Source: Tildeniella torsiva UHER 1998/13D (lineage in GTDB: Bacteria; Cyanobacteriota; Cyanobacteriia; Phormidesmidales; Phormidesmidaceae). From it: a stretch of DNA of 64,000 bases. The notes under the pieces were generated by a model, which saw only the letters and a program-made list of their open reading frames with translations, made no database searches and had not been told where the DNA came from. The stretch spans positions 434,001 through 498,000 of the forward strand of contig JAHHIH010000001.1 of assembly GCA_019358835.1 (NCBI GenBank). The letters are read 5' to 3'. Position numbers and translations under genes: made by a program. Of the stretch, positions 1-64,000 are shown in pieces; position 1 is the stretch's first letter, and every line of letters starts with the position of its first letter.

Positions 1-82
1 ATTAAACGTTGGCAGGCTATTTCTATTTGCAGCCCCTTCGGATCGGCGGCAAGTAAGAATGGTTTTTTGACCCCTATCCATT

Positions 83-118
83 CTCATCGCTCAAACCTCT
101 AGGGCGATGAGTTTTTTT
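83..118 (+). terminator. Rho-independent terminator of an upstream gene
   Basis: A perfect 8-bp inverted repeat (CTCATCGC at 83-90, GCGATGAG at 104-111) is followed directly by seven T residues. This is a classical intrinsic terminator. The gene it ends lies left of the window; I see no convincing coding frame in bases 1-82. Confidence 0.75.
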
Positions 119-222
119 AGGCGTTTAAAGTTTTGGTGTCGTACTTCATCAATTCAACCCTCTAATCAACCCATCGACCATCACGATCAAAGCACGTTCT
201 TCCTGTATGGATAACCCTTAAA

Positions 223-2100
223 ATGCCGATTAAAGACCAGCCGACTCCCCCCAAGTTTCGGCTATTCAACAATATTTTTCTAATTGTGGGCGTCGTGTTT
301 TTGGCGGCCAGCTTTATCTTGCCCGCCCTGCTGGGGCCGCAGATTCCAGGGGTGCCCTACAGCCTGTTTATTCACCAGGTGCAAGAGGGCGAGGTGGCGC
401 GGGTGCAGGTGGGCCAAAACCAGATTCAGTACCAGCTCAAGCCCGTGGGCGAGGAGGTGGCTGGCCAGGTCTTTACCACCACCCCAATTTTTGACTTGAG
501 CCTGCCAACCACTCTGCAAGACAACGGCGTTGAGTTTGCCGCCACGCCGCCCCCAAAAAACCGCTGGGTGGGCAGCCTGTTGAGCTGGGTGATTCCGCCG
601 CTGATTTTTGTGGGCATCTGGCAGTTTTTTGCGCGGCGCGGCGCTGGTGGCGGTGGCCCCCAGGGCATGCTGTCTATCGGCAAGAGCAAGGCCAAGGTCT
701 ATGTCGAAGGTGAGGCGGCTAAAACCACCTTTGCCGATGTGGCTGGGGTCGATGAGGCCAAGACTGAGCTGGTCGAAATCGTTGACTTTCTCAAAACGCC
801 GGGGCGCTACACCCAGATTGGGGCGCGCATTCCCAAGGGCGTGCTGCTAGTTGGCCCACCGGGCACGGGCAAAACCCTGCTGGCCAAGGCCGTCGCTGGC
901 GAAGCGGGGGTGCCCTTCTTTAGCATCTCAGGCTCTGAGTTTGTGGAAATGTTTGTGGGGGTGGGCTCATCGCGGGTGCGCGACCTGTTTGAGCAGGCCA
1001 AAAAGCAGGCCCCCTGCATTGTGTTTATTGATGAATTGGATGCGATCGGCAAGTCGCGCAGCAGCAACGGCATGTATGGCGGCAACGATGAGCGCGAGCA
1101 AACCCTCAACCAGCTCCTCTCGGAAATGGATGGCTTTGCCGCCGAAGACGCCACGGTGATTGTGCTGGCGGCCACCAACCGGCCCGAAATTCTCGACCCC
1201 GCCCTCTTGCGCCCCGGTCGATTTGATCGCCAGGTGCTGGTCGATCGCCCCGCCCTGTCGGGCCGCGAGGCCATTCTCAACATCCACGCCCAGACCGTGA
1301 AGCTGGGGGACGATGTGGATTTGAAGGCGATCGCCACCCGCACCCCCGGTTTTGCCGGGGCTGACCTGGCCAACCTGGTCAACGAAGCGGCATTGCTGGC
1401 CGCCCGCAACCATCGCCAGGCGGTGGCCCAAGCCGACTTTGCCGAGGCGATCGAGCGGGTCGTCGCCGGGCTCGAAAAGAAAAGCCGCGTGCTCAACGAT
1501 AAAGAAAAGAAAATCGTCGCCTACCACGAAGTCGGCCACGCCCTAGTGGGCTCCCTCATGCCCGGCAGCGGCAAAGTCGAAAAAATCTCTATCGTGTCGC
1601 GGGGCATGGCGGCTCTGGGTTACACCCTGCAACTGCCCACCGAAGACCGCTTTTTGATGGATGAAGCGGAACTGCGGGGGCAGATTGCCACCCTGCTGGG
1701 GGGGCGATCGGCGGAGGAAATTGTCTTCAACAGCATCACCACCGGGGCTTCTAACGATTTGCAGCGGGCGACGGATCTGGCCGAGCAAATGGTCACGGCC
1801 TTTGGCATGAGCAAGGTGCTGGGGCCACTGGCCTACCAGCAGGGGGCACGCCCCATGTTTCTCGACGGCGGCATGGCCAACGGTCGCCGCCCGATCAGCG
1901 AAGAAACCGCCCAGGCGATCGATCGCGAGGTCAAAGACATCGTCGAGACTGCCCACCAGCAGGCCCTAGACGTCATTCGCCACAACCGCGATCTGATGGA
2001 AACCATCACCATGCAGCTGCTGGAAACCGAGGCGATCGAAGGCAAAACCCTGCATCACCTGCTCGACCAGGTGCAGGCCAGCTCGATAGACATCCACTAG
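223..2100 (+). CDS. ftsH: ATP-dependent zinc metalloprotease FtsH
   Basis: Membrane-anchored AAA protease that extracts and degrades damaged or unassembled membrane proteins, in cyanobacteria including photosystem II subunits. The 625-aa length is normal for the family. Two membrane segments (about residues 18-38 and 117-137) flank a short extracytoplasmic domain. The AAA module has Walker A GPPGTGKT (211-218), Walker B ending IVFIDE (266-271) and the second region of homology near 319-336. The zinc site HEVGH (435-439) and a likely third ligand, Asp512 in NDLQRAT, are intact. The [12 protein letters not shown] segment resembles the FtsH4-type of Synechocystis more than FtsH2, but paralogue assignment needs a tree. 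It stands alone, preceded by a terminator and followed by a C-rich repeat. Confidence 0.96.
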
Positions 2101-2121
2101 TTTGCGCCGGAGTGTAGGATT

Positions 2122-2161
2122 CACCCCCACTCCCTACTCCCCACCCCCCACTCCCCACCCC
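2122..2161. repeat. C-rich short tandem repeats (CCCCACT-like)
   Basis: Degenerate tandem copies of a 7-8 nt unit (CCCCACT, TCCCTACT, CCCCCCACT) sit just after ftsH. Such heptameric short tandem repeats are common in intergenic DNA of filamentous cyanobacteria. No function is evident; the tract varies easily in copy number. Confidence 0.6.
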
Positions 2162-2192
2162 GACTCAAAACACCATTCCCTAAGAGGTTCAT

Positions 2193-2492
2193 ATGTCATC
2201 TTCTCTAACCAAAGGCACCCTCGTCACCATTATTGGCGAAGCGGTTTTGCAAGAGCGCCTGATTCATCTGCTCAGCCAGCTTGAGGTGTCGGGCTACACG
2301 ATTGTGCCCGCCAAAGGGGCAGGCAGCCACGGCAGACGCATGGGCGATATTGCGGGCTACAACACCAATATCGAAATCAAAACCATCGTCAGTTCAGACC
2401 TCTCTGACCAGCTACTAGACGAGCTGAAGCCCTATCAAGAGACCCACGCCCTGATCGCCTTTCGCCAAACCGTAGAAGGCTTGTTCGATTAG
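2193..2492 (+). CDS. PII-like (GlnB/SbtB superfamily) small regulator
   Basis: A 99-aa protein with the beta-alpha-beta start of the PII fold (KGTLVTIIGEAVLQERLIHLL), then SGYTIVPAKGAGSHGRR where the ligand-binding T-loop should lie, and a second half ending ALIAFRQTVEGLF. The layout matches SbtB and carboxysome-linked PII-like proteins rather than classical GlnB: the GlnB uridylylation-site region is not recognisable. PII-like proteins bind adenine nucleotides and control a transporter or enzyme. No sbtA-type bicarbonate transporter or carboxysome gene is adjacent, so the partner is unknown. The ATG is preceded by AAGAGG. SbtB-like function is inference; PII fold membership is fairly clear. 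Confidence 0.72.
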   Translation: MSSSLTKGTLVTIIGEAVLQERLIHLLSQLEVSGYTIVPAKGAGSHGRRMGDIAGYNTNIEIKTIVSSDLSDQLLDELKPYQETHALIAFRQTVEGLFD

Positions 2493-2608
2493 GCATGCAG
2501 GCCTGCGCTGTCTGGGGAAATCATTGTGAGCCTACCTAAGGATAGACGGGCAGCTCAGGCAGGCCCGTGGATACTATGGCTTGATGACCAATCGAGGAAC
2601 GCCCCGCG

Positions 2609-3280
2609 ATGATTACCGTTCACCACTTAAACAACTCCCGCTCCCAGCGGGTGCTCTGGCTGCTCGAAGAACTGGGCCTGCCCTACGACGTTAAGCGCTA
2701 CGAGCGCGACCCAGAGACCATGCTGGCTCCGCCAGAGCTGCGGCAGGTGCATCCCCTGGGCAAATCGCCAGTGCTCACCGATGGCGACCTGACCCTGGCT
2801 GAATCGGGGGCGATTGTCGAATATTTGGTCGATCGCTACGGCGATGGGCGGCTGATTCCAGCCCCAGACACCCCCGAGCGGCTGCGCTACACCTACTGGC
2901 TGCACTACGCCGAGGGGTCGGCCATGCCGCCGCTGCTGATCAAGCTGATCTTCGACAAAATTGAGCAAAGCCCGATGCCGTTCTTTGCCAAGCCCATCGC
3001 CCGAGGCATCGTCCATCGGGTCAAAGACTCATTTATTAACCCTCAAATTACCCAGCACCTCGACTTTATGGAGGCCGAGCTGGGCAAAAGCACCTGGTTT
3101 ACCGGGGAAGACTTTACCGCCGCCGATATTCAACTCAGCTTCCCGCTTGAGGCCGCGGCAACTCGGGCGGGGCTCAATGCCAGTTGCCCTAAACTCATGG
3201 CATTCTTAGATCGTATCCACGCCCGCCCGGCCTACCAAAAAGCCCTGGAGCGAGGTGGTGAGTATGAGCTGTTGAGTTGA
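2609..3280 (+). CDS. Glutathione S-transferase family protein
   Basis: 223-aa soluble protein. The N-terminal thioredoxin-like domain begins MITVHHLNNSRSQRVLWLLEE, the typical glutathione-site start, and continues through the cis-proline region HPLGKSPVL (about 49-57) to the AESGAIVEYLVDRYG motif (about 64-78). The all-helical C-terminal domain contains FTAADIQLSFPL (about 152-163), the usual N-capping motif. It is likely a detoxification or peroxide-reducing enzyme that conjugates glutathione to electrophiles; its substrate cannot be read from sequence. It may be co-transcribed with the membrane-protein gene 45 bp downstream. Confidence 0.9.
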   Translation: MITVHHLNNSRSQRVLWLLEELGLPYDVKRYERDPETMLAPPELRQVHPLGKSPVLTDGDLTLAESGAIVEYLVDRYGDGRLIPAPDTPERLRYTYWLHYAEGSAMPPLLIKLIFDKIEQSPMPFFAKPIARGIVHRVKDSFINPQITQHLDFMEAELGKSTWFTGEDFTAADIQLSFPLEAAATRAGLNASCPKLMAFLDRIHARPAYQKALERGGEYELLS

Positions 3281-3325
3281 ACAGTGCACAACTTTGGGTG
3301 TGATTGACAGACCTAAATAACCTCT

Positions 3326-4060
3326 ATGGGGCAAAATACCAAAACATTTCTGCGGGCGTGGCGATTCATAGCACTGATGCTGGCATCGCTGAGTCTCAGT
3401 TTGTCTATGACCCATTTGCTAGAGCTGCCCCAACGAATGCAGTTTGACCAGCAGCTCTGGGTTGAGGTAACCGTTGTTGAAAACGTCTATCGACTGTTTG
3501 GCTCCGTTGGTGCGGTGTTTGAAATTGGCGCGATCGCAGCGGCAATTGGCCTGGCGTTTTGGGTGCGACAGCGTGGTTCCGTGTTTTATTGGGCCGTAGC
3601 TGGGGCAATTTTTCTAGGCTTAGCGTTTGCCAGCTGGTGCCTATTGGTCGCGCCCATGAATGCTGAATTTGCCACCTGGTTGACCAAACCTGTGCCCGCC
3701 GATTGGACTAGGTATCGCAACCAGTGGGAATATGGCCACGCGGCGATCGCCCTGATCAAAACCCTTGGCCTCAGCTGTCTCGTCGTCTCTGTACTCCTAG
3801 ATGCGCCGAGACAGCTAGCGGTTATTTCTGAGATTGAGCGATCGCACCAAAAAGACTTGCCGGTCACAGCCTCTTTTCCCTTATCCACTGTTTCTTCAAA
3901 GGCTCGCCCTGCTTGGCTATGGCCGCTTCGACTGGTGGCGGTAATCGTTCTCAGCGCGGCCTTTTTTGGGTTGATCACCTACGTTTTTCACAGCGTTCTA
4001 GCCGGGACAATTCTATCGATCGCAGGCATTCTAGGAATTGGCTTTTCAATGGATAAATAA
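3326..4060 (+). CDS. Multi-pass membrane protein, DUF1772-like
   Basis: 244 aa. Hydrophobic helices lie near residues 10-28, 55-80, 87-107 and 135-157, with two more at the C-terminus (about 200-242). The first four-helix part, with MTHLLELPQRM after helix 1 and an extracytoplasmic segment holding tryptophans before helix 4, resembles DUF1772/anthrone-oxygenase-like membrane proteins. The enzymatic role of that family in bacteria is uncertain. The additional C-terminal hairpin is not part of the usual domain. The gene lies between a glutathione transferase and a DUF6544-like gene on the same strand. I would not assign a function. Confidence 0.72.
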   Translation: MGQNTKTFLRAWRFIALMLASLSLSLSMTHLLELPQRMQFDQQLWVEVTVVENVYRLFGSVGAVFEIGAIAAAIGLAFWVRQRGSVFYWAVAGAIFLGLAFASWCLLVAPMNAEFATWLTKPVPADWTRYRNQWEYGHAAIALIKTLGLSCLVVSVLLDAPRQLAVISEIERSHQKDLPVTASFPLSTVSSKARPAWLWPLRLVAVIVLSAAFFGLITYVFHSVLAGTILSIAGILGIGFSMDK

Positions 4061-4105
4061 TCGGGTCAGGCGCAGCAGGCCGCTAACCCAATACCGGAGG
4101 CCATA

Positions 4106-4852
4106 ATGGCTAAACCACTTTCGCTTAACGCACTATGGGCTTCAGCCATACCTGAGCATCGCGCCTTCAGCCCAGAAGAATTTGCCCATTTGCCAGAGAT
4201 GGCCAGACGGTATTTGGAGCATGCGATCGCCCCCGGCACCGCCCTCGCCTCAGCCGTGCGCCTAAAAATGCACGGCGAAATCAAATTAAAAACCTGGAGT
4301 CCCTTCACCGCAGAGCAAGTGGTCTACTGGCAGCGCGGCTTTATCTGGAGCGCCACTGCGTGGATGAACCGCCTACCCATCGTCGGGTCAGACCGGATCA
4401 TTGATGGCGCTGGGGCCATGCAGTGGAAGCTGCTGGGGCTGTTCCCGGTGATGACCGGCAGCGGGGCTGACATCACCCGCTCAGCGGCAGGGCGCTTCCA
4501 CACTGAGTCAATGCTGTTGCCCTCGGTGTTTTGTCGGGATGATATGGCCTGGAGCAGCCCCGATGCAGCGCACCTACACGCCAGTTTTGTGGCCCAAGGC
4601 GAGCCAGCAGAACTCGACTTCACCCTCGACCAGACCGGACGACTCAAAACCGCCCAACTGCCGCGCTGGGGGAATCCCGAAGGGGCTGCCCACCACTACG
4701 TAGACTTCGGGGCCATTGTTGAGGAAGAGGGCAGCTTCGGCGGCTACACCATTCCCACTCGGCTGCGGGTGGGGTGGTACTTCGGCAGCGAGCGGTTTGA
4801 GCCAGAGGGCGAGTTCTTCAGGGCCACCATTGACGAGGCCATCTATCGGTAG
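4106..4852 (+). CDS. DUF6544-like conserved protein
   Basis: 248-aa soluble protein with no signal peptide or membrane segment. It opens with a helix containing LPEMARRYLEHAI followed by SAVRLKMHGEIKL, an arrangement I associate with the DUF6544 (formerly DUF6920) family: a conserved helix ending in RYL, then a beta-rich barrel. W/Y-rich strands continue to the C-terminus (GWYFGSERFEPEGEFFRATI). The family has no established biochemical role. The start is well supported by CCGGAGG upstream of the ATG. It may be co-transcribed with the upstream membrane protein gene 45 bp away. Confidence 0.75.
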   Translation: MAKPLSLNALWASAIPEHRAFSPEEFAHLPEMARRYLEHAIAPGTALASAVRLKMHGEIKLKTWSPFTAEQVVYWQRGFIWSATAWMNRLPIVGSDRIIDGAGAMQWKLLGLFPVMTGSGADITRSAAGRFHTESMLLPSVFCRDDMAWSSPDAAHLHASFVAQGEPAELDFTLDQTGRLKTAQLPRWGNPEGAAHHYVDFGAIVEEEGSFGGYTIPTRLRVGWYFGSERFEPEGEFFRATIDEAIYR

Positions 4853-4937
4853 ACCCGACTAGCATTAGACTCTGACTGGCGCGATCGCTGTCACCATAGA
4901 GATTGAGCCGTCAATCTTTTTGCTAGGGGATATTTCC

Positions 4938-5846
4938 GTGGTTCACCATCACGACCATCACCATGCTCCTAAAACCCACACCCGCGCGTTTCAGATCGGC
5001 ATTGGCCTGAATATCGGCTTTGTACTGATTGAGGCGGCGATCGGGTGGACGACGCAATCCCTAGCGCTGCTGGCGGATGCGGGGCACAATCTCAGCGACG
5101 TGCTCGGGCTCTTGCTGGCCTGGGGGGCAAGCTACCTCGCCCAGCGCCCGCCCAGTCGCACCTACACCTACGGGCTCCGCCGCTCTACCATTCTGGTGGC
5201 CCTGTTTAACTCGATGCTGCTGCTATTAGCGGTGGGCGGCATCGCCTGGGAGGCCCTGCGACGGCTGCAAAACCCTACGCCAGTACCGGGGATGACCCTG
5301 ATCTGGGTGGCGGGGATTGGGGTGGTGATCAATACCCTGACCGCACTCTTGTTTTTTGCTGGGGGCAAGCAAGACCTCAACATTCGCGGGGCTTTTTTGC
5401 ATATGGCCGCCGATGCCCTGGTGTCGGTCGGGGTGGTATTGGCGGGCATCGCCATTTTGCTCACGGGGTGGCTGTGGCTAGACCCGGCCATCAGTTTGGT
5501 GATTGTGGTCGTAATTGTGGTCGGCACCTGGAACCTGCTGCACGATGCCCTAGGCCTCATGCTCGATCGCGTTCCCAAACACATTGAACCCCTAGCGGTG
5601 CGGACGTTTCTTCAAGACCTGCCAGAGGTGGCCCAGGTTCACGATCTCCATATTTGGGCCATGAGCACAACAGAAACAGCCCTAACAGCCCATTTAGTGA
5701 TGCCCAAGGGCTGCCCAGGGGACGGTTTTTTGGCCCAGGTCTGTGAAGAATTGCACCACCACTTCGCGATCGACCACGCCACCCTACAAGTTGAAACCGG
5801 GGATACGCATTACCCCTGCCGCCTAGAGCCCGACCATCAGGTATAG
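4938..5846 (+). CDS. Cation diffusion facilitator, CzcD/ZitB-type (Zn2+ efflux)
   Basis: Proton-coupled exporter of Zn2+ or similar divalent metals at the cytoplasmic membrane. Six helices are visible. The metal-site motifs are LADAGHNLSDV in TM2 and HMAAD in TM5, the HxxxD pair typical of Zn/Cd exporters. A histidine-rich cytosolic N-terminus (VHHHDHHHAPKTH) probably gathers metal. The C-terminal domain (about 210-300) is the usual ferredoxin-like dimerisation part, with VHDLHIWAMS. I prefer the GTG at 4938, which has AGGGGA about 9 nt upstream, over an in-frame TTG at 4920. A second, FieF-like CDF gene lies at 18969-19868. Confidence 0.9.
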   Translation: MVHHHDHHHAPKTHTRAFQIGIGLNIGFVLIEAAIGWTTQSLALLADAGHNLSDVLGLLLAWGASYLAQRPPSRTYTYGLRRSTILVALFNSMLLLLAVGGIAWEALRRLQNPTPVPGMTLIWVAGIGVVINTLTALLFFAGGKQDLNIRGAFLHMAADALVSVGVVLAGIAILLTGWLWLDPAISLVIVVVIVVGTWNLLHDALGLMLDRVPKHIEPLAVRTFLQDLPEVAQVHDLHIWAMSTTETALTAHLVMPKGCPGDGFLAQVCEELHHHFAIDHATLQVETGDTHYPCRLEPDHQV

Positions 5847-6023
5847 GACGCAAGGGTGAGGTCGTCTGGCAGGGATGAAGGGCTTGGTTGCTAGAGCTAG
5901 ATCCGTGGCCACGGGTGGTGTTTTGGGGGCGATCGCCATGGCCCCCACAGCGGCGGTCAACGCCTTATTTGACACCGTTGTGTAACGGGCAAGCCGATAC
6001 CGTTACAGAGGCCAAGTTTCAAG

Positions 6024-6060
6024 CAACGAATCCACCCTAAAGTCCAACCTTAGGCTGTCA
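6024..6060 (+). promoter_or_regulatory. 37-nt conserved upstream element, copy A
   Basis: CAACGAATCCACC followed by CTAAAGTCCAACCTTAGGCT aligns without gaps to 10233-10269 at about 30 of 37 positions. It lies 83 nt upstream of the GTG of the ComFB-like gene. CCTAA and TTAGG form a short inverted repeat inside this copy. It may be an operator, an alternative-sigma promoter or a 5-prime UTR element. The function is inferred only from conservation and equivalent position. Confidence 0.5.
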
Positions 6061-6143
6061 GAGTGGTAGATCTAACAGGGTTTTAAGACCTGTGCATGGT
6101 GTGACTCTCTTTGGTTCCCAACACTCTGAGGCAAGAGGTAAAC

Positions 6144-6479
6144 GTGGCTCACGGCTCGATTAATCTCACATTGACAGTCGTCATGCAAGAAATTGAGGAT
6201 GTTTTAAATCAGTACCCTGAACATCCCTATCAAGCGGTGTTTTCAATGCCTGAGTTGAGGCAAAAGCTAATTGACCATGTGCATTGTTATGTATCGCCCC
6301 ACCACGATGCTGGAGGCAGGCAAAATACTATCCCTGGGAACTCTATTGCCCACCGAGCTTCCTTTTTACAAGAGCGGCTGCGCCTGGGAATGCTAATTCG
6401 CGGCAGTATGCTGCACCTCCTACGCCAGGAAGATGCCGAGCAAGTAGACGCACCCAATCGTCCTTGGCATCGGCCATGA
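6144..6479 (+). CDS. ComFB-like (late competence) small protein
   Basis: 111-aa soluble protein. The core VVMQEIEDVLNQYPEHPYQ followed by FSMPELRQKLIDHV is the pattern of cyanobacterial proteins annotated as late competence development ComFB. In this family a helix pair precedes the ELRQKLI helix. Some cyanobacterial ComFB proteins bind cyclic di-nucleotides and affect motility and natural transformation; whether this copy does cannot be told. GTG 6144 with AAGAGGT upstream is preferred to an upstream in-frame ATG at 6111 that lacks a ribosome site. The C-terminus (after about residue 75) is poorly conserved. A 37-nt element shared with the fasciclin gene lies 83 nt upstream. Confidence 0.6.
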   Translation: MAHGSINLTLTVVMQEIEDVLNQYPEHPYQAVFSMPELRQKLIDHVHCYVSPHHDAGGRQNTIPGNSIAHRASFLQERLRLGMLIRGSMLHLLRQEDAEQVDAPNRPWHRP

Positions 6480-6543
6480 TTTGCATCGGGAAGCTCCTGA
6501 AGATTTTTAACTGCGCAAAACCCATAGAAATTAGGAGAAACTA

Positions 6544-7488
6544 ATGACTTTTATACTTGAGAAGTTTGATCAGAGCTTTGATCACCATACAATTCAGGTG
6601 AACGGTATTCGATTGCACTATGTAATTGGCGGTATGGGCGAGCTTGTCGTGCTGCTACATGGCTATGCTCAAACCTGGTATGAGTGGCGAAAAATCATGC
6701 CTGTGCTAGCAGAGCATTACACCGTGATTGCACCAGATTTGCGGGGTGCAGGAGATTCAGACAAGCCCTTGACCGGCTATGACAAGCGATCGCTGGCAGA
6801 CGATATCTATCAGTTAGTTAAACAGCTTGGGTTTCAGCAGATTTATCTAGTGGGTCACGATATTGGGCTAATGGTTGCCTATGCCTATGCCGCGGCCCAT
6901 CCCGATGATGTGAAGCGTCTAGTAGTCATTGATGCTCCGATTCCTGGCATTGAACCCTGGCAAGATGTGGTTACTAGCCCAATGGTTTGGCACTTTGCCT
7001 TTCATGCTGTTCCTAATCTGCCAGAGGCACTGGTGGCTGGGCGAGAACGCACCTATCTTTCAACCGGGTTTTACAAAGCGCTGTCTTATAACCCAGTTGC
7101 TATCACCGAAGCTGATATCGATGAATATATCCGCTGCTACTCTGCACCTGGTGGAATGCGGGCCGGATTTGAGTACTTTCGCACCTTCGCAGAAGATGTG
7201 AAGCACAACAAAGAATATGCCCAACACAAACTTAAGATGCCCGTACTAGCCCTCGGCGGGGCGCAAAGCTTAGGACACATCATGGTCAGCCAAATGCAAA
7301 CGGTTGCAGACGATGTTCAGGGGGGAGCGATCGCCCAGTGTGGTCATTGGGTTGTTGATGAGCGTCCTGAGGAATTAACTCAACAGATTCTGACTTTCTT
7401 TCATGAAGACATGGCAGAATTCACAAATACGAGGCTACCGGAAGCCTCTCTGTGTCAGCTTTCTAGCCGTTATGGCCATAGGCTATAG
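6544..7488 (+). CDS. Alpha/beta hydrolase (epoxide hydrolase/dehalogenase-like)
   Basis: 314-aa soluble alpha/beta-hydrolase fold enzyme. The oxyanion-region motif HGYAQTWYEW (about 39-48) is followed by the nucleophile elbow VGHDIG (about 106-111). An aspartate, not serine, nucleophile points to the epoxide hydrolase, haloalkane dehalogenase or haloacetate dehalogenase group. APDLRGAGDSDKP and the C-terminal catalytic His in CGHWVVDERPEEL (about 267-279) agree. Tyrosines in the cap region (about 150-220) could serve as epoxide ring-opening residues, which would favour epoxide hydrolase. The ATG has AGGAGA upstream. The substrate is unknown; it is probably a single-gene unit or follows the ComFB-like gene. 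Confidence 0.88.
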   Translation: MTFILEKFDQSFDHHTIQVNGIRLHYVIGGMGELVVLLHGYAQTWYEWRKIMPVLAEHYTVIAPDLRGAGDSDKPLTGYDKRSLADDIYQLVKQLGFQQIYLVGHDIGLMVAYAYAAAHPDDVKRLVVIDAPIPGIEPWQDVVTSPMVWHFAFHAVPNLPEALVAGRERTYLSTGFYKALSYNPVAITEADIDEYIRCYSAPGGMRAGFEYFRTFAEDVKHNKEYAQHKLKMPVLALGGAQSLGHIMVSQMQTVADDVQGGAIAQCGHWVVDERPEELTQQILTFFHEDMAEFTNTRLPEASLCQLSSRYGHRL

Positions 7489-7747
7489 TTCTAAAATTCG
7501 CTAATCAAAGAAAACACATTCTAGATGAAGAACTGTAACACAATACAACAATGCAATGCGTTCCGGAAATTGCCCCTTGATGAAGTCGTCTAACTGATCG
7601 AAGCCGCTGTAGTAGCTACCTTAGAGTAGGCATGGGCATATCTAAATTTTTCCCGTGCTCAATTCAATAAGTTTTGAGTTAACCAGCCAGCTCAAATTTA
7701 AACCTGAGACCATAAAGTTTCCTCCCTTCTGCGTTGAGAAATTAGCC

Positions 7748-9553
7748 ATGACCAAGGCCACAAAGATCAAAGGCATTGGCTCGATTCTCCACGACAAAGG
7801 AGTGGCCTTTCGCCTATGGGCACCCCACGCCCAAAAGGTCTCCGTGATTGGCTCCTTCAACAACTGGAGCGGCACCAAGCACAAAATGAAGGCCGAGAAA
7901 GGCGGCTACTGGTACATCAACATCCCCAAGGCCCAGGCGGGCGACCCCTACCGGTTTTTGTTGACCACCCCCCAGGGCGAGTTTCAGCGTATTGACCCCT
8001 ACGCGCGGGAGGTGACCAGCTCAGTGGGCAACGCCATCGTCCACGACCCCAGCTTTGACTGGCAGGGAGATGATTTCCAGATCGCCCCGTGGAACGAGCT
8101 GGTGATCTACGAACTGCACATCGGCACCTTCAACGACCGCGAGGGGCTCGATCAACCGGCCCAGTTTGCGTCGGTGTCGGCGCGGCTGGGGCATTTGAGA
8201 AAGCTCGGCGTCAACGCCATTCAAATTATGCCCGTTGGCGAGTTTGCGGGCGATCGCTCCTGGGGGTACAACCCTGCCCACATCTTTTCGGTCGAAATCA
8301 GCTACGGCGGCCCGCTGGCGTTTAAGCAGTTTGTCAAGCGCGCCCACCAGGCGGGCATCGCCGTAATTTTAGACGTGGTCTACAACCACCTCGGCCCCAG
8401 CGACCTCGACCTCTGGCAGTTCGACGGCTGGAGCGAGAACGATCGCGGCGGCATCTACTTTTACAACGACAACCGGGCCGACACCCCCTGGGGAGAAACC
8501 CGCCCCGACTATGGCCGGGGCGAGGTGCGCCAGTACCTCTGCGACAACGCCCTGATGTGGTTTGAGGAGTACCACGTCGATGGGCTGCGCTTTGATGCCA
8601 CCCAGTTCATTCGCACCTTCCAAGCCGAGGATATACAGGATCTACCCGAGGGCTGGAGCCTGCTCCAGTGGATGAATAGCCAAATTGTGGAGAAATACCC
8701 CGGCCACATCACCATTGCCGAAGATCTGCAAAACAACCGCTGGCTGACTAAAGACGTGGGGGCGGGCGGGGCCGGATTTGGCTGCCAGTGGGATGCCAGC
8801 TTTGTGCACACCATTCGCCAGGCGGTGATCACCAGTCAGGATGAGGAGCGATCGCTGGGCGCCATTCGCGACGCCCTCTGCCACCGCGACAACGACGACG
8901 CCTTCGCCCGAGTGATCTACAGCGAATCCCACGATGAGGTGGCCAACGGCAAGGCGCGGGTGCCCCAGGAAATTAGCCCCAGCGACCCCAAAGGCTGGTA
9001 CGCCCGCAAACGCTCGACCCTGGCCGCCGCCATGGTGTTTACCGCCCCCGGCATTCCTATGCTGTTTCAGGGGCAAGAATTTTTGGAAGGCGGCTGGTTT
9101 CGCGACACTGTGCCCGTCGATTGGGATCAGCGCGATGAGTTCCACGGCATTGTGCGACTCTACCGCGACCTAATTGGCCTGCGGCTCAGCCGCGACGGCT
9201 TTACTCGCGGGCTCTGCGGGCAGTTCACCCAGGTCTACCACCTCAACGACGATCGCAAGATCATCGCCTTTCAGCGCTGGGCCGAGGGCGGCCCTGGGGA
9301 CGACGTGGTGGTGGTGGCCAATTTCTCCCATGCGGCCCAAGAGAACTACCAGCTGGGCTTTCCCTCCGCTGACCTGTGGACGCTGCGCTTCAACAGCGAC
9401 TGGCAGGGCTATAACGACGATTTTGCCAACCACCCCAGCACCGATGTCAACGCCGAACCCGGTGATCAAGACGGGCTGCCCTGGCATGGCACCCTGTCGA
9501 TTGGCCCCTACACCGTGCTGATCTTTTCGCAGTCAGCCCCCTCCGCAATCTAG
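7748..9553 (+). CDS. GH13 alpha-glucan enzyme with CBM48 (branching-enzyme-like)
   Basis: 601 aa from the preferred ATG; an in-frame upstream start at 7655 adds unconserved residues. An N-terminal CBM48/isoamylase-N domain (about 10-95; FRLWAPHAQKVSVIGSFNNW) precedes a GH13 barrel with all four conserved regions: DVVYNH, GLRFDATQ (nucleophile Asp), IAEDLQNN (acid/base Glu) and SESHDE. A C-terminal beta domain ends in TLSIGPYTVLIFS. The pattern lies between glycogen branching enzymes and malto-oligosyltrehalose trehalohydrolase (TreZ). No TreY is adjacent, so a branching or transglucosylase role in glycogen metabolism is likelier. It probably acts in the cytoplasm, since no signal peptide is seen. 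It is one of three GH13 genes in the window. Confidence 0.85.
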   Translation: MTKATKIKGIGSILHDKGVAFRLWAPHAQKVSVIGSFNNWSGTKHKMKAEKGGYWYINIPKAQAGDPYRFLLTTPQGEFQRIDPYAREVTSSVGNAIVHDPSFDWQGDDFQIAPWNELVIYELHIGTFNDREGLDQPAQFASVSARLGHLRKLGVNAIQIMPVGEFAGDRSWGYNPAHIFSVEISYGGPLAFKQFVKRAHQAGIAVILDVVYNHLGPSDLDLWQFDGWSENDRGGIYFYNDNRADTPWGETRPDYGRGEVRQYLCDNALMWFEEYHVDGLRFDATQFIRTFQAEDIQDLPEGWSLLQWMNSQIVEKYPGHITIAEDLQNNRWLTKDVGAGGAGFGCQWDASFVHTIRQAVITSQDEERSLGAIRDALCHRDNDDAFARVIYSESHDEVANGKARVPQEISPSDPKGWYARKRSTLAAAMVFTAPGIPMLFQGQEFLEGGWFRDTVPVDWDQRDEFHGIVRLYRDLIGLRLSRDGFTRGLCGQFTQVYHLNDDRKIIAFQRWAEGGPGDDVVVVANFSHAAQENYQLGFPSADLWTLRFNSDWQGYNDDFANHPSTDVNAEPGDQDGLPWHGTLSIGPYTVLIFSQSAPSAI

Positions 9554-9602
9554 CTAAAATAGAGGAACTACTCACGCTATAGCGGCTACAACGGTTCGAT
9601 TT

Positions 9603-10151
9603 GTGCAACAGTCCTCTTCTGAAAAGCCCAGTCCTGACCCCGTCTCGCGGGCAGATCCCGGTTTACAGCGGATCATCACCCAGCTCTCGACCACCCTTGA
9701 GAGAGATAGTCAGGTCGTAACCGTCACGCGCGATCTGCAACACAAACTCAAGGCTGACCGAGTGCTTTTGTATTACTTCTACCGTCCCTGGAAAGGGCGA
9801 GTCACCTTTGAAGCCCTCAGCGATCCGCAGTTTTCGATCTTTGGCTCCACCGGGCCAGATGAATGTTTCACCGACGAATATGCGGCGCTGTATTTAGCTG
9901 GGCGGATCCGGGCGATCGCCGACATTGAAACCGAGCCGATTGCCGACTGTCACCGCAATTTTCTGCGCGAAATGCGGGTGCAGGCCAATTTAGTCGTGCC
10001 GGTGCTGGTGGGTGACGACCTCTGGGGGCTGCTCGTGGCCCACCACTGCCAATCTCCCCATGTTTGGACCGATGACGACATTGCCGCCGTGCTGTACGGG
10101 GCCGAGACCCTGGCGATCGCCCCCTCGATTCGCAGCCGGGCAGAGCGATAG
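9603..10151 (+). CDS. Stand-alone GAF protein, candidate DXCF cyanobacteriochrome
   Basis: 182 aa, essentially one GAF domain (about 20-175) with no output domain. It carries both cysteines expected of a DXCF-type cyanobacteriochrome: DECF (86-89) and the canonical chromophore Cys-His pair (Cys116-His117), followed by QANLVVPVLVGDDLWGLLVAHHC. RIRAIADIE matches the usual bridge between them. Proteins of this class bind a bilin covalently and switch between blue/violet and green or other absorbing states. Bilin binding here is inference from the residues; many related GAF domains have lost the pigment. The start is GTG. With no effector, it would have to signal through a partner protein. Confidence 0.75.
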   Translation: MQQSSSEKPSPDPVSRADPGLQRIITQLSTTLERDSQVVTVTRDLQHKLKADRVLLYYFYRPWKGRVTFEALSDPQFSIFGSTGPDECFTDEYAALYLAGRIRAIADIETEPIADCHRNFLREMRVQANLVVPVLVGDDLWGLLVAHHCQSPHVWTDDDIAAVLYGAETLAIAPSIRSRAER

Positions 10152-10232
10152 CGCGAAGGCCCCCCGGTTAGGGCAACGGGCATGGGCCCCACCGCCAAGC
10201 CGGGGGTTAAACAAACAAAACCCCTCACCAAA

Positions 10233-10269
10233 CAACGAATCCACCGTGAAGTCAACCCTCGGGCTGTAA
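10233..10269 (+). promoter_or_regulatory. 37-nt conserved upstream element, copy B
   Basis: CAACGAATCCACC, then GTGAAGTCAACCCTCGGGCT; matches 6024-6060 at about 30 of 37 positions. It sits 70 nt upstream of the fasciclin start codon, an almost identical spacing to copy A. It is probably a shared regulatory or promoter element of two unlinked small genes. Confidence 0.5.
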
Positions 10270-10339
10270 TACTTCGAATTGTTAGCCGCTCATTTGTGAC
10301 AGATGATCTCGTTAACGCTAACAAACTAAGGTAATTCCC

Positions 10340-10741
10340 ATGGCTGACATTGTAGATACTGCCGTAAGCGCAGGTTCATTTAGTACTCTAGTAGCTGCTG
10401 TCAAAGCCGCTGGCCTAGTCGATACCCTCAAAGGTAAAGGCCCCTTTACGGTCTTCGCACCCACCGATGAAGCCTTCGCCAAACTGCCCGCAGGTGCCGT
10501 AGACGGCCTGCTAAAAGACGTTGCTAAGCTGAAGAAAATCCTCACTTATCATGTCGTTGCTGGCAAGGTGATGGCAGCCGACGTAACCAAGCTAAAGTCG
10601 GCCACCACCGTTGAAGGCTCTGATGTCAAAATCGACGCCTCCAATGGGGTCAAGGTCAACGACTCCACGGTGACCACCGCTGACGTAGCGGCCGACAATG
10701 GTGTGATTCACATCATTGATACGGTGCTCATGCCAGCGTAG
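10340..10741 (+). CDS. Fasciclin (FAS1) domain protein
   Basis: 133 aa, one complete FAS1 domain: the H1 box is [17 protein letters not shown] (about 34-50) and the H2 box is [13 protein letters not shown] (about 120-132), with YH between them in [11 protein letters not shown]. Proteins of this kind are adhesion-like beta/alpha domains. In cyanobacteria, short single-domain forms are stress- or light-regulated, with unclear targets. There is no signal peptide, so this copy may stay in the cytoplasm or use another route. It is preceded by conserved element B and followed by a strong hairpin at 10751-10775. Confidence 0.93.
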
Positions 10742-10750
10742 ATCGCTAAC

Positions 10751-10775
10751 GATTGGGTGGCGATCGCACCCAATC
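10751..10775 (+). terminator. Hairpin after the fasciclin gene
   Basis: GATTGGGT and ACCCAATC form a perfect 8-bp stem around a GCGATCGC core, so the whole 25 nt is close to palindromic. There is no T-run, so termination is likely but not certain. Confidence 0.5.
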
Positions 10776-11198
10776 GCTAATCCATGCCTGAATACAATTC
10801 CGGCATGAATCCGCTGCCGATTACCCGGTGCCTTTCTAGGCAGGTGTCGGGCCATTCGGCAGCCGCAATCATTTTTCTTATATCAAATTCGTCTAAACAG
10901 CTATTGCAAATGTCCAGTTGATTTAGAACACCTGTTGAGGCAAGTCCCCAGATCAAAAGACTTCCTAGCAGCAAGACATTTCAACGCTCTGCTCACTTGC
11001 AATCATAGAAATTTAAAGAATTGCAGAAGAGAACGATCACTGAATCGTTTTCCCCTGAGGCCTCTAGAAAATTTGGTTTTATAGCTGTAGCGGTCTAGTT
11101 GAGACATTTCCTGGGTGAACGTTAGAACGTTTGAAGGTTCTAAGGATTTTTGGATGTTCTAACCAACGTGACTATGGCAATAACTTTTGAGCAAACGT
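10776..11198. other. Gene-free stretch between fasciclin and ABC genes
   Basis: No convincing gene. A 65-codon minus-strand frame (10777-10974) starts with a hydrophobic segment but has no recognisable family and no ribosome site. The right half (about 10980-11190) is AT-rich and contains no hairpin followed by a T-run. Confidence 0.5.
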
Positions 11199-12002
11199 CT
11201 ATAGCGATCGGCTCACCGGAACGCATAGGGGAGTTCCCGCGATCGGATCAGTAATAATGCAGCTATCGAGGTCAAAAACCTGCTTCACCAGCGCTTCCGT
11301 TACGACCGCTGCCGGAGGCCCCTGAACGATCACGCTGCCGTCGCGCAGGGCGACGAGGTGGTGGCTGTAGCGGCACGCCATATTGAGGTCGTGGAGCACC
11401 ATGACAATAGTGCAGCCGACTCGGCGGTTGAGGGTGTTGAGTAGGTCAAGCACCTCGATTTGGTGAGCCAGATCGAGGTAGGTGGTGGGCTCGTCGAGCA
11501 GCAGAATCTCGGTGTCTTGGGCCAGGGCCATGGCAATCCAGGCGCGCTGGCGCTGGCCGCCAGAGAGGGTGTCGAGGGGGCGGTTGGCAAATTCGTGCAG
11601 GTGGGTGGTGGCGATCGCCGCTTCGACCTTTAGCTCATCCGCCTTTGACCACTGCCGCAGCCAGGTCTGGTGGGGGTAGCGGCCCTGGGCTACCAGTTCC
11701 CTCACCGTCAGCCCTTCGGGAGCCGTGGGGCTCTGGGGCAAAATGCCCAACCGTCGAGCCAGCGTCTTAGTGGGAATGTGGGCGACGGCATCGCCATCCA
11801 GATACACGGTGCCACTCTGGGGCTTGAGCAGCCGCGCTAGGCCCCGCAGCAGGGTTGACTTGCCGCAGCCGTTGGGGCCGACCAGCGTGGTGATCTGGCC
11901 CTGGGGAATCGCTAAATCGAGCCCCTGAATGATGACATTGCTGTCGTAGGCCAGGGTGAGCTTGCGGGTGGTGAGGGCAACTTGGGTAGCAACATCGAGC
12001 AT
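11199..12002 (-). CDS. Iron-siderophore ABC transporter ATP-binding protein (FecE/FhuC-like)
   Basis: ATPase subunit that powers uptake of ferric siderophores. Walker A is [10 protein letters not shown], the Q-loop lies in [19 protein letters not shown], the ABC signature is [10 protein letters not shown] and Walker B is [13 protein letters not shown], with the switch His in [12 protein letters not shown]. The spacing and the [13 protein letters not shown] motif after the Q-loop are typical of FecE/FhuC. ATG 12002 gives 267 aa; an upstream TTG at 12023 is possible. It is divergent from the AraC regulator and close to the TonB receptor and binding protein. No permease gene is present in the window, so it must pair with permeases encoded elsewhere. 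Confidence 0.92.
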
Positions 12003-12094
12003 TTTGTTGGGAGTAGCTATCAATAAAGGCCTAGGAGTGATTGTAATAGATCAGCGAACCTGTTCCCAGGCTCATCCGCACCCCGATCCGCCGC

Positions 12095-12123
12095 TTGACT
12101 TATGCAGAGGCATTGGAGACTAT
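12095..12123 (+). promoter_or_regulatory. Candidate sigma-70 promoter of the AraC gene
   Basis: TTGACT (12095-12100) and GACTAT (12118-12123) are separated by 17 nt and lie 40-70 nt upstream of ATG 12164. The -10 box is imperfect. The region also carries the control region of the divergent ABC gene. Confidence 0.35.
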
Positions 12124-12163
12124 TAGGATCAATTCGCAACAATTCCTGAGATCTCCCCTAGCC

Positions 12164-13168
12164 ATGAGTCTTGAGCTGACTACCCGAGAGGTCGAGGCCA
12201 TCTGGACAGAGGCCCAGCAGCACCGCCCGCCCGCCGTTTCCATCGATCGCCTAGAAACCATCTGTACGGTGCCATCACAACTGGGCAATGGCTACCACCG
12301 CTACCTAGAACTGTGCCCCGGTTTAGATCTCTGCCTGGTCAACACCACCTCCCACGATGTGGCCCATCACGTACCCGAAAACCAGCATCCGGTGCAGTTT
12401 ATGGCCTTTCTGTCGGGGGTCTACGACAGCGGCGACCTGGCGCTGATCAATGCTGAGCAGGGCTACATCGGCGGTAGCGGTATTCAGCCGCGCCACCGTG
12501 TCCACAGCCCTGGCTGGCATCGCCACGTTGGCGTCAATATTCACCTGACATCGGCTCTGTTTCAGCAGTTGTTTGCCGCCGCTGACGGAGCGTTGCCCCC
12601 GACCCTACAGCCCCTGCTACAGGAGAATGACTGTCAACATCGGTTTTCTCCTAAGATGACCGCCGCCATGCGAGTCGTGGTGCAACAGATCCTCGACTGT
12701 CCCTTTGTCGGCATCACCAAGCGGCTGTATCTTCAGGGCAAGGTCTTCGAGCTAATGGCGCTACAGCTGGACGGCTTGCTCAACGAGGGTACGGCGACGC
12801 CATCGGCATCCCCCAAGGCCGATACCGTGGCGCGGATTCACTACGCCGCTGAGATTTTGCGATCGCACCTTGAGCAGCCCCCCCATCAAACCGAGCTAGC
12901 CCAGCGGGTGGGCCTGAGCGATCGCACCCTGCAAAAGGGCTTCAAAACCGTGTTTGGCCTCACCCCCTTTGCCTACCTGACCCAGCAGCGCATGCACCAG
13001 GCCGAACACCTGCTGCGCCAGCCCCACCGCACCGTGGCCGAAGTGGCCAACATAGTGGGCTACGCCAACCCCGCCCAGTTTGCCGCCGCCTTTAAGCGAC
13101 AGTTTGGCCTTACCCCTAGAGAATGCCTGCGGGGAAATAAACCCGCTCAAACTTCGCTATTGGGGTGA
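12164..13168 (+). CDS. AraC-family regulator, PchR-like (siderophore uptake)
   Basis: 334 aa. The C-terminal pair of helix-turn-helix motifs (about 235-325) includes TELAQRVGLSDRTLQKGFKTVFG and VAEVANIVGYANPAQFAAAFKRQFGLTPRECL, the standard AraC/XylS signature. The N-terminal sensing part (GYHRYLELCPGLDLCL, PVQFMAFLSG) resembles PchR, which activates siderophore receptor genes when bound to ferri-siderophore. ATG 12164 is preferred: an upstream TTG at 12095 overlaps the probable promoter. It lies between the ABC ATPase and the TonB receptor, so it most likely activates both in response to the imported siderophore. Confidence 0.9.
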   Translation: MSLELTTREVEAIWTEAQQHRPPAVSIDRLETICTVPSQLGNGYHRYLELCPGLDLCLVNTTSHDVAHHVPENQHPVQFMAFLSGVYDSGDLALINAEQGYIGGSGIQPRHRVHSPGWHRHVGVNIHLTSALFQQLFAAADGALPPTLQPLLQENDCQHRFSPKMTAAMRVVVQQILDCPFVGITKRLYLQGKVFELMALQLDGLLNEGTATPSASPKADTVARIHYAAEILRSHLEQPPHQTELAQRVGLSDRTLQKGFKTVFGLTPFAYLTQQRMHQAEHLLRQPHRTVAEVANIVGYANPAQFAAAFKRQFGLTPRECLRGNKPAQTSLLG

Positions 13169-13226
13169 TGGTGCGGTTTTGGGGTAGATGCGATCGCCCC
13201 ACGCTCTCTACACTCAGGTCTACGTA

Positions 13227-13246
13227 AATAAGAATCTTTTTCAATT
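13227..13246 (+). promoter_or_regulatory. Fur-box-like operator upstream of TonB receptor
   Basis: AATAAGAATCTTTTTCAATT lies 34 nt before the receptor start. It fits the AT-rich, imperfectly palindromic Fur boxes seen before cyanobacterial TonB receptors, implying repression when iron is plentiful. Inference from sequence pattern only. Confidence 0.55.
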
Positions 13247-13279
13247 AAAGATTCGCTAGCTGGTGTGTGAGGACGTGAG

Positions 13280-15739
13280 ATGACCATGACAAAGCTGGGG
13301 CTAATTGTGGCGTTAAGCCTGGGGGGTAGCGGCATTGTACTTTCGCCACCGGGGGTGGCTCAGGAGTCCAACGGGCTGGCCCAAGCCGAAGCCGCCCTGG
13401 TACAAATTACCGGAGTGCGCGTAGAAACCAGCGAGGCCGGGTTGCAGTTGGTGTTCGACACCGCCGGGGGCACATTGGCGGCCCCGACAACGCAGACCGT
13501 GGGCAATGCCCTGATTGCCGACATCCCCAATGCTGTGCTGGCTTTGCCGGAGGGCGATCCATTTGAGCAGTTTGGCCCAGCGCCGGGTATTGCTCTGGTC
13601 AGCGTGACCAATGAACCAGGGAACACCGTGCGAGTGGCGATTACCGGCACTGATGCGCCCCCTGCGATCGCCGTTACCGCAACGGGCTTAGCGGTCACCC
13701 TGGGAGCCGCCCCCGTTGGCACCGAGGATGACGCGATTCAGGTGGTGGTGACTGGAGAGCAAAATGAGGGTTACAACCCGTCAAGTGCCTCGGCGGCGAC
13801 CCGAACCGAAACCCCTCTTCGAGATATTCCCCAATCCATTCAGGTCATTCCCCAAGAAATTATCCGCGATCAGCAGGCTCCCAACCTCACCGAAGTGCTG
13901 CGAAATGTCGGCATCACCCAGGGCGTCAACCCTTCGGGGCGGGGCGCGTTTTCGCTGCCAGTAATTCGAGGCTTCGACAGCAGTGACAACGTCGTGCGCG
14001 ACGGGCTGGCCGACCCTACCTCTCGGTTTGCTGGCCCCGATCTGTCTAACATCGAGCGAGTGGAGGTGCTGCGGGGGCCTGCCTCGGTGCTCTACGGTCA
14101 AAGCGTCCCCGGCGGCACCATCAATTTAGTAACAGAACAACCCCTGAGCGAGCCCACTTATTCAGTCGGCTTCTCTGCCGGAAATTACAACTTCTATCGC
14201 GGCGATGTTGACCTATCTGGCCCGCTCAACGAAGAACGAACGGTGTTGTATCGCTTGAACCTGGCGGCCCAAACCACCGAGAGCTTTGTCGATTTCTTCG
14301 ATCGGCAGCAGTACCAGATTGCCCCGGCGTTGAGCTGGCAGATTAGCGATCGCACCGCCCTCAACCTCTCGGGCGAATACCTCTATCGACCCAGCGTTGC
14401 CGCTCAGGTAGGCCTGCCCGTTGAGGGCAGCATTTTGCCCAACCCCAACGGCGAACTCTCCCGCAGCCTCAATGTCTCTGGCCCCTTTGGCGAGACCGAC
14501 TACAACATCTACCGAGTCGGCTACAGCCTCGATCACCGCTTTAGCGATACCTGGTCGCTGCGCAATGCCTTTCGGTATTCAGATGTGCAGCGCAATAACC
14601 GCCTTGCCGCCTTTGGTACGTCACTAGCCGCCGATCGCCGCACCCTGACCCTCGATCGAAGTACGGGGTCTGACACCGAGCAGTTCTACAATTTCGATAC
14701 CTACGCCGTCGGTGAGTTTGCCACCGGCTCGCTTCAGCATCAGCTGGTGGCAGGCATTAACCTCACCCGGCAATACTACAGTTTTGGTGGCGGCAGTCTC
14801 GCTCCCAGCACGATCGATATTTTCAATCCCGTCTATGTTCAGCCCTCAGGGCCGATCGATCCGGACTCCCTCTATGGGGGCAATAGCGCCACCAACGCCC
14901 TCGGTCTCTACGTGCAAGACCAGGTCGAACTGCTGGATAATCTCAACCTGTTGGTGGGTCTACGGTTTGATACCTTTGAGCAAACCAGCGCAAATTTTAT
15001 TGCCGCCACCGATCAACGGCGATCGGGCAGCGCCTTTAGCCCCAGGGTTGGCCTAGTCTATCAACCCGTTGACCCGATTTCGCTCTACGCCAGCTACAGC
15101 CGGTCGTTTTTGCCGGTAGCGGGGGCAACATTTAGCGGTGAGCCCTTTGACCCAGAGCGCAGCACCCAGTACGAGGTTGGGGTCAAAGCAGACATTACCG
15201 ATCGCCTATCTGCATCGCTGGCGCTGTACCAACTCACCCGCTCTAACGTTGAAACCGACGATCCCGACAATCTGGGCTTTTCGATTCAGACGGGGGAACA
15301 GCGCAGCCGAGGCATTGAGCTAAACCTGGCTGGTGAAATTTTGCCCGGTTGGAACATTATTGGAGCCTACGCTTATACCAATGCCCTCATTACCGAAGAC
15401 AATAACCTCCCCGAAGGCAATCAGCTGCGCCTGGTACCCAACCATATCTTCAATGTGTGGTCAACCTATGAATTGCAGGAGGGCAATCTGCGCGGGTTGG
15501 GCTTTGGGCTGGGGCTGATTTTAGTGGGCGATCGCCCCGGCGATTTTGCCAATTCGTTTGTGCTGCCCAGCTATTGGCGCACCGATGCGGCGGTGTTTTA
15601 CAACCGCGATCGCCTGCGCCTGGCCCTCAATGTGAGAAACCTCTTCGACGTCGAGTATTTTGAGACCGCCAGCAACCGCCTCAATGTCTTTCCGGGCGAT
15701 CCATTGACTATCGTAGGGAGTGTTTCATGGGAATTTTGA
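13280..15739 (+). CDS. TonB-dependent siderophore receptor with N-terminal AMIN domain
   Basis: 819-aa outer-membrane receptor importing ferric siderophores. A signal peptide (about 1-27) is followed by an AMIN domain (about 40-150), a cyanobacterial add-on thought to contact the cell wall. A TonB-box region (IQVVVTGEQ, about 153-161) comes next, then the plug (about 180-290; ETPLRDIPQSIQVIP, VEVLRGPASVLYGQ, PGGTINLVT). The rest is a 22-strand barrel ending in aromatic residue F (GSVSWEF). It is FhuA/ferrichrome-type in overall pattern; the exact ligand is unknown. The stop overlaps the start of the binding-protein gene by 13 bp, so the two are translationally coupled. A Fur-like box lies just upstream. 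Confidence 0.95.
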   Translation: MTMTKLGLIVALSLGGSGIVLSPPGVAQESNGLAQAEAALVQITGVRVETSEAGLQLVFDTAGGTLAAPTTQTVGNALIADIPNAVLALPEGDPFEQFGPAPGIALVSVTNEPGNTVRVAITGTDAPPAIAVTATGLAVTLGAAPVGTEDDAIQVVVTGEQNEGYNPSSASAATRTETPLRDIPQSIQVIPQEIIRDQQAPNLTEVLRNVGITQGVNPSGRGAFSLPVIRGFDSSDNVVRDGLADPTSRFAGPDLSNIERVEVLRGPASVLYGQSVPGGTINLVTEQPLSEPTYSVGFSAGNYNFYRGDVDLSGPLNEERTVLYRLNLAAQTTESFVDFFDRQQYQIAPALSWQISDRTALNLSGEYLYRPSVAAQVGLPVEGSILPNPNGELSRSLNVSGPFGETDYNIYRVGYSLDHRFSDTWSLRNAFRYSDVQRNNRLAAFGTSLAADRRTLTLDRSTGSDTEQFYNFDTYAVGEFATGSLQHQLVAGINLTRQYYSFGGGSLAPSTIDIFNPVYVQPSGPIDPDSLYGGNSATNALGLYVQDQVELLDNLNLLVGLRFDTFEQTSANFIAATDQRRSGSAFSPRVGLVYQPVDPISLYASYSRSFLPVAGATFSGEPFDPERSTQYEVGVKADITDRLSASLALYQLTRSNVETDDPDNLGFSIQTGEQRSRGIELNLAGEILPGWNIIGAYAYTNALITEDNNLPEGNQLRLVPNHIFNVWSTYELQEGNLRGLGFGLGLILVGDRPGDFANSFVLPSYWRTDAAVFYNRDRLRLALNVRNLFDVEYFETASNRLNVFPGDPLTIVGSVSWEF

Positions 15740-16776
15740 AGTACGGACTAGCTCGAAAATTACACCGCCTGTTCACTTTCCTCTCGCTAGGAATGTTAGG
15801 AGTTTTATTAGCCACCGCCTGCGCCAAAAATTCGCAGCCCGATCTACAAAGCGCGGCTAGTGATACCCCAACAGCGTGCAGAACCTTTCAGCACCAGTTT
15901 GGTGAAACCGAAGTTTGCGGACAACCCACCCGCGTTGTTGCCTTTGACCCACCGGCCCTCGATATGCTGCTGTCGCTGGATATTCAGCCCATCGGGTTAG
16001 CGGGCGCTAAAGCCAACGGTTACGATCAAGACCAAACCGTGGTGGGGTCGCCGCAGTTGGGGGCCGAGATTGAGGGGGTGAGCTATTTTGGCGATCGCCT
16101 CACCAGTCGCCCGATCTACGTTGGTACCCTACACACCCCTTCCCTTGAGTCAATTTTGGCGTTGAAGCCCGATTTAATCGTTAGCCGCTACGTCAATGAA
16201 ACCCAGTACGCGACGATTTCTAAAATTGCCCCCGTCTTGCCTTTAAACACCGATCAAACCGATTGGCAGCAAGACTTTTCAGTGTTAGCTGAGGCGATGG
16301 ATCGTACCCCTCAGGGGCGGCTGACGATTGAACGCTACGAGCAAAAAATAGCTGCCGCCAAAAAGGCCCTCAACCCCATCAATCAAAATGCCACCGCCCT
16401 CATTCTTGACATGATCGACCTGGGACAAATTACCGTACTCACCACCGATAATTACATGGGTGGGTTATTAGAAAAACTGGGCTTTCAGCTCATGGTTCCC
16501 CAGTCATCGACCTCTAGCCTTGGCATAGCGCCTATTTCAGTGGAGTACTTACCGCAGATGCAGCCTGATTTGATCATGGTGCTTGAACGGGGCAGTTTAT
16601 CAGACCCCATCAAACAGCAGTGGCAGCAAAATCCTATCCTGCAATCTGTTGAGAGCCAGGCCAAGCATCTCTTATTTGCCGATTTCTATCTGTGGGCCAC
16701 GCTAGAAGGGCCAATCGGGGCAGAATACATGATTGAAGATCTTCAAACCCAGCTGTTGCAGATGTCTGGCCGATGA
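15727..16776 (+). CDS. Iron-siderophore ABC transporter substrate-binding lipoprotein
   Basis: 349-aa periplasmic binding protein of the FecB/FhuD class. A hydrophobic signal ends in the lipobox LLATAC (Cys about 32), so the mature protein is lipid-anchored. RVVAFDPPALDMLLSLDIQPIG is the typical family start after the signal, and the long central helix and DLIMVLERGSL in the C-terminal lobe agree with the two-lobed fold. It would hand siderophores arriving through the upstream TonB receptor to an ABC permease not encoded here. The ATG has GGGAG upstream and overlaps the receptor gene. Confidence 0.92.
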   Translation: MGILKYGLARKLHRLFTFLSLGMLGVLLATACAKNSQPDLQSAASDTPTACRTFQHQFGETEVCGQPTRVVAFDPPALDMLLSLDIQPIGLAGAKANGYDQDQTVVGSPQLGAEIEGVSYFGDRLTSRPIYVGTLHTPSLESILALKPDLIVSRYVNETQYATISKIAPVLPLNTDQTDWQQDFSVLAEAMDRTPQGRLTIERYEQKIAAAKKALNPINQNATALILDMIDLGQITVLTTDNYMGGLLEKLGFQLMVPQSSTSSLGIAPISVEYLPQMQPDLIMVLERGSLSDPIKQQWQQNPILQSVESQAKHLLFADFYLWATLEGPIGAEYMIEDLQTQLLQMSGR

Positions 16777-16792
16777 GAATATCTATGGGCGC

Positions 16793-16815
16793 AAGCCCTC
16801 GGGATGCAGGGCTTT
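16793..16815 (+). terminator. Hairpin ending the iron-uptake operon
   Basis: AAGCCCT (16793-16799) pairs with AGGGCTT (16808-16814) across an 8-nt loop, followed by a short T-containing tract. It lies between convergent operons and may act in both directions, though the T-run is weak. Confidence 0.5.
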
Positions 16816-16825
16816 CTGCAATCGT

Positions 16826-17047
16826 CTACAGCTTTTTGTGGCGAGTTTCTGCCTTGGACGGCGGAAACAGCCAAATTAGCAGGCTGACACCCAAAAATAG
16901 CACCAGCCCGACAATTCCTACGCCCGCCACAAAAGATAGAAAGGCCACCCTGGGTTCCTCAGAATCTGCTTTTCCGTACTGTAGAGGGCGGATGTCGCCA
17001 ACCGATGGCTGGGCTGTGTCAATGTGGCCTATCCCTTCGGCAGGCAA
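16826..17047 (-). CDS. Small single-pass membrane protein downstream of kinase
   Basis: Frame of 73 codons with one strong hydrophobic helix (AFLSFVAGVGIVGLVLFL and beyond) and a basic C-terminus (ETRHKKL). Its first possible start (TTG 17047) overlaps the end of the histidine kinase gene by 19 nt; GTG 16948, with GAGG upstream, would give a 40-aa membrane peptide. Position at the end of a two-component operon suggests a small accessory or tail protein, but no family is recognised and the start is unsure. Confidence 0.4.
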   Translation of the reverse strand: MPAEGIGHIDTAQPSVGDIRPLQYGKADSEEPRVAFLSFVAGVGIVGLVLFLGVSLLIWLFPPSKAETRHKKL

Positions 17048-18108
17048 AAGCGAAAGATACTGCCCTGACTGAGGGTGCTTTCTACTTCGATGCGTCCGCC
17101 TTGGAGTTCTACGAGGCGTTTAGTAATGGCCAGACCAATGCCGGTACCATAGGGAAAATTAGCCGTCGTGCGCGATGACCGCCAAAAGCGATCAAACACG
17201 TAGGGTAGCTCCTGGGAAGTCATTCCAGTGCCGGTATCGACAACGGCTATCCAGACCTCTGGCCCACTTTCCCAGACCGTCAGGGTGATGTGGCCCTGAC
17301 GGGTATGCTGAATGGCGTTGCTCAGCAGGTTCACCAAGATTTGCTCCAGGCGATCGCGATCGGCCAGCACAGGGGCGATCGCGTCATCGCACTGCCACCT
17401 CAGCTGGGGGCCGCCGTCGGCGATCTGGCTCTCGAAGCGCAGCAAGAGTTTTTCAATCAGAGGAGGCAGGGCGATCGCCCGCAAATTCAGCGGCACCTGG
17501 CCGGCTTCAGCCACAGACAGCTCCTGCAAATCGTTCACCAATCGCTCTAGCCGGCGGGTTTCAAGCACCAGCAGACGGGCGGTGTCGGGCGATAGGGGCA
17601 GCTGGTGCTCGGCCATCTCCTCTAAATACCCCCGCACAATGGTCAAGGGTGTTCTCAGCTCGTGGGTCAGATCGCCAATCAGCTCTCGGCGCTGGTGTTC
17701 TACATCCTGCAAGCTCAGGGCCATGCGGTTAAAGCTGGCCCCCAAGCGCGCCAGCTCAGGAATCTCGCTGGTGGGCACCCGCTCGGTCAGCCCCCCCGCC
17801 GCAAACTGGCGGGCGATGCGCTCCATCTGGGCCAGGGGACGGGTGATGCGGTGGGCCACCCAGTAGCTCAGGCCAGCGGCAGTCAGGCTGCCCAAGATCA
17901 GCGACCAGGTAGTGCTGCCGCTCCAGGCGGTTTCAAACCCCTCCAGCACCTCTTCCCGAATTTCGCCAATGGCCTGCCCCATCTCATCCAGGTGCCCAGA
18001 AAACAAGTGGTGGGAGGTGGCCCGGCTAATCACAATGAAGCTGGCCAGGCCCACTAGCATCACCACCAGATGGGAGAAAAATAGCCGCCCCTGTAACCCG
18101 ATCTTCAC
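17029..18108 (-). CDS. Sensor histidine kinase (BaeS-like)
   Basis: 359-aa membrane sensor. TM1 (about 10-30) and TM2 (about 68-85) enclose a short periplasmic loop of about 40 residues, too small for a ligand-binding domain. A HAMP linker follows (about 85-137), then HisKA with the phosphorylated His149 in LTHELRTPL. The HATPase domain has an N-box LLSNAIQHT, G1 VVDTGTGM and G2 GIGLAI. It phosphorylates the response regulator encoded just upstream; the start overlaps that gene by 4 bp, so expression is coupled. The signal is unknown; the short loop suggests envelope stress or membrane-state sensing. Confidence 0.95.
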   Translation of the reverse strand: MKIGLQGRLFFSHLVVMLVGLASFIVISRATSHHLFSGHLDEMGQAIGEIREEVLEGFETAWSGSTTWSLILGSLTAAGLSYWVAHRITRPLAQMERIARQFAAGGLTERVPTSEIPELARLGASFNRMALSLQDVEHQRRELIGDLTHELRTPLTIVRGYLEEMAEHQLPLSPDTARLLVLETRRLERLVNDLQELSVAEAGQVPLNLRAIALPPLIEKLLLRFESQIADGGPQLRWQCDDAIAPVLADRDRLEQILVNLLSNAIQHTRQGHITLTVWESGPEVWIAVVDTGTGMTSQELPYVFDRFWRSSRTTANFPYGTGIGLAITKRLVELQGGRIEVESTLSQGSIFRFCLPKG

Positions 18109-18815
18109 GGCTCTCCATCCTCAAATTTGTAGCCGATGCCAACCACGGTCTGCACAAACTGAGGATGGGCCGGATCGGTCTCGATTTTTTTTCGCAGGCG
18201 GGCCACGTGGTTGTCCACCACCCGTTCTTCACCAAAAAAATCGTCCCCCCAGAGTTTTTCGACCAGGTGAGTGCGGCTCCAGGCTCGCCCTGGGTGGCTG
18301 AGAAAGGTGGCCAGCAGGTCAAATTCTATCGTCGTCAGTTCGAGTTCTTGGGCTGCACCACTCACTTGCCGGGTGGCAATATGGCGATCTAAATCGATGG
18401 TGAAGTGGCGGGTGCGATAGGTTTGGCTCCGATCCTCCTGGCGCAGGCTGCGGCGCAGCAAGGCTCGCACTCGGGCCACCAGTTCCATCGGGCTAAAGGG
18501 TTTGACCAGGTAGTCATCTGCGCCGGTAGACAGACCAATCACCCGGTTAAAGTCTTCTGCCTTGGCGGTGAGCATCAAAATGTAGGGATCATAGATACCG
18601 CCCTGTTTGCGAATGCGGGTGCACACCTCTAGCCCATCCCAGCCGGGCAGCATCCAGTCGAGAATCACCAGATTGGGGCGATGGGTTTGGCACTGGCGCA
18701 CCGCATCTTCGCCGTCGCGACTGTGGAGGCAGGTAAAGCCTTCTTTGGCCAACAGCTGCTGAATGAAGCGGGCAATCTCGGCCTCGTCTTCCACAATCAG
18801 AATGGTTTGCGGCAT
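18105..18815 (-). CDS. OmpR-family response regulator
   Basis: 236 aa from the ATG that opens MPQTILIVEDEAEIARF; the longer frame to 18926 adds unconserved residues. The receiver has the acidic pair ED (9-11), phospho-acceptor Asp53 (LDWMLPGWDG), Thr in LTAKAED and the conserved Lys in DDYLVKPFSP. The winged-helix DNA-binding domain (about 130-230) ends in VVDNHVARLRKKIE and VVGIGYKFE. It is the partner of the kinase at 17029-18108, with a 4-bp stop/start overlap. Target genes are unknown; the CDF metal transporter and phosphatase genes nearby are possible but unproven targets. Confidence 0.95.
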   Translation of the reverse strand: MPQTILIVEDEAEIARFIQQLLAKEGFTCLHSRDGEDAVRQCQTHRPNLVILDWMLPGWDGLEVCTRIRKQGGIYDPYILMLTAKAEDFNRVIGLSTGADDYLVKPFSPMELVARVRALLRRSLRQEDRSQTYRTRHFTIDLDRHIATRQVSGAAQELELTTIEFDLLATFLSHPGRAWSRTHLVEKLWGDDFFGEERVVDNHVARLRKKIETDPAHPQFVQTVVGIGYKFEDGEP

Positions 18816-18968
18816 GGGTGCAACGACAGTACGACCGGTTGAGGTAGCACTACATAGGCTACCCCGCCGCTGTTCTGGGCCAGCTCTCTCTTTACATAAT
18901 TGCATCCCAGCTTTGCCGATTTGCAAAGCTAGTTTGAGTGCTGGCGGCCACCGTAGGGTTTAGCCTAG

Positions 18969-19868
18969 CTAGCGCTCTAGGGCCTGATCGGCCCACGAAG
19001 CCGGATCTTCTAACGGTTCTAAATGGGTGAACACAACGGTGCCGGGCAGCGATCGCCCCACGGTCAGCTCAATATCTTCACAGAGGTCATGGCCTTGCTT
19101 GACCGTCCAGGCTCCCGGCACTAGTACATGCAGCGAGATAAACCGCCGCGACCCGGCAACCCGAGTTCGCAGGGCGTGAAATTGAATCCCCTGGGCCTCA
19201 AACGGCTGCAACGCCTCGGCGACGATCTGCCGCTCGGCGGCGGGCAGTGCCGTATCCAAAAGGCCCATCCCCGTTTCGCGCAGCAGTCTAAGCCCGGCCC
19301 ACACAATATTTGCCGCCACAACCAGGGCAATAATTGGATCTAGAATCAGCCAACCCGTCAGGGGGATCAGAATCACCCCCACCCCCACCCCCACCGAGGT
19401 CCAAACATCGGTGAGCAAATGGTGGGCATCGGCCCGCAGGGTAATGGAGCGCAGCCGCCGACTGGCCCGCAGCATCACCACCGCCAAGGCCCCGTTGATA
19501 GCTGTGGCCACCAGCGACAGCGCTAGCCCAATGCCCACCTGCTCTAGGGGTTGAGGGTCGAAGAGGCGACCCCAGGCCGCAAAGGCAATGCTGCCTGCCG
19601 CCACCAAAATTAGGACGCTTTCCGCCCCGCTAGAAAAATATTCTGCTTTGTAATGCCCAAAGGCATGGTCTTCATCGGGCGGCTTGGCGGCAAAGGTTAC
19701 AGCCCAGGTGGCGACGATGGCGGCCACTAGGTTCACCACCGATTCAGCGGCATCGGACAGGAGCCCGACCGAACCCGTCAGCAGGTAAGCCGACGTCTTG
19801 AGCAAAATGGTGAGAACAGCGGCCCCAACGGAGAGCAGGGTGTAAAACCGAGCCGAGCGATCGCCCAT
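18969..19868 (-). CDS. Cation diffusion facilitator, FieF-like metal exporter
   Basis: 299 aa with six membrane helices and a cytosolic C-terminal domain (about 205-290). TM2 has [11 protein letters not shown], where FieF has DxxxD; here the second acidic residue is Glu shifted by one. TM5 has HHLLTD (HxxxD). Between helices 2 and 3 lies [13 protein letters not shown], the diagnostic D-x-x-H-P/A-F-G-H-x-K-x-E motif of Fe/Zn FieF and MamM relatives. It probably exports Fe2+, Zn2+ or Mn2+ in exchange for protons. It lies on the same strand as the two-component genes, about 150 bp from the regulator start. It is distinct from the ZitB-like gene at 4938. Confidence 0.92.
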
Positions 19869-20113
19869 GGTCAGGTTGAAAGGCAGTAGAGAGGTTAGTC
19901 TGTTCGATCAGTCTACGGCAATTGGCCCCTCGGCAAACGGCCATGGCCACGGCTGGCTTTGCTGGGCAGGGGCGATCGCCCCGTGCCGACCGAGGGCCAT
20001 TAACCCTGGTTCATGAAGAATAGGAGATCTCTCAGTGGTCTAGCTTGACTTAAAGCGATCGCTCGCCAGACCATGGACGCGCAACCCCCACCGAGTTAGA
20101 GGAGCGGGCACCC

Positions 20114-21052
20114 TTGAAACGTCGAGCACTATTGGCCTTAGGCCTCGGTGGTTTTGCCGCAGCGGTAGGGCGGCGCTATTGGCCTCAAGTCACAGACAAC
20201 TATTTGGCAACCGCCGCAGGGAATGATGCGCTGCTCAACTTTATGGCAGCGGGAGATGTGGGGACAGGGGAGCGAGAACAGCACGCCGTAGCCCAGGCGA
20301 TGGTGCAGCGGCAGCGGTTGGCCACTTCTCCCCTCGTTTTGCTCACCGGGGACAACATTTATGAAAACGGCGAAATCGAGAAAGTTGACCGGGTTTTTGA
20401 GCAGCCCTACGCTGAACTGCTGCGGCAAAACACCAAATTTTATGCCGCTTTAGGCAACCACGATATACGCACCAATAACGGGGAAGATCAGCTCAGCTAT
20501 TCGGGCTATAACATGGCCGGGCGCTACTACACCTTTTCTCGGCAGGCGGTGCAGTTTTTTGCCCTAGACACCACCCAGGCTATCGACAGCGACGACAAAT
20601 CGCCCTGGCGCTCCCAACTCGACTGGTTTGAGACCGAACTGCGGCGATCGCAGGCTCCCTGGAAAATTGTGTTTGCCCACCATCCCATCTATTCCTCGGG
20701 CCAGCATGGTTCCCAGCAGACGCTGATTGACGATCTCTCGCCCCTGTTCGCCGAACACGGCGTACAGCTCTATATCAACGGCCACGACCACAACTACGAA
20801 AGAACCGAGCCGATCGACGGCACCACCTACATCACCTCCGGCAATGGCGCTAAGCTGCGCCCAGTAGATCGCTCTGACTGGACGGCCCACGCCAGCTCTC
20901 AGCTCGGGTTTACCGCCTTTAGCGTCTATGCCGATCGCATTGAGGTCAAAGCCATCGACACAGACAACACCCCCTATGACGAAGTTTCGATCGCCCTAAC
21001 TGGGACTCAGGGGGCTTTTGCACCGGGGGCGCGATCGCCAAGCCTAGCATGA
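20114..21052 (+). CDS. Exported metallophosphatase (purple-acid-phosphatase-like)
   Basis: 312 aa with an N-terminal basic-hydrophobic leader (KRRALLALGLGGFAAAVG), so probably exported. Dimetal phosphoesterase motifs appear in order: AAGDVGTG (metal-binding Asp), LTGDNIYENG, ALGNHD (about 116-121), VFAHHPIYSSG and NGHDHNYER. This pattern matches tartrate-resistant acid phosphatase and related phosphoesterases that release phosphate from organic esters. TTG 20114 with GAGGAG upstream is the best start. Followed by an inverted repeat overlapping the stop codon, which separates it from the convergent protease gene. Confidence 0.9.
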   Translation: MKRRALLALGLGGFAAAVGRRYWPQVTDNYLATAAGNDALLNFMAAGDVGTGEREQHAVAQAMVQRQRLATSPLVLLTGDNIYENGEIEKVDRVFEQPYAELLRQNTKFYAALGNHDIRTNNGEDQLSYSGYNMAGRYYTFSRQAVQFFALDTTQAIDSDDKSPWRSQLDWFETELRRSQAPWKIVFAHHPIYSSGQHGSQQTLIDDLSPLFAEHGVQLYINGHDHNYERTEPIDGTTYITSGNGAKLRPVDRSDWTAHASSQLGFTAFSVYADRIEVKAIDTDNTPYDEVSIALTGTQGAFAPGARSPSLA

Positions 21053-21085
21053 GCATTGGAGGCCAGCGATCCCCCCAATGCTCAT
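21049..21085. terminator. Bidirectional terminator-like inverted repeat
   Basis: ATGAGCATTGG (21049-21059) and CCAATGCTCAT (21075-21085) are perfect 11-bp complements with a 15-nt loop, between the convergent phosphatase and protease genes. It overlaps the phosphatase stop codon. No long T-run on either side. Confidence 0.6.
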
Positions 21086-21106
21086 CTCCCCAGGACTTAG
21101 CCGCTA

Positions 21107-22450
21107 CTAGAGATGGGGTAACCCGGCTGGGTGCGATTGGGTGACGGCGGGGGTGGCTGTCGCCGCGATCGCCTCCTGAAGCTGGCCGAGGGCTGTGACG
21201 TACTGGCTGTCTTGCTCGGTGCCGAGGCGATCGGGGTTCATCCACAGGTCTTTTTGGGCAGCCTCGGGAGACTCGGCGACCACATCGGGCGTGATGCCTC
21301 GGTGGTTAATGTCGGCCCCCGAGGGGGTGTAGTAGTGAGCAATGGTGACGTTGAGGCCCGAGCCATCCCTGAGCCGGTTAACCGATTGCACTAGGGCTTT
21401 GCCAAAGGTTTGGGTGCCTACCACGGTGGCGCGGTGATCGTCTTTGAGGGCTCCGGTGACGACTTCGCTGGCGCTGGCCGAGTTGCCGTTGACCAAAACC
21501 ACCAGCGGTTTGTCGGTGATAGCTGTCCGGTTGGCGATCGTTTCCTCGGCGTGGCTGTCGCGGTCTACGGTGCGAACGATCGCGCCGTCATCGATCCACA
21601 TGCGCGCGATCGCGATCGCCTGAGCCAAAATCCCCCCCGGATTGTTGCGCAAGTCGAGCACATAGCCATCTACCTGCTGCTCTTCTAGACCTTTAATGGC
21701 CCGCTCCATCTGGTCGGCAGACTGGGCGTTAAACTCACTGAGGCGAATGTAGCCAATGCGCTGCCCCTCAGCCTCCCGCAGGGCGGAGTGCACCACCGGC
21801 AGGTCGATACGGGCGCGGGTCAGCGTAACGGTGAAGGGGGCCATGTCGTTGCGCTGCATCAGCAGGTCTACGGTCGTGCCCGCCTCACCGCGAATCTGGC
21901 TGGCCGCCGCTTCCACAGTCATGCCCTGGGTTGAGGCCCCATTGATCTGCACAATGTGGTCGCCGGGCTGAATGTCAGCCGCCATAGCCGGAGACCCTTC
22001 AATGGGCTGCACCACCGTCAGCACCTGGGTTTCGGGATCAACCGAAAGCTGCATCCCCACCCCCACCAGCTGCCCGCTGGTCTGACTCGAAAAGGCCTGA
22101 AACTCCTCCGGCGTCATAAACCGCGTGTAGGGATCGTCGAGCTTCGCCAGAGTGCCTTTAAGCGCCGCGTAGGCCGCATCTCGGGAGCTATACTCCTGGC
22201 CCAGCAGCGCCTGGCGCTCCTGCATCCAGTCCACCTGGTTAAACTCTGGATCGACGTAGGAGCGATGCACAATCTGCCAGGCTTCGTCTAAAACGGTCTT
22301 GGGGCTGTCTTGCCAAGCAGCCCAGGCCGTTGTGGTGAGAACCGGCAACCCAACCAGGGTGAATGCTGAGGTGAGGGCCAGCGCTTTTTCGGCAGGTGAC
22401 CAGGCTTTAATGCTAGTAAGCAAAGCAGAACGGCGGCGGAGGCGGGACAT
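21107..22450 (-). CDS. C-terminal processing protease (Ctp, peptidase S41)
   Basis: 447 aa. A signal/anchor segment lies at about 22-45, so the enzyme acts in the periplasm or thylakoid lumen. The PDZ domain (about 122-205; GVGMQLSVDP, GSPAMAADIQPGDHI) precedes the Ser-Lys protease core: YVLDLRNNPGG (263-273), the SASASE serine region (324-329) and general-base Lys351 in TFGKALVQ. Cyanobacterial CtpA matures the photosystem II D1 protein, while CtpB and CtpC have other substrates. The paralogue type cannot be decided by eye. Its last 35 residues are low in complexity. It is convergent with the phosphatase gene. Confidence 0.94.
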   Translation of the reverse strand: MSRLRRRSALLTSIKAWSPAEKALALTSAFTLVGLPVLTTTAWAAWQDSPKTVLDEAWQIVHRSYVDPEFNQVDWMQERQALLGQEYSSRDAAYAALKGTLAKLDDPYTRFMTPEEFQAFSSQTSGQLVGVGMQLSVDPETQVLTVVQPIEGSPAMAADIQPGDHIVQINGASTQGMTVEAAASQIRGEAGTTVDLLMQRNDMAPFTVTLTRARIDLPVVHSALREAEGQRIGYIRLSEFNAQSADQMERAIKGLEEQQVDGYVLDLRNNPGGILAQAIAIARMWIDDGAIVRTVDRDSHAEETIANRTAITDKPLVVLVNGNSASASEVVTGALKDDHRATVVGTQTFGKALVQSVNRLRDGSGLNVTIAHYYTPSGADINHRGITPDVVAESPEAAQKDLWMNPDRLGTEQDSQYVTALGQLQEAIAATATPAVTQSHPAGLPHL

Positions 22451-22584
22451 AGCAGTAGGCTAACCAAAGATAGCTATGAGCTTAGACGGTGGCTGTGGCA
22501 GAGCTGTAACAAACCCTTGGCGAAATCATGGTGAGACCGGTTGCTCTTATCAGACAGCAGCCCCCGATCGTTTTTAGATGGCCC

Positions 22585-22761
22585 CTAGACAAACCCGAGA
22601 TACTTTGAAAGCCGGTAGCCTAATATAATCCCTCCAATGCCAGCTGTCATGCCAAAGAAAACGGAGGCCAGAGAAAACAGGCTGCCGCCCCATAACATAG
22701 GGAAATAACTGCCAAGGGTTGACCCGAGAAATCCTCCAGTGCCAATGAGAAGTTTATTCAT
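22585..22761 (-). CDS. 58-aa small membrane protein
   Basis: A complete small frame: MNKLLIGTGGFLGSTLG, then two hydrophobic glycine-rich helices (about 3-20 and 30-48) and a short tail YRLSKYLGFV. Gly-rich hairpin proteins of this sort, with LGYRL near the end, recur in cyanobacteria with no assigned role. They look like small integral membrane subunits or channel-like hairpins. The codons and strong hydrophobic pattern argue for a real gene although it is short. It sits between ctp and a small secreted protein gene on the same strand. Confidence 0.6.
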   Translation of the reverse strand: MNKLLIGTGGFLGSTLGSYFPMLWGGSLFSLASVFFGMTAGIGGIILGYRLSKYLGFV

Positions 22762-22873
22762 ACTGTTGAAGGCCTTAAGTATTGAGTCTGGTCAATTCAG
22801 ACCTGATTTAAGACGTGATTTTTTTGCGCTCAGAACCAGGCCTGAATTTGATCGAGTAGCTAACGATTGCTGG

Positions 22874-23104
22874 CTACTCCCAGAGTCCTAACTTCGTCTC
22901 CATGGCATCGATATAGGCGGCATGGCTAGCATCAATTTCGCCTAGATAGGCATGGGAAACGTGCTCGATTTGACTGGACTTGTCGGCATCTTCCACAGCG
23001 TCTAGCTCAGAGGATGCCATCACAGCAGGCGCGGCTAAAAATGAAACACTAGAGGCTACGATTGCAGCTGCGATTCGGAGTCCTGAAAGATTAAAGTTAT
23101 TCAT
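22874..23104 (-). CDS. Small secreted protein, unknown
   Basis: 76 aa from the ATG opening MNNFNLSGLRIAAAIVA; GAAGGACGATT lies just upstream, so this start is preferred over 23152. A typical signal peptide ends around AAPAVMASS (about 23-31), leaving a 45-residue acidic mature peptide with SHAYLGEIDASHAAYIDAME, two similar S-H-A-x-x half-repeats. No family is recognised. It is probably periplasmic or extracellular. Confidence 0.65.
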   Translation of the reverse strand: MNNFNLSGLRIAAAIVASSVSFLAAPAVMASSELDAVEDADKSSQIEHVSHAYLGEIDASHAAYIDAMETKLGLWE

Positions 23105-23293
23105 TGGAATCGTCCTTCTAGTAAGGAATAGCAGTAACTCTAGGCAAAGCATGTGTTAGTCCAGTGTTAAACCTGTGTCAATGCGATCGCCTCTTCAGCA
23201 TTTCATCTATAGGTCAGATTGACATCGGTTTGACATCGCCCTGTCATTCACCGTTGCTAAATTAAAAGGGTCTTTTTAAGTACTTGTTTAGCG

Positions 23294-23584
23294 ATGAAAA
23301 CTGCCAAAAACCTGCGCCAGCTTCACCGTTTTCTAGCGCCAATTATGCTGTTACCCATCGTGCTGACGGTGCTGACGGGTTCGCTGTATCAGCTGGTCGA
23401 TATGGCCGGTAGAGACGATGCTTTTGAGTGGCTGCTAGCTCTACACAAGGGCAATTTTGGGTTCATCGATCTGCAAGTCATCTATCCATTTCTAAATTCT
23501 TTAGGGTTGTTAGTCTTAGTTGGCAGCGGTATTGCCCTGTGGTTGCAGCCCAAGCGCAAACTCCAAAAGCGCATTAATGACTAA
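23294..23584 (+). CDS. PepSY-associated TM-type membrane protein
   Basis: 96 aa with two membrane helices (about 13-35 and 63-85). LRQLHRFLAPIMLLPIVLTVLTGSLYQ is the classic start of the PepSY-TM family: a helix preceded by the R-x-x-H-R motif and ending TGxLY. Larger relatives take part in iron-siderophore reduction or peptidase control; this short form has just the first helix and a closing one, with a basic tail. Its role is unknown. It is transcribed away from the small secreted protein gene, sharing a 190-bp divergent region. Confidence 0.72.
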   Translation: MKTAKNLRQLHRFLAPIMLLPIVLTVLTGSLYQLVDMAGRDDAFEWLLALHKGNFGFIDLQVIYPFLNSLGLLVLVGSGIALWLQPKRKLQKRIND

Positions 23585-24088
23585 GGCTGTCTATATCTAT
23601 ATACTTTCTGCCCATGCTCGTTGGGGTAGGGCTGCTGGCTCCCTATGAGCGAGACGCCGCCGCTACCCAGGCAAAAAGATTAAGGCCTAGCGGTATCCAT
23701 TCGCGCTGCGATCGCTCAAGACCTAGATGACCGACTGGCAGAGCACAGCGCTAGATTATCTTGCCCTGCGGCGCAGCTGTCACGCCGCAAGGCTTCAGAT
23801 TCGCTTGGTCTAGGAGACATCATCCCAGCGTTTCAGTTCTCGTAACCGCCATGGAAACCCCTCAGACCCTGGGGAAAATAGGAGCTGAACCTAACGAATC
23901 TCTGGCCTACCATGCGGAATTATCTTGCTGGCGGCTGAAGGATCTGGAGCGATCCTGCGGCTCCGAGAAGCGTGCGATCGCCCCTAGAAGCTGTTCGACA
24001 ATCGCCCTGTCCGATGTTCCCTCTACCCTGCCCCCGACGTTGACCCTGCCCTCGCCCGATGGTACAACGTCTTCCCACTCGATCACCA
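23585..24088. other. Gene-free stretch upstream of lipoprotein gene
   Basis: No supported gene. A 122-codon frame at 23761-24129 has low-complexity composition with no family features. A hairpin with stem TGCGGCG (23767-23773) and CGCCGCA (23783-23789) is visible. The right half probably holds the promoter of the lipoprotein/GUN4 pair. Confidence 0.5.
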
Positions 24089-24730
24089 ATGAAAACCTCT
24101 ACTCGCTTTCCGACCCTAGTCGGCATTAGTTTACTCACCACGGCTCTCCTGGCTTGTTCCCCAGCCCCCCCGCAGGAGACGCCCGTTCCTCAAGACGAGG
24201 CGGCCACCCCATCCGGCTGGGCCAACATCTTGGGGCCAATTTCTGCGCCCCCAAACTGGCAGGTCGAGCCCTGCGTCAACGCGGTGCTGCTGTGCGTCGA
24301 GGACAACAGTGAACTCATTGGCACAGTAGAACGCTTCAGCCATCCCCTTAGCGAAGTACCCGTGCAGGGCGGTTTGCCGCTGCCCGCAGGGTCAGAGCTT
24401 GAGTTTCTCCAGGCCTGGGTGAGCGACCACTACCGCACCATCGAAGCAGACCGGCAGGTGGCTGACCCCGCCCTCCAATTTGTGGGAGAAACACCAGTAG
24501 TCATGACTGTGGGCACCCTGCCCGGACTGCGCTACGGCTACACCATCACCCATCCCAACGGGGTGCTGTTCGATCGCGGCATTGGCTATGTGACCACCGA
24601 CGGCACCATGCTCCATGTGTTTGTTACCGGGGTAATTAGCGGCGACCCCAGCGGCTCGTTCTCAGACGAAACAGCGGTAGAAACCTTTGAACCCCACCTC
24701 GACACCATTATTCAGGGGCTAAGACTATGA
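24089..24730 (+). CDS. Lipoprotein of unknown function
   Basis: 213 aa from the ATG opening MKTSTRFPTLVGISLL. The signal ends in the lipobox LLACS (Cys about 23), so the protein is lipid-anchored outside the cytoplasm. A Pro-rich linker follows, then an alpha/beta domain with CVNAVLLCVEDN, LEFLQAWVSDHYRTIEADR and LRYGYTITHPNG. It is Cys-containing and presumably disulfide-bonded. I recognise no family. The stop overlaps the start of the GUN4-WD40 gene by 4 bp (ATGA), so the two are made together and probably work together at the envelope. Confidence 0.8.
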   Translation: MKTSTRFPTLVGISLLTTALLACSPAPPQETPVPQDEAATPSGWANILGPISAPPNWQVEPCVNAVLLCVEDNSELIGTVERFSHPLSEVPVQGGLPLPAGSELEFLQAWVSDHYRTIEADRQVADPALQFVGETPVVMTVGTLPGLRYGYTITHPNGVLFDRGIGYVTTDGTMLHVFVTGVISGDPSGSFSDETAVETFEPHLDTIIQGLRL

Positions 24731-26670
24731 TGCGAGGCCATATGAGGCAACTCAAACGGCTGGCCTACCTGGGCTTGGGTTTGGTGCTGGCGGCAGCGTT
24801 GAGCTGGCCCGTATCCCTCCAGGCCCAGATCGACCCGACTGCTCAGCAAACGAACTGGGCCCAGGCCCAGGCGGTGGATGTGGGGGCGCTGCGATCGCAC
24901 CTCGCCGCCCAAGACTGGCCCGCTGCCGATGCCGAAACCCGCCGTATTCTAGACCCCTGGATTCATCCGGGGGGTGACATTCTCAGTCCGCCGCTGGCGA
25001 CCAATATTCCCCCAGAGGTGCTGCAAACCCTCGATCGGCTCTGGGTTGAGGCCAGCGATGGGCAGTTTGGCTTTAGCGTGCAGCAGCAAATTTGGGCTGA
25101 GGTGAGAGCCGCGAACCCAGTAGACTCGGCGGTGGCGGCCAAGGCCTTTGGCGATCGCGTCGGCTGGACGCGCCCCCCCGGCATGGCAGACCCCACCTTT
25201 ATCGCTGGAGATTGGCTGACCGAGTCAGAAATCAACCCATCCTTGGATGCGCCCGTGGGCCACCTGCCCTGGGCCGGGGTGAGCTGGGAGCAAATCGCCA
25301 AACTTTTTTCGGGCGAGAGCTGTGGCAGCTGCACCATTGACGCCATGTACATCCAGGGCGAACGGTTTAATCAGTATCTCCCGGTGCTGTTTAACTGGGT
25401 AGAAACAGCCCTAGCATCGCCAATACCGGAGGTCGGCTCGTGGCAGCGACCTCAGCTGGCCCGGACAATTGATTTAAAGTCGCTCTATCCCGACTCTCCA
25501 TGCCCGATTTACACCACGTCCTCAGCCATTAGCCCCAATGGGGCGGTGATTGCCATCGGCAGCTACAGCTACGAGCGATCGTGCATCCGGGGAGAAAGCG
25601 CCCTGGCTCTGTGGAACGCTGAGCGCGGCAACCGCATTATCACCCTGCACCGGGGGCCCGCCCTAGAGGCATCGGCCCAAGGCAATCCGCCCCAGGAGCC
25701 TGCGGGCCAAGGCACTCGCATTGTTGGGGATGTGGCCAATGCCGTGGCGTTTACCCCCGACAGCCAGCTGGTTGCAGCGGGCATGTCCTACGGGGTGGTG
25801 CGGCTCTGGTCAGCGACCACGGGCGAGCCAATCCGCACGTTTCAGGGGCATCGGTACGCGGTGCGGGCGATCGCCATCAGCCCTGACGGTCAAACCCTGG
25901 CCAGCGCCAGCGCCGACCAAACCCTAAAACTGTGGAATCTACAAACCGGACAGCTGTTGCGGACGATGCCGATGACTGCCGCCGATGGCATGGTGCACAC
26001 CCTGCGGTTTAGCCCCAACGGTCAGCGGTTGGCCACTGCGACGGATCAAAACACCCTCCAGCTCTGGGATGCTACCAATGGGCAACTGGTTCGCACCCTG
26101 GTGAACCGTGCCACAACCCGCTACCCCCTGCTGCCCCTGGCCTTTAGCCCCGATGGGCAAACCCTAGCCACGGGCGATGGCCCCGCAGGGCCGGTCTCTG
26201 ACCATCGCGACAACAGCGTCAAGCTCTGGAACGCTACAACCGGCGCGCGCCAGATTACCCTCACTGGGCACACCGAGCCGGTGCAGCACCTGGCCTTTAG
26301 CCCAGATACCCAGCGCCTGGCCACCAGCGACGGCAAAACGGCTCGCCTGTGGAACCGGCAAACCCATGAGACGGTTCACACCCTCACCCTCAATCAGAGC
26401 GTGGGGCACCCCGTTCAGCCCACCAACCTTGGCGAACTGGCCTTTAGCCCCGACGGGCAGACCCTGGCCACCAGCACCCTGCTGCTGCCCCTGGTCGAAA
26501 GTGAGCCTATTCCCCGCCAGGGTATTACCCTGTGGTCGGTGGCGACCGGGCAGTCGCTCTCGCAGCTCCACGACGTGGGCCACTTTCAATTCAGCCCCAA
26601 TGGTCAATTTTTAATGGCCCAGGGGCAGCAGGTGCAGCTCTGGCAGCCCTACCAGGGTCTGGTGCGGTGA
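24727..26670 (+). CDS. Exported GUN4-like domain fused to WD40 repeats
   Basis: 647 aa. A signal peptide (about 8-34; LAYLGLGLVLAAALSWPVSLQA) precedes a GUN4-like domain (about 53-210). Its hallmarks are LRSHLAAQDWPAADAETRRIL, LDRLWVEASDGQFGFSVQQQI, FGDRVGW and APVGHLPW. A WD40 propeller fills the rest, with repeated units such as HRYAVRAIAISPDGQTLASA and LKLWNLQTG. GUN4 domains bind porphyrins and the canonical protein regulates Mg-chelatase in the cytosol. Fused forms with kinases, caspases or WD40 occur in cyanobacteria. Export is unusual for a porphyrin-sensing domain. It is coupled to the preceding lipoprotein gene by a 4-bp overlap. Confidence 0.85.
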   Translation: MMRGHMRQLKRLAYLGLGLVLAAALSWPVSLQAQIDPTAQQTNWAQAQAVDVGALRSHLAAQDWPAADAETRRILDPWIHPGGDILSPPLATNIPPEVLQTLDRLWVEASDGQFGFSVQQQIWAEVRAANPVDSAVAAKAFGDRVGWTRPPGMADPTFIAGDWLTESEINPSLDAPVGHLPWAGVSWEQIAKLFSGESCGSCTIDAMYIQGERFNQYLPVLFNWVETALASPIPEVGSWQRPQLARTIDLKSLYPDSPCPIYTTSSAISPNGAVIAIGSYSYERSCIRGESALALWNAERGNRIITLHRGPALEASAQGNPPQEPAGQGTRIVGDVANAVAFTPDSQLVAAGMSYGVVRLWSATTGEPIRTFQGHRYAVRAIAISPDGQTLASASADQTLKLWNLQTGQLLRTMPMTAADGMVHTLRFSPNGQRLATATDQNTLQLWDATNGQLVRTLVNRATTRYPLLPLAFSPDGQTLATGDGPAGPVSDHRDNSVKLWNATTGARQITLTGHTEPVQHLAFSPDTQRLATSDGKTARLWNRQTHETVHTLTLNQSVGHPVQPTNLGELAFSPDGQTLATSTLLLPLVESEPIPRQGITLWSVATGQSLSQLHDVGHFQFSPNGQFLMAQGQQVQLWQPYQGLVR

Positions 26671-27742
26671 CATTGCCAACGCCCTGCGTCTGCACCTGAT
26701 GTTCGCCGGGCACCTGCCCGCGGTTGGCATTGCTGAGATTTAGCGCCAACGAAGTGCCGCAGCTAGGCTTCTGATACGCCTGTGACGGGGGCCATGCCCA
26801 CCGGCAGACTTTTCTCTGACAATAGCTTGTCAATTCGATATTTTGTTGCGTCGCCAATGATTAGGTTTTGAGGGTCATGGGCAGATTGCTGACCGCCGTT
26901 GATGCGCCTACGGTCTTGATTCCTAGGGTTAAATTTTGGCGTTCTTAACCGCTTTTTAACTGGCAGAGACAGTGCCGGGATATCAATGCCCTAGACGACC
27001 CTAACCTTGAGGAAAATAGTGCGATCGCACCATGACACAATAAGAATAATCCGCTGACAGCACTTAGCCCATAAAAATTCGGTATCAAACAATTCAATTT
27101 AACCTATCTTAAAGATTGATCGCCCTCACCTTTTTATGACTATCTATTGAGAAATCGCCGCTTTATTGCTTTAATACGATAGTCAATGTCAACCTATCTG
27201 TTCAGGAGGTCGAGAAAAACTTTAAAGATTTCCCCATAGGGTGGATTGACCACCAAAAATCTTTAGCTTTTCACTGCTTATTTAGGCAGTAGAGTTCCTA
27301 GCCTTGACCTCCTTCTCCCTGAAACAATAAAGTGGCAAAAAACGTAAAACTTTACCTTGTCTGCGAACAGCAATAGTTTACGCAACAGAGCTTCAAGATT
27401 TGTTCATGCAGCGTTTCTCGCTCTGGTAAGGCTGATGGGATTCATAGCAAATTTAGGGAATACTAGTCGGCAACATCCACCCTGCGCCCTGGTGGGGTAG
27501 AAAAACAAAGAAAAGGCTAAAGGCATATTCTGACCCCAAAAAAGGATGTAGATTAGGGCGGAATTCTCGTTTAAACCGGTGGGCGATGGTCAAAGACCGG
27601 CTCCGCAGGGCCATCGCACCGGCATTGCGCCATCGGGCAGTGCCGGGATTCAGAGGATTCAAGGTTCTATCGCTAGCGTTTGGCATGCTTGGGGCGGCAC
27701 CTGTCGAACCCGACTCGAAATGTAGTTTTGGTCAAGGGTGAT
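26671..27742. other. Long gene-free stretch upstream of the icfG-like block
   Basis: About 1.07 kb without a supported gene; AT-richer than the flanks. It contains a GTGCGATCGCAC palindrome near 27020 and a nested hairpin at 27224-27264 (listed separately). A 77-codon minus-strand frame at 27453-27686 looks like a shadow. The length leaves room for a small RNA or multiple promoters. AAGGGTG before ATG 27743 is the ribosome site of the next gene. Confidence 0.5.
27224..27264. other. Nested hairpin, possible structured RNA
   Basis: AAAGATTT (27224-27231) pairs with AAATCTTT (27257-27264). Inside, GGTGG (27240-27244) pairs with CCACC (27250-27254) around the loop ATTGA. Both stems are perfect, giving a two-stem structure with an 8-nt bulge. 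It lies 480 bp from the next gene. It may be an RNA element; no function is known. Confidence 0.4.
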
Positions 27743-28504
27743 ATGTCAAAAATTGTTTCAGTTCACTCCTACCGGGGTGGAACTGGCAAATCAAATACAA
27801 CGGCTAATCTGGCGGCGTCCATAGCCAGGCAGGGATGCCGCGTTGGCATTGTTGATACTGACATTCAGTCACCGGGCATTCATGCCCTATTTGGCTTTGA
27901 CGAAAATAATATTGAGCTCACACTAAACGATTTTCTTTGGGGACGATGCTCAATCACAGAGGCGGCCTACGATGTTTCTTGGGTGCTTCAGGATCTCGGT
28001 ATAAAACAGGGGAAGATTTACCTGATTCCCTCTAGCGTCAAGGCTGGAGATATCGCTGAGATTCTGAAGCAGGGCTATGATGTTGGAATGTTGCGGGAGG
28101 GTTTTCAGAATCTAATTGATGACCTAAATTTAGATTATTTGCTCATTGATACTCATCCCGGACTCAACGAAGAGACCCTGCTCTCAATTGCGATATCAGA
28201 CGTAGCCGTTCTCGTTTTGCGGCCCGACAAGCAAGATTATCAAGGGACGGCTATCACCGTTGATATTGCTCGAAAATTGGGAGTTGAAAAACTTTTTCTG
28301 GTGGTCAACAAAGCACCCTGCATCTTAAATTTTGATGACCTTAAAGAGCAAATTGAAAAAACCTACAATGCCACTGTAGCGGGGATACTGCCCCACTCAG
28401 ATGACATGATGTTCTTGGCGAGTAACGGCGTATTCGCCATCAAGTTTCCCGATCATTTGTATACGAGTATTGTGCGAGATATCACCGTCAAGGTGATGGC
28501 TTAA
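27743..28504 (+). CDS. MinD/ParA-like P-loop ATPase (copy 1)
   Basis: 253 aa from the ATG opening MSKIVSVHSY; the frame continues upstream to 27680 but an AAGGGTG site supports 27743. The deviant Walker A is RGGTGKS (about 11-17), with Arg where MinD/ParA have the signature Lys. VDTDIQSPG is switch I and LLIDTHPGLNEET switch II/Walker B. The C-terminus lacks the amphipathic membrane-targeting helix of true MinD. Such SIMIBI ATPases position or regulate large complexes. It is clearly paralogous to the ATPase at 40065-40826, which faces it from the far end of the cluster. It precedes the AGE-like gene and is probably its transcriptional neighbour. Confidence 0.9.
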   Translation: MSKIVSVHSYRGGTGKSNTTANLAASIARQGCRVGIVDTDIQSPGIHALFGFDENNIELTLNDFLWGRCSITEAAYDVSWVLQDLGIKQGKIYLIPSSVKAGDIAEILKQGYDVGMLREGFQNLIDDLNLDYLLIDTHPGLNEETLLSIAISDVAVLVLRPDKQDYQGTAITVDIARKLGVEKLFLVVNKAPCILNFDDLKEQIEKTYNATVAGILPHSDDMMFLASNGVFAIKFPDHLYTSIVRDITVKVMA

Positions 28505-28629
28505 GCGTTGAGCCAGCTTGCTGTTGAGCTGTTCGCACCTGTCCGAGCCTCGTATTACTTAAGTCGAGTGGAATGCTTGTTTGCATAGGTCTACAGAGTT
28601 AAGTCCCCCATTCCAAGGAGCAAGATTTC

Positions 28630-30453
28630 ATGACAGCAGTTGGCTTTTCATTCTCAGATACGATCGCAGGCTATGTAACTCAGTTTGACCGCCAGGAAAA
28701 GTGCTTTCAGGTCAAAACCTCCGACGGACGGGAGTACACCATTTACCTGACGGACACGGTCTATGGTCGAATTGCTCAGAACTTAAATGAACCGTACCTA
28801 GACTGCACCGGTCGCCTGGGAGAACTGCTAACCCCCGGTATTCACGTCTTTGCCTACGGTGTTTTTTATCCCCAGGGGGATGGGCACAAGTTTGAAGCTA
28901 AGGCCCTTGTGTTTCCAGGGGAGGCTCCCGACACCTATCGCCATGAAGAACCGGCCTGGTGGGTGAGCCAAATCACCTCAATTACCGACTGTTATTTGAA
29001 GTGGCAGTTCGGCTACCCCAACCAAGAAATTGACTACGCCAACTATCGCACCATGCTGCACCTGGCCGGGGCCAAACAGCAGGATGACTATTTGCAAGAA
29101 ACCGACACTATTTCTCGCATGGTCTACGGCATGGCATCGGCCTACCTGCTGACCGGGGAAGATCGCTTTTTGGAGGCGGCGGAAAAGGGCACCGAGTACC
29201 TGCGCGATCACATGCGCTTCTACGACCCCGACGAGGACTTGATCTACTGGTACCACGGGGTCAGGGTGACCGGCAATCGCGAGCAAAAGCTGCTGACCTC
29301 TGAGTTTGGCGATGACTACGACGCCATTCCGGCCTACGAGCAGATCTATGCCCTGGCTGGCCCCATTCAGACCTACCGCATCACAGGCGACCCTCGCATT
29401 CTGCGGGATGCCGAGATGACCGTCAGCCTGTTTGACAAGTTTTATATTGACACCGAGCAGGGGGGCTATTTCTCCCACCTCGACCCCCTGACCCTCGATC
29501 CCAAGGCCGAATCCCTCAAGTGGAACCAGGCGCGTAAGAACTGGAACTCCGTGGGCGACCACGCCCCGGCCTATCTAATTAACCTGTGGCTGGCGACGGG
29601 CGATCCCAAGTATGCCGACTTCCTGGAGTACACCTTTGACACCATCGTTAAGTACTTCCCCGACTACGACAACAGCCCCTTTGTGCAGGAGAAATTCTTT
29701 GAGGACTGGAGCCGTGATCAGGCCTGGGGCTGGCAGCAAAATCGGGCGGTGGTGGGCCACAACCTGAAGATTGCCTGGAACCTGATGCGCATGCAGTCGC
29801 TAAAGGCCAAGGATGACTACGTGGGGCTGGCCGAAAAGATTGCCCAGCTGATGCCGGATGTGGGCAGCGATCGCCAGCGGGGTGGCTGGTACGATGTGGT
29901 CGAGCGGGTGCTGGGCCCTGGAGACGAGCAGCATCGCTTTGTCTGGCACGATCGCAAAGCCTGGTGGCAGCAAGAGCAGGCTATCTTGGCCTACCTGATT
30001 TTGGCAGGTACCTTAGATAACCGCGAATATCTGCGCCACGCTCGCGAAGCGGCCGCCTTCTACAATGCCTTCTTCCTCGATCACGACGACGGGGCGATTT
30101 ACTTTAACGTGCTGGCCAACGGATTGCCCTACCTGCTGGGCACCGAGCGCTACAAGGGGTCGCACTCCATGAGCGCCTACCACTCCACCGAGCTGTGCTT
30201 CCTCAGCGTGGTCTACACCAACCTGCTGATCACCAAGCAGCCCCTCGACCTCTACTTCAAGCCCATGCCCGGTGGGTTCAAAGACAACATTTTGCGGGTT
30301 TCCCCCGACATTTTGCCCCCCGGCAGCATTCGCATCGGGGCCTGCTGGGTCAACGATGAACCCTACGAGCACTTCAACGCCGACGAGCTAACCGTCAAGC
30401 TCCCCGACACCCAAGAGCGGGTCAAAGTTAAGGTGCAGCTTCTGCCCACCTAA
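28630..30453 (+). CDS. AGE/N-acylglucosamine 2-epimerase-like protein
   Basis: 607 aa. Residues 1-115 form an N-terminal beta-rich domain (GREYTIYLTDTVYGRI). The remainder is an alpha/alpha-6 barrel of the AGE/cellobiose 2-epimerase superfamily with conserved pocket residues: WNSVGDHAPAYLINLW, VVGHNLKIAWNLMR (His), WWQQEQAILAYL and SHSMSAYHSTELCF (His pair). The matching gene in the Synechocystis icfG cluster is slr1855. It would epimerise or hydrolyse a sugar, but the substrate is unknown. It starts with AAGGAG upstream of the ATG and heads the STAS/GlgX/kinase/phosphatase series, so it is likely under the same control. Confidence 0.85.
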   Translation: MTAVGFSFSDTIAGYVTQFDRQEKCFQVKTSDGREYTIYLTDTVYGRIAQNLNEPYLDCTGRLGELLTPGIHVFAYGVFYPQGDGHKFEAKALVFPGEAPDTYRHEEPAWWVSQITSITDCYLKWQFGYPNQEIDYANYRTMLHLAGAKQQDDYLQETDTISRMVYGMASAYLLTGEDRFLEAAEKGTEYLRDHMRFYDPDEDLIYWYHGVRVTGNREQKLLTSEFGDDYDAIPAYEQIYALAGPIQTYRITGDPRILRDAEMTVSLFDKFYIDTEQGGYFSHLDPLTLDPKAESLKWNQARKNWNSVGDHAPAYLINLWLATGDPKYADFLEYTFDTIVKYFPDYDNSPFVQEKFFEDWSRDQAWGWQQNRAVVGHNLKIAWNLMRMQSLKAKDDYVGLAEKIAQLMPDVGSDRQRGGWYDVVERVLGPGDEQHRFVWHDRKAWWQQEQAILAYLILAGTLDNREYLRHAREAAAFYNAFFLDHDDGAIYFNVLANGLPYLLGTERYKGSHSMSAYHSTELCFLSVVYTNLLITKQPLDLYFKPMPGGFKDNILRVSPDILPPGSIRIGACWVNDEPYEHFNADELTVKLPDTQERVKVKVQLLPT

Positions 30454-30461
30454 GCTCTTTG

Positions 30462-30481
30462 GGGGCCGCTGCAGCGGCCCC
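30462..30481 (+). terminator. Perfect GC-rich palindrome between epimerase and STAS genes
   Basis: GGGGCCGCTGCAGCGGCCCC is a perfect 20-nt palindrome nine bases after the epimerase stop. It would form a very stable stem and probably attenuates read-through. No T-run follows. Confidence 0.5.
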
Positions 30482-30517
30482 TAGCCACCGCCCTCTCTGC
30501 CCCCTCTAAAATGCACC

Positions 30518-30889
30518 ATGGAACTTAAGCAGCAAATTCTAACGGCCACCGACCTCGACACCCAGGCCCCCACCCCCGTCACCTTGATTACTCTGGCGGG
30601 GGATATTGACGGCAGCACCGCCCCCAGTGTGCAAACCGACATCCTGGCCGCTGCCGCCCCTGACATCAAAATGATTTTAGAGATGACCCAGGTTTCCTAC
30701 ATGTCGAGTGCGGGCCTGCGGGTTTTGCTGGCGGTCTATCGCCAGGCGACGGCCCAAAATGGCCAGGTTGTCTTGGTCGGGCTGGTGGAAGAGATCAAAG
30801 ACACCATGAGTGTGACCGGGTTTCTAGATTTCTTTACCACCACCGACACTCTGAATGAGGCCTTTGCTGTGCTGAAGCTACAGCCATAA
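30518..30889 (+). CDS. STAS-domain anti-sigma-factor antagonist (copy 1, Slr1856-like)
   Basis: 123-aa single STAS domain. The phosphorylatable serine is Ser64 in YMSSAGLRVLL, the conserved S-A/S-G-L-R-V motif of SpoIIAA/RsbV. LITLAGDIDGSTAPSV marks the first strands. In partner switching an unphosphorylated STAS protein binds the RsbW-like kinase and frees the kinase's other target; phosphorylation by the kinase ends this, and a PP2C phosphatase resets it. In Synechocystis the homologue Slr1856 is a substrate of the IcfG phosphatase. The gene lies between the AGE-like and glgX genes, as in that cluster. Confidence 0.92.
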   Translation: MELKQQILTATDLDTQAPTPVTLITLAGDIDGSTAPSVQTDILAAAAPDIKMILEMTQVSYMSSAGLRVLLAVYRQATAQNGQVVLVGLVEEIKDTMSVTGFLDFFTTTDTLNEAFAVLKLQP

Positions 30890-31001
30890 ACGATCCGGCG
30901 ATCACCAGGTTTGCCGTGCCAAGTCCGGCTTGAGATTTATCGTTTCCTACCGGCAAACCGCCAACTCTAGACCTGGATTTGGTTTATTTTCAGGAGCACC
31001 C

Positions 31002-33119
31002 ATGGACCGTATTGATATCCACCCGACCCACACCTTTGGGGACTACAAGCTGCGCTGCGGTCGCCCGCTGCCCTTTGGGACAACGCTGGTGCCAGGGGGG
31101 GTGAATTTCTCCATCTATTCCAGCTATGCTACCGACTGCACCCTGGTGCTCTTCCAAAAGCACCAGAAAGAACCCGTGGCCGAAATTCCCTTCCCCGATG
31201 AATTTCGCATTGGGGATGTCTGGACGATGACCGTCTTCAACCTCGACTACGAGACGGTAGAGTACGGCTATCGCATGGATGGCCCCTTGGATATTCAGGC
31301 GGGTCACTGGTTTAATACCGACAAGATTTTAATGGATCCCTACGCCAAAATCATTGGCGGACGCGATATCTGGGGAGAAGAGCCCGACTGGAGTGACCCG
31401 TACCAGCACCGCTCGCGGCTGTCCTTTGATGACTTCGATTGGGAGAGCGATCGCCCGCTGGAAGTACCGCCCGAAGATCAGATCATCTATGAGATGCATG
31501 TGCGAGGGTTTACGCGCCACCCCTCCTCTGAGGTGAAGGAAAATCATCGCGGCACCTTTGCGGGCATTCGGGCCAAGATTCCCTACCTCAAGGAGCTGGG
31601 GGTCAACGCCATTGAGCTGATGCCGGTGTTTGAGTTTGACGAGTTTGAGAACTCCCGCCGCCACCCCGAAACCGGCGACCTGCTGATGAACTACTGGGGC
31701 TACAGCACTGTCGGCTTCTTTGCCCCCAAGGCGGGCTATGCCGCCACCGGCAAGTTTGGCATGCAGGTCGATGAGCTGAAATCTCTGGTCAAAGAGCTGC
31801 ACAAAAACGGCATTGAAGTGATTTTAGACGTGGTGTTTAACCACACCGCCGAGGGCAATGAAAATGGCCCCTACATTTCCTACCGGGGGCTCGACAACAA
31901 AACCTACTACATGCTCACCCCAGAAGGGTACTACTTCAACTTCAGCGGCTGCGGCAATACCCTTAACTGCAACAACCCGGTGGTGCGCAACCTGGTGCTC
32001 GACTGCCTGCGGTTTTGGGCGGCGGAGTACCACATCGACGGGTTTCGCTTTGACCTGGCCTCGATCTTGGGCCGCGACCCCTGGGGGGCACCCCTGGCCA
32101 ACCCACCTCTGCTAGAGGCCCTGGCCTTTGACCCAATTTTGGCCCGCTGCAAGCTAATTGCCGAAGCCTGGGATGCGGGGGGGCTGTATCAGGTGGGCTC
32201 CTTTCCGGCCTACGGCCGCTGGGCCGAGTGGAATGGCAAGTACCGCGACGGCATTCGCAAGTTTCTCAAGGGCGACGCGGGCCGGGTAGGGGATATGGCC
32301 CAGCGCTTGCAGGGCTCCCCCGACCTCTATGCCTGGGCGGGGCGAGGCCCCGCCACGTCAATTAACTTCATCACCGCCCACGATGGCTTTACCCTGGCGG
32401 ATTTGGTGTCGTATAACGACAAGCACAACGCCGCCAACGGGGAGTACAACAACGACGGCGGCAACGACAACGATAGCTGGAACTGCGGGGCAGAGGGCTG
32501 GACTGACGACCCCGGCATTAACGCCCTGCGCCAGCGACAGATGCGCAATGCGATCGCCATTCTAATGCTGAGCCAGGGCGTGCCCATGCTGCTGATGGGC
32601 GACGAATTGGGCCGCAGCCAAAATGGCAACAACAACACCTACTGCCACGACAACGAGCTGAACTGGCTGGACTGGAACCTAGTAGAGACTAATCAGGACT
32701 TATTTAAGTTTGTCAGCCACTGCATCCATTTTCGCCGGGCTCACCCCGCCCTGCGCAGCCGCTACCATCTGCAAAACCGAGACTACGTCGGCAGCGGCTA
32801 TGCCGATATCACCTGGCACGGCACCCAGGCCTGGAATGCCGACTGGTCTGAAGGCAGCCGCGCCCTGGCCTTTATGCTCTGCGGCAAGCACGCCAAGTCG
32901 GGCACCGCCGAGGATGACTACCTCTACGTGGCGATCAACATGCACTGGCAAACCCAGTGGTTTGAGCTGCCGGGGCTGCCGACGGGCATGCAGTGGCACA
33001 GCGCCATCAATACAGGGGCCGACCTCGACCATTTTGACCTGGGTAAAGAGCCGGTGCTCGACCCCCAGCAGGGGCTGCTGGTGCGCGATCGCTCCGTTGT
33101 GGTGCTCGTAGGCCGCTAG
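31002..33119 (+). CDS. glgX: Glycogen debranching enzyme GlgX (GH13 isoamylase)
   Basis: 705 aa from the ATG with CAGGAG upstream; the frame to 30930 adds unconserved residues. An N-terminal CBM48 domain (about 18-120; VPGGVNFSIYSSYATDC) is followed by the GH13 barrel with DVVFNH, GFRFDLAS (nucleophile Asp), LIAEAWDA (acid/base Glu) and TAHDGF. The insert FNFSGCGNTLNCNNPVV is typical of GlgX/TreX debranching enzymes. It hydrolyses alpha-1,6 branches of glycogen so stored glucan can be used. Its place inside a partner-switching cluster matches slr1857 of Synechocystis, the isoamylase next to icfG. Confidence 0.95.
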   Translation: MDRIDIHPTHTFGDYKLRCGRPLPFGTTLVPGGVNFSIYSSYATDCTLVLFQKHQKEPVAEIPFPDEFRIGDVWTMTVFNLDYETVEYGYRMDGPLDIQAGHWFNTDKILMDPYAKIIGGRDIWGEEPDWSDPYQHRSRLSFDDFDWESDRPLEVPPEDQIIYEMHVRGFTRHPSSEVKENHRGTFAGIRAKIPYLKELGVNAIELMPVFEFDEFENSRRHPETGDLLMNYWGYSTVGFFAPKAGYAATGKFGMQVDELKSLVKELHKNGIEVILDVVFNHTAEGNENGPYISYRGLDNKTYYMLTPEGYYFNFSGCGNTLNCNNPVVRNLVLDCLRFWAAEYHIDGFRFDLASILGRDPWGAPLANPPLLEALAFDPILARCKLIAEAWDAGGLYQVGSFPAYGRWAEWNGKYRDGIRKFLKGDAGRVGDMAQRLQGSPDLYAWAGRGPATSINFITAHDGFTLADLVSYNDKHNAANGEYNNDGGNDNDSWNCGAEGWTDDPGINALRQRQMRNAIAILMLSQGVPMLLMGDELGRSQNGNNNTYCHDNELNWLDWNLVETNQDLFKFVSHCIHFRRAHPALRSRYHLQNRDYVGSGYADITWHGTQAWNADWSEGSRALAFMLCGKHAKSGTAEDDYLYVAINMHWQTQWFELPGLPTGMQWHSAINTGADLDHFDLGKEPVLDPQQGLLVRDRSVVVLVGR

Positions 33120-33220
33120 GGCTGACTAGCTCAATCTAGGTTAACGCTTGCCCCATTCCAGGTTTCTCTTCCGTCGTTCCCGTCTGCAATTTGTTGTTCA
33201 TTCATAACCCATTACCGATT

Positions 33221-33550
33221 ATGTCTTTTACCGCCGCTACCGAAATTGACAACGCCATCGCCACGATTACCCTAACCGGCGATCTCGATGCCTCATCGGC
33301 CCCAGTCTTTCGCGAGCAGATCGATATTGCCGCCCAGGCTAGCCCAAAACGGATTGTTTTAATGGCTAGCGGGCTAGACTACATGGCCAGTGCCGGGCTC
33401 CGGGTGCTGGTCTTTGCCAACCAAAAACTTGGCACCGATGTTGACATCTATCTGGTCGCCCCCCAAGAACTCGTTTTAGAGACGCTGCAAAAGACCGGCT
33501 TCGATCAAAGCGTGATTATCGTGGACGACTACGACACCGCAATTGCCTAA
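33221..33550 (+). CDS. STAS-domain anti-sigma-factor antagonist (copy 2, Slr1859-like)
   Basis: 109-aa single STAS domain; ATG 33221 is preferred over an upstream in-frame codon at 33191. The phospho-acceptor is Ser57 in YMASAGLRVLV. ITLTGDLDASSAPVF marks the first strands. It differs clearly from copy 1 at 30518-30889, so the two are old paralogues that may bind the same kinase with different affinity or respond to different signals. The next gene, 29 bp away, encodes the RsbW-like kinase, and the phosphatase follows. Confidence 0.92.
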   Translation: MSFTAATEIDNAIATITLTGDLDASSAPVFREQIDIAAQASPKRIVLMASGLDYMASAGLRVLVFANQKLGTDVDIYLVAPQELVLETLQKTGFDQSVIIVDDYDTAIA

Positions 33551-33579
33551 TCGGTCTTAACGATATGGGGTATTGAGTC

Positions 33580-33999
33580 ATGGAACAGTTAACGGTCCCT
33601 GGAGAGCTAGCCTCCCTCAAGCTGATTGCTGAGTTTGTGCTAGCTGAGGCGTCTAAGGTTGGTCTAGATAAAAAAGCATCCTATCGACTGCGGCTGGCCA
33701 TTGATGAAATTGCCACCAACATCATTCTCTACGGCTTCCACGAATCGGCCCAAAAAGGGGATCTGCACCTGTCTGCCACCACAGACAATAGTAAACTCGA
33801 AATTGCAATTGAAGATAGCGCGATCCCCTTCGACCCGATCAATGCTAGACAGGTAGAAGCGACCGAGCTAGAGCGCCCCCTAGAAGAGCGACAGGTGGGC
33901 GGGTTGGGAGTGTATCTGGCCATTCAGGGGGTTGACCAATTTCGCTACGAGCGAGTGAGCGATCGCAACCGCAACATCTTTGTGATGAATTTGGCCTGA
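33580..33999 (+). CDS. RsbW-like anti-sigma factor/serine kinase
   Basis: 139-aa HATPase_c protein. The N-box LRLAIDEIATNIILYG (about 38-53) has the catalytic Glu and the Mg-binding Asn; the G2 box is GGLGVYLAIQ. The G1 region reads EDSAIPFDP instead of the common D-x-G-x-x-F, a mild departure. It should phosphorylate the two STAS proteins and bind either them or a second target. In Synechocystis the equivalent is Slr1861. No sigma factor is in the window, so the target controlled by the switch is not evident; it may be a sigma factor elsewhere, or an enzyme or ATPase of this block. Confidence 0.9.
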   Translation: MEQLTVPGELASLKLIAEFVLAEASKVGLDKKASYRLRLAIDEIATNIILYGFHESAQKGDLHLSATTDNSKLEIAIEDSAIPFDPINARQVEATELERPLEERQVGGLGVYLAIQGVDQFRYERVSDRNRNIFVMNLA

Positions 34000-34042
34000 C
34001 CCCATCTATATCACCCACTGGCTCACCCCCCGGAGGACACCC

Positions 34043-35500
34043 TTGACTGAAGCCTGGCAGGAACAGATGGCGACGATCGAGCGCCAAAACGCCCTCATGC
34101 GTCAGGCCCTTGATCTAGGGGCCAGCATCGCCACCGAAAACGACTTTAACGCCGTCCTTGAGAAAATTGTGACCGGAGCCAGGGCGCTGACCCAGGCTGA
34201 CGCCGGGGTTTTATTTCTCAAAAAAGCCACCGACCAAGGCGATATCTTAGTCTATGCCTACCTTCAGGCGGACTCCCTCCAGCTCAACCTCAACCTCATC
34301 CAAAATCCCCACCAGCTCACCCAGCTCGCCCCCGTTATTCTCCGAGACAATCTAGACAACCCTTCCGCCCTGGCCGCTCGATCTGCCCTGACTTTAGCCC
34401 CCGTGCAGATTGCTGATTTGAGCCAGGCCTCTACAGAATGGGAGTGCGATCGCGACTTTGATCAAGCCCTAGGGTACGAGTCCCGCGCCTGTTTAGTGCT
34501 GCCCCTGAGGGGCCACGATCAATCGTTAATGGGGGTAATTAAGCTGATCAACCCTACCCCCACCGACAATCTCAATCCCTTTGATTTAGCCGTCGATGAA
34601 GTCATGGGGGGATTCCTCACCCTAGCTGGCAGCAAGCTCCAGTACAAGCTGGCCTACCAAGCCCAGGCCAGCTGGATTAAGCAAGAGCGTGAGCTTCAGA
34701 TCGGCCGCCAAATCCAGCTCGATTTTCTACCCGAAAACCTGCCGCAGGTCAAAGGTTGGGAAATCGCCGCCAAGTTTTGCCCCGCCCGAGAAGTTGCCGG
34801 AGACTTTTACGACTCTTTTATTATCGGTCAAGGGCGCGTCGGCATTGTCATCGCCGATGTCTGTGATAAGGGGGTCGGTGCCGCCCTATTTATGTCGCTC
34901 TTTCGAAGCCTGCTGCGAATTTTGAGCCAGCAAAACTACTCCCTGAGTTTACTGGACGAAATTACCGGCCCGGCTAAATCTGAAACGGCCAAAAGCAGAC
35001 TGTCGCGGCTGCCGAGTATTGGCACCCAAGCCCTCAAGAATGCGATCGAGCGCACCAACATCTACATTGCCGAAAATCACTATCGCACCAACATGTTTGC
35101 CACTATTTTCTTTGGCATTCTTGACCCGGCCACAGGCAAATTAATTTACATCAACGGCGGGCACGAGGCTCCCTTTATCTGCAATGCTCAAGGCATTAAA
35201 CAACGGCTTAAACCCACCGGCCCAGCGGTAGGGGTATTTCCCAAAGCAAATTTCAATATTGAATTGACCCAGTTGGAACCCGGAGATTTATTTCTAGGCT
35301 TTACCGATGGCGTCCCCGATGCACGAAACCCTGAGGGAAAGCTCTATTCAGAAGCGGCACTACAACAATTAATTGAGTCAGCCCCTATTACATCGGCAGT
35401 TGAGCTAATCGATCGTATCGATACCGCTGTGCACGCCCATATTGCAGGTATCGATCCCTTCGATGACATAACGCTGATTTCAGTGTATTACCAGACTTAG
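34043..35500 (+). CDS. icfG: GAF-SpoIIE/PP2C serine phosphatase, IcfG-like
   Basis: 485 aa. TTG 34043 with GGAGG upstream is the start. A GAF sensor domain (about 35-170) and a short helical linker (about 200-228) lead into a PPM/SpoIIE phosphatase domain (about 235-485). The metal-binding aspartates are visible in VAGDFYD (Asp254), ADVCDKG (Asp272), TDGVPDAR (Asp422) and FDDITL (Asp474-475). It dephosphorylates STAS proteins and so resets the partner switch. Synechocystis IcfG (Slr1860), which is needed for growth on glucose at low inorganic carbon, is the functional model. The GAF ligand is unknown. The symbol is assigned from gene order and domain content. Confidence 0.9.
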   Translation: MTEAWQEQMATIERQNALMRQALDLGASIATENDFNAVLEKIVTGARALTQADAGVLFLKKATDQGDILVYAYLQADSLQLNLNLIQNPHQLTQLAPVILRDNLDNPSALAARSALTLAPVQIADLSQASTEWECDRDFDQALGYESRACLVLPLRGHDQSLMGVIKLINPTPTDNLNPFDLAVDEVMGGFLTLAGSKLQYKLAYQAQASWIKQERELQIGRQIQLDFLPENLPQVKGWEIAAKFCPAREVAGDFYDSFIIGQGRVGIVIADVCDKGVGAALFMSLFRSLLRILSQQNYSLSLLDEITGPAKSETAKSRLSRLPSIGTQALKNAIERTNIYIAENHYRTNMFATIFFGILDPATGKLIYINGGHEAPFICNAQGIKQRLKPTGPAVGVFPKANFNIELTQLEPGDLFLGFTDGVPDARNPEGKLYSEAALQQLIESAPITSAVELIDRIDTAVHAHIAGIDPFDDITLISVYYQT

Positions 35501-35869
35501 CCACCGCATTCCCTAACGTACTACAAAGCTCTAATAGTTCTAACGATAGCCATTTAACCAGCATCACTGCCCTGTTCTTCATGATTTTGAAGGATAGAGC
35601 CATTTAATTAAATCTGGCCATTACCCCCTACAAGCCTTGCTGGACTGGAGATAAGCAATGATTGGCTTAGAAGATTGCCTTATAGCGATCGCTGGGTGGA
35701 TAAGATACGATACTCATGGAGTAATATTCGCTGAATAGTAACCATTACTTCATGATGCAGCGACGAGACAGACTCTATTGACTTCCGGAAACAGGCTGTC
35801 GATACGCAGGAACTCTACCTACCAGAAGGGCGGCCAAAGGAGCAAAATCGGAACTATGGAGACTGCGCA
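35501..35869. promoter_or_regulatory. Gene-free stretch with candidate promoter for kamA
   Basis: No gene is visible in this 369-bp stretch. A candidate promoter has TTGACT at 35778-35783, a 17-nt spacer and GATACG at 35801-35806, 64 nt before the kamA start. It suggests that kamA and the following genes form a separate transcript from the icfG-like core. Confidence 0.35.
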
Positions 35870-36988
35870 ATGAAGTGGGATGAGGTTGTAGACACCGATT
35901 GGAATAACTGGCACTGGCAGCTTAAGAATCGGGTAAGTTCTGTAGAAGATCTGTCTCAAATTGTTCAGCTTACCCCCGAAGAACTGACAGGGCTAACGGC
36001 TAAAGACCGCTTTCGAGTAGACATTACGCCTTATTTTGCCCAACTCATAGATCCGCTAGATCCCAACTGCCCCATCCGCCGTCAGGTCATTCCCCTCGGG
36101 CAAGAGCTCCAGGGCTTTGACGGCATGATGGCTGACAGCCTGGCAGAAGACGCGCAAAGTCCTGTCCCCGGTCTTGTCCACCGCTATCCAGACCGGGTGC
36201 TCATGGTCGTGACCACCCACTGCGCCAGCTACTGCCGCTATTGCACCCGCAGCCGCATGGTCGGGGAATGGGATAAAACCCCCACCACCGCTGATTTTGA
36301 ACGGCAGCTCGACTATTTGAGGCGCAATCCCTGTATCCGCGACGTCTTAATCAGCGGTGGCGATCCGCTGACGCTTTCAGATACGGCGCTTCGTTACCTG
36401 CTGGGTCAATTGAGGGCAATCGAGCATATCGAAATTATTCGCATCGGCACTCGGGTTCCTATCTTTCTACCCCAGCGCATTACCCCAGATCTATGCAACA
36501 TACTGAAAAAGTTCCATCCCCTATGGATCAACATTCACACCAATCACCCCAAAGAAATCACGGCTGAAGTCAGCCAATCCCTGACTCGCCTGGCCAACGC
36601 TGGCATTCCCTTGGGCAATCAAAGTGTGCTTTTAGCTGGCATTAACGACAGCGCCAATATTCAACAACAACTTGTTCATGCTCTAGTAAAAAATCGAGTA
36701 CGACCCTACTATCTCTATCAGTGCGATTTGGTAGAAGGCTCCGGGCACTTCCGTACTTCCATTGCCAAAGGGCTCGAGATTATCGAACAGCTCCAGGGAT
36801 ATACGAGTGGGTACGCCGTGCCTAAATACGTCATCGACGCTCCGGGGGGTGGCGGAAAAGTTGTTGTTACACCCCAAACTCTACTAGGTCGAGCAGCCGA
36901 CGCAGGGCAAGGAGTTCTGCTTCGAACCTACAAGGGCGAAATTGCTACCTACTACGAACCCCCCGACTATGTTGGATTAAGCAGTTAA
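35870..36988 (+). CDS. kamA: Lysine 2,3-aminomutase (KamA family radical SAM enzyme)
   Basis: 372-aa PLP-dependent radical SAM enzyme converting L-lysine to beta-lysine. The [4Fe-4S]/SAM motif is CASYCRYC (Cys118, Cys122, Cys125). Lys330 in GGGGKVVVTP is the expected PLP lysine; Asp286 and Asp323 match, at a constant offset of 7, the lysine-side-chain-binding Asp293 and Asp330 of the clostridial enzyme, in which Lys337 binds PLP. These residues support true lysine specificity over EpmB-type activity. No beta-lysine acetyltransferase (ablB) is beside it, so the fate of beta-lysine is open. GGAG lies upstream of the ATG. Confidence 0.9.
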   Translation: MKWDEVVDTDWNNWHWQLKNRVSSVEDLSQIVQLTPEELTGLTAKDRFRVDITPYFAQLIDPLDPNCPIRRQVIPLGQELQGFDGMMADSLAEDAQSPVPGLVHRYPDRVLMVVTTHCASYCRYCTRSRMVGEWDKTPTTADFERQLDYLRRNPCIRDVLISGGDPLTLSDTALRYLLGQLRAIEHIEIIRIGTRVPIFLPQRITPDLCNILKKFHPLWINIHTNHPKEITAEVSQSLTRLANAGIPLGNQSVLLAGINDSANIQQQLVHALVKNRVRPYYLYQCDLVEGSGHFRTSIAKGLEIIEQLQGYTSGYAVPKYVIDAPGGGGKVVVTPQTLLGRAADAGQGVLLRTYKGEIATYYEPPDYVGLSS

Positions 36989-37075
36989 ATAGAACGCATA
37001 CCCTAGGTTGACCTCAACAGTCTCAACTTTTATAACTCTACCCCGTCCATCTTTTTGCCTTTCCCTATTGTATCT

Positions 37076-38419
37076 ATGTCACTAAGCCCCAGCCATCATG
37101 CTAACAAGGCCAGATTAACTACGCTGTTGGGGTTACTTTTGCTCGGCAATGCCTTCGCTCAAAAGCTGTCAGAGATTGTCTCTGTCAGCAGCTTTCTGAG
37201 CAATGTCGGCGTCAACCAAATCATTTGGGTTTGGATGGTAGACGGCTTGCTAATGCTTTTAATGACCAGCCTACAGTCCTTGATTATCGATCGCCATAGT
37301 CGCCTCAAAATCATGGAATATATGGTTTTGGCATTAGCGCTATCCTTCGTACTGCTACAAGCCCTACTGCTATTGAATAGCCCAGCCTGGTTCAGCCAAT
37401 CTTTACTATATATACTTTCCCAGCAACAGTGGCTAACCTTTCCTCTAATATTCTGGGTGTTCACTAGCGATCTTTTAGGTATAGCCCAAGCAAAACAGTT
37501 GATTCCTAAAATTGCTAGCTGGGGTTTTGCAGGCTACGCCCTTGGAATTGCCTTTGTTGGCTTCACCTCTTTATTGATGAAGCGACTAGACATCCCTTAC
37601 GCCGCAATGGTTTCTGGCTGTTTAGCTATTAATATCGGCATCTATATAGGCATTTTTTTAATGCTACGACTCAGTTTTTCGCGCCATAAAATTCGCCCGG
37701 CAGTCTATGTTGCCGAGCCAATCAAAGAAACCCTTATAGAAGGCTGGGATTTTGTTAGAGGCGTGGCCTTATTTCGCTATCTTGTGATTGCAGTTTTGTC
37801 GATCGTCATTTGTGAAACTATTGTTGACTTTCGTTTTTTTCAGGCTTCTTTCGAAGCTTTTCCCGACCTGTACACCTACCAGATGGTGCAAAGTGTTTAC
37901 CTATTTGGCAGAGCAGTTGTCGAAGGCATTGTTAGCCAGTTTGCAGCTCAAGCAATCGTAATCCGACTTGGTCTTAAAGCTGTTTTTATAATTCAGCCTA
38001 TATTTTCCCTCGTCGCTACCACTATAATGATCGCAGCACCTACCTTCTTAGGTAGCTTAGTGGGCGTCTTTTTCCAGAAGGGTGCACAATATGGCATTGA
38101 CGAGCCCGCTCGCAAGGCTCTAGAAGGCATGGTTCCCCAAGAGCGGCGAGGGCGTGTCAGCAACTTCATTGACGGTTACATGCTTGGCATAGGTGGAATT
38201 TTAGGGGCACTAGTCATTGCGCTATTTTTAGCTGTAGGAAAAACAATAGAGATAAATTTACTAGGCACCAATTTGTATTTGTTTGGAGCATTGGCAGCGG
38301 CTTTGATTGCACTGATATCGACATGGAAAATGTATCAGGTATACGATGCTAGCATGCTTGACTGGCGGCTAAATCGACGCAAGCGGGGGGATACTATTTT
38401 AGATAGTCTTGATTTTTAA
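37076..38419 (+). CDS. Npt1/NTT- or MFS-like membrane transporter
   Basis: 447 aa with 10-12 predicted membrane helices and short loops. The first helix (TLLGLLLLGNAFAQKLSEIV), the long central helices and the conserved late segment KGAQYGIDEPARKALEGMVPQERRGRVSNFIDG resemble cyanobacterial proteins annotated as Npt1/Npt2-type nucleotide transporters or MFS. The R-K/E motif and RRGRV loop are typical of that class. The real substrate is unknown; ATP/ADP exchange is established only for plastid and intracellular-parasite relatives. ATG 37076 is preferred over 37055 (TTG). It lies between kamA and the HAMP sensor gene, AT-richer than glgX. Confidence 0.7.
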   Translation: MSLSPSHHANKARLTTLLGLLLLGNAFAQKLSEIVSVSSFLSNVGVNQIIWVWMVDGLLMLLMTSLQSLIIDRHSRLKIMEYMVLALALSFVLLQALLLLNSPAWFSQSLLYILSQQQWLTFPLIFWVFTSDLLGIAQAKQLIPKIASWGFAGYALGIAFVGFTSLLMKRLDIPYAAMVSGCLAINIGIYIGIFLMLRLSFSRHKIRPAVYVAEPIKETLIEGWDFVRGVALFRYLVIAVLSIVICETIVDFRFFQASFEAFPDLYTYQMVQSVYLFGRAVVEGIVSQFAAQAIVIRLGLKAVFIIQPIFSLVATTIMIAAPTFLGSLVGVFFQKGAQYGIDEPARKALEGMVPQERRGRVSNFIDGYMLGIGGILGALVIALFLAVGKTIEINLLGTNLYLFGALAAALIALISTWKMYQVYDASMLDWRLNRRKRGDTILDSLDF

Positions 38420-38438
38420 TAAGGAGTTTCTGATACCC

Positions 38439-39521
38439 ATGGAACAAACAGCCGCGCCAAAATATTCTGTTTTGCTCTACAAAATTTTGGGGAAACGAGT
38501 AAGATTTATTAGCATTAAAGCAAAGCTGTTGATTATCTTCACGCTTCTGTTTACAGGTGTTTTTGGGACGCTCTTTTTTCTCTTTTACAGCTTTGCCATA
38601 AACTTAGCTGTAGAGCATATGCGGGAGGATCTTGAGGATGCCCTTACAGCCGCATCTAAGGGAATGGATGCAGAAGATGTTCTCCAACTTTATCGACAGG
38701 GGGAACCCAATGCCGCAGGTTTTTCTGATAGCCCTCTTTACAGAGAACAAATAAGGTGGTTTCAACAAGTCCATGACATCAATCCAGATGTATGGCTTTA
38801 CTCCTTTGTCCGAGGTGATCAGCTAGATACCCGTCGTAACGGTGAGCCAGTTGTTACCAACAATGAGGTGATTTTTATCGCCGATATTTGGTCCCAGTAT
38901 AATCCCGCTAAATCTGTTAAATTTCTTGAGCCCTATGGTGCTAGTCCCCAAATGATAGAGTCCCTAGATAAAGGGATATTAGTCCATCGCCCTGAGGTTC
39001 CTCTATACGATAAATGGGGTGGATGGATGACAGCTTACGCTCCTTTACGGAATGAGCAAGGGCAAATTGTTCCTGGTGTTGGCATTGGTGCAGACTTAAC
39101 CGCAGAATATTTAGGTGTTATCAAAAGCGGCATTTTGAGGCGAATGATAATTACATTTGTGATTTTTTACATTCTTCTGTTTGTGCTAATTTATATTGCG
39201 TCGGAAAGGTTTACTCGCCCTACAATTAACCTCGCTCAGGCTGCCGGTGAGATTGGGGAAGGCAACTATAATCACGACTTGTCGAATCTCCCAAGATCGT
39301 TGATTGAAGATGAGATTACTCAATTGGCCGATGTCTTTAGAGGGATGGTTGAAAAAGTTCGCACTAGGGAACTAAAGTTGAAGCAGCAAGTTTCTGAGTT
39401 GCGAATTGAGATTGATGAGAAAAGACGCCTGGAAGAAGTAAAAGAAATTACCGACAATGATTTCTTTAAAGAACTCATTGAGAAGGCTAAAACAATTCGT
39501 CACCGGTATCAAGAAGAATAG
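38439..39521 (+). CDS. Membrane sensor with extracytoplasmic domain and HAMP, no output domain
   Basis: 360 aa from the ATG preceded by AAGGAG. TM1 (about 28-50) and TM2 (about 240-262) enclose a 190-residue extracytoplasmic sensor with PLRNEQGQIVPGVGIGADLTAEY, a Cache/PAS-type strand pattern. HAMP (about 262-320; FTRPTINLAQAAGEIGEGNYN) ends in a coiled coil (RELKLKQQVSELRIEIDEKRRLEE). No kinase, cyclase or methyl-accepting part follows, so it must signal through a partner. The phosphatase encoded upstream has its own GAF input. It may act on the MinD-like ATPase or the SET protein encoded next to it; that is inference. Confidence 0.8.
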   Translation: MEQTAAPKYSVLLYKILGKRVRFISIKAKLLIIFTLLFTGVFGTLFFLFYSFAINLAVEHMREDLEDALTAASKGMDAEDVLQLYRQGEPNAAGFSDSPLYREQIRWFQQVHDINPDVWLYSFVRGDQLDTRRNGEPVVTNNEVIFIADIWSQYNPAKSVKFLEPYGASPQMIESLDKGILVHRPEVPLYDKWGGWMTAYAPLRNEQGQIVPGVGIGADLTAEYLGVIKSGILRRMIITFVIFYILLFVLIYIASERFTRPTINLAQAAGEIGEGNYNHDLSNLPRSLIEDEITQLADVFRGMVEKVRTRELKLKQQVSELRIEIDEKRRLEEVKEITDNDFFKELIEKAKTIRHRYQEE

Positions 39522-39582
39522 CTATTCAAAATCTCTGTCTGCTCTATCGCTCATCAAAAATGCACGTGATCAATCAAGCCTC

Positions 39583-40038
39583 ATGCCTAATTCATCTAAC
39601 CCATCTCCAAAAAATTCTGGAGATCTTTCCACAAGTAAGCTTGAACATTTGATCGATAATGCACCCAAATGTCGCCCAGGCGAAAGCCAGATTCACGGCT
39701 ATGGGCTGATCGCTTTTGAGGTGATTAAAGAGGGTGAAATAGTGATTGATTTTAACGATCCCAACCTTTACACCGAGAAAAAATTTTCCGATCTAGAACC
39801 TTGGCGATTAGAGGGTGGAAAATATACTGGAATTAGTGAGGAGAAATGCCTGGTCTCAGAGGCATTTACCAAATATTCTTTACTAAATCACTCACGGCAA
39901 CCAAACGCAGTCAGTAACTTTAAAGCTCGGCATATTGTTGCCATCAGAGATATTTTTCCTGGGGAAGAAGTAACAGTTGATTACAGACTAGAGCCAGTAT
40001 CGCCCGAAGCCAAGACGCATATTCAACACTTCCTTTAG
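39583..40038 (+). CDS. SET-domain protein (putative protein lysine methyltransferase)
   Basis: 151 aa from the ATG opening MPNSSNPSPKN; an in-frame ATG at 39457 overlaps the previous gene and is less likely. The SET core shows HGYGLIAFEVIKEGEIVIDF (38-57), the SAM/catalytic motif LLNHSRQPNA (100-109) and GEEVTVDY (127-134), the three signatures of SET lysine methyltransferases. No pre- or post-SET cysteines are present, as in most bacterial members. The substrate is unknown; the overlap of this region with the end of the HAMP sensor gene suggests co-translation and a linked role. Methylation of a cluster protein is speculation. Confidence 0.8.
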   Translation: MPNSSNPSPKNSGDLSTSKLEHLIDNAPKCRPGESQIHGYGLIAFEVIKEGEIVIDFNDPNLYTEKKFSDLEPWRLEGGKYTGISEEKCLVSEAFTKYSLLNHSRQPNAVSNFKARHIVAIRDIFPGEEVTVDYRLEPVSPEAKTHIQHFL

Positions 40039-40064
40039 TATTTTTGCCTGCGGCTTTTAGCCGA

Positions 40065-40826
40065 TTAACTCAGTATAGTGTCAACTACCCCTTCTAAAAT
40101 CTTGGTAACAGGATGATCAGGATATTGAATGGCAAACACAGTACTGCTAGCCAAGATCATCATATCGTCGGAATGAGGAATTACCCCAGCGACATGGGCA
40201 CCGTAGGTAGCTTCTACTTTTCTCTTTAATTCATCAAAATCAAAAATGTCCGGCGACTTATTAACAACTATTAATAGCCTCTCTACCTGTAGTTTACGAG
40301 CGACGTCAACAGTTACAGCAGTACCCTGATAATCTTGCTGGTCAGGTCTCAAGATAAGCACCAAGATGTTAGAAACCGTAATTGAGAGTAAGGTTTCCTC
40401 GTTCAATCCTGGATGAGTATCAATAATTAAATAGTCTAGCTGAAAATCTTTAATGACTTTCTTATAGCCATCATTCAAACGATTAACATCGTACCCTTCC
40501 CTAAGGACTCGCGCTATATCGCTTGTTTTTATGCTAGATGGGATAAGAAATAATTTTCCTGAATTGTTGTGGGTAACTGGCAGAATTTTAGAAACATCGT
40601 AAACAGCGTCTTTGATGTCGATCTTACCCCAGAGGTAATCGTTCAGAGAAAGCTTGATACTCTCTTTGCCAAAACCAAAAAGGACATGAACTCCAGGTGA
40701 TTGAATATCGGTATCAACAACCGCAACTCGATTGCCTTTTCGAGCTAAAATAACAGCCAAATTAGAAACAGTATTAGATTTCCCGGTACCGCCCCGGTAA
40801 GAGTGTACTGATATAATCTTAGACAT
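40065..40826 (-). CDS. MinD/ParA-like P-loop ATPase (copy 2)
   Basis: 253 aa, transcribed toward the SET gene (convergent). It is clearly more than half identical to the ATPase at 27743-28504, with the same deviant Walker A RGGTGKS carrying Arg at the signature Lys position, VDTDIQSPG, LIIDTHPGLNEET and LRPDQQDYQGTA. It also lacks an amphipathic C-terminal helix. Its copy-1 partner lies at the other end of the 13-kb icfG-like block. The two ATPases could form homo- or heterodimers. It is AT-rich compared with the GlgX gene. The stop is 26 bp from the SET gene stop. Confidence 0.9.
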   Translation of the reverse strand: MSKIISVHSYRGGTGKSNTVSNLAVILARKGNRVAVVDTDIQSPGVHVLFGFGKESIKLSLNDYLWGKIDIKDAVYDVSKILPVTHNNSGKLFLIPSSIKTSDIARVLREGYDVNRLNDGYKKVIKDFQLDYLIIDTHPGLNEETLLSITVSNILVLILRPDQQDYQGTAVTVDVARKLQVERLLIVVNKSPDIFDFDELKRKVEATYGAHVAGVIPHSDDMMILASSTVFAIQYPDHPVTKILEGVVDTILS

Positions 40827-40887
40827 ACTGTTACCTTATAATGCCGCTACAGCCAAAGACTGCCCAATTTGAGCACATAGTATAGGC

Positions 40888-40919
40888 AGGTTTGCAATAG
40901 CGCTTACTATCGCAAACCT
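40888..40919 (-). terminator. 13-bp stem hairpin between fusion-oxidoreductase and MinD-like genes
   Basis: AGGTTTGCAATAG (40888-40900) pairs with CTATCGCAAACCT (40907-40919) at 12 of 13 positions with a 6-nt loop. It lies between two same-strand genes, so it may terminate the upstream oxidoreductase transcript or attenuate the ATPase gene. No T-run is present. Confidence 0.45.
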
Positions 40920-40948
40920 AGCATATAATTTTGCAGACTGTTTGTATA

Positions 40949-42664
40949 TTACCGAGGGGGTTTCGTGACTAATTCGGCTAGAAAGCTATGAACATGACTA
41001 ACAGACATAGCCCCTTCTCCAACGCCAGAAGCGACTCGTTTGACCGACCCCGATCGCACGTCACCTACTGCAAAAATACCAGGTTGACTTGTTTCGAGCA
41101 TCATTGGCTGTCGCTGGCGCTGTTCAGTCGCATTATTGGGGGCATCTAAGCCAGTTTTAATAAACCCCCTATCATCGGTGGTAAGACAATCATTCAGCCA
41201 CGATGTATTGGGTGTAGCCCCAATCATTAAGAAAACATGGCGGATTGGGTTTGTTTCGACTTGACCCGTTTTCAAATTTTTCCAAGCAACCTGTTCTAGA
41301 TGATGTTTGCCGTGTAGCTCAACAATTTCAGTATTGGCATGTAGAGTAATACGATCTGAGGAGAGAATTCGCCCGATCAAATAGTCAGACATAGTTTCTG
41401 TCAGGCTGTCGCGGCGAATCAGCAGATGTACGTGGCGAGCCTGAGAGGACAGAAATACAGCGGCCTGCCCCGCAGAGTTACCGCCTCCAACCACGATCGC
41501 CTCTTCGTTTTTACAGAGGTTACCCTCCATAGCTGTGGCTGCATAATATACGCCAGCATTGTCAAAGTCACGACCGTTTTCAACCTGTAGGGTGCGATAG
41601 GTGGCACCACTGGCGATTATAACCGTGCTGGCTTGAACGGTCTTAGCCGCGCAATCTTGGTCACACAGCTGCAACCTAAACGGATGCTGCCCACAGTCTA
41701 GACCAACCACCTTGCGCGGCAGGGCAATAGTCGCACCAAATTTCATCGCTTGCGTTTGCGCCCGACCGGCCAGGGCTTGGCCAGAAATGCCCGTCGGAAA
41801 ACCCAGATAATTTTCGATTTTAGAACTGGTGCTTGCCTGCCCCCCTGGTGCTTCGCCTTCGAGGAGAATGGTGTTTAACCCCTCAGAGGCCGCATAGACT
41901 GCTGCCGATAGACCTGCTGGCCCAGCTCCAACAATCGCCACATCGTAAGTCTGTTGATCATCAATCTCCTCCACTAGCCCAAGGGAAGAGGCCAATTCAT
42001 AATTAGATGGGTTAGCTAAAACAGTATTACCCAAATGAATTAGCACCGCTGGGAGTTGAGCTTCGGTTAGGTCATAGCGCTGCAAAATTTCTGTCCGATC
42101 TCGATCGCTACAGTCCATTACATTGAGGGGATAGCCGTTGCGCCGCAAAAAACGCTCAATGCGCACACCATCGGCGCTTTGTTGATTGGTCACCAGAGTC
42201 ACCCCTCCCTGCTCGTGGGAAATAAAAGCCACCCGGCGCAAAATAAAGGCGCGCATGATGATTTCTCCAATGTCTGGCTCCGCTGTAATCAGTTTGCGAA
42301 ACTCCGCCCGAGCCATGCGGATAATACTGCCGTCTTCGCCCATACGGCCACTGACTAGAATTTGCCGATTGTTGAACAAATCTAGTTCGCCGGTGAACTG
42401 TTGAGTGCGGTGGGTTGTAATAATGTTTAAGCTATCGCGCTGGTGTTCATAGATTTCGATGGTGCCGCTTAGCACAATAAAAAAGTCAACGGTGCGCTGT
42501 CCTCGCTCAAACAACACCGTGCCCATTGGCAGATCTTCTACGGTACCAAATACCTTTGCCCGCTCTATCTGCTCTGGGGTTAGTGTCGGGAAAATTTGGT
42601 GCTCACGGGCATAGGGATCAGTCGTCTGAAGCGGGTTGATGGCGTTGATTTCTGTTGTGCTCAT
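40949..42664 (-). CDS. cNMP-binding/thioredoxin-fold/thioredoxin-reductase-like fusion lacking CxxC
   Basis: 571 aa. A cyclic-nucleotide-binding domain (about 30-145; LFERGQRTVDFFIVLSGTIEIYE) is followed by a thioredoxin-like segment (about 150-225; IERFLRRNGYPLNVMDCSDRD) and an FAD/NAD(P)-dependent reductase module (about 240-560; VAIVGAGPAGLSAAVYAASEG, IVVGGGNSAGQAA, GIFAVGDVRSGSVKRVASGVGEG). The redox CxxC of thioredoxin reductase is replaced by AATA (375-378), so it cannot reduce thioredoxin in the normal way. It probably passes electrons elsewhere, under cAMP-like or stress control. It lies upstream of the MinD-like ATPase with 122 bp between. Confidence 0.88.
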   Translation of the reverse strand: MSTTEINAINPLQTTDPYAREHQIFPTLTPEQIERAKVFGTVEDLPMGTVLFERGQRTVDFFIVLSGTIEIYEHQRDSLNIITTHRTQQFTGELDLFNNRQILVSGRMGEDGSIIRMARAEFRKLITAEPDIGEIIMRAFILRRVAFISHEQGGVTLVTNQQSADGVRIERFLRRNGYPLNVMDCSDRDRTEILQRYDLTEAQLPAVLIHLGNTVLANPSNYELASSLGLVEEIDDQQTYDVAIVGAGPAGLSAAVYAASEGLNTILLEGEAPGGQASTSSKIENYLGFPTGISGQALAGRAQTQAMKFGATIALPRKVVGLDCGQHPFRLQLCDQDCAAKTVQASTVIIASGATYRTLQVENGRDFDNAGVYYAATAMEGNLCKNEEAIVVGGGNSAGQAAVFLSSQARHVHLLIRRDSLTETMSDYLIGRILSSDRITLHANTEIVELHGKHHLEQVAWKNLKTGQVETNPIRHVFLMIGATPNTSWLNDCLTTDDRGFIKTGLDAPNNATEQRQRQPMMLETSQPGIFAVGDVRSGSVKRVASGVGEGAMSVSHVHSFLAELVTKPPR

Positions 42665-43835
42665 AGTACTAGGAGGATTGGGTATGTGGGGAGTGCCAGA
42701 GAAAAGGCTTGGTTGTTACTTTGCCCTAAAGATAGCAGCTGTAACAGTTTGACAACCGTTACAGCCTAGGGCATTCAAAAATTCGTCAAGAATTATTGCT
42801 TTTTATAAATTATTTGAAATTATTTGACCGTTTTTTTGATCTTACCTAACCCATAGAAATGGTGCTGCTTTAATGGGCATTGAGCCGTAGGCGGCCAGAC
42901 TTGTTGCTTATTTGGTGTTGATGCCTCTAAGACATCGGCATTGTATTCACCAAATAGGAATCGACTCTGGCCCAATCTAAACTTGAGGTAAAAACGACAT
43001 AAAAACGAGGTTAATGAGATTTGGGATAGTATCATTTTCTAGGTTGATCAGGCCTGGGAAGTATAAGCCTAGCAATGGTTAGAAAAAGGTGCCGTCAGGA
43101 TGTACTGATAGGCGGTGGGCAGCCCAAATTCTCTATTCCAAGCGAAAAAGCGATGTTCTCCTGCATGATTATGGCTCTTCGCTGTTGTCGGGAAATACCT
43201 GAAAAGCTCACACCCCGCATTCATGACCTTCTATATAACAGCCTCCTAAAGAGGCCTATTACGGCTGTGATGCACACTTCAGCTTTGCAAGGCGCAAAAT
43301 GAGGGATTTTCTTAAGCTTTTAAGTCTTTAGGTGTACTTTTACGACAGGCTTCTAGCGCTGAGTCTTGGGAGATGCTGAGCAAGTCAAGATTCTCTGACC
43401 AGCTCTAATTAAATTTACAATTTGATTGTTTGAGTTTGGCGATAAACTTGTATTGTAATCTTGAGTTCCTCATTACTTGCGAAAATTTATGGCTTTGGGA
43501 TCTGCAAAATCTCAGGTCAGAGTCGTGCTGTAGATTTTGGGTCGGAGGCTTGTTGAAAGCGTCTCTAAGATAACTGTTTTCGCTGTAAAGCTTTTATTGT
43601 CAACTTTAACGTGGTGTTGCGATATAAGGTTTTTAGGGAAAGCTTTATGGGAGTTGACGCAATTGATTTTGCCAGGCACTTTAGTTGCCAGAGTTTTCTT
43701 CAAAGAGAGCAATAGTTTGGGCACCTAGTTTTTGTTTTTTGTGTCTTCTAGATTGACTTTCTTGCAAGACATGGTATTGTCTGTTGCGAGCAATTGTTGG
43801 GTCAAAATTAGGGAATTAGTAGTAGCAATCTAAGT
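42665..43835. other. Long AT-rich gene-free stretch
   Basis: About 1.17 kb without a supported gene. Frames at 42820-43035 (minus), 43075-43302 and 43537-43728 (plus) show no family features. A nested hairpin (ACAGCC 43238-43243 with GGCTGT 43263-43268; GCCTC 43241-43245 with GAGGC 43251-43255) is visible. A sigma-70 promoter for the DJ-1 gene lies at its right end. It could hide a regulatory RNA or eroded genes. Confidence 0.5.
43753..43780 (+). promoter_or_regulatory. Sigma-70 promoter of the DJ-1/ThDP operon
   Basis: TTGACT (43753-43758), a 16-nt spacer and TATTGT (43775-43780) lie 56 nt upstream of ATG 43836. Close to consensus; one of the best promoter matches in the window. Confidence 0.55.
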
Positions 43836-44687
43836 ATGAAACGAATTCTTTGCATGGTCTCTGAATGGGGATATTGGGGTGAAGAGCTGGTTGGCCCCTA
43901 CGATGTGCTTATTGAGGCTGGCTACACCTTCGATTTTGTTACCGCCAAAGGAAGAAAGCCACCTGCTCTACCCCCCAGCATGGATGAAAGCTACATCGAT
44001 CCACCCCTCGACAAGAACGTCACGGATGCCCACTACGCGAAGCGCACGACAGAGATAGATAGCTCTGATCTACTCAAGGAGCCAATCAATTTGTCGGAGT
44101 GGTTTCCGGCAATGCCCTACTTTAATTCGCCCAATTTTGGCCACGAGCTAGAGGCTTATTACAATAAGCGCGCAGGATGCTGGAAGGAATTAGAGAAGTA
44201 CGACGCGCTGCTGCTGCCCGGAGGCTCCGGCCCAATGGTTGACATGGTTAACAACGAGCGGCTTCACGATGTGATTTTAGGGTTCTTAGCCCAGGATAAG
44301 CTCATTGCCGCAGAGTGTTACTGCGTCACATGCCTAGCCTTTGCCCGAGACTGGACCGATCGCAAGAGCATTATCTGGGGCAAGCATGTTACCGGCCACG
44401 CCCGCGAATACGACTATAAAGATGGCACGGGGTTTGCTCAAATGTATGGGTATGACGACCAGCCCATGAACACTTCAGCCAACTTTGGCCCGCCCTTTTA
44501 CCCGCTGGAATATATTTTGCGGGATGCGGTTGGCCCCGATGGCAAGTACCACGGTGGGGTGGGGCATACCCTGTCTACGGTTTTAGACTATCCCTTTTTG
44601 ACCGGGCGCTCGACCCAAGATTCAAAGCTGGTGGGCGAGTTGATCATTGAGGTTCTGGAGAAGGGGTTAAAGCGCTACGGCTGGTAG
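43836..44687 (+). CDS. DJ-1/PfpI superfamily protein (large, Hsp31-like)
   Basis: 283 aa. The fold begins with KRILCMVSEWGYWGEELVGP (Glu16/17 near the nucleophile partner). LLLPGGSGPMVDM (about 126-138) and AAECYCVTCLAF (about 159-169) give the nucleophile elbow; the active cysteine is Cys161 or Cys163. Inserts such as the LEKYDALLLPGG lead-in and the long segment near residues 45-115 resemble Hsp31/YedU glyoxalase III-type enzymes rather than small DJ-1. Likely role: glutathione-independent handling of methylglyoxal or other reactive aldehydes. A shorter family member is encoded at 56115-56681. Confidence 0.85.
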   Translation: MKRILCMVSEWGYWGEELVGPYDVLIEAGYTFDFVTAKGRKPPALPPSMDESYIDPPLDKNVTDAHYAKRTTEIDSSDLLKEPINLSEWFPAMPYFNSPNFGHELEAYYNKRAGCWKELEKYDALLLPGGSGPMVDMVNNERLHDVILGFLAQDKLIAAECYCVTCLAFARDWTDRKSIIWGKHVTGHAREYDYKDGTGFAQMYGYDDQPMNTSANFGPPFYPLEYILRDAVGPDGKYHGGVGHTLSTVLDYPFLTGRSTQDSKLVGELIIEVLEKGLKRYGW

Positions 44688-44822
44688 CCGCGATGCGGCT
44701 TGCTTCTTCTGTGAGTAGCTGCGGTTTAACGAGCAGGTATGGAGGCCATTAAAGGCGATCGCACAATACCCCGCGATCGCCTATCCAGTCAACCACAGTT
44801 AGCCTTTGAGCACACAAAAACT

Positions 44823-46529
44823 ATGCCTGAAAAAACAGGGCGGTTTGCCATTCTCGATCAGCTTTTGGCGGACGGCATTGAGTATATTTTTGGCAACCCA
44901 GGTACGGTGGAGCAGGGCTTTCTAGATGCCCTCTGGGACTATCCCGACTTGAAATACATTTTGACCCTGCAAGAAACCGTCGCTGTGATGACGGCGGATG
45001 GGTATGCTCGGGCCACTAAAAAACCGACCATTGTGCAAATTCACAGCACACCGGGGTTGGGTAACTCGATTGGGGCGCTGTATCAGGCCAAGCGGGGGCA
45101 TTCTCCCCTGGTAGTGATTGGCGGCGATTCGGGCGCTAAGTACCAGGGCATGGATGCCCAGATGGCGGGCGATTTGGTGGCCATGGCGGAGCCTGTGACC
45201 AAATGGTCAACCTACGTGGTTGACCCGAGTTCAGTGCTGCGGGTGCTGCGACGGGCAATCAAGATTGCCGCCACCCCTCCCATGGGGCCAGTGTATGTCT
45301 GTCTGCCCCAGGATATTTTGGATTTTGCCGTGGTAGAGCCAGTGCGGCCTACCTCGATTCCCTCGACTCGGACTGTCCCGGACGATGAGGCTTTGACTGA
45401 GGTAGCCCAGTGGCTAGCCGCCGCTAAGCAGCCGATGATCTTTATCGGCGATGGGGTGGCCTACTCCGGTGCCCAGGCAGAGCTGACTCGGGTGGCAGAA
45501 CTTTTAGGGGCGGAGGTGTGGGAGGCCGACTCTGGCGAGCTGAATATGAGCCAGGCTCACCCGCTCTACCAGGGGGCGACGGGGCACATGTTCGGTTTCC
45601 AGAGCCGCCCTATTCTGGGCAAAGGGGATGTCAATCTGGTGTGCGGCACCTACATTGTGCCGGAGGTGTTCCCGGATTTAGACGATGTGTTTGCCCCCGG
45701 TTCTAAGGTGGTGCACATCGATCTAAATGGCTACGAAATCGCCAAAAACCATCCGGTAGATGTGGGGTTTGTCAGCGATCCGAAGCTGACCCTGGCTCGG
45801 TTGGCTAGCCTGCTGGAGGAAACCCTGACGGCTGAGCAGCGATCGCAGGCCCTGGCGCGAGCCGAGCAAATTGGCGCGGCCAAAGCCGCCAAGATCGAGG
45901 CGGCCAAAGCCCAGGATCTGACCCTCAAAGATGCGGCACCCATGTACTTCGCCACCTTTGTGGCGGAGTTGGCCAAGCACCTGCCCGAGGATGCGATCAT
46001 CTTTGACGAGGCCCTGACCAACTCGCCACCTATCTCGCGCTACTTCCCCATCGCCAAGCCCGAGCACTACTTTCTCACCCGAGGAGGCTCATTGGGGGTG
46101 GGAATTCCGGGAGCGATCGGGGTTAAGCTAGCCAATCCCGAGAAAACCGTGATTGGGTTTACCGGTGACGGCGGTGCTATGTACACGATCCAGGCGCTCT
46201 GGTCGGCAGCCCGGCACAACGTGGCGGCCAAGTTTGTGGTGTGCAACAACCGCTCTTACCGCATTCTGCAATACAACATCCAGCAGTACTGGAAAGAGTT
46301 GGAAGCACCCGCCCGCGACCTGCCCCTGAGCTTTGACCTGTCTAAGCCGGAGATTCGCTTTGATGAACTGGCGCGATCGATGGGGGTAGCGGCGGTGCGC
46401 GTCGAACGCCCCGAAGAGATCGCCCCTGCCATTCAGCAAGCTCTCGCCCACGATGGCCCATTTCTGATCGATCTGCTGCTAGAAGGCAATGTGAAGCCGG
46501 ATCTGATCGGCGTGCGCTGCGGCCAGTAA
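44823..46529 (+). CDS. Thiamine-diphosphate-dependent enzyme (benzoylformate-decarboxylase/ALS-like)
   Basis: 568 aa from the ATG opening MPEKTGRFAIL. N-terminal pyrimidine-binding domain: IEYIFGNPGTVEQGFLDALW with the activating Glu in LQETVAVMTADGYAR. Central domain about 190-330. C-terminal pyrophosphate-binding domain: GFTGDGGAMYTIQALWSAARH, then VVCNNRSY, the G-D-G ... N-N motif that binds Mg-ThDP. It decarboxylates or ligates 2-oxo acids; benzoylformate decarboxylase, oxalyl-CoA or acetolactate synthase-like subfamilies are all possible. It is preceded by the DJ-1 gene and followed by a palindrome and the NTF2-fold genes, probably part of one pathway. Confidence 0.88.
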   Translation: MPEKTGRFAILDQLLADGIEYIFGNPGTVEQGFLDALWDYPDLKYILTLQETVAVMTADGYARATKKPTIVQIHSTPGLGNSIGALYQAKRGHSPLVVIGGDSGAKYQGMDAQMAGDLVAMAEPVTKWSTYVVDPSSVLRVLRRAIKIAATPPMGPVYVCLPQDILDFAVVEPVRPTSIPSTRTVPDDEALTEVAQWLAAAKQPMIFIGDGVAYSGAQAELTRVAELLGAEVWEADSGELNMSQAHPLYQGATGHMFGFQSRPILGKGDVNLVCGTYIVPEVFPDLDDVFAPGSKVVHIDLNGYEIAKNHPVDVGFVSDPKLTLARLASLLEETLTAEQRSQALARAEQIGAAKAAKIEAAKAQDLTLKDAAPMYFATFVAELAKHLPEDAIIFDEALTNSPPISRYFPIAKPEHYFLTRGGSLGVGIPGAIGVKLANPEKTVIGFTGDGGAMYTIQALWSAARHNVAAKFVVCNNRSYRILQYNIQQYWKELEAPARDLPLSFDLSKPEIRFDELARSMGVAAVRVERPEEIAPAIQQALAHDGPFLIDLLLEGNVKPDLIGVRCGQ

Positions 46530-46541
46530 TCGGTCGCTGTC

Positions 46542-46560
46542 GGGTGGGCAGTGCCCACCC
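46542..46560. repeat. Palindromic repeat, left copy
   Basis: GGGTGGGCAGTGCCCACCC is a perfect palindrome with 9-bp arms and a one-base centre. Nearly the same element occurs at 56783-56799. This GGGTGGGCA-TGCCCACC unit is a dispersed repeat seen widely in cyanobacteria. Here the two copies lie just outside the NTF2-fold array. Confidence 0.7.
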
Positions 46561-46612
46561 TTGAGTTCTGTTGTCATACCTCAAACCCCGTTATCTGTAC
46601 TGGAGCAAACCC

Positions 46613-47053
46613 TTGAGCATAACCCTCGACCAAATTAAAACCTTTGTGGCCGCCTGGTACGAGGCCCTCGATTTCCACCTCCCCATCGAGACGGTGTATC
46701 CGCTGCTAGCCGACGAGGGCTTAAATATTCAGTTTCCCGATGGGGATATTAAGGATCACGCCAGCTTTAAAGTCTGGTACGACCGGGTGACCAACCTGTT
46801 TTTTGACGAAAACCACAACGTGGTTTCGGTCGATGCTGATATCACTGGAGACAGCGCCGTTTTAGACGTGGTAGTGGCCTGGCAGGCCAGCTGGTGGGTA
46901 CCCCCCGCGGCCAAAAGCAAGCGCACCTCGATGAATGCTACCCAGCGGTGGAAAGTGCAAAAAACCAGCAAAAATTCCTATGGTCTAGAGATTGTGGAGT
47001 ACAACGCCACGGTCAAACCCTTTGAATACGCGCCTGGGTTTGCACAGCTCTAG
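46613..47053 (+). CDS. NTF2/SnoaL-fold protein 1
   Basis: 146 aa from the TTG with TGGAG upstream; the longer frame to 46571 lacks a good start. ITLDQIKTFVAAWYEALDFHLP is the alpha-helical start of an NTF2-like cone, followed by FPDGDIKDHASFKVWYDRVTNLF and VVVAWQASWWVPPAAKSKR. It is typical of small cytosolic NTF2-superfamily proteins (SnoaL-like, ketosteroid isomerase-like), which bind hydrophobic substrates. Catalytic residues cannot be assigned. First of a dense set of such genes through 55077. Confidence 0.75.
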   Translation: MSITLDQIKTFVAAWYEALDFHLPIETVYPLLADEGLNIQFPDGDIKDHASFKVWYDRVTNLFFDENHNVVSVDADITGDSAVLDVVVAWQASWWVPPAAKSKRTSMNATQRWKVQKTSKNSYGLEIVEYNATVKPFEYAPGFAQL

Positions 47054-47096
47054 GAAAGGGAACATCAGATGTTGAGGAAATTCTCGATGCTGCTGG

Positions 47097-47159
47097 GTGG
47101 ATGGTCAGCTTGCCGAAATCTCGGTCAACCACAATGACCTTGGCTTAATCGAGCAGCTT
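47097..47159 (+). pseudogene. 3-prime remnant of a SnoaL gene
   Basis: The frame reads VDGQLAEISVNHNDLGLIEQ, matching the end of the second SnoaL domain at 49921-50907 (VSGQITQIWVNANDLGLLEQ) at about 13 of 21 positions. There is no in-frame start with upstream homology, and no stop at the family's usual end; the frame runs on into the next gene. A decayed fragment. Confidence 0.6.
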
Positions 47160-47196
47160 TGTAGTGTTTGTATACCGTTAGATTTGGAGACTTTAA

Positions 47197-47742
47197 ATGA
47201 TATTTACTTCCCGTCGCTGGTTTGCTGTGGTTTTTGGGGCTGCGCTTGCTCTGACGCCGATGGCGGCCTTAACCTGTCCTGAGCAGGCTGCACTCACTGC
47301 CGAAGAGCAATTGGCCTTGGCCGCAGCCAATAACCAAGTCGCCCTCGATTTATTTGAGCCCGCCTGGAATGAGGGGGATCTCTCCGTCGTAGATCGACTC
47401 ATTGTCCCTAACGCCCTCGACCATTCTCCCCTCGCCACCGAGGAAGGTTCCGAAGGCTTTAAGCGCATCATCGGAGCCTTTCGGGCGGCCATGCCCGATA
47501 CCCGCATGACCGTTGAGGACGAAATTTACATGGGCGATCGCGTTGTGCACCGCTGGCGGGTAGAGGGAACCCATACCGCCGCGCCCCTGTTTGGGGTTGA
47601 GCCATCCGGTAAAACCATCGTCTTAACGGGCATCACAATTGTTCGCGTTGAGGATGGCCTGATCCAGGAGCGTTGGACCCAGTTGGATCAATTGGGCTTA
47701 ATGCAACAACTGGGTCTGGCTCCTAGTCCGGGCGGTAACTAG
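47197..47742 (+). CDS. Exported SnoaL-like protein (NTF2 fold 2)
   Basis: 181 aa. A signal peptide (about 1-26; RRWFAVVFGAALALTPMAA) makes it the only exported member of the array. The domain shows NQVALDLFEPAWNEGDLSVVDRLI, FKRIIGAFRAAMPDTRMTVEDE and VVHRWRVEGTHT, then GKTIVLTGITIVRVEDGLIQERWTQLDQLGLMQQLG. This is the standard SnoaL/ester-cyclase pattern, with catalytic His/Asp positions in VHRWRVEGTH. The segment Thr26-Leu68 has a diverged copy in the next gene's product. A remnant SnoaL fragment precedes it. Confidence 0.88.
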   Translation: MIFTSRRWFAVVFGAALALTPMAALTCPEQAALTAEEQLALAAANNQVALDLFEPAWNEGDLSVVDRLIVPNALDHSPLATEEGSEGFKRIIGAFRAAMPDTRMTVEDEIYMGDRVVHRWRVEGTHTAAPLFGVEPSGKTIVLTGITIVRVEDGLIQERWTQLDQLGLMQQLGLAPSPGGN

Positions 47743-47773
47743 TCGTCAATGCACACTTGAGAGGTCAAACACT

Positions 47774-49666
47774 GTGGGGAAGATTATTGTCAGTACCATC
47801 GGCCTTTATCTGGCAATGGGGCTAGGTGAAGTCTGGGCTACTGAAGCTGTTACGGGCATGTCGATGGTTGCTTCCTGTGCTGATCAGCCTGATCTCACCG
47901 CTGAAGAATCATTGGTTTCACCTGCAACCAATAATCAAATCGCCTTTGATAGGGTTGAGCTTGTCCAGAGTGAGCACAATCTTTCGATAGTTCGACCTTT
48001 AGCATCTGATGAATTAGAGCCTTACTCCAAGGGGGAAAGATCCCCCTTGGAGACAAATCCATGTACGGAGAATCTACAGGATGCTGGTGATACCGGAGCG
48101 GCACCACCAGAACCTGATGTCACCGCTAATTCACCGTTCCTCGTTTTCCCAGAGGGTGCACCGTTCACCTTTCCCACAGTGGAAACTCTTCAGTTTTCGG
48201 GTGAAACCCTTTCGGCTGAGGCGTTTTCTGCTGAAACGTATGTGCCTACAACCCTAGAACTAGCGCAACTACCGACTTCGCCACCTTTGACTTTCGCCCC
48301 ATCCATTCGGCTCAACATTTGGGCGCTGCGATCGCTACGGAAGCCAGTCACCAATCGTCGGATCGATACGGGCGTCAGTGCAGGTTTGATTCCCCGTGGT
48401 GATAGCTTTTGGACCCGTGACTTCCTTGGGGGCGATTGGAATGGGCTTCGCAACGAGTTGTACGACCAGCACGGCATTGATGTCTATGCCTTTTATACTG
48501 GCGACACCTACGGTGTAGTCGCTGGGGGCCTTGAGCAATCAGCGGCCCACAGCAGCCTGCTCCTTTTCGGCTTTGATCTTTACACCAGTCGACTCGGATG
48601 GTGGGAAAACGGTCAAATTCATGTGACCTCGGCCTTTATCGAGACGGTCAGCGTAGGACGAGATTATGCCGGAGCGCTGAACTCCACCTTTTTCGGTGAT
48701 CCAGTTCAAAACGGTTGGCGGATGTTCGAAGTCTGGTATGGCCAGCGCTGGGATGCGGGCCGGTGGGAAGTCCGCGTTGGTGCCATTTATCCCTTTGTTC
48801 GCCTGGGTACGAATATGCCATCGGCGGTGTTTACCAACGCCTCCTTTGACTACCCCACTTTTTTGGGCACCACCAAAGACTCTGGGCTGAGTGCCTCCTT
48901 TGCCGCCGCTCCCTTTGGTGTCCAGCTTGCCTACGCCCCCAGTCCTGAGTGGTTCCTCATTAGTCAGATCAGTGATGGCTTTCAAGATCCAAGTGGAGGT
49001 TTTGACAACTTTCAAAACCTCAGTGTGGGCTTGAGTGGCGATGAAGGGATTGAGGGAATCGTAGAGGCGGGCTATCGCCTAAATCAACGGCCTGACTCTC
49101 AGGGTTTGCCAGGCAATTATAAGCTGGGTATTCAATTTCATACAGGTCTGTTCAACAACAATAACCTAGCGATCGGCGGTTTACCCCGCGCTCAACCTGG
49201 GACGACACCCTTAGAAGAACGCGGTAACCAAGCCGTTTACTTTGTCATGGATCAAATGTTGACGCGGGAAGCCGACGAAGGCCCTGGACGTAGTCAGGGG
49301 CTTACCGCTTTCTTCCAAACCACAGGAGCGCTACGGCAAAATGTCAACACCATAAACTTTAACCTGGCCACGGGCTTGGTTTACGAAGGGCTGATCCCAG
49401 GTCGAGATCACGATGTTGCCGGCATTGGCATCAGCTACACCCACTTTAGTGAGGGAATACGCCAGTTTGATCGCGATCAACTCGCCCTGGGGCTGACCAC
49501 TCAATCTCCGCGTACCGGCGAAACCGTAATTGAAGCGATTTATGGTCTTGAGCTAGCACCCTGGTGGGTTGTGATCGGCAGTGCGCAGCACATTCTCCAG
49601 CCAAGCGGTCGAAGCAATATATCCAATGCAACCGTGCTCGGTCTAAGTACTCGAATTTCGTTTTAG
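47774..49666 (+). CDS. OprB-type carbohydrate porin with SnoaL-derived N-terminal segment
   Basis: 630-aa outer-membrane porin; GTG start with GAGGTC upstream. A signal peptide (about 1-23) is followed by a 43-residue segment (34-76) matching residues 26-68 of the preceding SnoaL protein at about 20 of 43 positions (LTAEE, NNQ, LS-I/V-V shared). A perfect hairpin in the gene (48025-48052) lies just beyond. The OprB barrel starts near residue 205 (FLGGDWNGLRNELYDQHGI) and ends in an aromatic residue (LSTRISF). No SLH domain is seen. OprB porins let sugars or small organic molecules pass; the substrate here may be linked to the neighbouring enzymes. Confidence 0.85.
   Translation: MGKIIVSTIGLYLAMGLGEVWATEAVTGMSMVASCADQPDLTAEESLVSPATNNQIAFDRVELVQSEHNLSIVRPLASDELEPYSKGERSPLETNPCTENLQDAGDTGAAPPEPDVTANSPFLVFPEGAPFTFPTVETLQFSGETLSAEAFSAETYVPTTLELAQLPTSPPLTFAPSIRLNIWALRSLRKPVTNRRIDTGVSAGLIPRGDSFWTRDFLGGDWNGLRNELYDQHGIDVYAFYTGDTYGVVAGGLEQSAAHSSLLLFGFDLYTSRLGWWENGQIHVTSAFIETVSVGRDYAGALNSTFFGDPVQNGWRMFEVWYGQRWDAGRWEVRVGAIYPFVRLGTNMPSAVFTNASFDYPTFLGTTKDSGLSASFAAAPFGVQLAYAPSPEWFLISQISDGFQDPSGGFDNFQNLSVGLSGDEGIEGIVEAGYRLNQRPDSQGLPGNYKLGIQFHTGLFNNNNLAIGGLPRAQPGTTPLEERGNQAVYFVMDQMLTREADEGPGRSQGLTAFFQTTGALRQNVNTINFNLATGLVYEGLIPGRDHDVAGIGISYTHFSEGIRQFDRDQLALGLTTQSPRTGETVIEAIYGLELAPWWVVIGSAQHILQPSGRSNISNATVLGLSTRISF
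48025..48052 (+). repeat. Perfect 12-bp-stem hairpin inside the porin gene
   Basis: CTCCAAGGGGGA (48025-48036) and TCCCCCTTGGAG (48041-48052) are perfect complements around AAGA. It encodes about residues 84-93 (YSKGERSPLE). It lies just after the SnoaL-derived segment, so it may be an old terminator or a mobile palindrome caught at the fusion joint. Confidence 0.6.
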
Positions 49667-49674
49667 GAGACAGC

Positions 49675-49764
49675 ATGATTTTAGTGACCGGCGCAGCAGA
49701 AATGGCAATGAGTTTCAAGATACTCCTGGCCTCGCTCAGCTTTAGGACAAAACCAATAGACTAA
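49675..49764 (+). pseudogene. 5-prime remnant of an NmrA-like gene
   Basis: A 29-codon frame opens MILVTGA, the same first seven residues and nearly the same first 21 bases (19 of 21) as the NmrA-like gene at 51131, with an AGGAGA ribosome site. It then loses all similarity and stops. It looks like a truncated relative or relic of a duplication; a new orphan peptide is less likely. Confidence 0.5.
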
Positions 49765-49920
49765 GTTTCTACTGTTATCACAAGTCAATTTTTATCACGA
49801 CATAGGGTTATTCAAGAATGAGAATTCAAAAACAGTATAACAACTAGTCAAGAAGCAATTTCTTAACGGTTACGAGGTATGGTCTGCCGCCACAATTTTT
49901 GCAATTAGGAAAAGAGAACT

Positions 49921-50907
49921 ATGCTTGGAATCTTCAAGTTACTGAGCGAATACCGCGAACATTCTGGAACGGATACAGTTGATCGGTTCCTCCATGCTAA
50001 AGCGGACTCCAATTCCGAGGCCAACTCTACCATTCTGCCTAATTCTCCTGCAGCACAGCGGGCAATTGCCCATCGTTACTACGAAGAAATCATGAACCAG
50101 GCAAAGTTGGACGTGATTGACGAGTTGATGGCACCGGATTTCCTCTTTACAATTCCCACTCATCCAGAGCCCTATCGCGGCCCCGATGGCTTCAAAGAAC
50201 TGGTAACCATGCTTCATGGGGCTTTCCCAGATGTACACCTAGAAGTAAAACACCTGCTAGTCGATGGTAATACCGTTGTGGGTCACTGGATTGGCAGTGG
50301 TACTCATACCGGCGGGGCTTTACACACTGTTCAGGGAGATATTCCAGCCAGCGGCAAGCATTTTGTGATTGATGGCGTGAGCTGGCTTAAAATTGTTGAC
50401 GGAAAAATTGTCGAGTCGCTCGCCAATGAAGATACCTTGAGTCTGCTACACCAAATTGGCGTGATTCCCAATCCGCCAATTCTGCCGAACTCAGATACTA
50501 ATAAGAAAATTGCCCAGCGCTTTGTCAACGAGATACTGAACGACGGCAACTTTGAGACAGTGGGGGAGATTATTGCGCCCGACTTCGTTTTTAACACCCC
50601 CATTGCTCCCCATCCAATTCGAGGGCCAGAAGGCTTGAAAACCTTTGTTACTAAGCTAAAGCAGGCATTTCCCGATATTCACTATCAAATTGATTTAGAG
50701 ATGGGTGACGATAGCATGGCAGCCATTCGGTGGCTGATGACGGGCACTCACCAGGGAGAATTTATTGGCCTACCCCCCAGTAATAACTCCGTAAATCTGC
50801 AAGGCGTCAGCATTTTTGAAATTGTTTCTGGGCAAATCACCCAAATCTGGGTCAATGCGAATGATCTAGGCCTGTTAGAGCAAATTGGTGCCATGGGAGG
50901 AGCCTAA
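49921..50907 (+). CDS. Tandem double SnoaL/NTF2-domain protein
   Basis: 328 aa with two SnoaL domains (about 45-180 and 190-325). The first has YEEIMNQAKLDVIDELMAPDF, GFKELVTMLHGAFPDVHLEV and VGHWIGSGTHTGG; the second has FVNEILNDGNFETVGEIIAPDF, GLKTFVTKLKQAFPDIHYQI, IRWLMTGTHQGEF and VSGQITQIWVNANDLGLLEQ. These are polyketide-cyclase/SnoaL-type sequences that fold as a cone binding hydrophobic molecules. An internal duplication created this form. The gene begins after AAAAGAGA, 10 nt before the ATG. It lies next to the NmrA-like reductase gene. Confidence 0.88.
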   Translation: MLGIFKLLSEYREHSGTDTVDRFLHAKADSNSEANSTILPNSPAAQRAIAHRYYEEIMNQAKLDVIDELMAPDFLFTIPTHPEPYRGPDGFKELVTMLHGAFPDVHLEVKHLLVDGNTVVGHWIGSGTHTGGALHTVQGDIPASGKHFVIDGVSWLKIVDGKIVESLANEDTLSLLHQIGVIPNPPILPNSDTNKKIAQRFVNEILNDGNFETVGEIIAPDFVFNTPIAPHPIRGPEGLKTFVTKLKQAFPDIHYQIDLEMGDDSMAAIRWLMTGTHQGEFIGLPPSNNSVNLQGVSIFEIVSGQITQIWVNANDLGLLEQIGAMGGA

Positions 50908-51130
50908 AACAATTCTGACAGCCTAGCACCGCTACGCGGAGTTCAAAATGCAAAACTCAAAGTGAAAAATTCTTAGCACAGGTATTTCAAGCATTCTGAA
51001 CATAATGGTGTTTCTGCCGCATTGCACTAGGCAAGTAGCTTCTCTTAAGAGGCCAATGTTAAACGCCCCAATGGTTCCAGCTAATTTCGGCTAAACCCCT
51101 CAATCCTCATCTTTAAGGAAGTCAAACCAA

Positions 51131-51991
51131 ATGATTTTAGTAACTGGCGCAACCGGAACAAATGGAAAAGAAGTTGTTCGTCTACTTTCAGAGGCGGGTG
51201 AGCCCGTGCGGGCGCTGGTGCGCGATCGCACAAAAGCGGCTGCGATCGCTTTGCCTGGCGTAGAAATTGTGGAAGGAGACTTTAGCCAACCAGATACATT
51301 AGAGGCCGCCCTTCAAGGTGTCGATAAGGCTTTGATGCTCCCTCCCATCGCGCCAGACATGATCGAGCTACAGCGCAATTTTGTGGAGGCAGCAAAGCGT
51401 GCGGGTACTCGCTATGTGGTCAAATTTTCTGCCTTTGGTGCTGACCCAGAGTCTTCGATTGCGTTGGGAAAATGGCATGGGCAAGGTGAAAAAATTCTAG
51501 CGGAGTCTGGGATCGCTTATACCTTTTTGCAGCCCAATGGGTTTATGCAAAACATGTTTAATTTTACCGAGTCAATTAAGGCGACCGGTGAATTTTACCA
51601 ACCGGCTGGCGATGCCAAGGTGAGTCATGTGGATGCTCGCGATATCTCAGCAGTTGCCGCCGCAGTGCTTTTAGAAGAAACCGACCATGTCGGCAAAACA
51701 TACCTAATTACTGGGCCTGAAGCACTTACGTTCTACGAGGTTGCTGAAATCATGACCCAGGCGGTGGGTAAGCCGGTTACCTATATCAACCCTTCCCCTG
51801 AAGAATTTAAGCAGTCTCTTCTCAGTTGGCAACAGCCTGAATGGTTTGCTGATGCCATGAATGAACTGTTTGGTATTTACCGGCTGGGCTACGGTGCCGT
51901 TGTTACAGATGTAGTTGAGACAGTAGCTAAGAAGAAACCCTTCACCTTTCAACAATTTGCCAATGACCATGCCAGTTTATTCCAGAGCTAG
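51131..51991 (+). CDS. NmrA-like NAD(P)-binding oxidoreductase
   Basis: 286 aa atypical short-chain dehydrogenase (NmrA/HSCARG type). N-terminal Rossmann motif TGATGTNGKEVVRLL (about 5-19), then VRALVRDRTKAA (NADP-favouring arginines after strand 2) and GVDKALMLPP. VKFSAFGAD and HVDARDISAVAAAVL are family-typical. Members are NAD(P)H:quinone oxidoreductase/azoreductase-like enzymes or redox sensors. GAAGTCAAACCAA precedes the ATG. A 29-codon remnant with the same start lies at 49675. It probably works with the SnoaL and GMC proteins in the same region. Confidence 0.88.
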   Translation: MILVTGATGTNGKEVVRLLSEAGEPVRALVRDRTKAAAIALPGVEIVEGDFSQPDTLEAALQGVDKALMLPPIAPDMIELQRNFVEAAKRAGTRYVVKFSAFGADPESSIALGKWHGQGEKILAESGIAYTFLQPNGFMQNMFNFTESIKATGEFYQPAGDAKVSHVDARDISAVAAAVLLEETDHVGKTYLITGPEALTFYEVAEIMTQAVGKPVTYINPSPEEFKQSLLSWQQPEWFADAMNELFGIYRLGYGAVVTDVVETVAKKKPFTFQQFANDHASLFQS

Positions 51992-52113
51992 TCATTTAGT
52001 CAGAGGTAGTCATGGGGCTAGGGTAGCCTGCTTCGGTGACTAGTTGAAATTTGCTCACATTGTATGTTTGGAGTACTCACCTTGTTTAGTCACACAACTT
52101 TCACCGCGGATCC

Positions 52114-53652
52114 ATGAAGAATATTGTGAGTAAAAATTATGACTTTATTGTTGTAGGCGCAGGAGCAGCAGGTTGTGTTCTGGCAAATCGCTTGAGCGAG
52201 TCCGAATCAGCTAAAGTTTTGCTCTTGGAAGCTGGCCCTGTCGATAGCGATAAAAACGTTCATGCCCTGGGCGGCTTTACAAAGCTGTGGGGAACGGATG
52301 TCGATTGGCAGTTGGCAACCACAAACCAGACTGCCCTCAAAGATCGCCCAGTGTTGATTAACCAAGGGCGCATTGTTGGCGGTAGTTCCGCCATCAATGC
52401 CATGATGCATGTGCGAGGCAATCCGCGTAATTACGATTACTGGAATTATGCTGGCAATGAGGGCTGGAGCTACCAGCAGGTTTTGCCGTACTTTAAAAAG
52501 ATAGAGAATTTTGAAGGCGGCGTATCGGACTACCACGGTGTGGGTGGGCCATTGTCTGTGCGCTATTGCCCCGATACCGGTGCTCGGTCTGAGGCTTTTT
52601 TACAGGCCGCAGTTGAGGTCGGCTTTGACGGCCCAGATTGGGACTATAACGGTGAGCGTCAGGAAAATGGAGCTGGTTTTTTGCAGTTCAACGTTACTAA
52701 AGATGGCCAGAGACACAGTGCAGCGACAGCCTATCTTGAACCCGTTCTGAACCGGCCAAATTTAACCGTGGTAACCGGGGCAGAGGTGGCCAAAATCCTT
52801 ATTAAAAAGGGAAGGGCTGCAGGTGTTCAATATCACCATAAGGGCAAGGCTCATGAAGCCGAAACCTCGGGGGAGGTTTTGATTTGTACCGGTGCTCTGT
52901 TGACCCCCAAACTGCTGATGCTGTCGGGGATTGGCCCTGAGGAACAATTAACTACCCACGACATTCCTGTGTTTGTTGACTTACCAGGGGTAGGGCAAAA
53001 CCTACAGGATCATTTGCAACTGCCCGTCGTGTATCGCTCTAAGGAAAAACAGCCGCTCCCAGAGATCCTAACTGGCAATGTGGTGTTTATCCAAACCCGA
53101 GAGGGCATGGGTGCTGCACCCCCAGATTTACAGCTAAACTTCACGCCTGCGGCACCGCTGCCCCTACAGCCGTTTTTACCAGATTTTGGGGGGCCAGTTT
53201 GCATTTTTCTACCCATTCTGGTGCAACCCCAAAGTAGGGGCACGGTTACATTGCAGTCTGCCAAGTCTGATGATCCACCCATCATTAATCCCAATTACCT
53301 TCAGTGCCAGACTGATGTTGATGTCTTCAAAAAAGCATTGGAAGTTATTCGCGCGATCGCCAATGCTCCGGCATTTAGCTCTCTTAACGGTGGGGAGATG
53401 GCCCCAGGAGATAGCGATCCAGATACCTACATTCGAGAGAACGTCTCAACCCTATGGCACCCGGCTGGAACTTGCAAGATGGGACGCGATCGCCTAGCTG
53501 TTGTCGATCCTCAATTGCGGGTTTATGGCATAGAAGGCTTACGAGTTGTAGATGCATCGGTCATGCCTGCGGTCACTAGTGGCAATACCCATGCCCCAGT
53601 GCTAATGATTGCTGAAAAAGCCTCGGATTTAATTAAGGAGAGCCATTCTTAG
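52114..53652 (+). CDS. GMC-family FAD oxidoreductase (choline-dehydrogenase-like)
   Basis: 512 aa. FAD Rossmann motif [29 protein letters not shown] (about 11-39 in outline), [22 protein letters not shown] (GMC signature 1) and [17 protein letters not shown] (signature 2, about 255-271). Catalytic His pair: [10 protein letters not shown] (about 449-458) and [17 protein letters not shown], with His where many family members have Asn. GMC enzymes oxidise alcohols to aldehydes or ketones. It is cytoplasmic, with no signal peptide. It lies between NmrA and SnoaL genes, consistent with alcohol or polyol oxidation in one pathway. Confidence 0.92.
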
Positions 53653-53713
53653 CCCAGTGTGTTTACTGTTTTCAGCTGTCTTAGTAAACATTAACTATTC
53701 TTAGGTGCGGTCC

Positions 53714-54118
53714 ATGAGTGCAGAAAGCAATCTTCAAGTGGTAAGTCAGACCTATACCTTTTTTGGTGCAGGTAATATGGAAGGAGTCATTAGTGGCTTT
53801 TCACCAGATATTACATGGGAGTCTAAATATACACCAGAGGTTCCCCTTAACGGCACTTGGACTGGATCTGAGAATGTTTTGAAGTTCTTTGGTTTGCTTG
53901 ATGAATTGCTTGCCGTTAAAACATTCGTGCCAGAGAAATTTGTTTCCCAAGACGATACCGTTGTAGTGTTGGGCTACGAAGAAGTACAGGTGAAATCAAA
54001 TGGTGCCGAATATCGTAATGATTGGGTTCAGGTGTGGACAATAAAAAATGAAAAAGTTGTTCACTTAAAAAGCTATAACGATACTGCCGCCGTGGCAGCC
54101 GCTTTTAAGGGTTCGTGA
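53714..54118 (+). CDS. NTF2/SnoaL-fold protein 3
   Basis: 134 aa from ATG 53714; the frame could also begin at GTG 53705. The protein has SNLQVVSQTYTFFGAGNMEGVI, ITWESKYTPEVPLNGTWTGSENVLKFFGLLDEL and WVQVWTIKNEKVVHLKSYNDTAAVAAAF. This is the ketosteroid-isomerase-like branch of the NTF2 superfamily (SnoaL-like domain of the stress-related type). No catalytic dyad can be named. It is AT-richer than the enzymes around it. Confidence 0.8.
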   Translation: MSAESNLQVVSQTYTFFGAGNMEGVISGFSPDITWESKYTPEVPLNGTWTGSENVLKFFGLLDELLAVKTFVPEKFVSQDDTVVVLGYEEVQVKSNGAEYRNDWVQVWTIKNEKVVHLKSYNDTAAVAAAFKGS

Positions 54119-54209
54119 GGTAGCTCTATGCCAGGACTAGTTGGTGCCCGGATTTTTTCTGAACAATTTATGACAGTGCGGTTGACCAATTACGTTAGGA
54201 ACTAAATTG

Positions 54210-54602
54210 ATGAAAGGTGTGCCCGATACGGCCCTTGGCCAGCTATACCGTGAACATATTCAGCTTATTTTAGACAAAGATATTGAGGCTTTGCTCGATC
54301 AATACACTGATGATGCACTGTTGATTAGCAGCTTCCTTAAGGAGCCTAAATACTACAAGGGGCGAGAACAGCTAAAGGAACACATGCAGGGCATTCTCGG
54401 CATTGAAGGGCTAGAAACAGAGATCGCCTTTTGGGCCGAAACGGAGGACCCTCAAACCTTGATGATCGTAGAAGCGATTACCCTCAATGCTGGTGGTCAA
54501 GAGGCCAAAATGCGCTTTGCTGACAGCTGGGTCTTGCGCGACGGCAAAATTGCGATTCACTTTGCTGGTATGACCCAATACCCCGATGGCACGGTGGCTT
54601 AA
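54210..54602 (+). CDS. NTF2/SnoaL-fold protein 4
   Basis: 130 aa. It opens with YREHIQLILDKDIEALLDQYTDDALL, then KYYKGREQLKEHMQGILG and a strand rich in WAETEDPQTLMIVEAITL; the end FADSWVLRDGKIAIHFAGMT is the usual last NTF2 strand pair. An overlapping TTG 54207 is possible. Small cytosolic protein of the same superfamily as its neighbours but distant from them in sequence, so it is probably an older paralogue with its own ligand. Confidence 0.8.
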   Translation: MKGVPDTALGQLYREHIQLILDKDIEALLDQYTDDALLISSFLKEPKYYKGREQLKEHMQGILGIEGLETEIAFWAETEDPQTLMIVEAITLNAGGQEAKMRFADSWVLRDGKIAIHFAGMTQYPDGTVA

Positions 54603-54672
54603 GTGCCCCTGCCCCTAGCGTTAGACGCCCAACGATCAGTGACCAACTAACTTACTACTAAGGAGCATTTCC

Positions 54673-55077
54673 ATGTCTCAAGAAAATATTGACACCGCCA
54701 TGAAATTCTACGAGGTTTACAACGAGCACAAGCTTGATCTGCTCGATGAAATCTTAGCCTCCAGCTATGTGGGGCACGTCAACGCCCACGACATCACCGG
54801 GGCAGAAGCTTCTAAGGGCTTTATCGGGGCATTTATAACCGGCATTCCAGACGCCAAGTATACAGTGGAAGAAGTGCTAACTGTAGACAACAAAGTGATT
54901 ACTCGCTGGTTTGTAACGGGTACCCAAACGGGTAACTTCTTTGGCACTGAGCCCACCAATAATTCGGTTCATGCTAAGGGGATTACCATTTTCGAAATTG
55001 TCGATGGCAAGATTAATCAGCTGTGGAATAACTGGGACCAGTTCACCCTAGTTCAGCAGTTGCAGGGGAAAGGTTAG
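54673..55077 (+). CDS. SnoaL-like protein 5 (ester-cyclase type)
   Basis: 134 aa. Motifs: AMKFYEVYNEHKLDLLDEILASSYVGHV, GFIGAFITGIPDAKYTVEEV, TRWFVTGTQTGNF, GTEPTNNSVHAKGITIFEIVDGKINQLWNNWDQ. This is the ester-cyclase SnoaL subfamily and the closest relative in this window to the exported member (47197) and the tandem protein (49921). AAGGAG lies upstream of the ATG. It is followed 27 bp later by the quinone oxidoreductase gene, likely one operon. Confidence 0.87.
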   Translation: MSQENIDTAMKFYEVYNEHKLDLLDEILASSYVGHVNAHDITGAEASKGFIGAFITGIPDAKYTVEEVLTVDNKVITRWFVTGTQTGNFFGTEPTNNSVHAKGITIFEIVDGKINQLWNNWDQFTLVQQLQGKG

Positions 55078-55104
55078 TTCTTTCCTTCCTCTAAAAGGCC
55101 ATCT

Positions 55105-56088
55105 ATGAAAGCCCTGCTCCTCGACCAACCTGGATTGCTAACCTCGCTCTACGTGGCAGAGGTGCCAGAGCCCAACCCAGCGGCGGGAGAGGTACGGGTT
55201 AAAGTTCATGCCGCTGGGCTCAACCCTGTGGACTACAAGCTCGCCAAGCGGGGGGTAGGCCGCTGGACGTACCCGCACATTCTCGGGCTAGACGTGGCCG
55301 GAGTGATTGATGCTCTAGGCCCAGGGGTGACCCAGTGGCAGGTTGGGGATGCGGTATATTACCACGGCGACTTGTCTAAGCCGGGGGGGTTTGCGGCATG
55401 GGCGATCGCACCCGCCCACGCCATCTCGCCCCTGCCGCCGTCGCTGTCGTTTAACGAGGCGGCGGCGTTGCCCTGTGCTGGGTTCACCGCCTACCAATCG
55501 CTGCACCATAAGCTCTATGTACAGCCGGGGCAAACAGTTTTGGTGCAGGCTGGGGCTGGTGGCGTGGGTGGCTTTGCCGTGCAGCTAGCGGCGATCGCTC
55601 AACTGCGCGTCATCGCCACCTGCTCTAACGCTAACTTCGACTGGGTGCGCCAGCTCGGGGCCACCGAGGTGCTCGATTACCAAACGCAAGATATCCCTGC
55701 TGCCGTGCAGAACTTAACCAGCGGACGGGGGGTAGACGCCATTGTGGATACGGTGAGTGCGGCCACAGCCACAGATGGCCTAGGGATGCTGGCCTATGGG
55801 GGTGGCATCGCCTGCGTCGCCGCCCTGCCAGATTTCAGCCGGTTCCAGTCATCTGGCAAGGCGCTGTCGGTGCACGATATCTCCCTGGGTGGGGCGCATC
55901 TGTCGGGCGATCGCACCGCCCAGGCCCAGCTGGCGCAGATTGGTCGAGACTTTGGGCAACTGGTTAGCGATCGCGCCATCACCCCCATGCTAGAGGAGGT
56001 GATCCGCTTAGAAGACATTCCCGATGGCCTCGATCGCCTCTCCCAACGCCACGTACGGGGCAAAATTGTCGCCCAAATTCACCCTTAA
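55105..56088 (+). CDS. MDR-family NADPH:quinone oxidoreductase-like enzyme
   Basis: 327 aa medium-chain dehydrogenase/reductase without zinc ligands. Substrate-domain start GEVRVKVHAAGLNPVDYKLA and HILGLDVAGVIDALG, then the NADP Rossmann motif VQAGAGGVGGFAVQLAAIA (about 149-167), AAALPCAGFTAYQSL and GADAI-type GVDAIVDTV. It uses NADPH to reduce quinones or enals. It begins 27 bp after a SnoaL gene and is followed 26 bp later by a DJ-1 gene, so the three form one transcription unit. Confidence 0.9.
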   Translation: MKALLLDQPGLLTSLYVAEVPEPNPAAGEVRVKVHAAGLNPVDYKLAKRGVGRWTYPHILGLDVAGVIDALGPGVTQWQVGDAVYYHGDLSKPGGFAAWAIAPAHAISPLPPSLSFNEAAALPCAGFTAYQSLHHKLYVQPGQTVLVQAGAGGVGGFAVQLAAIAQLRVIATCSNANFDWVRQLGATEVLDYQTQDIPAAVQNLTSGRGVDAIVDTVSAATATDGLGMLAYGGGIACVAALPDFSRFQSSGKALSVHDISLGGAHLSGDRTAQAQLAQIGRDFGQLVSDRAITPMLEEVIRLEDIPDGLDRLSQRHVRGKIVAQIHP

Positions 56089-56114
56089 ATCATTCAGAAA
56101 ACTCAGGCACACCT

Positions 56115-56681
56115 ATGAAATTACAGGGCAAAAAAATCGGCATTTTGATCGAGAGTGATTTTTACGAGCACGAAATCTGGTACTACCGCTATCGGTTTCC
56201 CGAAGAAGGGGCCGATCTACATTTTATGACCCGGCTGTGGGGGCAACCCTCCCTGACTTTTAAGGGGCACGAGTACCACGCGCCCTTTGAGTGCAACGAA
56301 AGTTTTGAAGACATGAGCGATGAGGAGCTCCGCAGTTTTGCCGCCATTATCGTGCCCTCAGCGGGGGTGTCCGATCGCCTCCGTTACACCGACGATGTCA
56401 CCCAACTGCCCCCCGCTACAGCCTTTCTCAAGCGGGCCTTTGCCGAACCGGGCATTCTCAAAGGCATTATCTGCCACGGCATGTGGCTCGTGTCGCCAGC
56501 CCCCGAGTTAGTCAAGGGTCGCCCCGTCACCTGCCACAACAACCTCCATGGCGATGTGGTGAATATGGGCGCGGTGTACACCAATGAAGATGTGGTGGTA
56601 GATGGGGATTTGGTCACGGGGCGATCGGGGGGGCACGCTCACCTATTTGCCAAAAAAATTGTTGAGTTGCTATCAGCCTAG
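56115..56681 (+). CDS. DJ-1/PfpI family protein (small)
   Basis: 188 aa. KKIGILIESDFYEHEIWYY gives the conserved Glu (about Glu18/20); ILKGIICHGMWLVSPAPELVKG supplies the nucleophile elbow with Cys120-His121. SAGVSDRLRYTDDVTQLPP and HNNLHGDVVNMGAVYTNEDVVVDGDLVTG are the second half of the fold. Likely role: PfpI/YhbO-type deglycase, protease or glyoxalase-like protection from aldehyde damage. The family enzyme reaction in this species is unproven. Forms a transcription unit with the upstream oxidoreductase gene. Distant from the larger DJ-1 at 43836. Confidence 0.88.
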   Translation: MKLQGKKIGILIESDFYEHEIWYYRYRFPEEGADLHFMTRLWGQPSLTFKGHEYHAPFECNESFEDMSDEELRSFAAIIVPSAGVSDRLRYTDDVTQLPPATAFLKRAFAEPGILKGIICHGMWLVSPAPELVKGRPVTCHNNLHGDVVNMGAVYTNEDVVVDGDLVTGRSGGHAHLFAKKIVELLSA

Positions 56682-56782
56682 GAACTATTGCTTGACCTAA
56701 ACACTGAATATTTAACTTTTAGTTCCACGCTCAAATTAGAACTCCACTAAAGAGGATTATCCCTTTTAAATTCCCGTCGTAG

Positions 56783-56799
56783 GGTGGGCACTGCCCACC
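56783..56799. repeat. Palindromic repeat, right copy
   Basis: GGTGGGCA (56783-56790), a single C, then TGCCCACC (56792-56799): a perfect 8-bp-arm palindrome of the same type as 46542-46560. Together the two copies flank the NTF2-fold array (46613-56681). Confidence 0.7.
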
Positions 56800-56847
56800 A
56801 CTAGGATAATTTGCATCCAGCCGTAATTTCGTTTCCAGGAGATCTCA

Positions 56848-57282
56848 ATGCTTCAGATTTTCTCTCAATTAGCCATAACTTGCCAAGACCCCAATGTGAC
56901 CGAAAAATTCTACTGCGAGCACTTTAATTTCAAGCGGGCGCGGGTGGCCAAGTTGCCCGATGGCAACCAGATCGTATTTATTAAAATGGCCGACAGCGGT
57001 TTTTATCTAGAACTCTTTAAGGCCAGTGAAGCTAATCCTCTGCCACCGGCCACCAACGACGGCTATACCTTCCCTGGTGTACGTCACCTCGCATTTAAGG
57101 TGGACAATGTCGATGCCAAACTGGCGGAGTTGGGCGACGCGGCCAAAATCACCCTTGGCCCCCTCGATTTTGACGCCTGGATCCCCGGCTGGCGAACGGT
57201 GTGGATTGCGGACCCCGACGGCAGAATTGTGGAAATTAGTCAGGGCTTTACCGATGAAGAGAACCCGCCACCGATGGAATAG
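56848..57282 (+). CDS. VOC/glyoxalase-like metal enzyme
   Basis: 144 aa single vicinal-oxygen-chelate domain. FSQLAITCQDPNVTEKFYCEHFNF opens the first beta-alpha-beta-beta-beta unit; VRHLAFKVDNVDAKLAEL begins the second with a metal-binding His, and WRTVWIADPDGRIVEISQGF carries the closing Glu. The metal-binding residues in the first half are less obvious. Likely lactoylglutathione lyase-like or dioxygenase-like. CAGGAGA lies upstream of the ATG. It may extend the aldehyde-handling theme of the DJ-1 and ThDP genes. Confidence 0.86.
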   Translation: MLQIFSQLAITCQDPNVTEKFYCEHFNFKRARVAKLPDGNQIVFIKMADSGFYLELFKASEANPLPPATNDGYTFPGVRHLAFKVDNVDAKLAELGDAAKITLGPLDFDAWIPGWRTVWIADPDGRIVEISQGFTDEENPPPME

Positions 57283-57308
57283 CGCAGTTCACTCTTGAGT
57301 TGGCTTTC

Positions 57309-57399
57309 TCCCTAAATTCCTCTCCCAGATTAAGAGAGGGACTTTGAAGAATCTTCCACCTCCCCTCTCCCAGGGAGGAGAGGAGCTGGGGGTGAGGAA
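57309..57399. repeat. Dispersed inverted-repeat element
   Basis: CCTCTCCC...GAGAGGGACTTTG, then CCCCTCTCCCAGGGAGGAGAGG and GGGGGTGAGG. This C/G-rich palindromic arrangement is a well-known dispersed cyanobacterial intergenic element. No gene is involved. Confidence 0.55.
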
Positions 57400-57480
57400 C
57401 AGCAGGGCTTTGCGATCTACTAAGGGTTGTAATCCATCTAATCGAAACAAGCCATAACGGGGATCATCTACCTATGGGAC

Positions 57481-59367
57481 ATGCAGATGACACAGCCATC
57501 TACAGCGGATATTGAGTTAGACACCAGCGCCATTCGGGCGGCGGCGGGCTATCAGGCTGATGTGCAGCATGAGATCGACTTTCTCTTTACCCGCGAGATC
57601 GAGTTTCGTCAGGAAACGATCTATTTCATCATTGTCGATCGCTTTTTTCACAGCGGACAAACCCGCAACCCTGGCCCTCACCCCGAACTGTTTGACCCCA
57701 CCCATACTGCCTGGGGCAAATATTGGGGCGGCGATTTGCAGGGGGTGATCGACAAGCTCGATTACTTAAAAGATTTAGGCATCACCGCCCTGTGGATTTC
57801 GCCCCTGTTTGAGCAGGTGGAAGATCTAATGTTGGGTCAGTATGCCGCCATGCATGGCTACTGGACGAAGGATTTCAAACGCATCAACCCACGCTTTTTA
57901 TCCTCCGGTGCCTCAAATTCTCTCAACAGTTGCTCTGCCGTCACCAGCCTAGTAGCAGCCATGCACGATCGCGGCATGAAGCTAATTCTCGATATTGTCT
58001 GCAACCACAGCAGCCCCGATGTCAACGGCCAAAAGGGCCGCCTCTACGACGATGGCGTGCTGATCGCCGACTACTACAACGACACCCAAAACTGGTACTA
58101 CCACAACCCCGAAATCACCGACTGGGAAGACGAGCACCAGTTGCTCTACTACGAAATGGCGGGGCTGGCGACCTTTAACGAATCCAATATTGCCTATCGC
58201 AACTACATTAAATCGGCCATCAAGCAGTGGCTTGAGCTGGGGGTAGACGCCCTGCGGGTCGATACGGTGAAGCATATGCCCCTGTGGTTCTGGCAAGAAT
58301 TCACTAGCGACTTGCGCACCCACAAGCCCTCCACCTTTATCTTTGGCGAATGGGGCTTTGGCAAACCCTGGGAAGCCAACTGCGTGCGCTTCACCAACCA
58401 TTCGGGCATGTCGATTCTCGACTTTGCTCTATGTGAGGCGGTGCGGGCGGCGATCGCGCGCCATGCCCCCGGTGGATTCCACCTGGTGCAAGACGTCCTG
58501 GCCTACGACAGCACCTACGACACCGCCACCGAGCTGGTCACCTTCATCGACAACCACGACATGCCCCGGTTTCAAAGCCTCAACGGCGACCCGGCAGCGC
58601 TGCACCTGGCCATGGTTTTGATCATGACCTCGCGCGGCATTCCCTGCATCTACTACGGCACCGAGCAGTATCTGCACAACGACACCAACGGCGGCAACGA
58701 CCCCTACAACCGCCCGATGATGGAGCGCTGGGCCACCGACTCGCCCCTCTACCAACTGCTGCCCCAGCTCGGCAAACTGCGCCGCCTCAACCCGGCGGTT
58801 TCCCTAGGCAGCCAGGTCGAGAAATATCTCAGCGACGATGTCTACTGCTACCTGCGCCGCTACCGCGATTTCCGCTGCTTTGTGGCGCTGAATAAGGGCG
58901 GTGCCACCACCATCCAGGTGGCCAACATCGATCTGGAAGACGGCACCTACTTTTGCCCCCTCACCCACCGGGAGTTTGAGGTGCAAAACGGCCAGTTACG
59001 CGACCTGGTGCTCAACAGTCAAGAAGCGATTGTACTCAGCTACTTTGGCAACCGGGTAGAGGGGCAAACCCTGGTGCGTGCCCAGCTCAACGGCTACCAC
59101 ACCCAGCCCGGCGAAACAGTGGTGGTGGTGGGCGACTGCCCCGAACTGGGCAACTGGGATATCGCCCAGGCCTACGCGTTGGAATACATCAACGACAACA
59201 CCTGGTTTGGCGAGATTTCCTTTAGCCAAACGGCGGGCAAGGCGGTGTGCTACAAGTACGCGATTCGCCGCAGTAACGGGCCGCCCAACTACGAAAACCT
59301 GGTCAGCCGCCGCTGGATTTTGAGCGATCGCGGCACCGTCAAATGGCGCGACACCTGGGCGAGCTAG
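57481..59367 (+). CDS. Cytoplasmic alpha-amylase with CBM20 starch-binding domain (GH13)
   Basis: 628 aa. GH13 regions: DIVCNH (about 175-180), ALRVDTVKH (nucleophile Asp), FGEWGFG (acid/base Glu) and FIDNHD. The long insert in domain B (ELFDPTHTAWGKYWGGDL) resembles CGTase/maltogenic amylase. A C-terminal CBM20 (about 525-628; VVVVGDCPELGNW, then NDNTWFGEISF) binds granular or soluble alpha-glucans. There is no signal peptide, so it probably works on internal glycogen. The stop overlaps the end of the convergent LtrA-like gene by 4 bp. It is one of three GH13 enzymes here, besides GlgX (31002) and the enzyme at 7748. Confidence 0.93.
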   Translation: MQMTQPSTADIELDTSAIRAAAGYQADVQHEIDFLFTREIEFRQETIYFIIVDRFFHSGQTRNPGPHPELFDPTHTAWGKYWGGDLQGVIDKLDYLKDLGITALWISPLFEQVEDLMLGQYAAMHGYWTKDFKRINPRFLSSGASNSLNSCSAVTSLVAAMHDRGMKLILDIVCNHSSPDVNGQKGRLYDDGVLIADYYNDTQNWYYHNPEITDWEDEHQLLYYEMAGLATFNESNIAYRNYIKSAIKQWLELGVDALRVDTVKHMPLWFWQEFTSDLRTHKPSTFIFGEWGFGKPWEANCVRFTNHSGMSILDFALCEAVRAAIARHAPGGFHLVQDVLAYDSTYDTATELVTFIDNHDMPRFQSLNGDPAALHLAMVLIMTSRGIPCIYYGTEQYLHNDTNGGNDPYNRPMMERWATDSPLYQLLPQLGKLRRLNPAVSLGSQVEKYLSDDVYCYLRRYRDFRCFVALNKGGATTIQVANIDLEDGTYFCPLTHREFEVQNGQLRDLVLNSQEAIVLSYFGNRVEGQTLVRAQLNGYHTQPGETVVVVGDCPELGNWDIAQAYALEYINDNTWFGEISFSQTAGKAVCYKYAIRRSNGPPNYENLVSRRWILSDRGTVKWRDTWAS

Positions 59368-60551
59368 GGTGCTACATCGCTTGAAGCCGGTCTGGTCTTA
59401 AACAGGTCAAACACCACCTGCACCAGGCAGGCCACTGCCGTCCAGGCCACTATCCCCAGAGAGGTGAGGTTTGCCGTTAGCGCCAACATCACAATAAATA
59501 CGGCTGACCCCAAACGATAGGTCGTCAGCACGCGGCGAAATCGGGGCGAACCCAGGTTGCAGGTCATCCAGTGAATGGCGGCGAGGGCCGTGAGCGCCAG
59601 GGCAACAGCGCCACAAAATAGCCACTGCTCGGCGGCCTCGGGGGGTGTTTCAGGGCCGTTGGCAATCAGATGCTCTAGCCCCACCCCGGCCATAGCCAGC
59701 CCAGCAGTGAGGGGCAGGTGAGCATAGAGCCAGGCGGCAGCAAGAGCGATATTGCCATCCTGCTGCAACGATTTCAGGGGTGACCCATCCACCGAATCAA
59801 AGTAGAGCCACCAGAGGCAAAAGGCGATTGTCAGCCCCAGCACGGCAGTAATTTCTGCCGCGAGGGTCCACTCCAGGTTGGCCAGGCCCCGAATCACCCC
59901 CAGAATGGCCTCACCCAGCACGATAATGGTGAACAGCCCCACCCGTTCGGGCACATGGCTGAGGCTAGGCGGCACCAGCGCCAGCCTGCTGCCGGCGTTG
60001 AGCGGTGTGCCCAGGTCTAGCAGTAGCCCCGCAATCCACAGCCCGTAGCGCCAGGGTGCGGGCACAAACACCGACCCTAGCCACAGCACAATACTCAGAC
60101 TAAACCCAATGGAAAAATGGTTGACCAGGGGCTTTGCCACCGGGTTGTAGTGCCCCGCAATTATATACTGAAGCACGATCAGCCCCCGAAAGGCCGCGTA
60201 ACACAGGGCAAAGCCGATGTCGCCGCCGTCTAACCCGTGGTGCACATGCACGGCCATGGCCGCGACGATCACAATCTGCATAAAGGCAAACAGGCGATCG
60301 AACAGACCGTCAGAGTCGAACCGGGTGGCGTAGTAGGTGGCCCCTACCCAACACCACCAAATGGGAATAAAAAAGAGTACAAACCCGCCCACCCCCGGCC
60401 AGGAGATCTCGCCTGCCAGCGTGTGGGCAAGCTGGCCAATGGTGGCTACAAACACCAGGTCGTAGAACAGTTCTAGCCACGTAGCCCGCCGCTCGGCCTC
60501 TTCGTCACTGTCTTTGCGTAACGTGGGGGGATGCCAAATCGCTGGGGCCAT
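59364..60551 (-). CDS. LtrA-family membrane protein
   Basis: 395 aa from the ATG opening MAPAIWHPPTLRK; the longer frame to 60608 adds unconserved residues. The motif ATWLELFYDLVFVATIGQL (about 21-39) is diagnostic of the low temperature requirement A family, followed by about ten more helices with short loops, including MQIVIVAAMAVHVHHGLDG. LtrA was first named from Listeria growth in the cold, but its biochemical role is unknown. Convergent with, and overlapping by 4 bp, the amylase gene. Confidence 0.88.
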   Translation of the reverse strand: MAPAIWHPPTLRKDSDEEAERRATWLELFYDLVFVATIGQLAHTLAGEISWPGVGGFVLFFIPIWWCWVGATYYATRFDSDGLFDRLFAFMQIVIVAAMAVHVHHGLDGGDIGFALCYAAFRGLIVLQYIIAGHYNPVAKPLVNHFSIGFSLSIVLWLGSVFVPAPWRYGLWIAGLLLDLGTPLNAGSRLALVPPSLSHVPERVGLFTIIVLGEAILGVIRGLANLEWTLAAEITAVLGLTIAFCLWWLYFDSVDGSPLKSLQQDGNIALAAAWLYAHLPLTAGLAMAGVGLEHLIANGPETPPEAAEQWLFCGAVALALTALAAIHWMTCNLGSPRFRRVLTTYRLGSAVFIVMLALTANLTSLGIVAWTAVACLVQVVFDLFKTRPASSDVAP

Positions 60552-60710
60552 AGCCAGGAACACAAGAGTGAGAACAGGCACTATTCTGACATCAAAAACT
60601 CTTACCACAAATAAGATCTCGATTTAGCCCAAATTCACCTAAAGGCCCGGCCTGACTTTAGCGGTGGCGAGTTGCCCAGCTCGGCCGGTTTAACCGACAG
60701 CCCCAGCCGG

Positions 60711-60758
60711 TCTATCCAGAAATAGATCTATCCAGAAATAGACCTATCCAGAAATAGG
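60711..60758. repeat. Three tandem 16-bp repeats
   Basis: TCTATCCAGAAATAGA occurs twice exactly (60711-60726, 60727-60742) and once with end changes CCTATCCAGAAATAGG (60743-60758). Each unit is itself partly palindromic (CTAT...ATAG). It ends two bases before the stop of the degraded response regulator fragment. Likely a short VNTR. Confidence 0.75.
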
Positions 60759-60759
60759 C

Positions 60760-61280
60760 TTAGCGACTCAAGGCGTGAGCGGTAGCTAACCTCAATTGAT
60801 GGGCAATGCGCGCGCTAAGCTCTAGCCCCATAATGGGCTGCACAATCACATCGTTGGCCCCCTCAGCAAACATCTGCTGCATCGCATCCAGGGTTGTGGT
60901 AAAAAGCACCACAATGATTGGCAGCCGTTGCCAGGGAGGCTTTTGTTTAAGGGTGCGGCAGATGTCAAGGCTCTCGCCTGGGGCCAGGTCGTAGCTCAAA
61001 ATCAGCGGTGCCGGGTCGTGGGTTTCTAGGGCAGACCAGAAGTCGGTGTACTGGCTCAGCATGACGAGTTGTCGCGTCTCTTGCGGCTGAATCGCCTGCT
61101 GTAGGCTGGGGTGCATGGGCTCTGGTGCTGGCAGCACCATTGATGCCGCCAGCGGGTTCAGGCGATAGCCCACTCGATGAATGGTTTCGATCAGGCGCAG
61201 TTTCAGCCGCAGCCCCTCGATGTGGGTGCGCACGGCTTCTTCACCGGGGTATTCTTCGGCGGCCCAAATGCTCTGGCACT
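60760..61280 (-). pseudogene. 3-prime part of a multidomain response regulator, truncated by an IS
   Basis: The open frame runs to 61398 but similarity begins near 61275: IWAAEEYPGEEAVRTHIEGLRLKLRLIETIHRVGYRLNP is a winged-helix C-terminal part (OmpR family), and a receiver-like domain with degenerated acidic pocket follows (PLILSYDLAPGESLDICRT, GANDVIVQPIMG). In cyanobacterial multi-component regulators a receiver also follows the winged helix, so the missing part is the usual N-terminal receiver. The 5-prime half is replaced by the IS1-type remnant at 61281-61746. Confidence 0.7.
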
Positions 61281-61746
61281 GGTTCGTTAAGATGAGATGT
61301 ATCGAAACCCTCACACAAAAAGGATTTCCTGGGTTGATAAGGGGCGAGAGCAGAGGCCTATCGCCATCGCCGGAGTCGTCTGTTTCCCCAATCCCCAATG
61401 CGGTCTAACCCAACTGTGGATGATCCGTTGGACATCCAAGACGCGCTGCAACCCTGCCTGAGTCTTAGCATAGAGATTCTGACGCCGACGATAGGCGCTA
61501 CACCGTCGTCTCAGAGCCGCATTTTGAGCTTCGTTGTGATTCGCATGCACCTCTGCCATAGGAGACGCGCCATCGGGGTGCCGGCGCGCTCATTAAATCG
61601 CTTGCCGCAGTCGTTGCAGCGATAGCGCTAGAGGTGCACACCAGCTGAGAGCGATTCCCGCCCATTCTTTACGACCTGTTGGCTCTGGCAGTGAGGACAA
61701 TCCATGGTTTTGGAGTAGTTGCACTGCGACCATTTTAACTATCACC
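61281..61746 (-). mobile_element. Degraded IS1-family element, internally deleted transposase
   Basis: On the minus strand the transposase remnant starts at ATG 61705: MDCPHCQSQQVVKNGRESL, two CxxC zinc-finger pairs (CPHC, CNDC) and FNERAGTPMARL, interrupted by an in-frame TAG after GVHL. The frame then jumps (about 61559) to EVHANHNEAQNAALRRRCSAYRRRQNLYAK and TTPAMAIGL, the C-terminal third. The middle with the catalytic domain is gone. Outer ends GGTGATAGTTAAAATG (right, read inward) and GGTTCGTTAAGATG (left) are imperfect terminal repeats. No clear target duplication is seen. The element cannot transpose itself. Confidence 0.72.
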
Positions 61747-62026
61747 GTCTAACAGACCAGTGCCGGGTGAGCTGCTGAAGCTCGTCAACGCTGGCGTAGC
61801 GCCAGCAGCGCCGATAGCCGCCAAACAGACCCAGCACACCTAGCTTAATCATCAAAAACGCTAGGGTAAACCAAACCAGCTGAGGATAGTAAGCCTGAAA
61901 GTTAATCGCCCCATTGAGCCGCAGGCCCAGGGCCAGCAGCAGAGACGCCAAAAAAATTGCAATATCGGCCAGCAAAACATGGCGATTCCTGAGATAGGGC
62001 AATCGGCCATTGAGCTGAAACAGCAT
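61742..62026 (-). pseudogene. Truncated CapD-like polysaccharide biosynthesis gene (5-prime end only)
   Basis: 94 codons from ATG 62026, which has a strong GGAGG site. The product has three to four membrane helices (RHVLLADIAIFLASLLLALGL, LVWFTLAFLMIKLGVLGLFG) and ends GGYRRCWRYASVDELQQLT, the start of CapD/WbpM-type nucleotide-sugar dehydratases before their Rossmann domain. The frame stops within the IS1 remnant, so the catalytic part is lost. Its former 3-prime end is not in the window. Confidence 0.75.
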
Positions 62027-62268
62027 TTTGAAAATCCTCCTGAGACGTGCTCTAAAAATCGTCAGGCTAACCGGGCAGAGGCAATCCATTGACTTGCCCT
62101 GGGCTGACCCTTGAGGAGCTGCGGTTAGACCGCAAGCCCTGCTATTCGAAAAAGCTGTATAGGTATTGGCGTGACGAATTCCGTTGGGGGCAGGAACATT
62201 GACCAGATCGGCCACCTCCTAAAGTCCTAAAGTCGGGGACGACTGGATTCATCTTTGAGCCGTAGACG

Positions 62269-62763
62269 ATGTCAAGAAATCAACTCTTAAGGAGAGTGGC
62301 GGAAGATTCCGTCAGCGATTCCAACTTAGGGACAAGGTGGTTTTTGGCCCTAGCTCGACCCATCGCAGAGTCAGACCTAGGCCATCACTTGGGGCCGGCC
62401 GATCGGGTGCATTTCACTTTTGCAAATTCACGGTTCACCCTGCGGGAAGCAAACTCCTTAGCAGAGGCCGTCTCTGCCCTATCCTTGGAAGATTTCCAGG
62501 TGTTTCAGACTGCTCTCCTGAATCATATAGTCAAAAAAACGCCGGGTGTAGCAGGTGGTCACGCCTGCATCCGCAACACCCGCATCGCCGTATGGACGTT
62601 AATTTCCCTATCGCATCAAGGCATGGGTGAGGGGAAACTACTCAACAACTTCCCTGGCTTAACCCCCTTTGACCTGCTAGCAGCTCAGGTTTATTACCAA
62701 GCCCACAAAGACGAAATTGGTGCCCTCATTGCCTCCCACTATGGTGAGGATAGGCAGGAGTGA
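62269..62763 (+). CDS. DUF433-domain protein (antitoxin-like)
   Basis: 164 aa. The second half contains TPGVAGGHACIRNTRIAVWTLI (about 90-111) and GLTPFDLLAAQVYYQAHKDEI (about 129-149), the complete DUF433 fold, a small winged-helix domain. Members are often antitoxins of PIN-like (DUF5615) toxins or DNA-binding proteins. The N-terminal half (residues 1-85) is not recognised. No DUF5615 toxin gene is next to it in this window, so a toxin partner is not shown. The next gene on the strand is of unknown family. Confidence 0.75.
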   Translation: MSRNQLLRRVAEDSVSDSNLGTRWFLALARPIAESDLGHHLGPADRVHFTFANSRFTLREANSLAEAVSALSLEDFQVFQTALLNHIVKKTPGVAGGHACIRNTRIAVWTLISLSHQGMGEGKLLNNFPGLTPFDLLAAQVYYQAHKDEIGALIASHYGEDRQE

Positions 62764-62826
62764 CGTTTAAGTTTCTATGCCAATGATTTCGCTAAGATAT
62801 TCCATCATTAGCGAAGTATTTCTTAG

Positions 62827-63285
62827 ATGACTAATAGACATTGGTACACTGTGAGTGGCCTAGTAGAGCATGGCCACCAAGTAGCTTCAGGCTCTGCGGC
62901 GGATAGTCCCTATCCCAACGGGACAATCGAAATGCAAACACCGTTCTTTGAAGCCTTAGGGTTAGATCTAACAGAACATTTTAAGGGAACCCTCAACATT
63001 TCCATTAGCCCCAGCACCTTTCAACTCACTAATCCTGAACTCACCTTTCGCCAAGTCGAGTGGACCGATCGCCATCCTCCCGAAGACTTTTCTTTCTCCT
63101 GCTGTCGAGTTTTGTTTCAAGCCTCAACCTATAATTGCTGGATCTACTACCCCCATCCGGAAACCAAAAAGCGCAACTTTCAAAATCCATCCATCCTCGA
63201 AATCATTGCGCCACCAATACCAAATATCAAATATGGAGATAGGGTCGAAATCGAGTACAACCCGCTAGAAATCTCTGTAAATTAG
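62827..63285 (+). CDS. Uncharacterised 152-aa protein, RibK-like (DUF120) possible
   Basis: 152 aa, no signal or helices spanning the membrane. Motifs: GTIEMQTPFFEALGLDLTEHFKGTLNISISPSTF, FSCCRVLFQASTYNCWIYYPHPETKK and LEIIAPPIPNIKYGDRVEIEY. The GTLNIS motif and the closing GDRVEIEY strand resemble archaeal CTP-dependent riboflavin kinase (DUF120), which is a cradle-loop barrel with PGTLN. The similarity is short and not confirmed. If right, it would be an enzyme or a regulator with a flavin-like ligand. Otherwise it is a family of unknown function. Confidence 0.6.
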   Translation: MTNRHWYTVSGLVEHGHQVASGSAADSPYPNGTIEMQTPFFEALGLDLTEHFKGTLNISISPSTFQLTNPELTFRQVEWTDRHPPEDFSFSCCRVLFQASTYNCWIYYPHPETKKRNFQNPSILEIIAPPIPNIKYGDRVEIEYNPLEISVN

Positions 63286-63655
63286 CAATTTAACGAGGTG
63301 GATAAGCCCATTAAAGCGCGTTCTTTGGCCAAGCTACCCGAGCGCGATCGCCCATCAACCTTGTCAGCCCAACAGGCTATCCCTAGATCTTAAACAATCA
63401 ACAGCACCGATATTTTCGTGGGTAAAGCTTTCCTCACAGAGGTCGTTGACTCCACTAATTATGTATGCCATGATTTCGCCATCGCAGTGCCCGTGACGGC
63501 AAACCGGTTCTTAACCTTCGGTTCTAAAATTCTCAAAAGCCCGATTTAGAGACACTCGCTATATCAATTAGCGCCGCTCTATCGGTGAGTTCTGAGCGAA
63601 ATAGCTCAGAGGCCAGGCGAACGTAATTGAACGCAAACAGGTGAGGCTGACCCCT
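63286..63655. other. Gene-free stretch upstream of DUF4126 gene
   Basis: 370 bp with no supported coding frame on either strand. It includes a GCGATCGC site near 63345 and no clear hairpin. Probably the promoter region of the partial gene beyond, or decayed sequence. Confidence 0.5.
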
Positions 63656-64000
63656 ATGGTTTACTTGCTGGCGCTGCTGATAGGCATCATTGCCGGTCTA
63701 CGCACCATGACCGCGATCGCCGCTGCAAGCTGGGCCGCCTACCTGGGCTACCTCAGCCTCGACGGCAGCTGGCTCGCCTTTCTGGGCTACCGCTTCACTC
63801 CTTGGATCTTGTCAGCGCTGGCGCTGGGCGAATTCGTCACCGACCAACTGCCCTTCACGCCCAGTCGTAAGGTTCCGGCCCAGTTTGGCGCTCGCATTGT
63901 CAGTGGAGCCATCTCCGGGGCGGCGATCGCCCTACCTAGCGGCACGTGGATAGGCGGACTGATCGCGGGCGCGGTGGGTGCAGTGATTGGAACATTGGGC
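63656..64000 (+). CDS. DUF4126 membrane protein (partial, cut by window end)
   Basis: The first 115 codons are visible: MVYLLALLIGIIAGLRTMTA, a conserved LGEFVTDQLPFTPSRKVPAQFGARIV and repeated Gly/Ala-rich helices (GAISGAAIALP). This is the DUF4126 family of small multi-helix membrane proteins, whose function is unknown. The 3-prime end lies right of the window. ATG 63656 follows GTGAGGCTGACCCCT, a weak ribosome site. Confidence 0.8.
   Translation, partial: MVYLLALLIGIIAGLRTMTAIAAASWAAYLGYLSLDGSWLAFLGYRFTPWILSALALGEFVTDQLPFTPSRKVPAQFGARIVSGAISGAAIALPSGTWIGGLIAGAVGAVIGTLG

Follow-up and report, generated by a model that had tools for sequence, protein, structure and literature searches.

The gene block examined here, positions 27743 to 40826 of a 64,000-nucleotide stretch of cyanobacterial DNA (the window), raises the question of how the carbon-linked phosphorylation switch icfG relates to the MinD-like ATPases, the transporter and the membrane sensor encoded beside it. 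In our analysis chance does not account for the genes that accompany the icfG core, and the region as a whole is best explained, with somewhat more confidence than doubt, as two signalling units that have been joined, a sensor-ATPase module and an icfG partner switch.

The icfG core and the genes that flank it

All open reading frames were confirmed in the window at the positions first assigned to them, with names backed by Pfam and NCBIfam; starts given below as "about" are chosen ATG codons within longer open frames. The core runs contiguously on the forward strand in the icfG-type order: an AGE-family (GlcNAc 2-epimerase-like) protein (28630..30453), the anti-sigma-antagonist-like protein STAS1 with the motif YMSSAGLR (30518..30889), a GlgX-type glycogen debranching enzyme (about 31002..33119, frame open from 30930), STAS2 with YMASAGLR (about 33221..33550, open from 33191), an RsbW/SpoIIAB-type kinase with an HATPase_c_2 domain (33580..33999) and an IcfG-type GAF-SpoIIE phosphatase (34043..35500). 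The gene order is identical in four further loci (L177, L178, L214, L215), while L181 differs by the lack of a called STAS2, and the AGE protein is 61-85% identical to those of icfG clusters in other genomes. The motif check found the SAGLR serine in both STAS proteins and the N-box in RsbW; four of the five SpoIIE motifs of IcfG were recovered by pattern search, and FDDIT of the fifth was read in the sequence. These motifs represent the phosphorylatable serine of STAS proteins, the N-box of the kinase and the acidic residues of SpoIIE phosphatases. Profiles, gene order and motifs agree in assigning the core to the icfG type, as initially annotated. The accompanying argument that the lack of a sigma factor gene points to a local target does not follow, and we reject it on the case of Synechocystis, where Slr1861, the kinase of the icfG operon, is an anti-sigma factor of SigC whose antagonist, Ssr1600, is encoded away from the operon (PMC12329169).

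Upstream of the core lies MinD_A (27743..28504, forward strand). Downstream, also on the forward strand, follow a KamA-family radical-SAM aminomutase (35870..36988), a recurrent neighbour of MinD, NTT and HAMP genes, an NTT-like transporter (about 37076..38419), a Cache-like/TM/HAMP sensor (38439..39521) and a SET-domain protein (about 39583..40038, open from 39457); MinD_B (40065..40826) closes the block on the reverse strand. The GC content amounts to 39.5-45.4% in MinD_A, NTT, HAMP, SET and MinD_B and to 51.9-58.9% from AGE to KamA, so that the block looks composite. Promoter and terminator signals did not exceed those of shuffled sequences (11 and 15 found against 17.9 and 18.1 expected). 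KamA falls short of the AblA lysine 2,3-aminomutase model TIGR03820 (502.2 bits against 525.4) and passes the broader KamA subfamily model TIGR00238. In the same-genus genome G012 (L084) the succession KamA-NTT-HAMP-SET-MinD_B occurs where IcfG was not found, which argues that these genes form a unit of their own and not, as first proposed, an extension of the switch.

The transporter has no match in Pfam, the TLC family included, or in NCBIfam. Its predicted fold (AlphaFold model) is closest to the ATP/ADP translocators AtNTT1 and Chlamydia NTT1, with a Foldseek E of 1.6e-8 and a TMq of 0.74 to AtNTT1, and the designation "NTT-like" holds by this fold; it differs from the translocators in its low identity (about 14%) and in a conserved basic C-terminal end (xLLxWRLxRRxR...LDxxF). 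TLC (PF03219) was matched by three of 133 proteins scanned as ATPase neighbours, drawn from the 138 dereplicated proteins that are encoded on the same strand no more than 1.5 kb away in loci L001-L117, once those with X or longer than 1000 residues had been excluded.

Both MinD-like proteins carry an AAA_31/ParA/CbiA profile and a P-loop, which places them in the ParA/MinD superfamily, and both stay far below the cut-off of the septum-site MinD equivalog TIGR01968 (59 and 47 bits against 212.9). MinD_B has a ParA-like match in PHROGs, and its PDB sequence search returned general ParA/MinD-type entries only. Unlike in known ParA/MinD proteins, the signature lysine of the deviant Walker A motif (KGGxxK[ST]) is missing from both, which read HSYRGGTGKSN, and the pattern HS[FY]RGGTGKSN, with arginine in its place, recurs in 158 of 172 family members counted over overlapping, non-random loci. 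Judged by this motif, the HS[YF]RGGTGKSN ATPases are a sub-family of their own. As the initial annotation had noted, closely related ATPases (62% identical) do stand at both ends; in the tree, however, MinD_B clusters with same-genus proteins and MinD_A falls in a clade that includes proteins adjoining KamA in other genomes, so that the two are not sisters and therefore represent separate paralogues. The trees rule out a local duplication of one MinD gene, and the bracketing as such finds no support, not being seen elsewhere; in Elainella two MinD-like genes both lie downstream of IcfG. As a lead only, a short IWxxL motif was observed that terminates small winged-helix-like proteins and PrsW proteins adjoining the ATPase. 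It occurs in 61 of 870 open reading frames near the ATPase gene and, within these loci, in 17 of 1163 at a greater distance; many of the proteins matched are related to one another, and some matches are plainly due to chance.

A conserved sensor tail and its pairing with the ATPase

The sensor scores 24.2 bits with the HAMP profile, just below the Pfam cut-off of 25, and has a weak SiaA match in NCBIfam; PHROGs returned families of unknown function, and a PDB sequence search gave no match at E<=0.1. It had been described as output-less. We reject this description, since the protein ends in a conserved C-terminal tail that is shared by many sensor types. The tail, about 49 residues long (residues 309-357, 39363..39509 on the forward strand, DFFKELIEKAKTIRHRY), is predicted to consist of the end of a long helix, a break and an amphipathic basic C-terminal helix. 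It is the best-conserved part of the sensor, holding 12 of the 17 invariant columns in an alignment of 14 homologues, and in 84 of 113 tail-bearing open reading frames no more than 15 residues separate its end from the C-terminus. These 113, like the 172 ATPases, were counted over loci some of which overlap and are not unbiased samples: L001-L117 and L120 were picked by ATPase matches, and L118, L119, L121-L140 and L170-L209 include loci picked for NTT, IcfG, tail or fusion. A domain scan of 66 of 67 dereplicated tail proteins (one 122-residue fragment was excluded) showed the bearers to be of HAMP, PAS, Cache, GAF, CHASE2, receiver and cNMP-binding type. The 25 commonest of their 50 families include neither a histidine-kinase ATPase domain nor a GGDEF or SpoIIE domain.

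With few exceptions the tail and the ATPase are found in the same genomes. Across 194 cyanobacterial genomes, 79 have both, four the tail only, two the ATPase only and 109 neither, so that one partner stands alone in six; within the window's own family the match is exact, with both present in 14 of 20 genomes and neither in the other six. The coupling recurs in a second group, the class to which the Anaerolineales genome G219 belongs: 20 of 150 genomes give the tail and 20 the ATPase, 18 being common to both lists, and four hold a single partner. On plasmids the tail was matched in four of 72,556 records, all four among the 13 with this MinD-like ATPase. The adjacency figures rest on the matches listed, 150 tails and 123 ATPase genes, the genome counts being taken from the full positive lists: for 56 of these 150 tails an ATPase gene lies no more than 8 kb from the start of the tail, against about 0.8 expected if genomes measure 5.5 Mb, and 94 have none at that distance. 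Moreover, three chains in two genomes, with domains checked in one chain, join HisKA-like, REC, HAMP-like, tail and MinD segments; one such fusion lies at L190:6582-8828. The tail-only profile confirmed the tail in two of these fusions and found it degenerate in the third, the fusion tails being less typical. Unlike stand-alone tail proteins, the fusions do carry MinD after the tail. A weaker tail-like HAMP protein was also observed near the NTT gene (L180) of genome G089, which has NTT and no A1 tail match.

From these sequence comparisons we infer that the tail would be the output of the sensor and would dock on the MinD-like ATPase, which it probably regulates.

Linkage of the ATPase to icfG-type switches

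IcfG is rare in the genus, occurring in one of 26 genomes; at E<=1e-60 it was not found in the other 25. In the set of 194 cyanobacterial genomes, MinD lies within 15 kb in four of 16 icfG loci and is absent from that distance in 12, some of them on short contigs. The presence of icfG and ATPase in the same cyanobacterial genome (8 of 14) hardly exceeds the 5.8 expected by our own arithmetic. Contiguous same-strand runs of icfG genes and MinD nevertheless occur in Cyanobacteria (L177 of genome G196, and L181 of Elainella), Deinococcota and Actinomycetota, and the ATPases linked to icfG are not monophyletic in the tree. All seven plasmid matches of IcfG are on MinD-bearing records, six directly adjoining MinD. 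A Deinococcus plasmid displays the run AGE-STAS-GlgX-STAS-RsbW-SpoIIE followed by MinD, a small protein, a tail sensor, a second MinD-like gene, NTT, a hypothetical protein, SET and another tail sensor, its SET having no detectable similarity to that of the window. The MinD that IcfG adjoins on five Streptomyces plasmids is divergent (about 40%), and these plasmid records, of which two stretches were read, gave no tail match; in the two plasmids read, GlgE- and GlgB-type genes follow MinD, which strengthens the suggested glycogen link. Other partner switches adjoin tail and MinD as well (L187, L071).

The ATPase and the icfG switch are linked in the genome, and we infer that one may control the other. 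The initial annotation had staked the association on its reappearance near icfG-type genes elsewhere, and since it recurs in other genomes and phyla it is not refuted on that ground. Overall, its icfG core, the recurrent MinD link and the glycogen link stand; the output-less sensor, the bracketing and the sigma argument do not.

From sensor to switch: a proposed model and its relation to known systems

Given the gene content, the conservation of the tail, its co-occurrence, adjacency and fusion with the ATPase and the recurrent icfG-ATPase linkage observed here, the reading that we consider somewhat favoured is that a signal passes from the sensor tail to the MinD-like ATPase and on to the icfG switch. 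One unit would comprise the Cache/HAMP membrane sensor with the tail as its output, the HS[YF]RGGTGKSN ATPase and the NTT-like transporter, joined in this locus by KamA and SET. By analogy with the short basic peptides that ParB, MinE and PomX present to their ATPases, the tail may be a docking and regulating segment for the ATPase, placed at the sensor end where a kinase or cyclase normally stands; a ligand, on binding, would alter the coiled coil and thereby the nucleotide and membrane state of the ATPase. In the other unit, RsbW would phosphorylate the STAS proteins and IcfG would dephosphorylate them, GlgX and AGE possibly linking the switch to glycogen or sugar metabolism. The ATPase would most likely pass the state of the sensor to the switch, for instance by binding one of its proteins (IcfG, RsbW or STAS) or by determining where that protein is placed; the physical docking, the regulation, the direction of the signal and any target within the switch are all conditional in this scheme.

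It is doubtful, in our view, that the ATPase serves positioning and not signalling, clustering sensors and transporter in the membrane with the tail as a luggage tag. ParA/MinD ATPases mostly place cargo via short partner peptides (PMC10241942, PMC7993993), TlpT/PpfA being named for a chemoreceptor cluster in the PomX paper (PMC7993993), and the C-terminal end of NTT is also strongly conserved. The tail, however, ends Cache, PAS, GAF, CHASE2 and receiver sensors at the place of an output domain, with none of the three output domains named above among their 25 commonest families, and a tail-ATPase fusion suits regulation better than the transport of one cargo. Far less probable is a generic signalling-helix coiled coil whose coupling to the ATPase would mirror nothing more than common ancestry or genome size. 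Parallel coiled coils of the S-helix type are frequent in sensors (PMC1592074), and prediction places the first part of the tail within a long helix, but S-helices stand almost always between two domains (PMC1592074) and the tail is mostly terminal. This idea is largely contradicted by the co-occurrence, with tail matches in only 4 of 113 cyanobacterial genomes lacking the ATPase, an exact match through several absences within one family, repetition in the Anaerolineales-type class, and genomes of 2.4-2.8 Mb with both partners beside some of 5-6 Mb with neither.

We likewise regard as rather unlikely that two unrelated units were joined by horizontal transfer and do not communicate. The rarity of IcfG in the genus, the module without IcfG in G012, the 12 icfG loci without a near ATPase, the differing GC content and the occurrence of both units on plasmids would fit such a history; the contiguous same-strand association in three phyla, with ATPases that are not one clade, argues against it. 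Beyond this locus, we give about an even chance to a new class of bacterial signal transduction, in which diverse sensors (Cache-HAMP, PAS, GAF, CHASE2, receiver) would act through one C-terminal tail on a MinD-like ATPase and thence on effectors encoded nearby, such as icfG/RsbU/Sia-type switches, NTT-like or SulP-type transporters, PrsW-type proteins and cyclases. No description of the tail-ATPase pair or cluster was recognised in open-licence PMC titles and abstracts, and such signalling appears to be undescribed so far. Annotations leave many sensors without an output and many MinD/ParA ATPases as orphans; the pairing tail, which reaches Cyanobacteria, Chloroflexota, Deinococcota and some records labelled Proteobacteria, would give a function to both, and an ATPase encoded beside the switch may be an input route for the icfG carbon switch.

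Several known systems share part of this arrangement. We take slr1855 to be the AGE-like gene of the Synechocystis icfG cluster. In PCC 6803 the cluster (slr1856-slr1861) likewise combines two STAS proteins, an isoamylase, an RsbW/SpoIIAB-type kinase and the IcfG phosphatase, and the available part of its description makes no mention of a MinD link (PMC12329169). The window differs by its MinD-like ATPases, NTT, tail-bearing HAMP sensor, KamA and SET, and, as judged from slr numbers, by a kinase gene that stands before the phosphatase gene. SiaABCD/RsbU-type switches also unite a HAMP sensor, a SpoIIE phosphatase and a kinase, and L187 (PAS-tail, MinD, SpoIIE and a DUF6272 protein, presumably SiaB-like) compares with SiaABCD; here, unlike in those switches, sensor and phosphatase are two distinct proteins, and a MinD-like ATPase gene lies between their genes.

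With the proteins that activate ParA/MinD ATPases (MinE, ParB, PomX, McdB) the tail shares a short basic segment, in its predicted amphipathic last helix, and co-occurrence with one MinD/ParA-type ATPase (PMC7993993, PMC10241942). It differs in being C-terminal and not N-terminal, in following a long helix and in being carried by many kinds of sensor. Finally, signalling-type domains or chemoreceptors are tied to a ParA/MinD ATPase in two further systems. In TadZ/CpaE a receiver-like domain is fused to a MinD-like ATPase. TlpT/PpfA concerns a chemoreceptor cluster (PMC7993993). Both serve the placement of pili or chemoreceptors; here, one and the same tail is common to REC-HAMP-tail-MinD chains and to stand-alone sensors.

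Two units in one gene block

All the genes of the initial annotation are found between positions 27743 and 40826 of the window, within a host genome of 5.84 Mb, and their family assignments agree with Pfam and NCBIfam. The plus-strand order is MinD_A (27743-28504), AGE, STAS1, GlgX, STAS2, an RsbW-type kinase, a GAF-SpoIIE phosphatase (IcfG), KamA, an NTT-like transporter, a HAMP sensor (38439-39521) and SET, after which the MinD-like ATPase gene MinD_B (40065-40826, minus strand) lies convergent to them; its closest named matches are from Phormidium FACHB-1136 and a Nodosilinea, which marks the window as cyanobacterial. Directly upstream of MinD_B, on the same strand, 40949-42664 encodes a cyclic-nucleotide-binding domain fused to a thioredoxin-reductase-like flavoprotein. 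The NTT-like transporter has no Pfam match, and its AlphaFold model (mean pLDDT 85) finds plant and chlamydial ATP/ADP translocators as closest PDB folds. For the HAMP protein, the predicted structure is that of a membrane protein in which an outer domain and HAMP are followed by a long helix, a break and a final helix (341-359); Foldseek places a WalK model and Cache-type sensor domains of chemoreceptors and kinases first.

The block had been described as one extended icfG locus. Our results show instead a composite of two units, not one old operon, because IcfG is rare in the genus, the KamA-to-MinD_B unit stands without it and GC content splits the block. Particularly, of 57 genomes searched, among them 26 from the same genus (counting that of the window), just two gave an IcfG match at E<=1e-60, the window's own and a distant one. 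KamA-NTT-HAMP-SET-MinD_B keeps its order and orientation in the same-genus genome G012 (locus L084, 63-79% identity), where IcfG was not found at that threshold; in genome G002 (L118) KamA-NTT-HAMP-SET runs to the contig end, with a transporter lacking its middle part (about residues 196-289). GC content is 39.5-45.4% in MinD_A, NTT, HAMP, SET and MinD_B and 51.9-58.9% from AGE through KamA. Across 36000-44000 the value is 42-48%, lower than the window's overall 54%. Apart from the window itself, a SET gene similar to its own was seen with the module in just G012 and G002, and KamA is a repeated module neighbour (L004, L005, L007, L019, L085, L089).

Downstream genes at 43836-60608 (ThiJ 43836, TPP enzyme 44739, GMC oxidoreductase 52114, DJ-1/PfpI 56115, glyoxalase-like 56848, LtrA 59364) have counterparts around icfG clusters of Streptomyces and/or Deinococcus plasmids, with identities of, for example, 69% and 61-62% (DJ-1), 54% (TPP) and 56% (ThiJ). 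The icfG core may travel within a much larger cassette.

A sensor tail and a co-occurring ATPase

The HAMP sensor ends in a conserved tail of about 49 residues (39363-39509; consensus of 36 sequences xRExxLxxQVxxLxIEIDxxKRxxQVAEITxTDYFQxLxxKAxxxRxxx), within which fall 12 of the 17 invariant columns of 14 HAMP homologues. Proteins of widely differing architecture carry it: among 66 dereplicated tail proteins, Pfam profiles include HAMP (39), PAS (16), dCache (14), GAF (6), receiver (5), cNMP-binding (5), CHASE2 (4) and HisKA (4). Histidine-kinase ATPase, GGDEF and SpoIIE are absent from the 25 commonest of their 50 families, in which a protein kinase and an AAA_16 domain each occur once. Of 113 tail ORFs matched by the profile in fetched loci, 84 end within 15 residues of the tail, 19, mainly CHASE2-type, extend 61-150 residues past it and 4 extend more than 150.

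The ATPase family has a ParA/MinD-type P-loop in which arginine replaces the signature lysine, with HS[FY]RGGTGKSN in 158 of 172 members (98 and 60). MinD_A and MinD_B do not reach the NCBIfam MinD cut-offs, and the solved relatives found by a PDB sequence search with MinD_B (archaeal MinD, Soj and others) are all distant. The two window proteins are 62% identical, yet fall in different tree clades.

Tail (E<=1e-5) and MinD_B (E<=1e-40) searches of the same 194 cyanobacterial genomes give 83 and 81 positives: 79 with both, four with the tail only (G042, G100, G113, G184), two with the ATPase only (G074, G215) and 109 with neither (Fisher p 1e-46, kinship ignored). Kinship by itself does not account for this pairing: of the 20 genomes in the window's own family, 14 are positive in both searches and the remaining 6 in neither. 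Among 150 genomes from the class to which G219 belongs (the genome with Anaerolineales locus L036), tail and ATPase each occur in 20, with 18 common to both (tail only G319, G389; ATPase only G339, G346). By comparison, 8 of 14 IcfG genomes carry the ATPase against 5.8 expected. The NTT behaves as a module member, as 12 of 13 NTT genomes hold both partners. Among the listed matches, 56 of 150 tails begin no farther than 8 kb from a listed ATPase gene (about 0.8 expected), the other 94 not being near one, and 50 of 123 ATPase genes have a tail within that distance. The tail is present in 25 of 26 genomes (Chloroflexi and others) reached via ATPase-bearing loci, a count that is not independent of that choice. 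In a set of 72,556 plasmid records, 4 match the window tail, and all 4 belong to the 13 ATPase-bearing ones; in fetched stretches the tail profile adds a CHASE2-annotated protein of the Nostoc NIES-3756 plasmid, and on a Rhizobium jaguaris plasmid (L213:6567-7004) an unannotated ORF ending in the tail abuts the ATPase gene.

Three proteins from two genomes (L190, L191, L192) join HisKA-like, receiver, HAMP-like, tail and MinD parts in a single chain (domains from a Pfam scan of the first). The tail-only profile detects the tail in L190 and L191; that of L192 is degenerate, as only the longer HAMP-plus-tail profile matches. Although the fusion tails are not the most typical, these fusions are the strongest argument that sequence offers for a direct partnership. 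A SulP-type transporter with STAS and cNMP-binding domains (L190:4360-6591) adjoins the fused gene.

Other neighbours of ATPase genes include winged-helix-like small proteins and PrsW proteins with a frequent IWxxL-type C-terminal motif (L030-L077, L115, L116, L135, L173, L177, L208, L212:7909-8256), possibly a second docking motif; no such ending was seen in the listed small ORFs near MinD_A. Peptide natural-product (RiPP/NHLP) genes lie nearby on Nostoc C057 and Pseudanabaena plasmids (L210, L211), and in L046 and L069 the gene is followed by a protein of great length (1274 and 1165 residues) that includes an NTT-like part.

Linkage to icfG-type switches

The ATPase lies within 15 kb of icfG in 4 of 16 cyanobacterial icfG loci, against about 0.1 by chance in our own reckoning: the window, Elainella (L181; AGE-STAS-GlgX-RsbW-IcfG-MinD-NTT-HAMP with tail-KamA-MinD), G196 (L177; AGE-STAS-GlgX-STAS-RsbW-IcfG-MinD-tail sensor) and G156 (L178). 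The remaining 12 are without it within that distance, some on short contigs (G133, 11.9 kb). An Elainella MinD-like paralogue (L181:10039-11145) reads RAGTGQSN, with Q replacing the P-loop lysine, and carries a C-terminal extension of winged-helix appearance ending in NLWDL; it is likely inactive as an ATPase, near an intact one.

Plasmids give seven IcfG matches, aligned over the SpoIIE half of the query, and every one is on a record that also bears the ATPase. Six directly adjoin the ATPase gene, five of them in Streptomyces and one in Deinococcus sp. KNUC1210; the remaining record, Nostoc NIES-3756, has a split cluster in which MinD comes after GlgX. The Deinococcus plasmid carries, all on one strand, AGE, STAS, GlgX, STAS, an unannotated RsbW reading frame, SpoIIE and MinD, then a small protein, a tail sensor, a second MinD-like gene, NTT, a hypothetical, SET and a second tail sensor; its SET has no detectable similarity to that of the window, and the 28 kb examined hold no KamA match. 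Of the five Streptomyces plasmids, two were read through, and both show the entire AGE-to-MinD order, with GlgE- and GlgB-type genes 3' of MinD. Since no tail was detected on these five plasmids bearing IcfG and ATPase, either the Streptomyces tail is on the chromosome or this branch works otherwise.

Partner switches also stand beside tail and ATPase in L187 (PAS-tail, MinD, SpoIIE and a DUF6272 protein) and L071 (tail sensor, MinD, SpoIIE and RsbW, with STAS upstream). In a tree with some poorly supported branches, the ATPases linked to icfG are spread over more than one clade, so the pairing may have more than one origin.

Proposed working and known systems

A short basic peptide of known ParA/MinD partners activates the ATPase (PMC7993993, PMC10241942). 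The sensor tail closes in a basic amphipathic helix with an arginine that does not vary among 14 homologues. In this regard, the sensor would signal by exposing or masking this last helix to the ATPase, which, as a first guess, might act on the icfG switch through binding or localisation of IcfG, RsbW or a STAS protein. The main rival reading is that the ATPase positions the sensors instead of signalling. Counting against the proposal are the undetected tail on the five Streptomyces plasmids, the majority of cyanobacterial icfG loci with no ATPase close by and the 94 of 150 listed tails away from an ATPase gene.

The missing sigma gene had been taken as a hint of a local target. Its absence says little, because in Synechocystis Slr1861, the kinase of the icfG operon, acts as an anti-SigC factor, and its antagonist, Ssr1600, is encoded away from the operon (PMC12329169). 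Among the titles and abstracts listed by our searches of the open-licence literature, we recognised no description of a tail, ATPase and partner switch combined. The parts are of known kinds, namely a partner switch and a ParA/MinD ATPase with a partner peptide; what appears new is their combination, a common C-terminal tail on many sensor types with one ATPase family, repeatedly beside partner switches.
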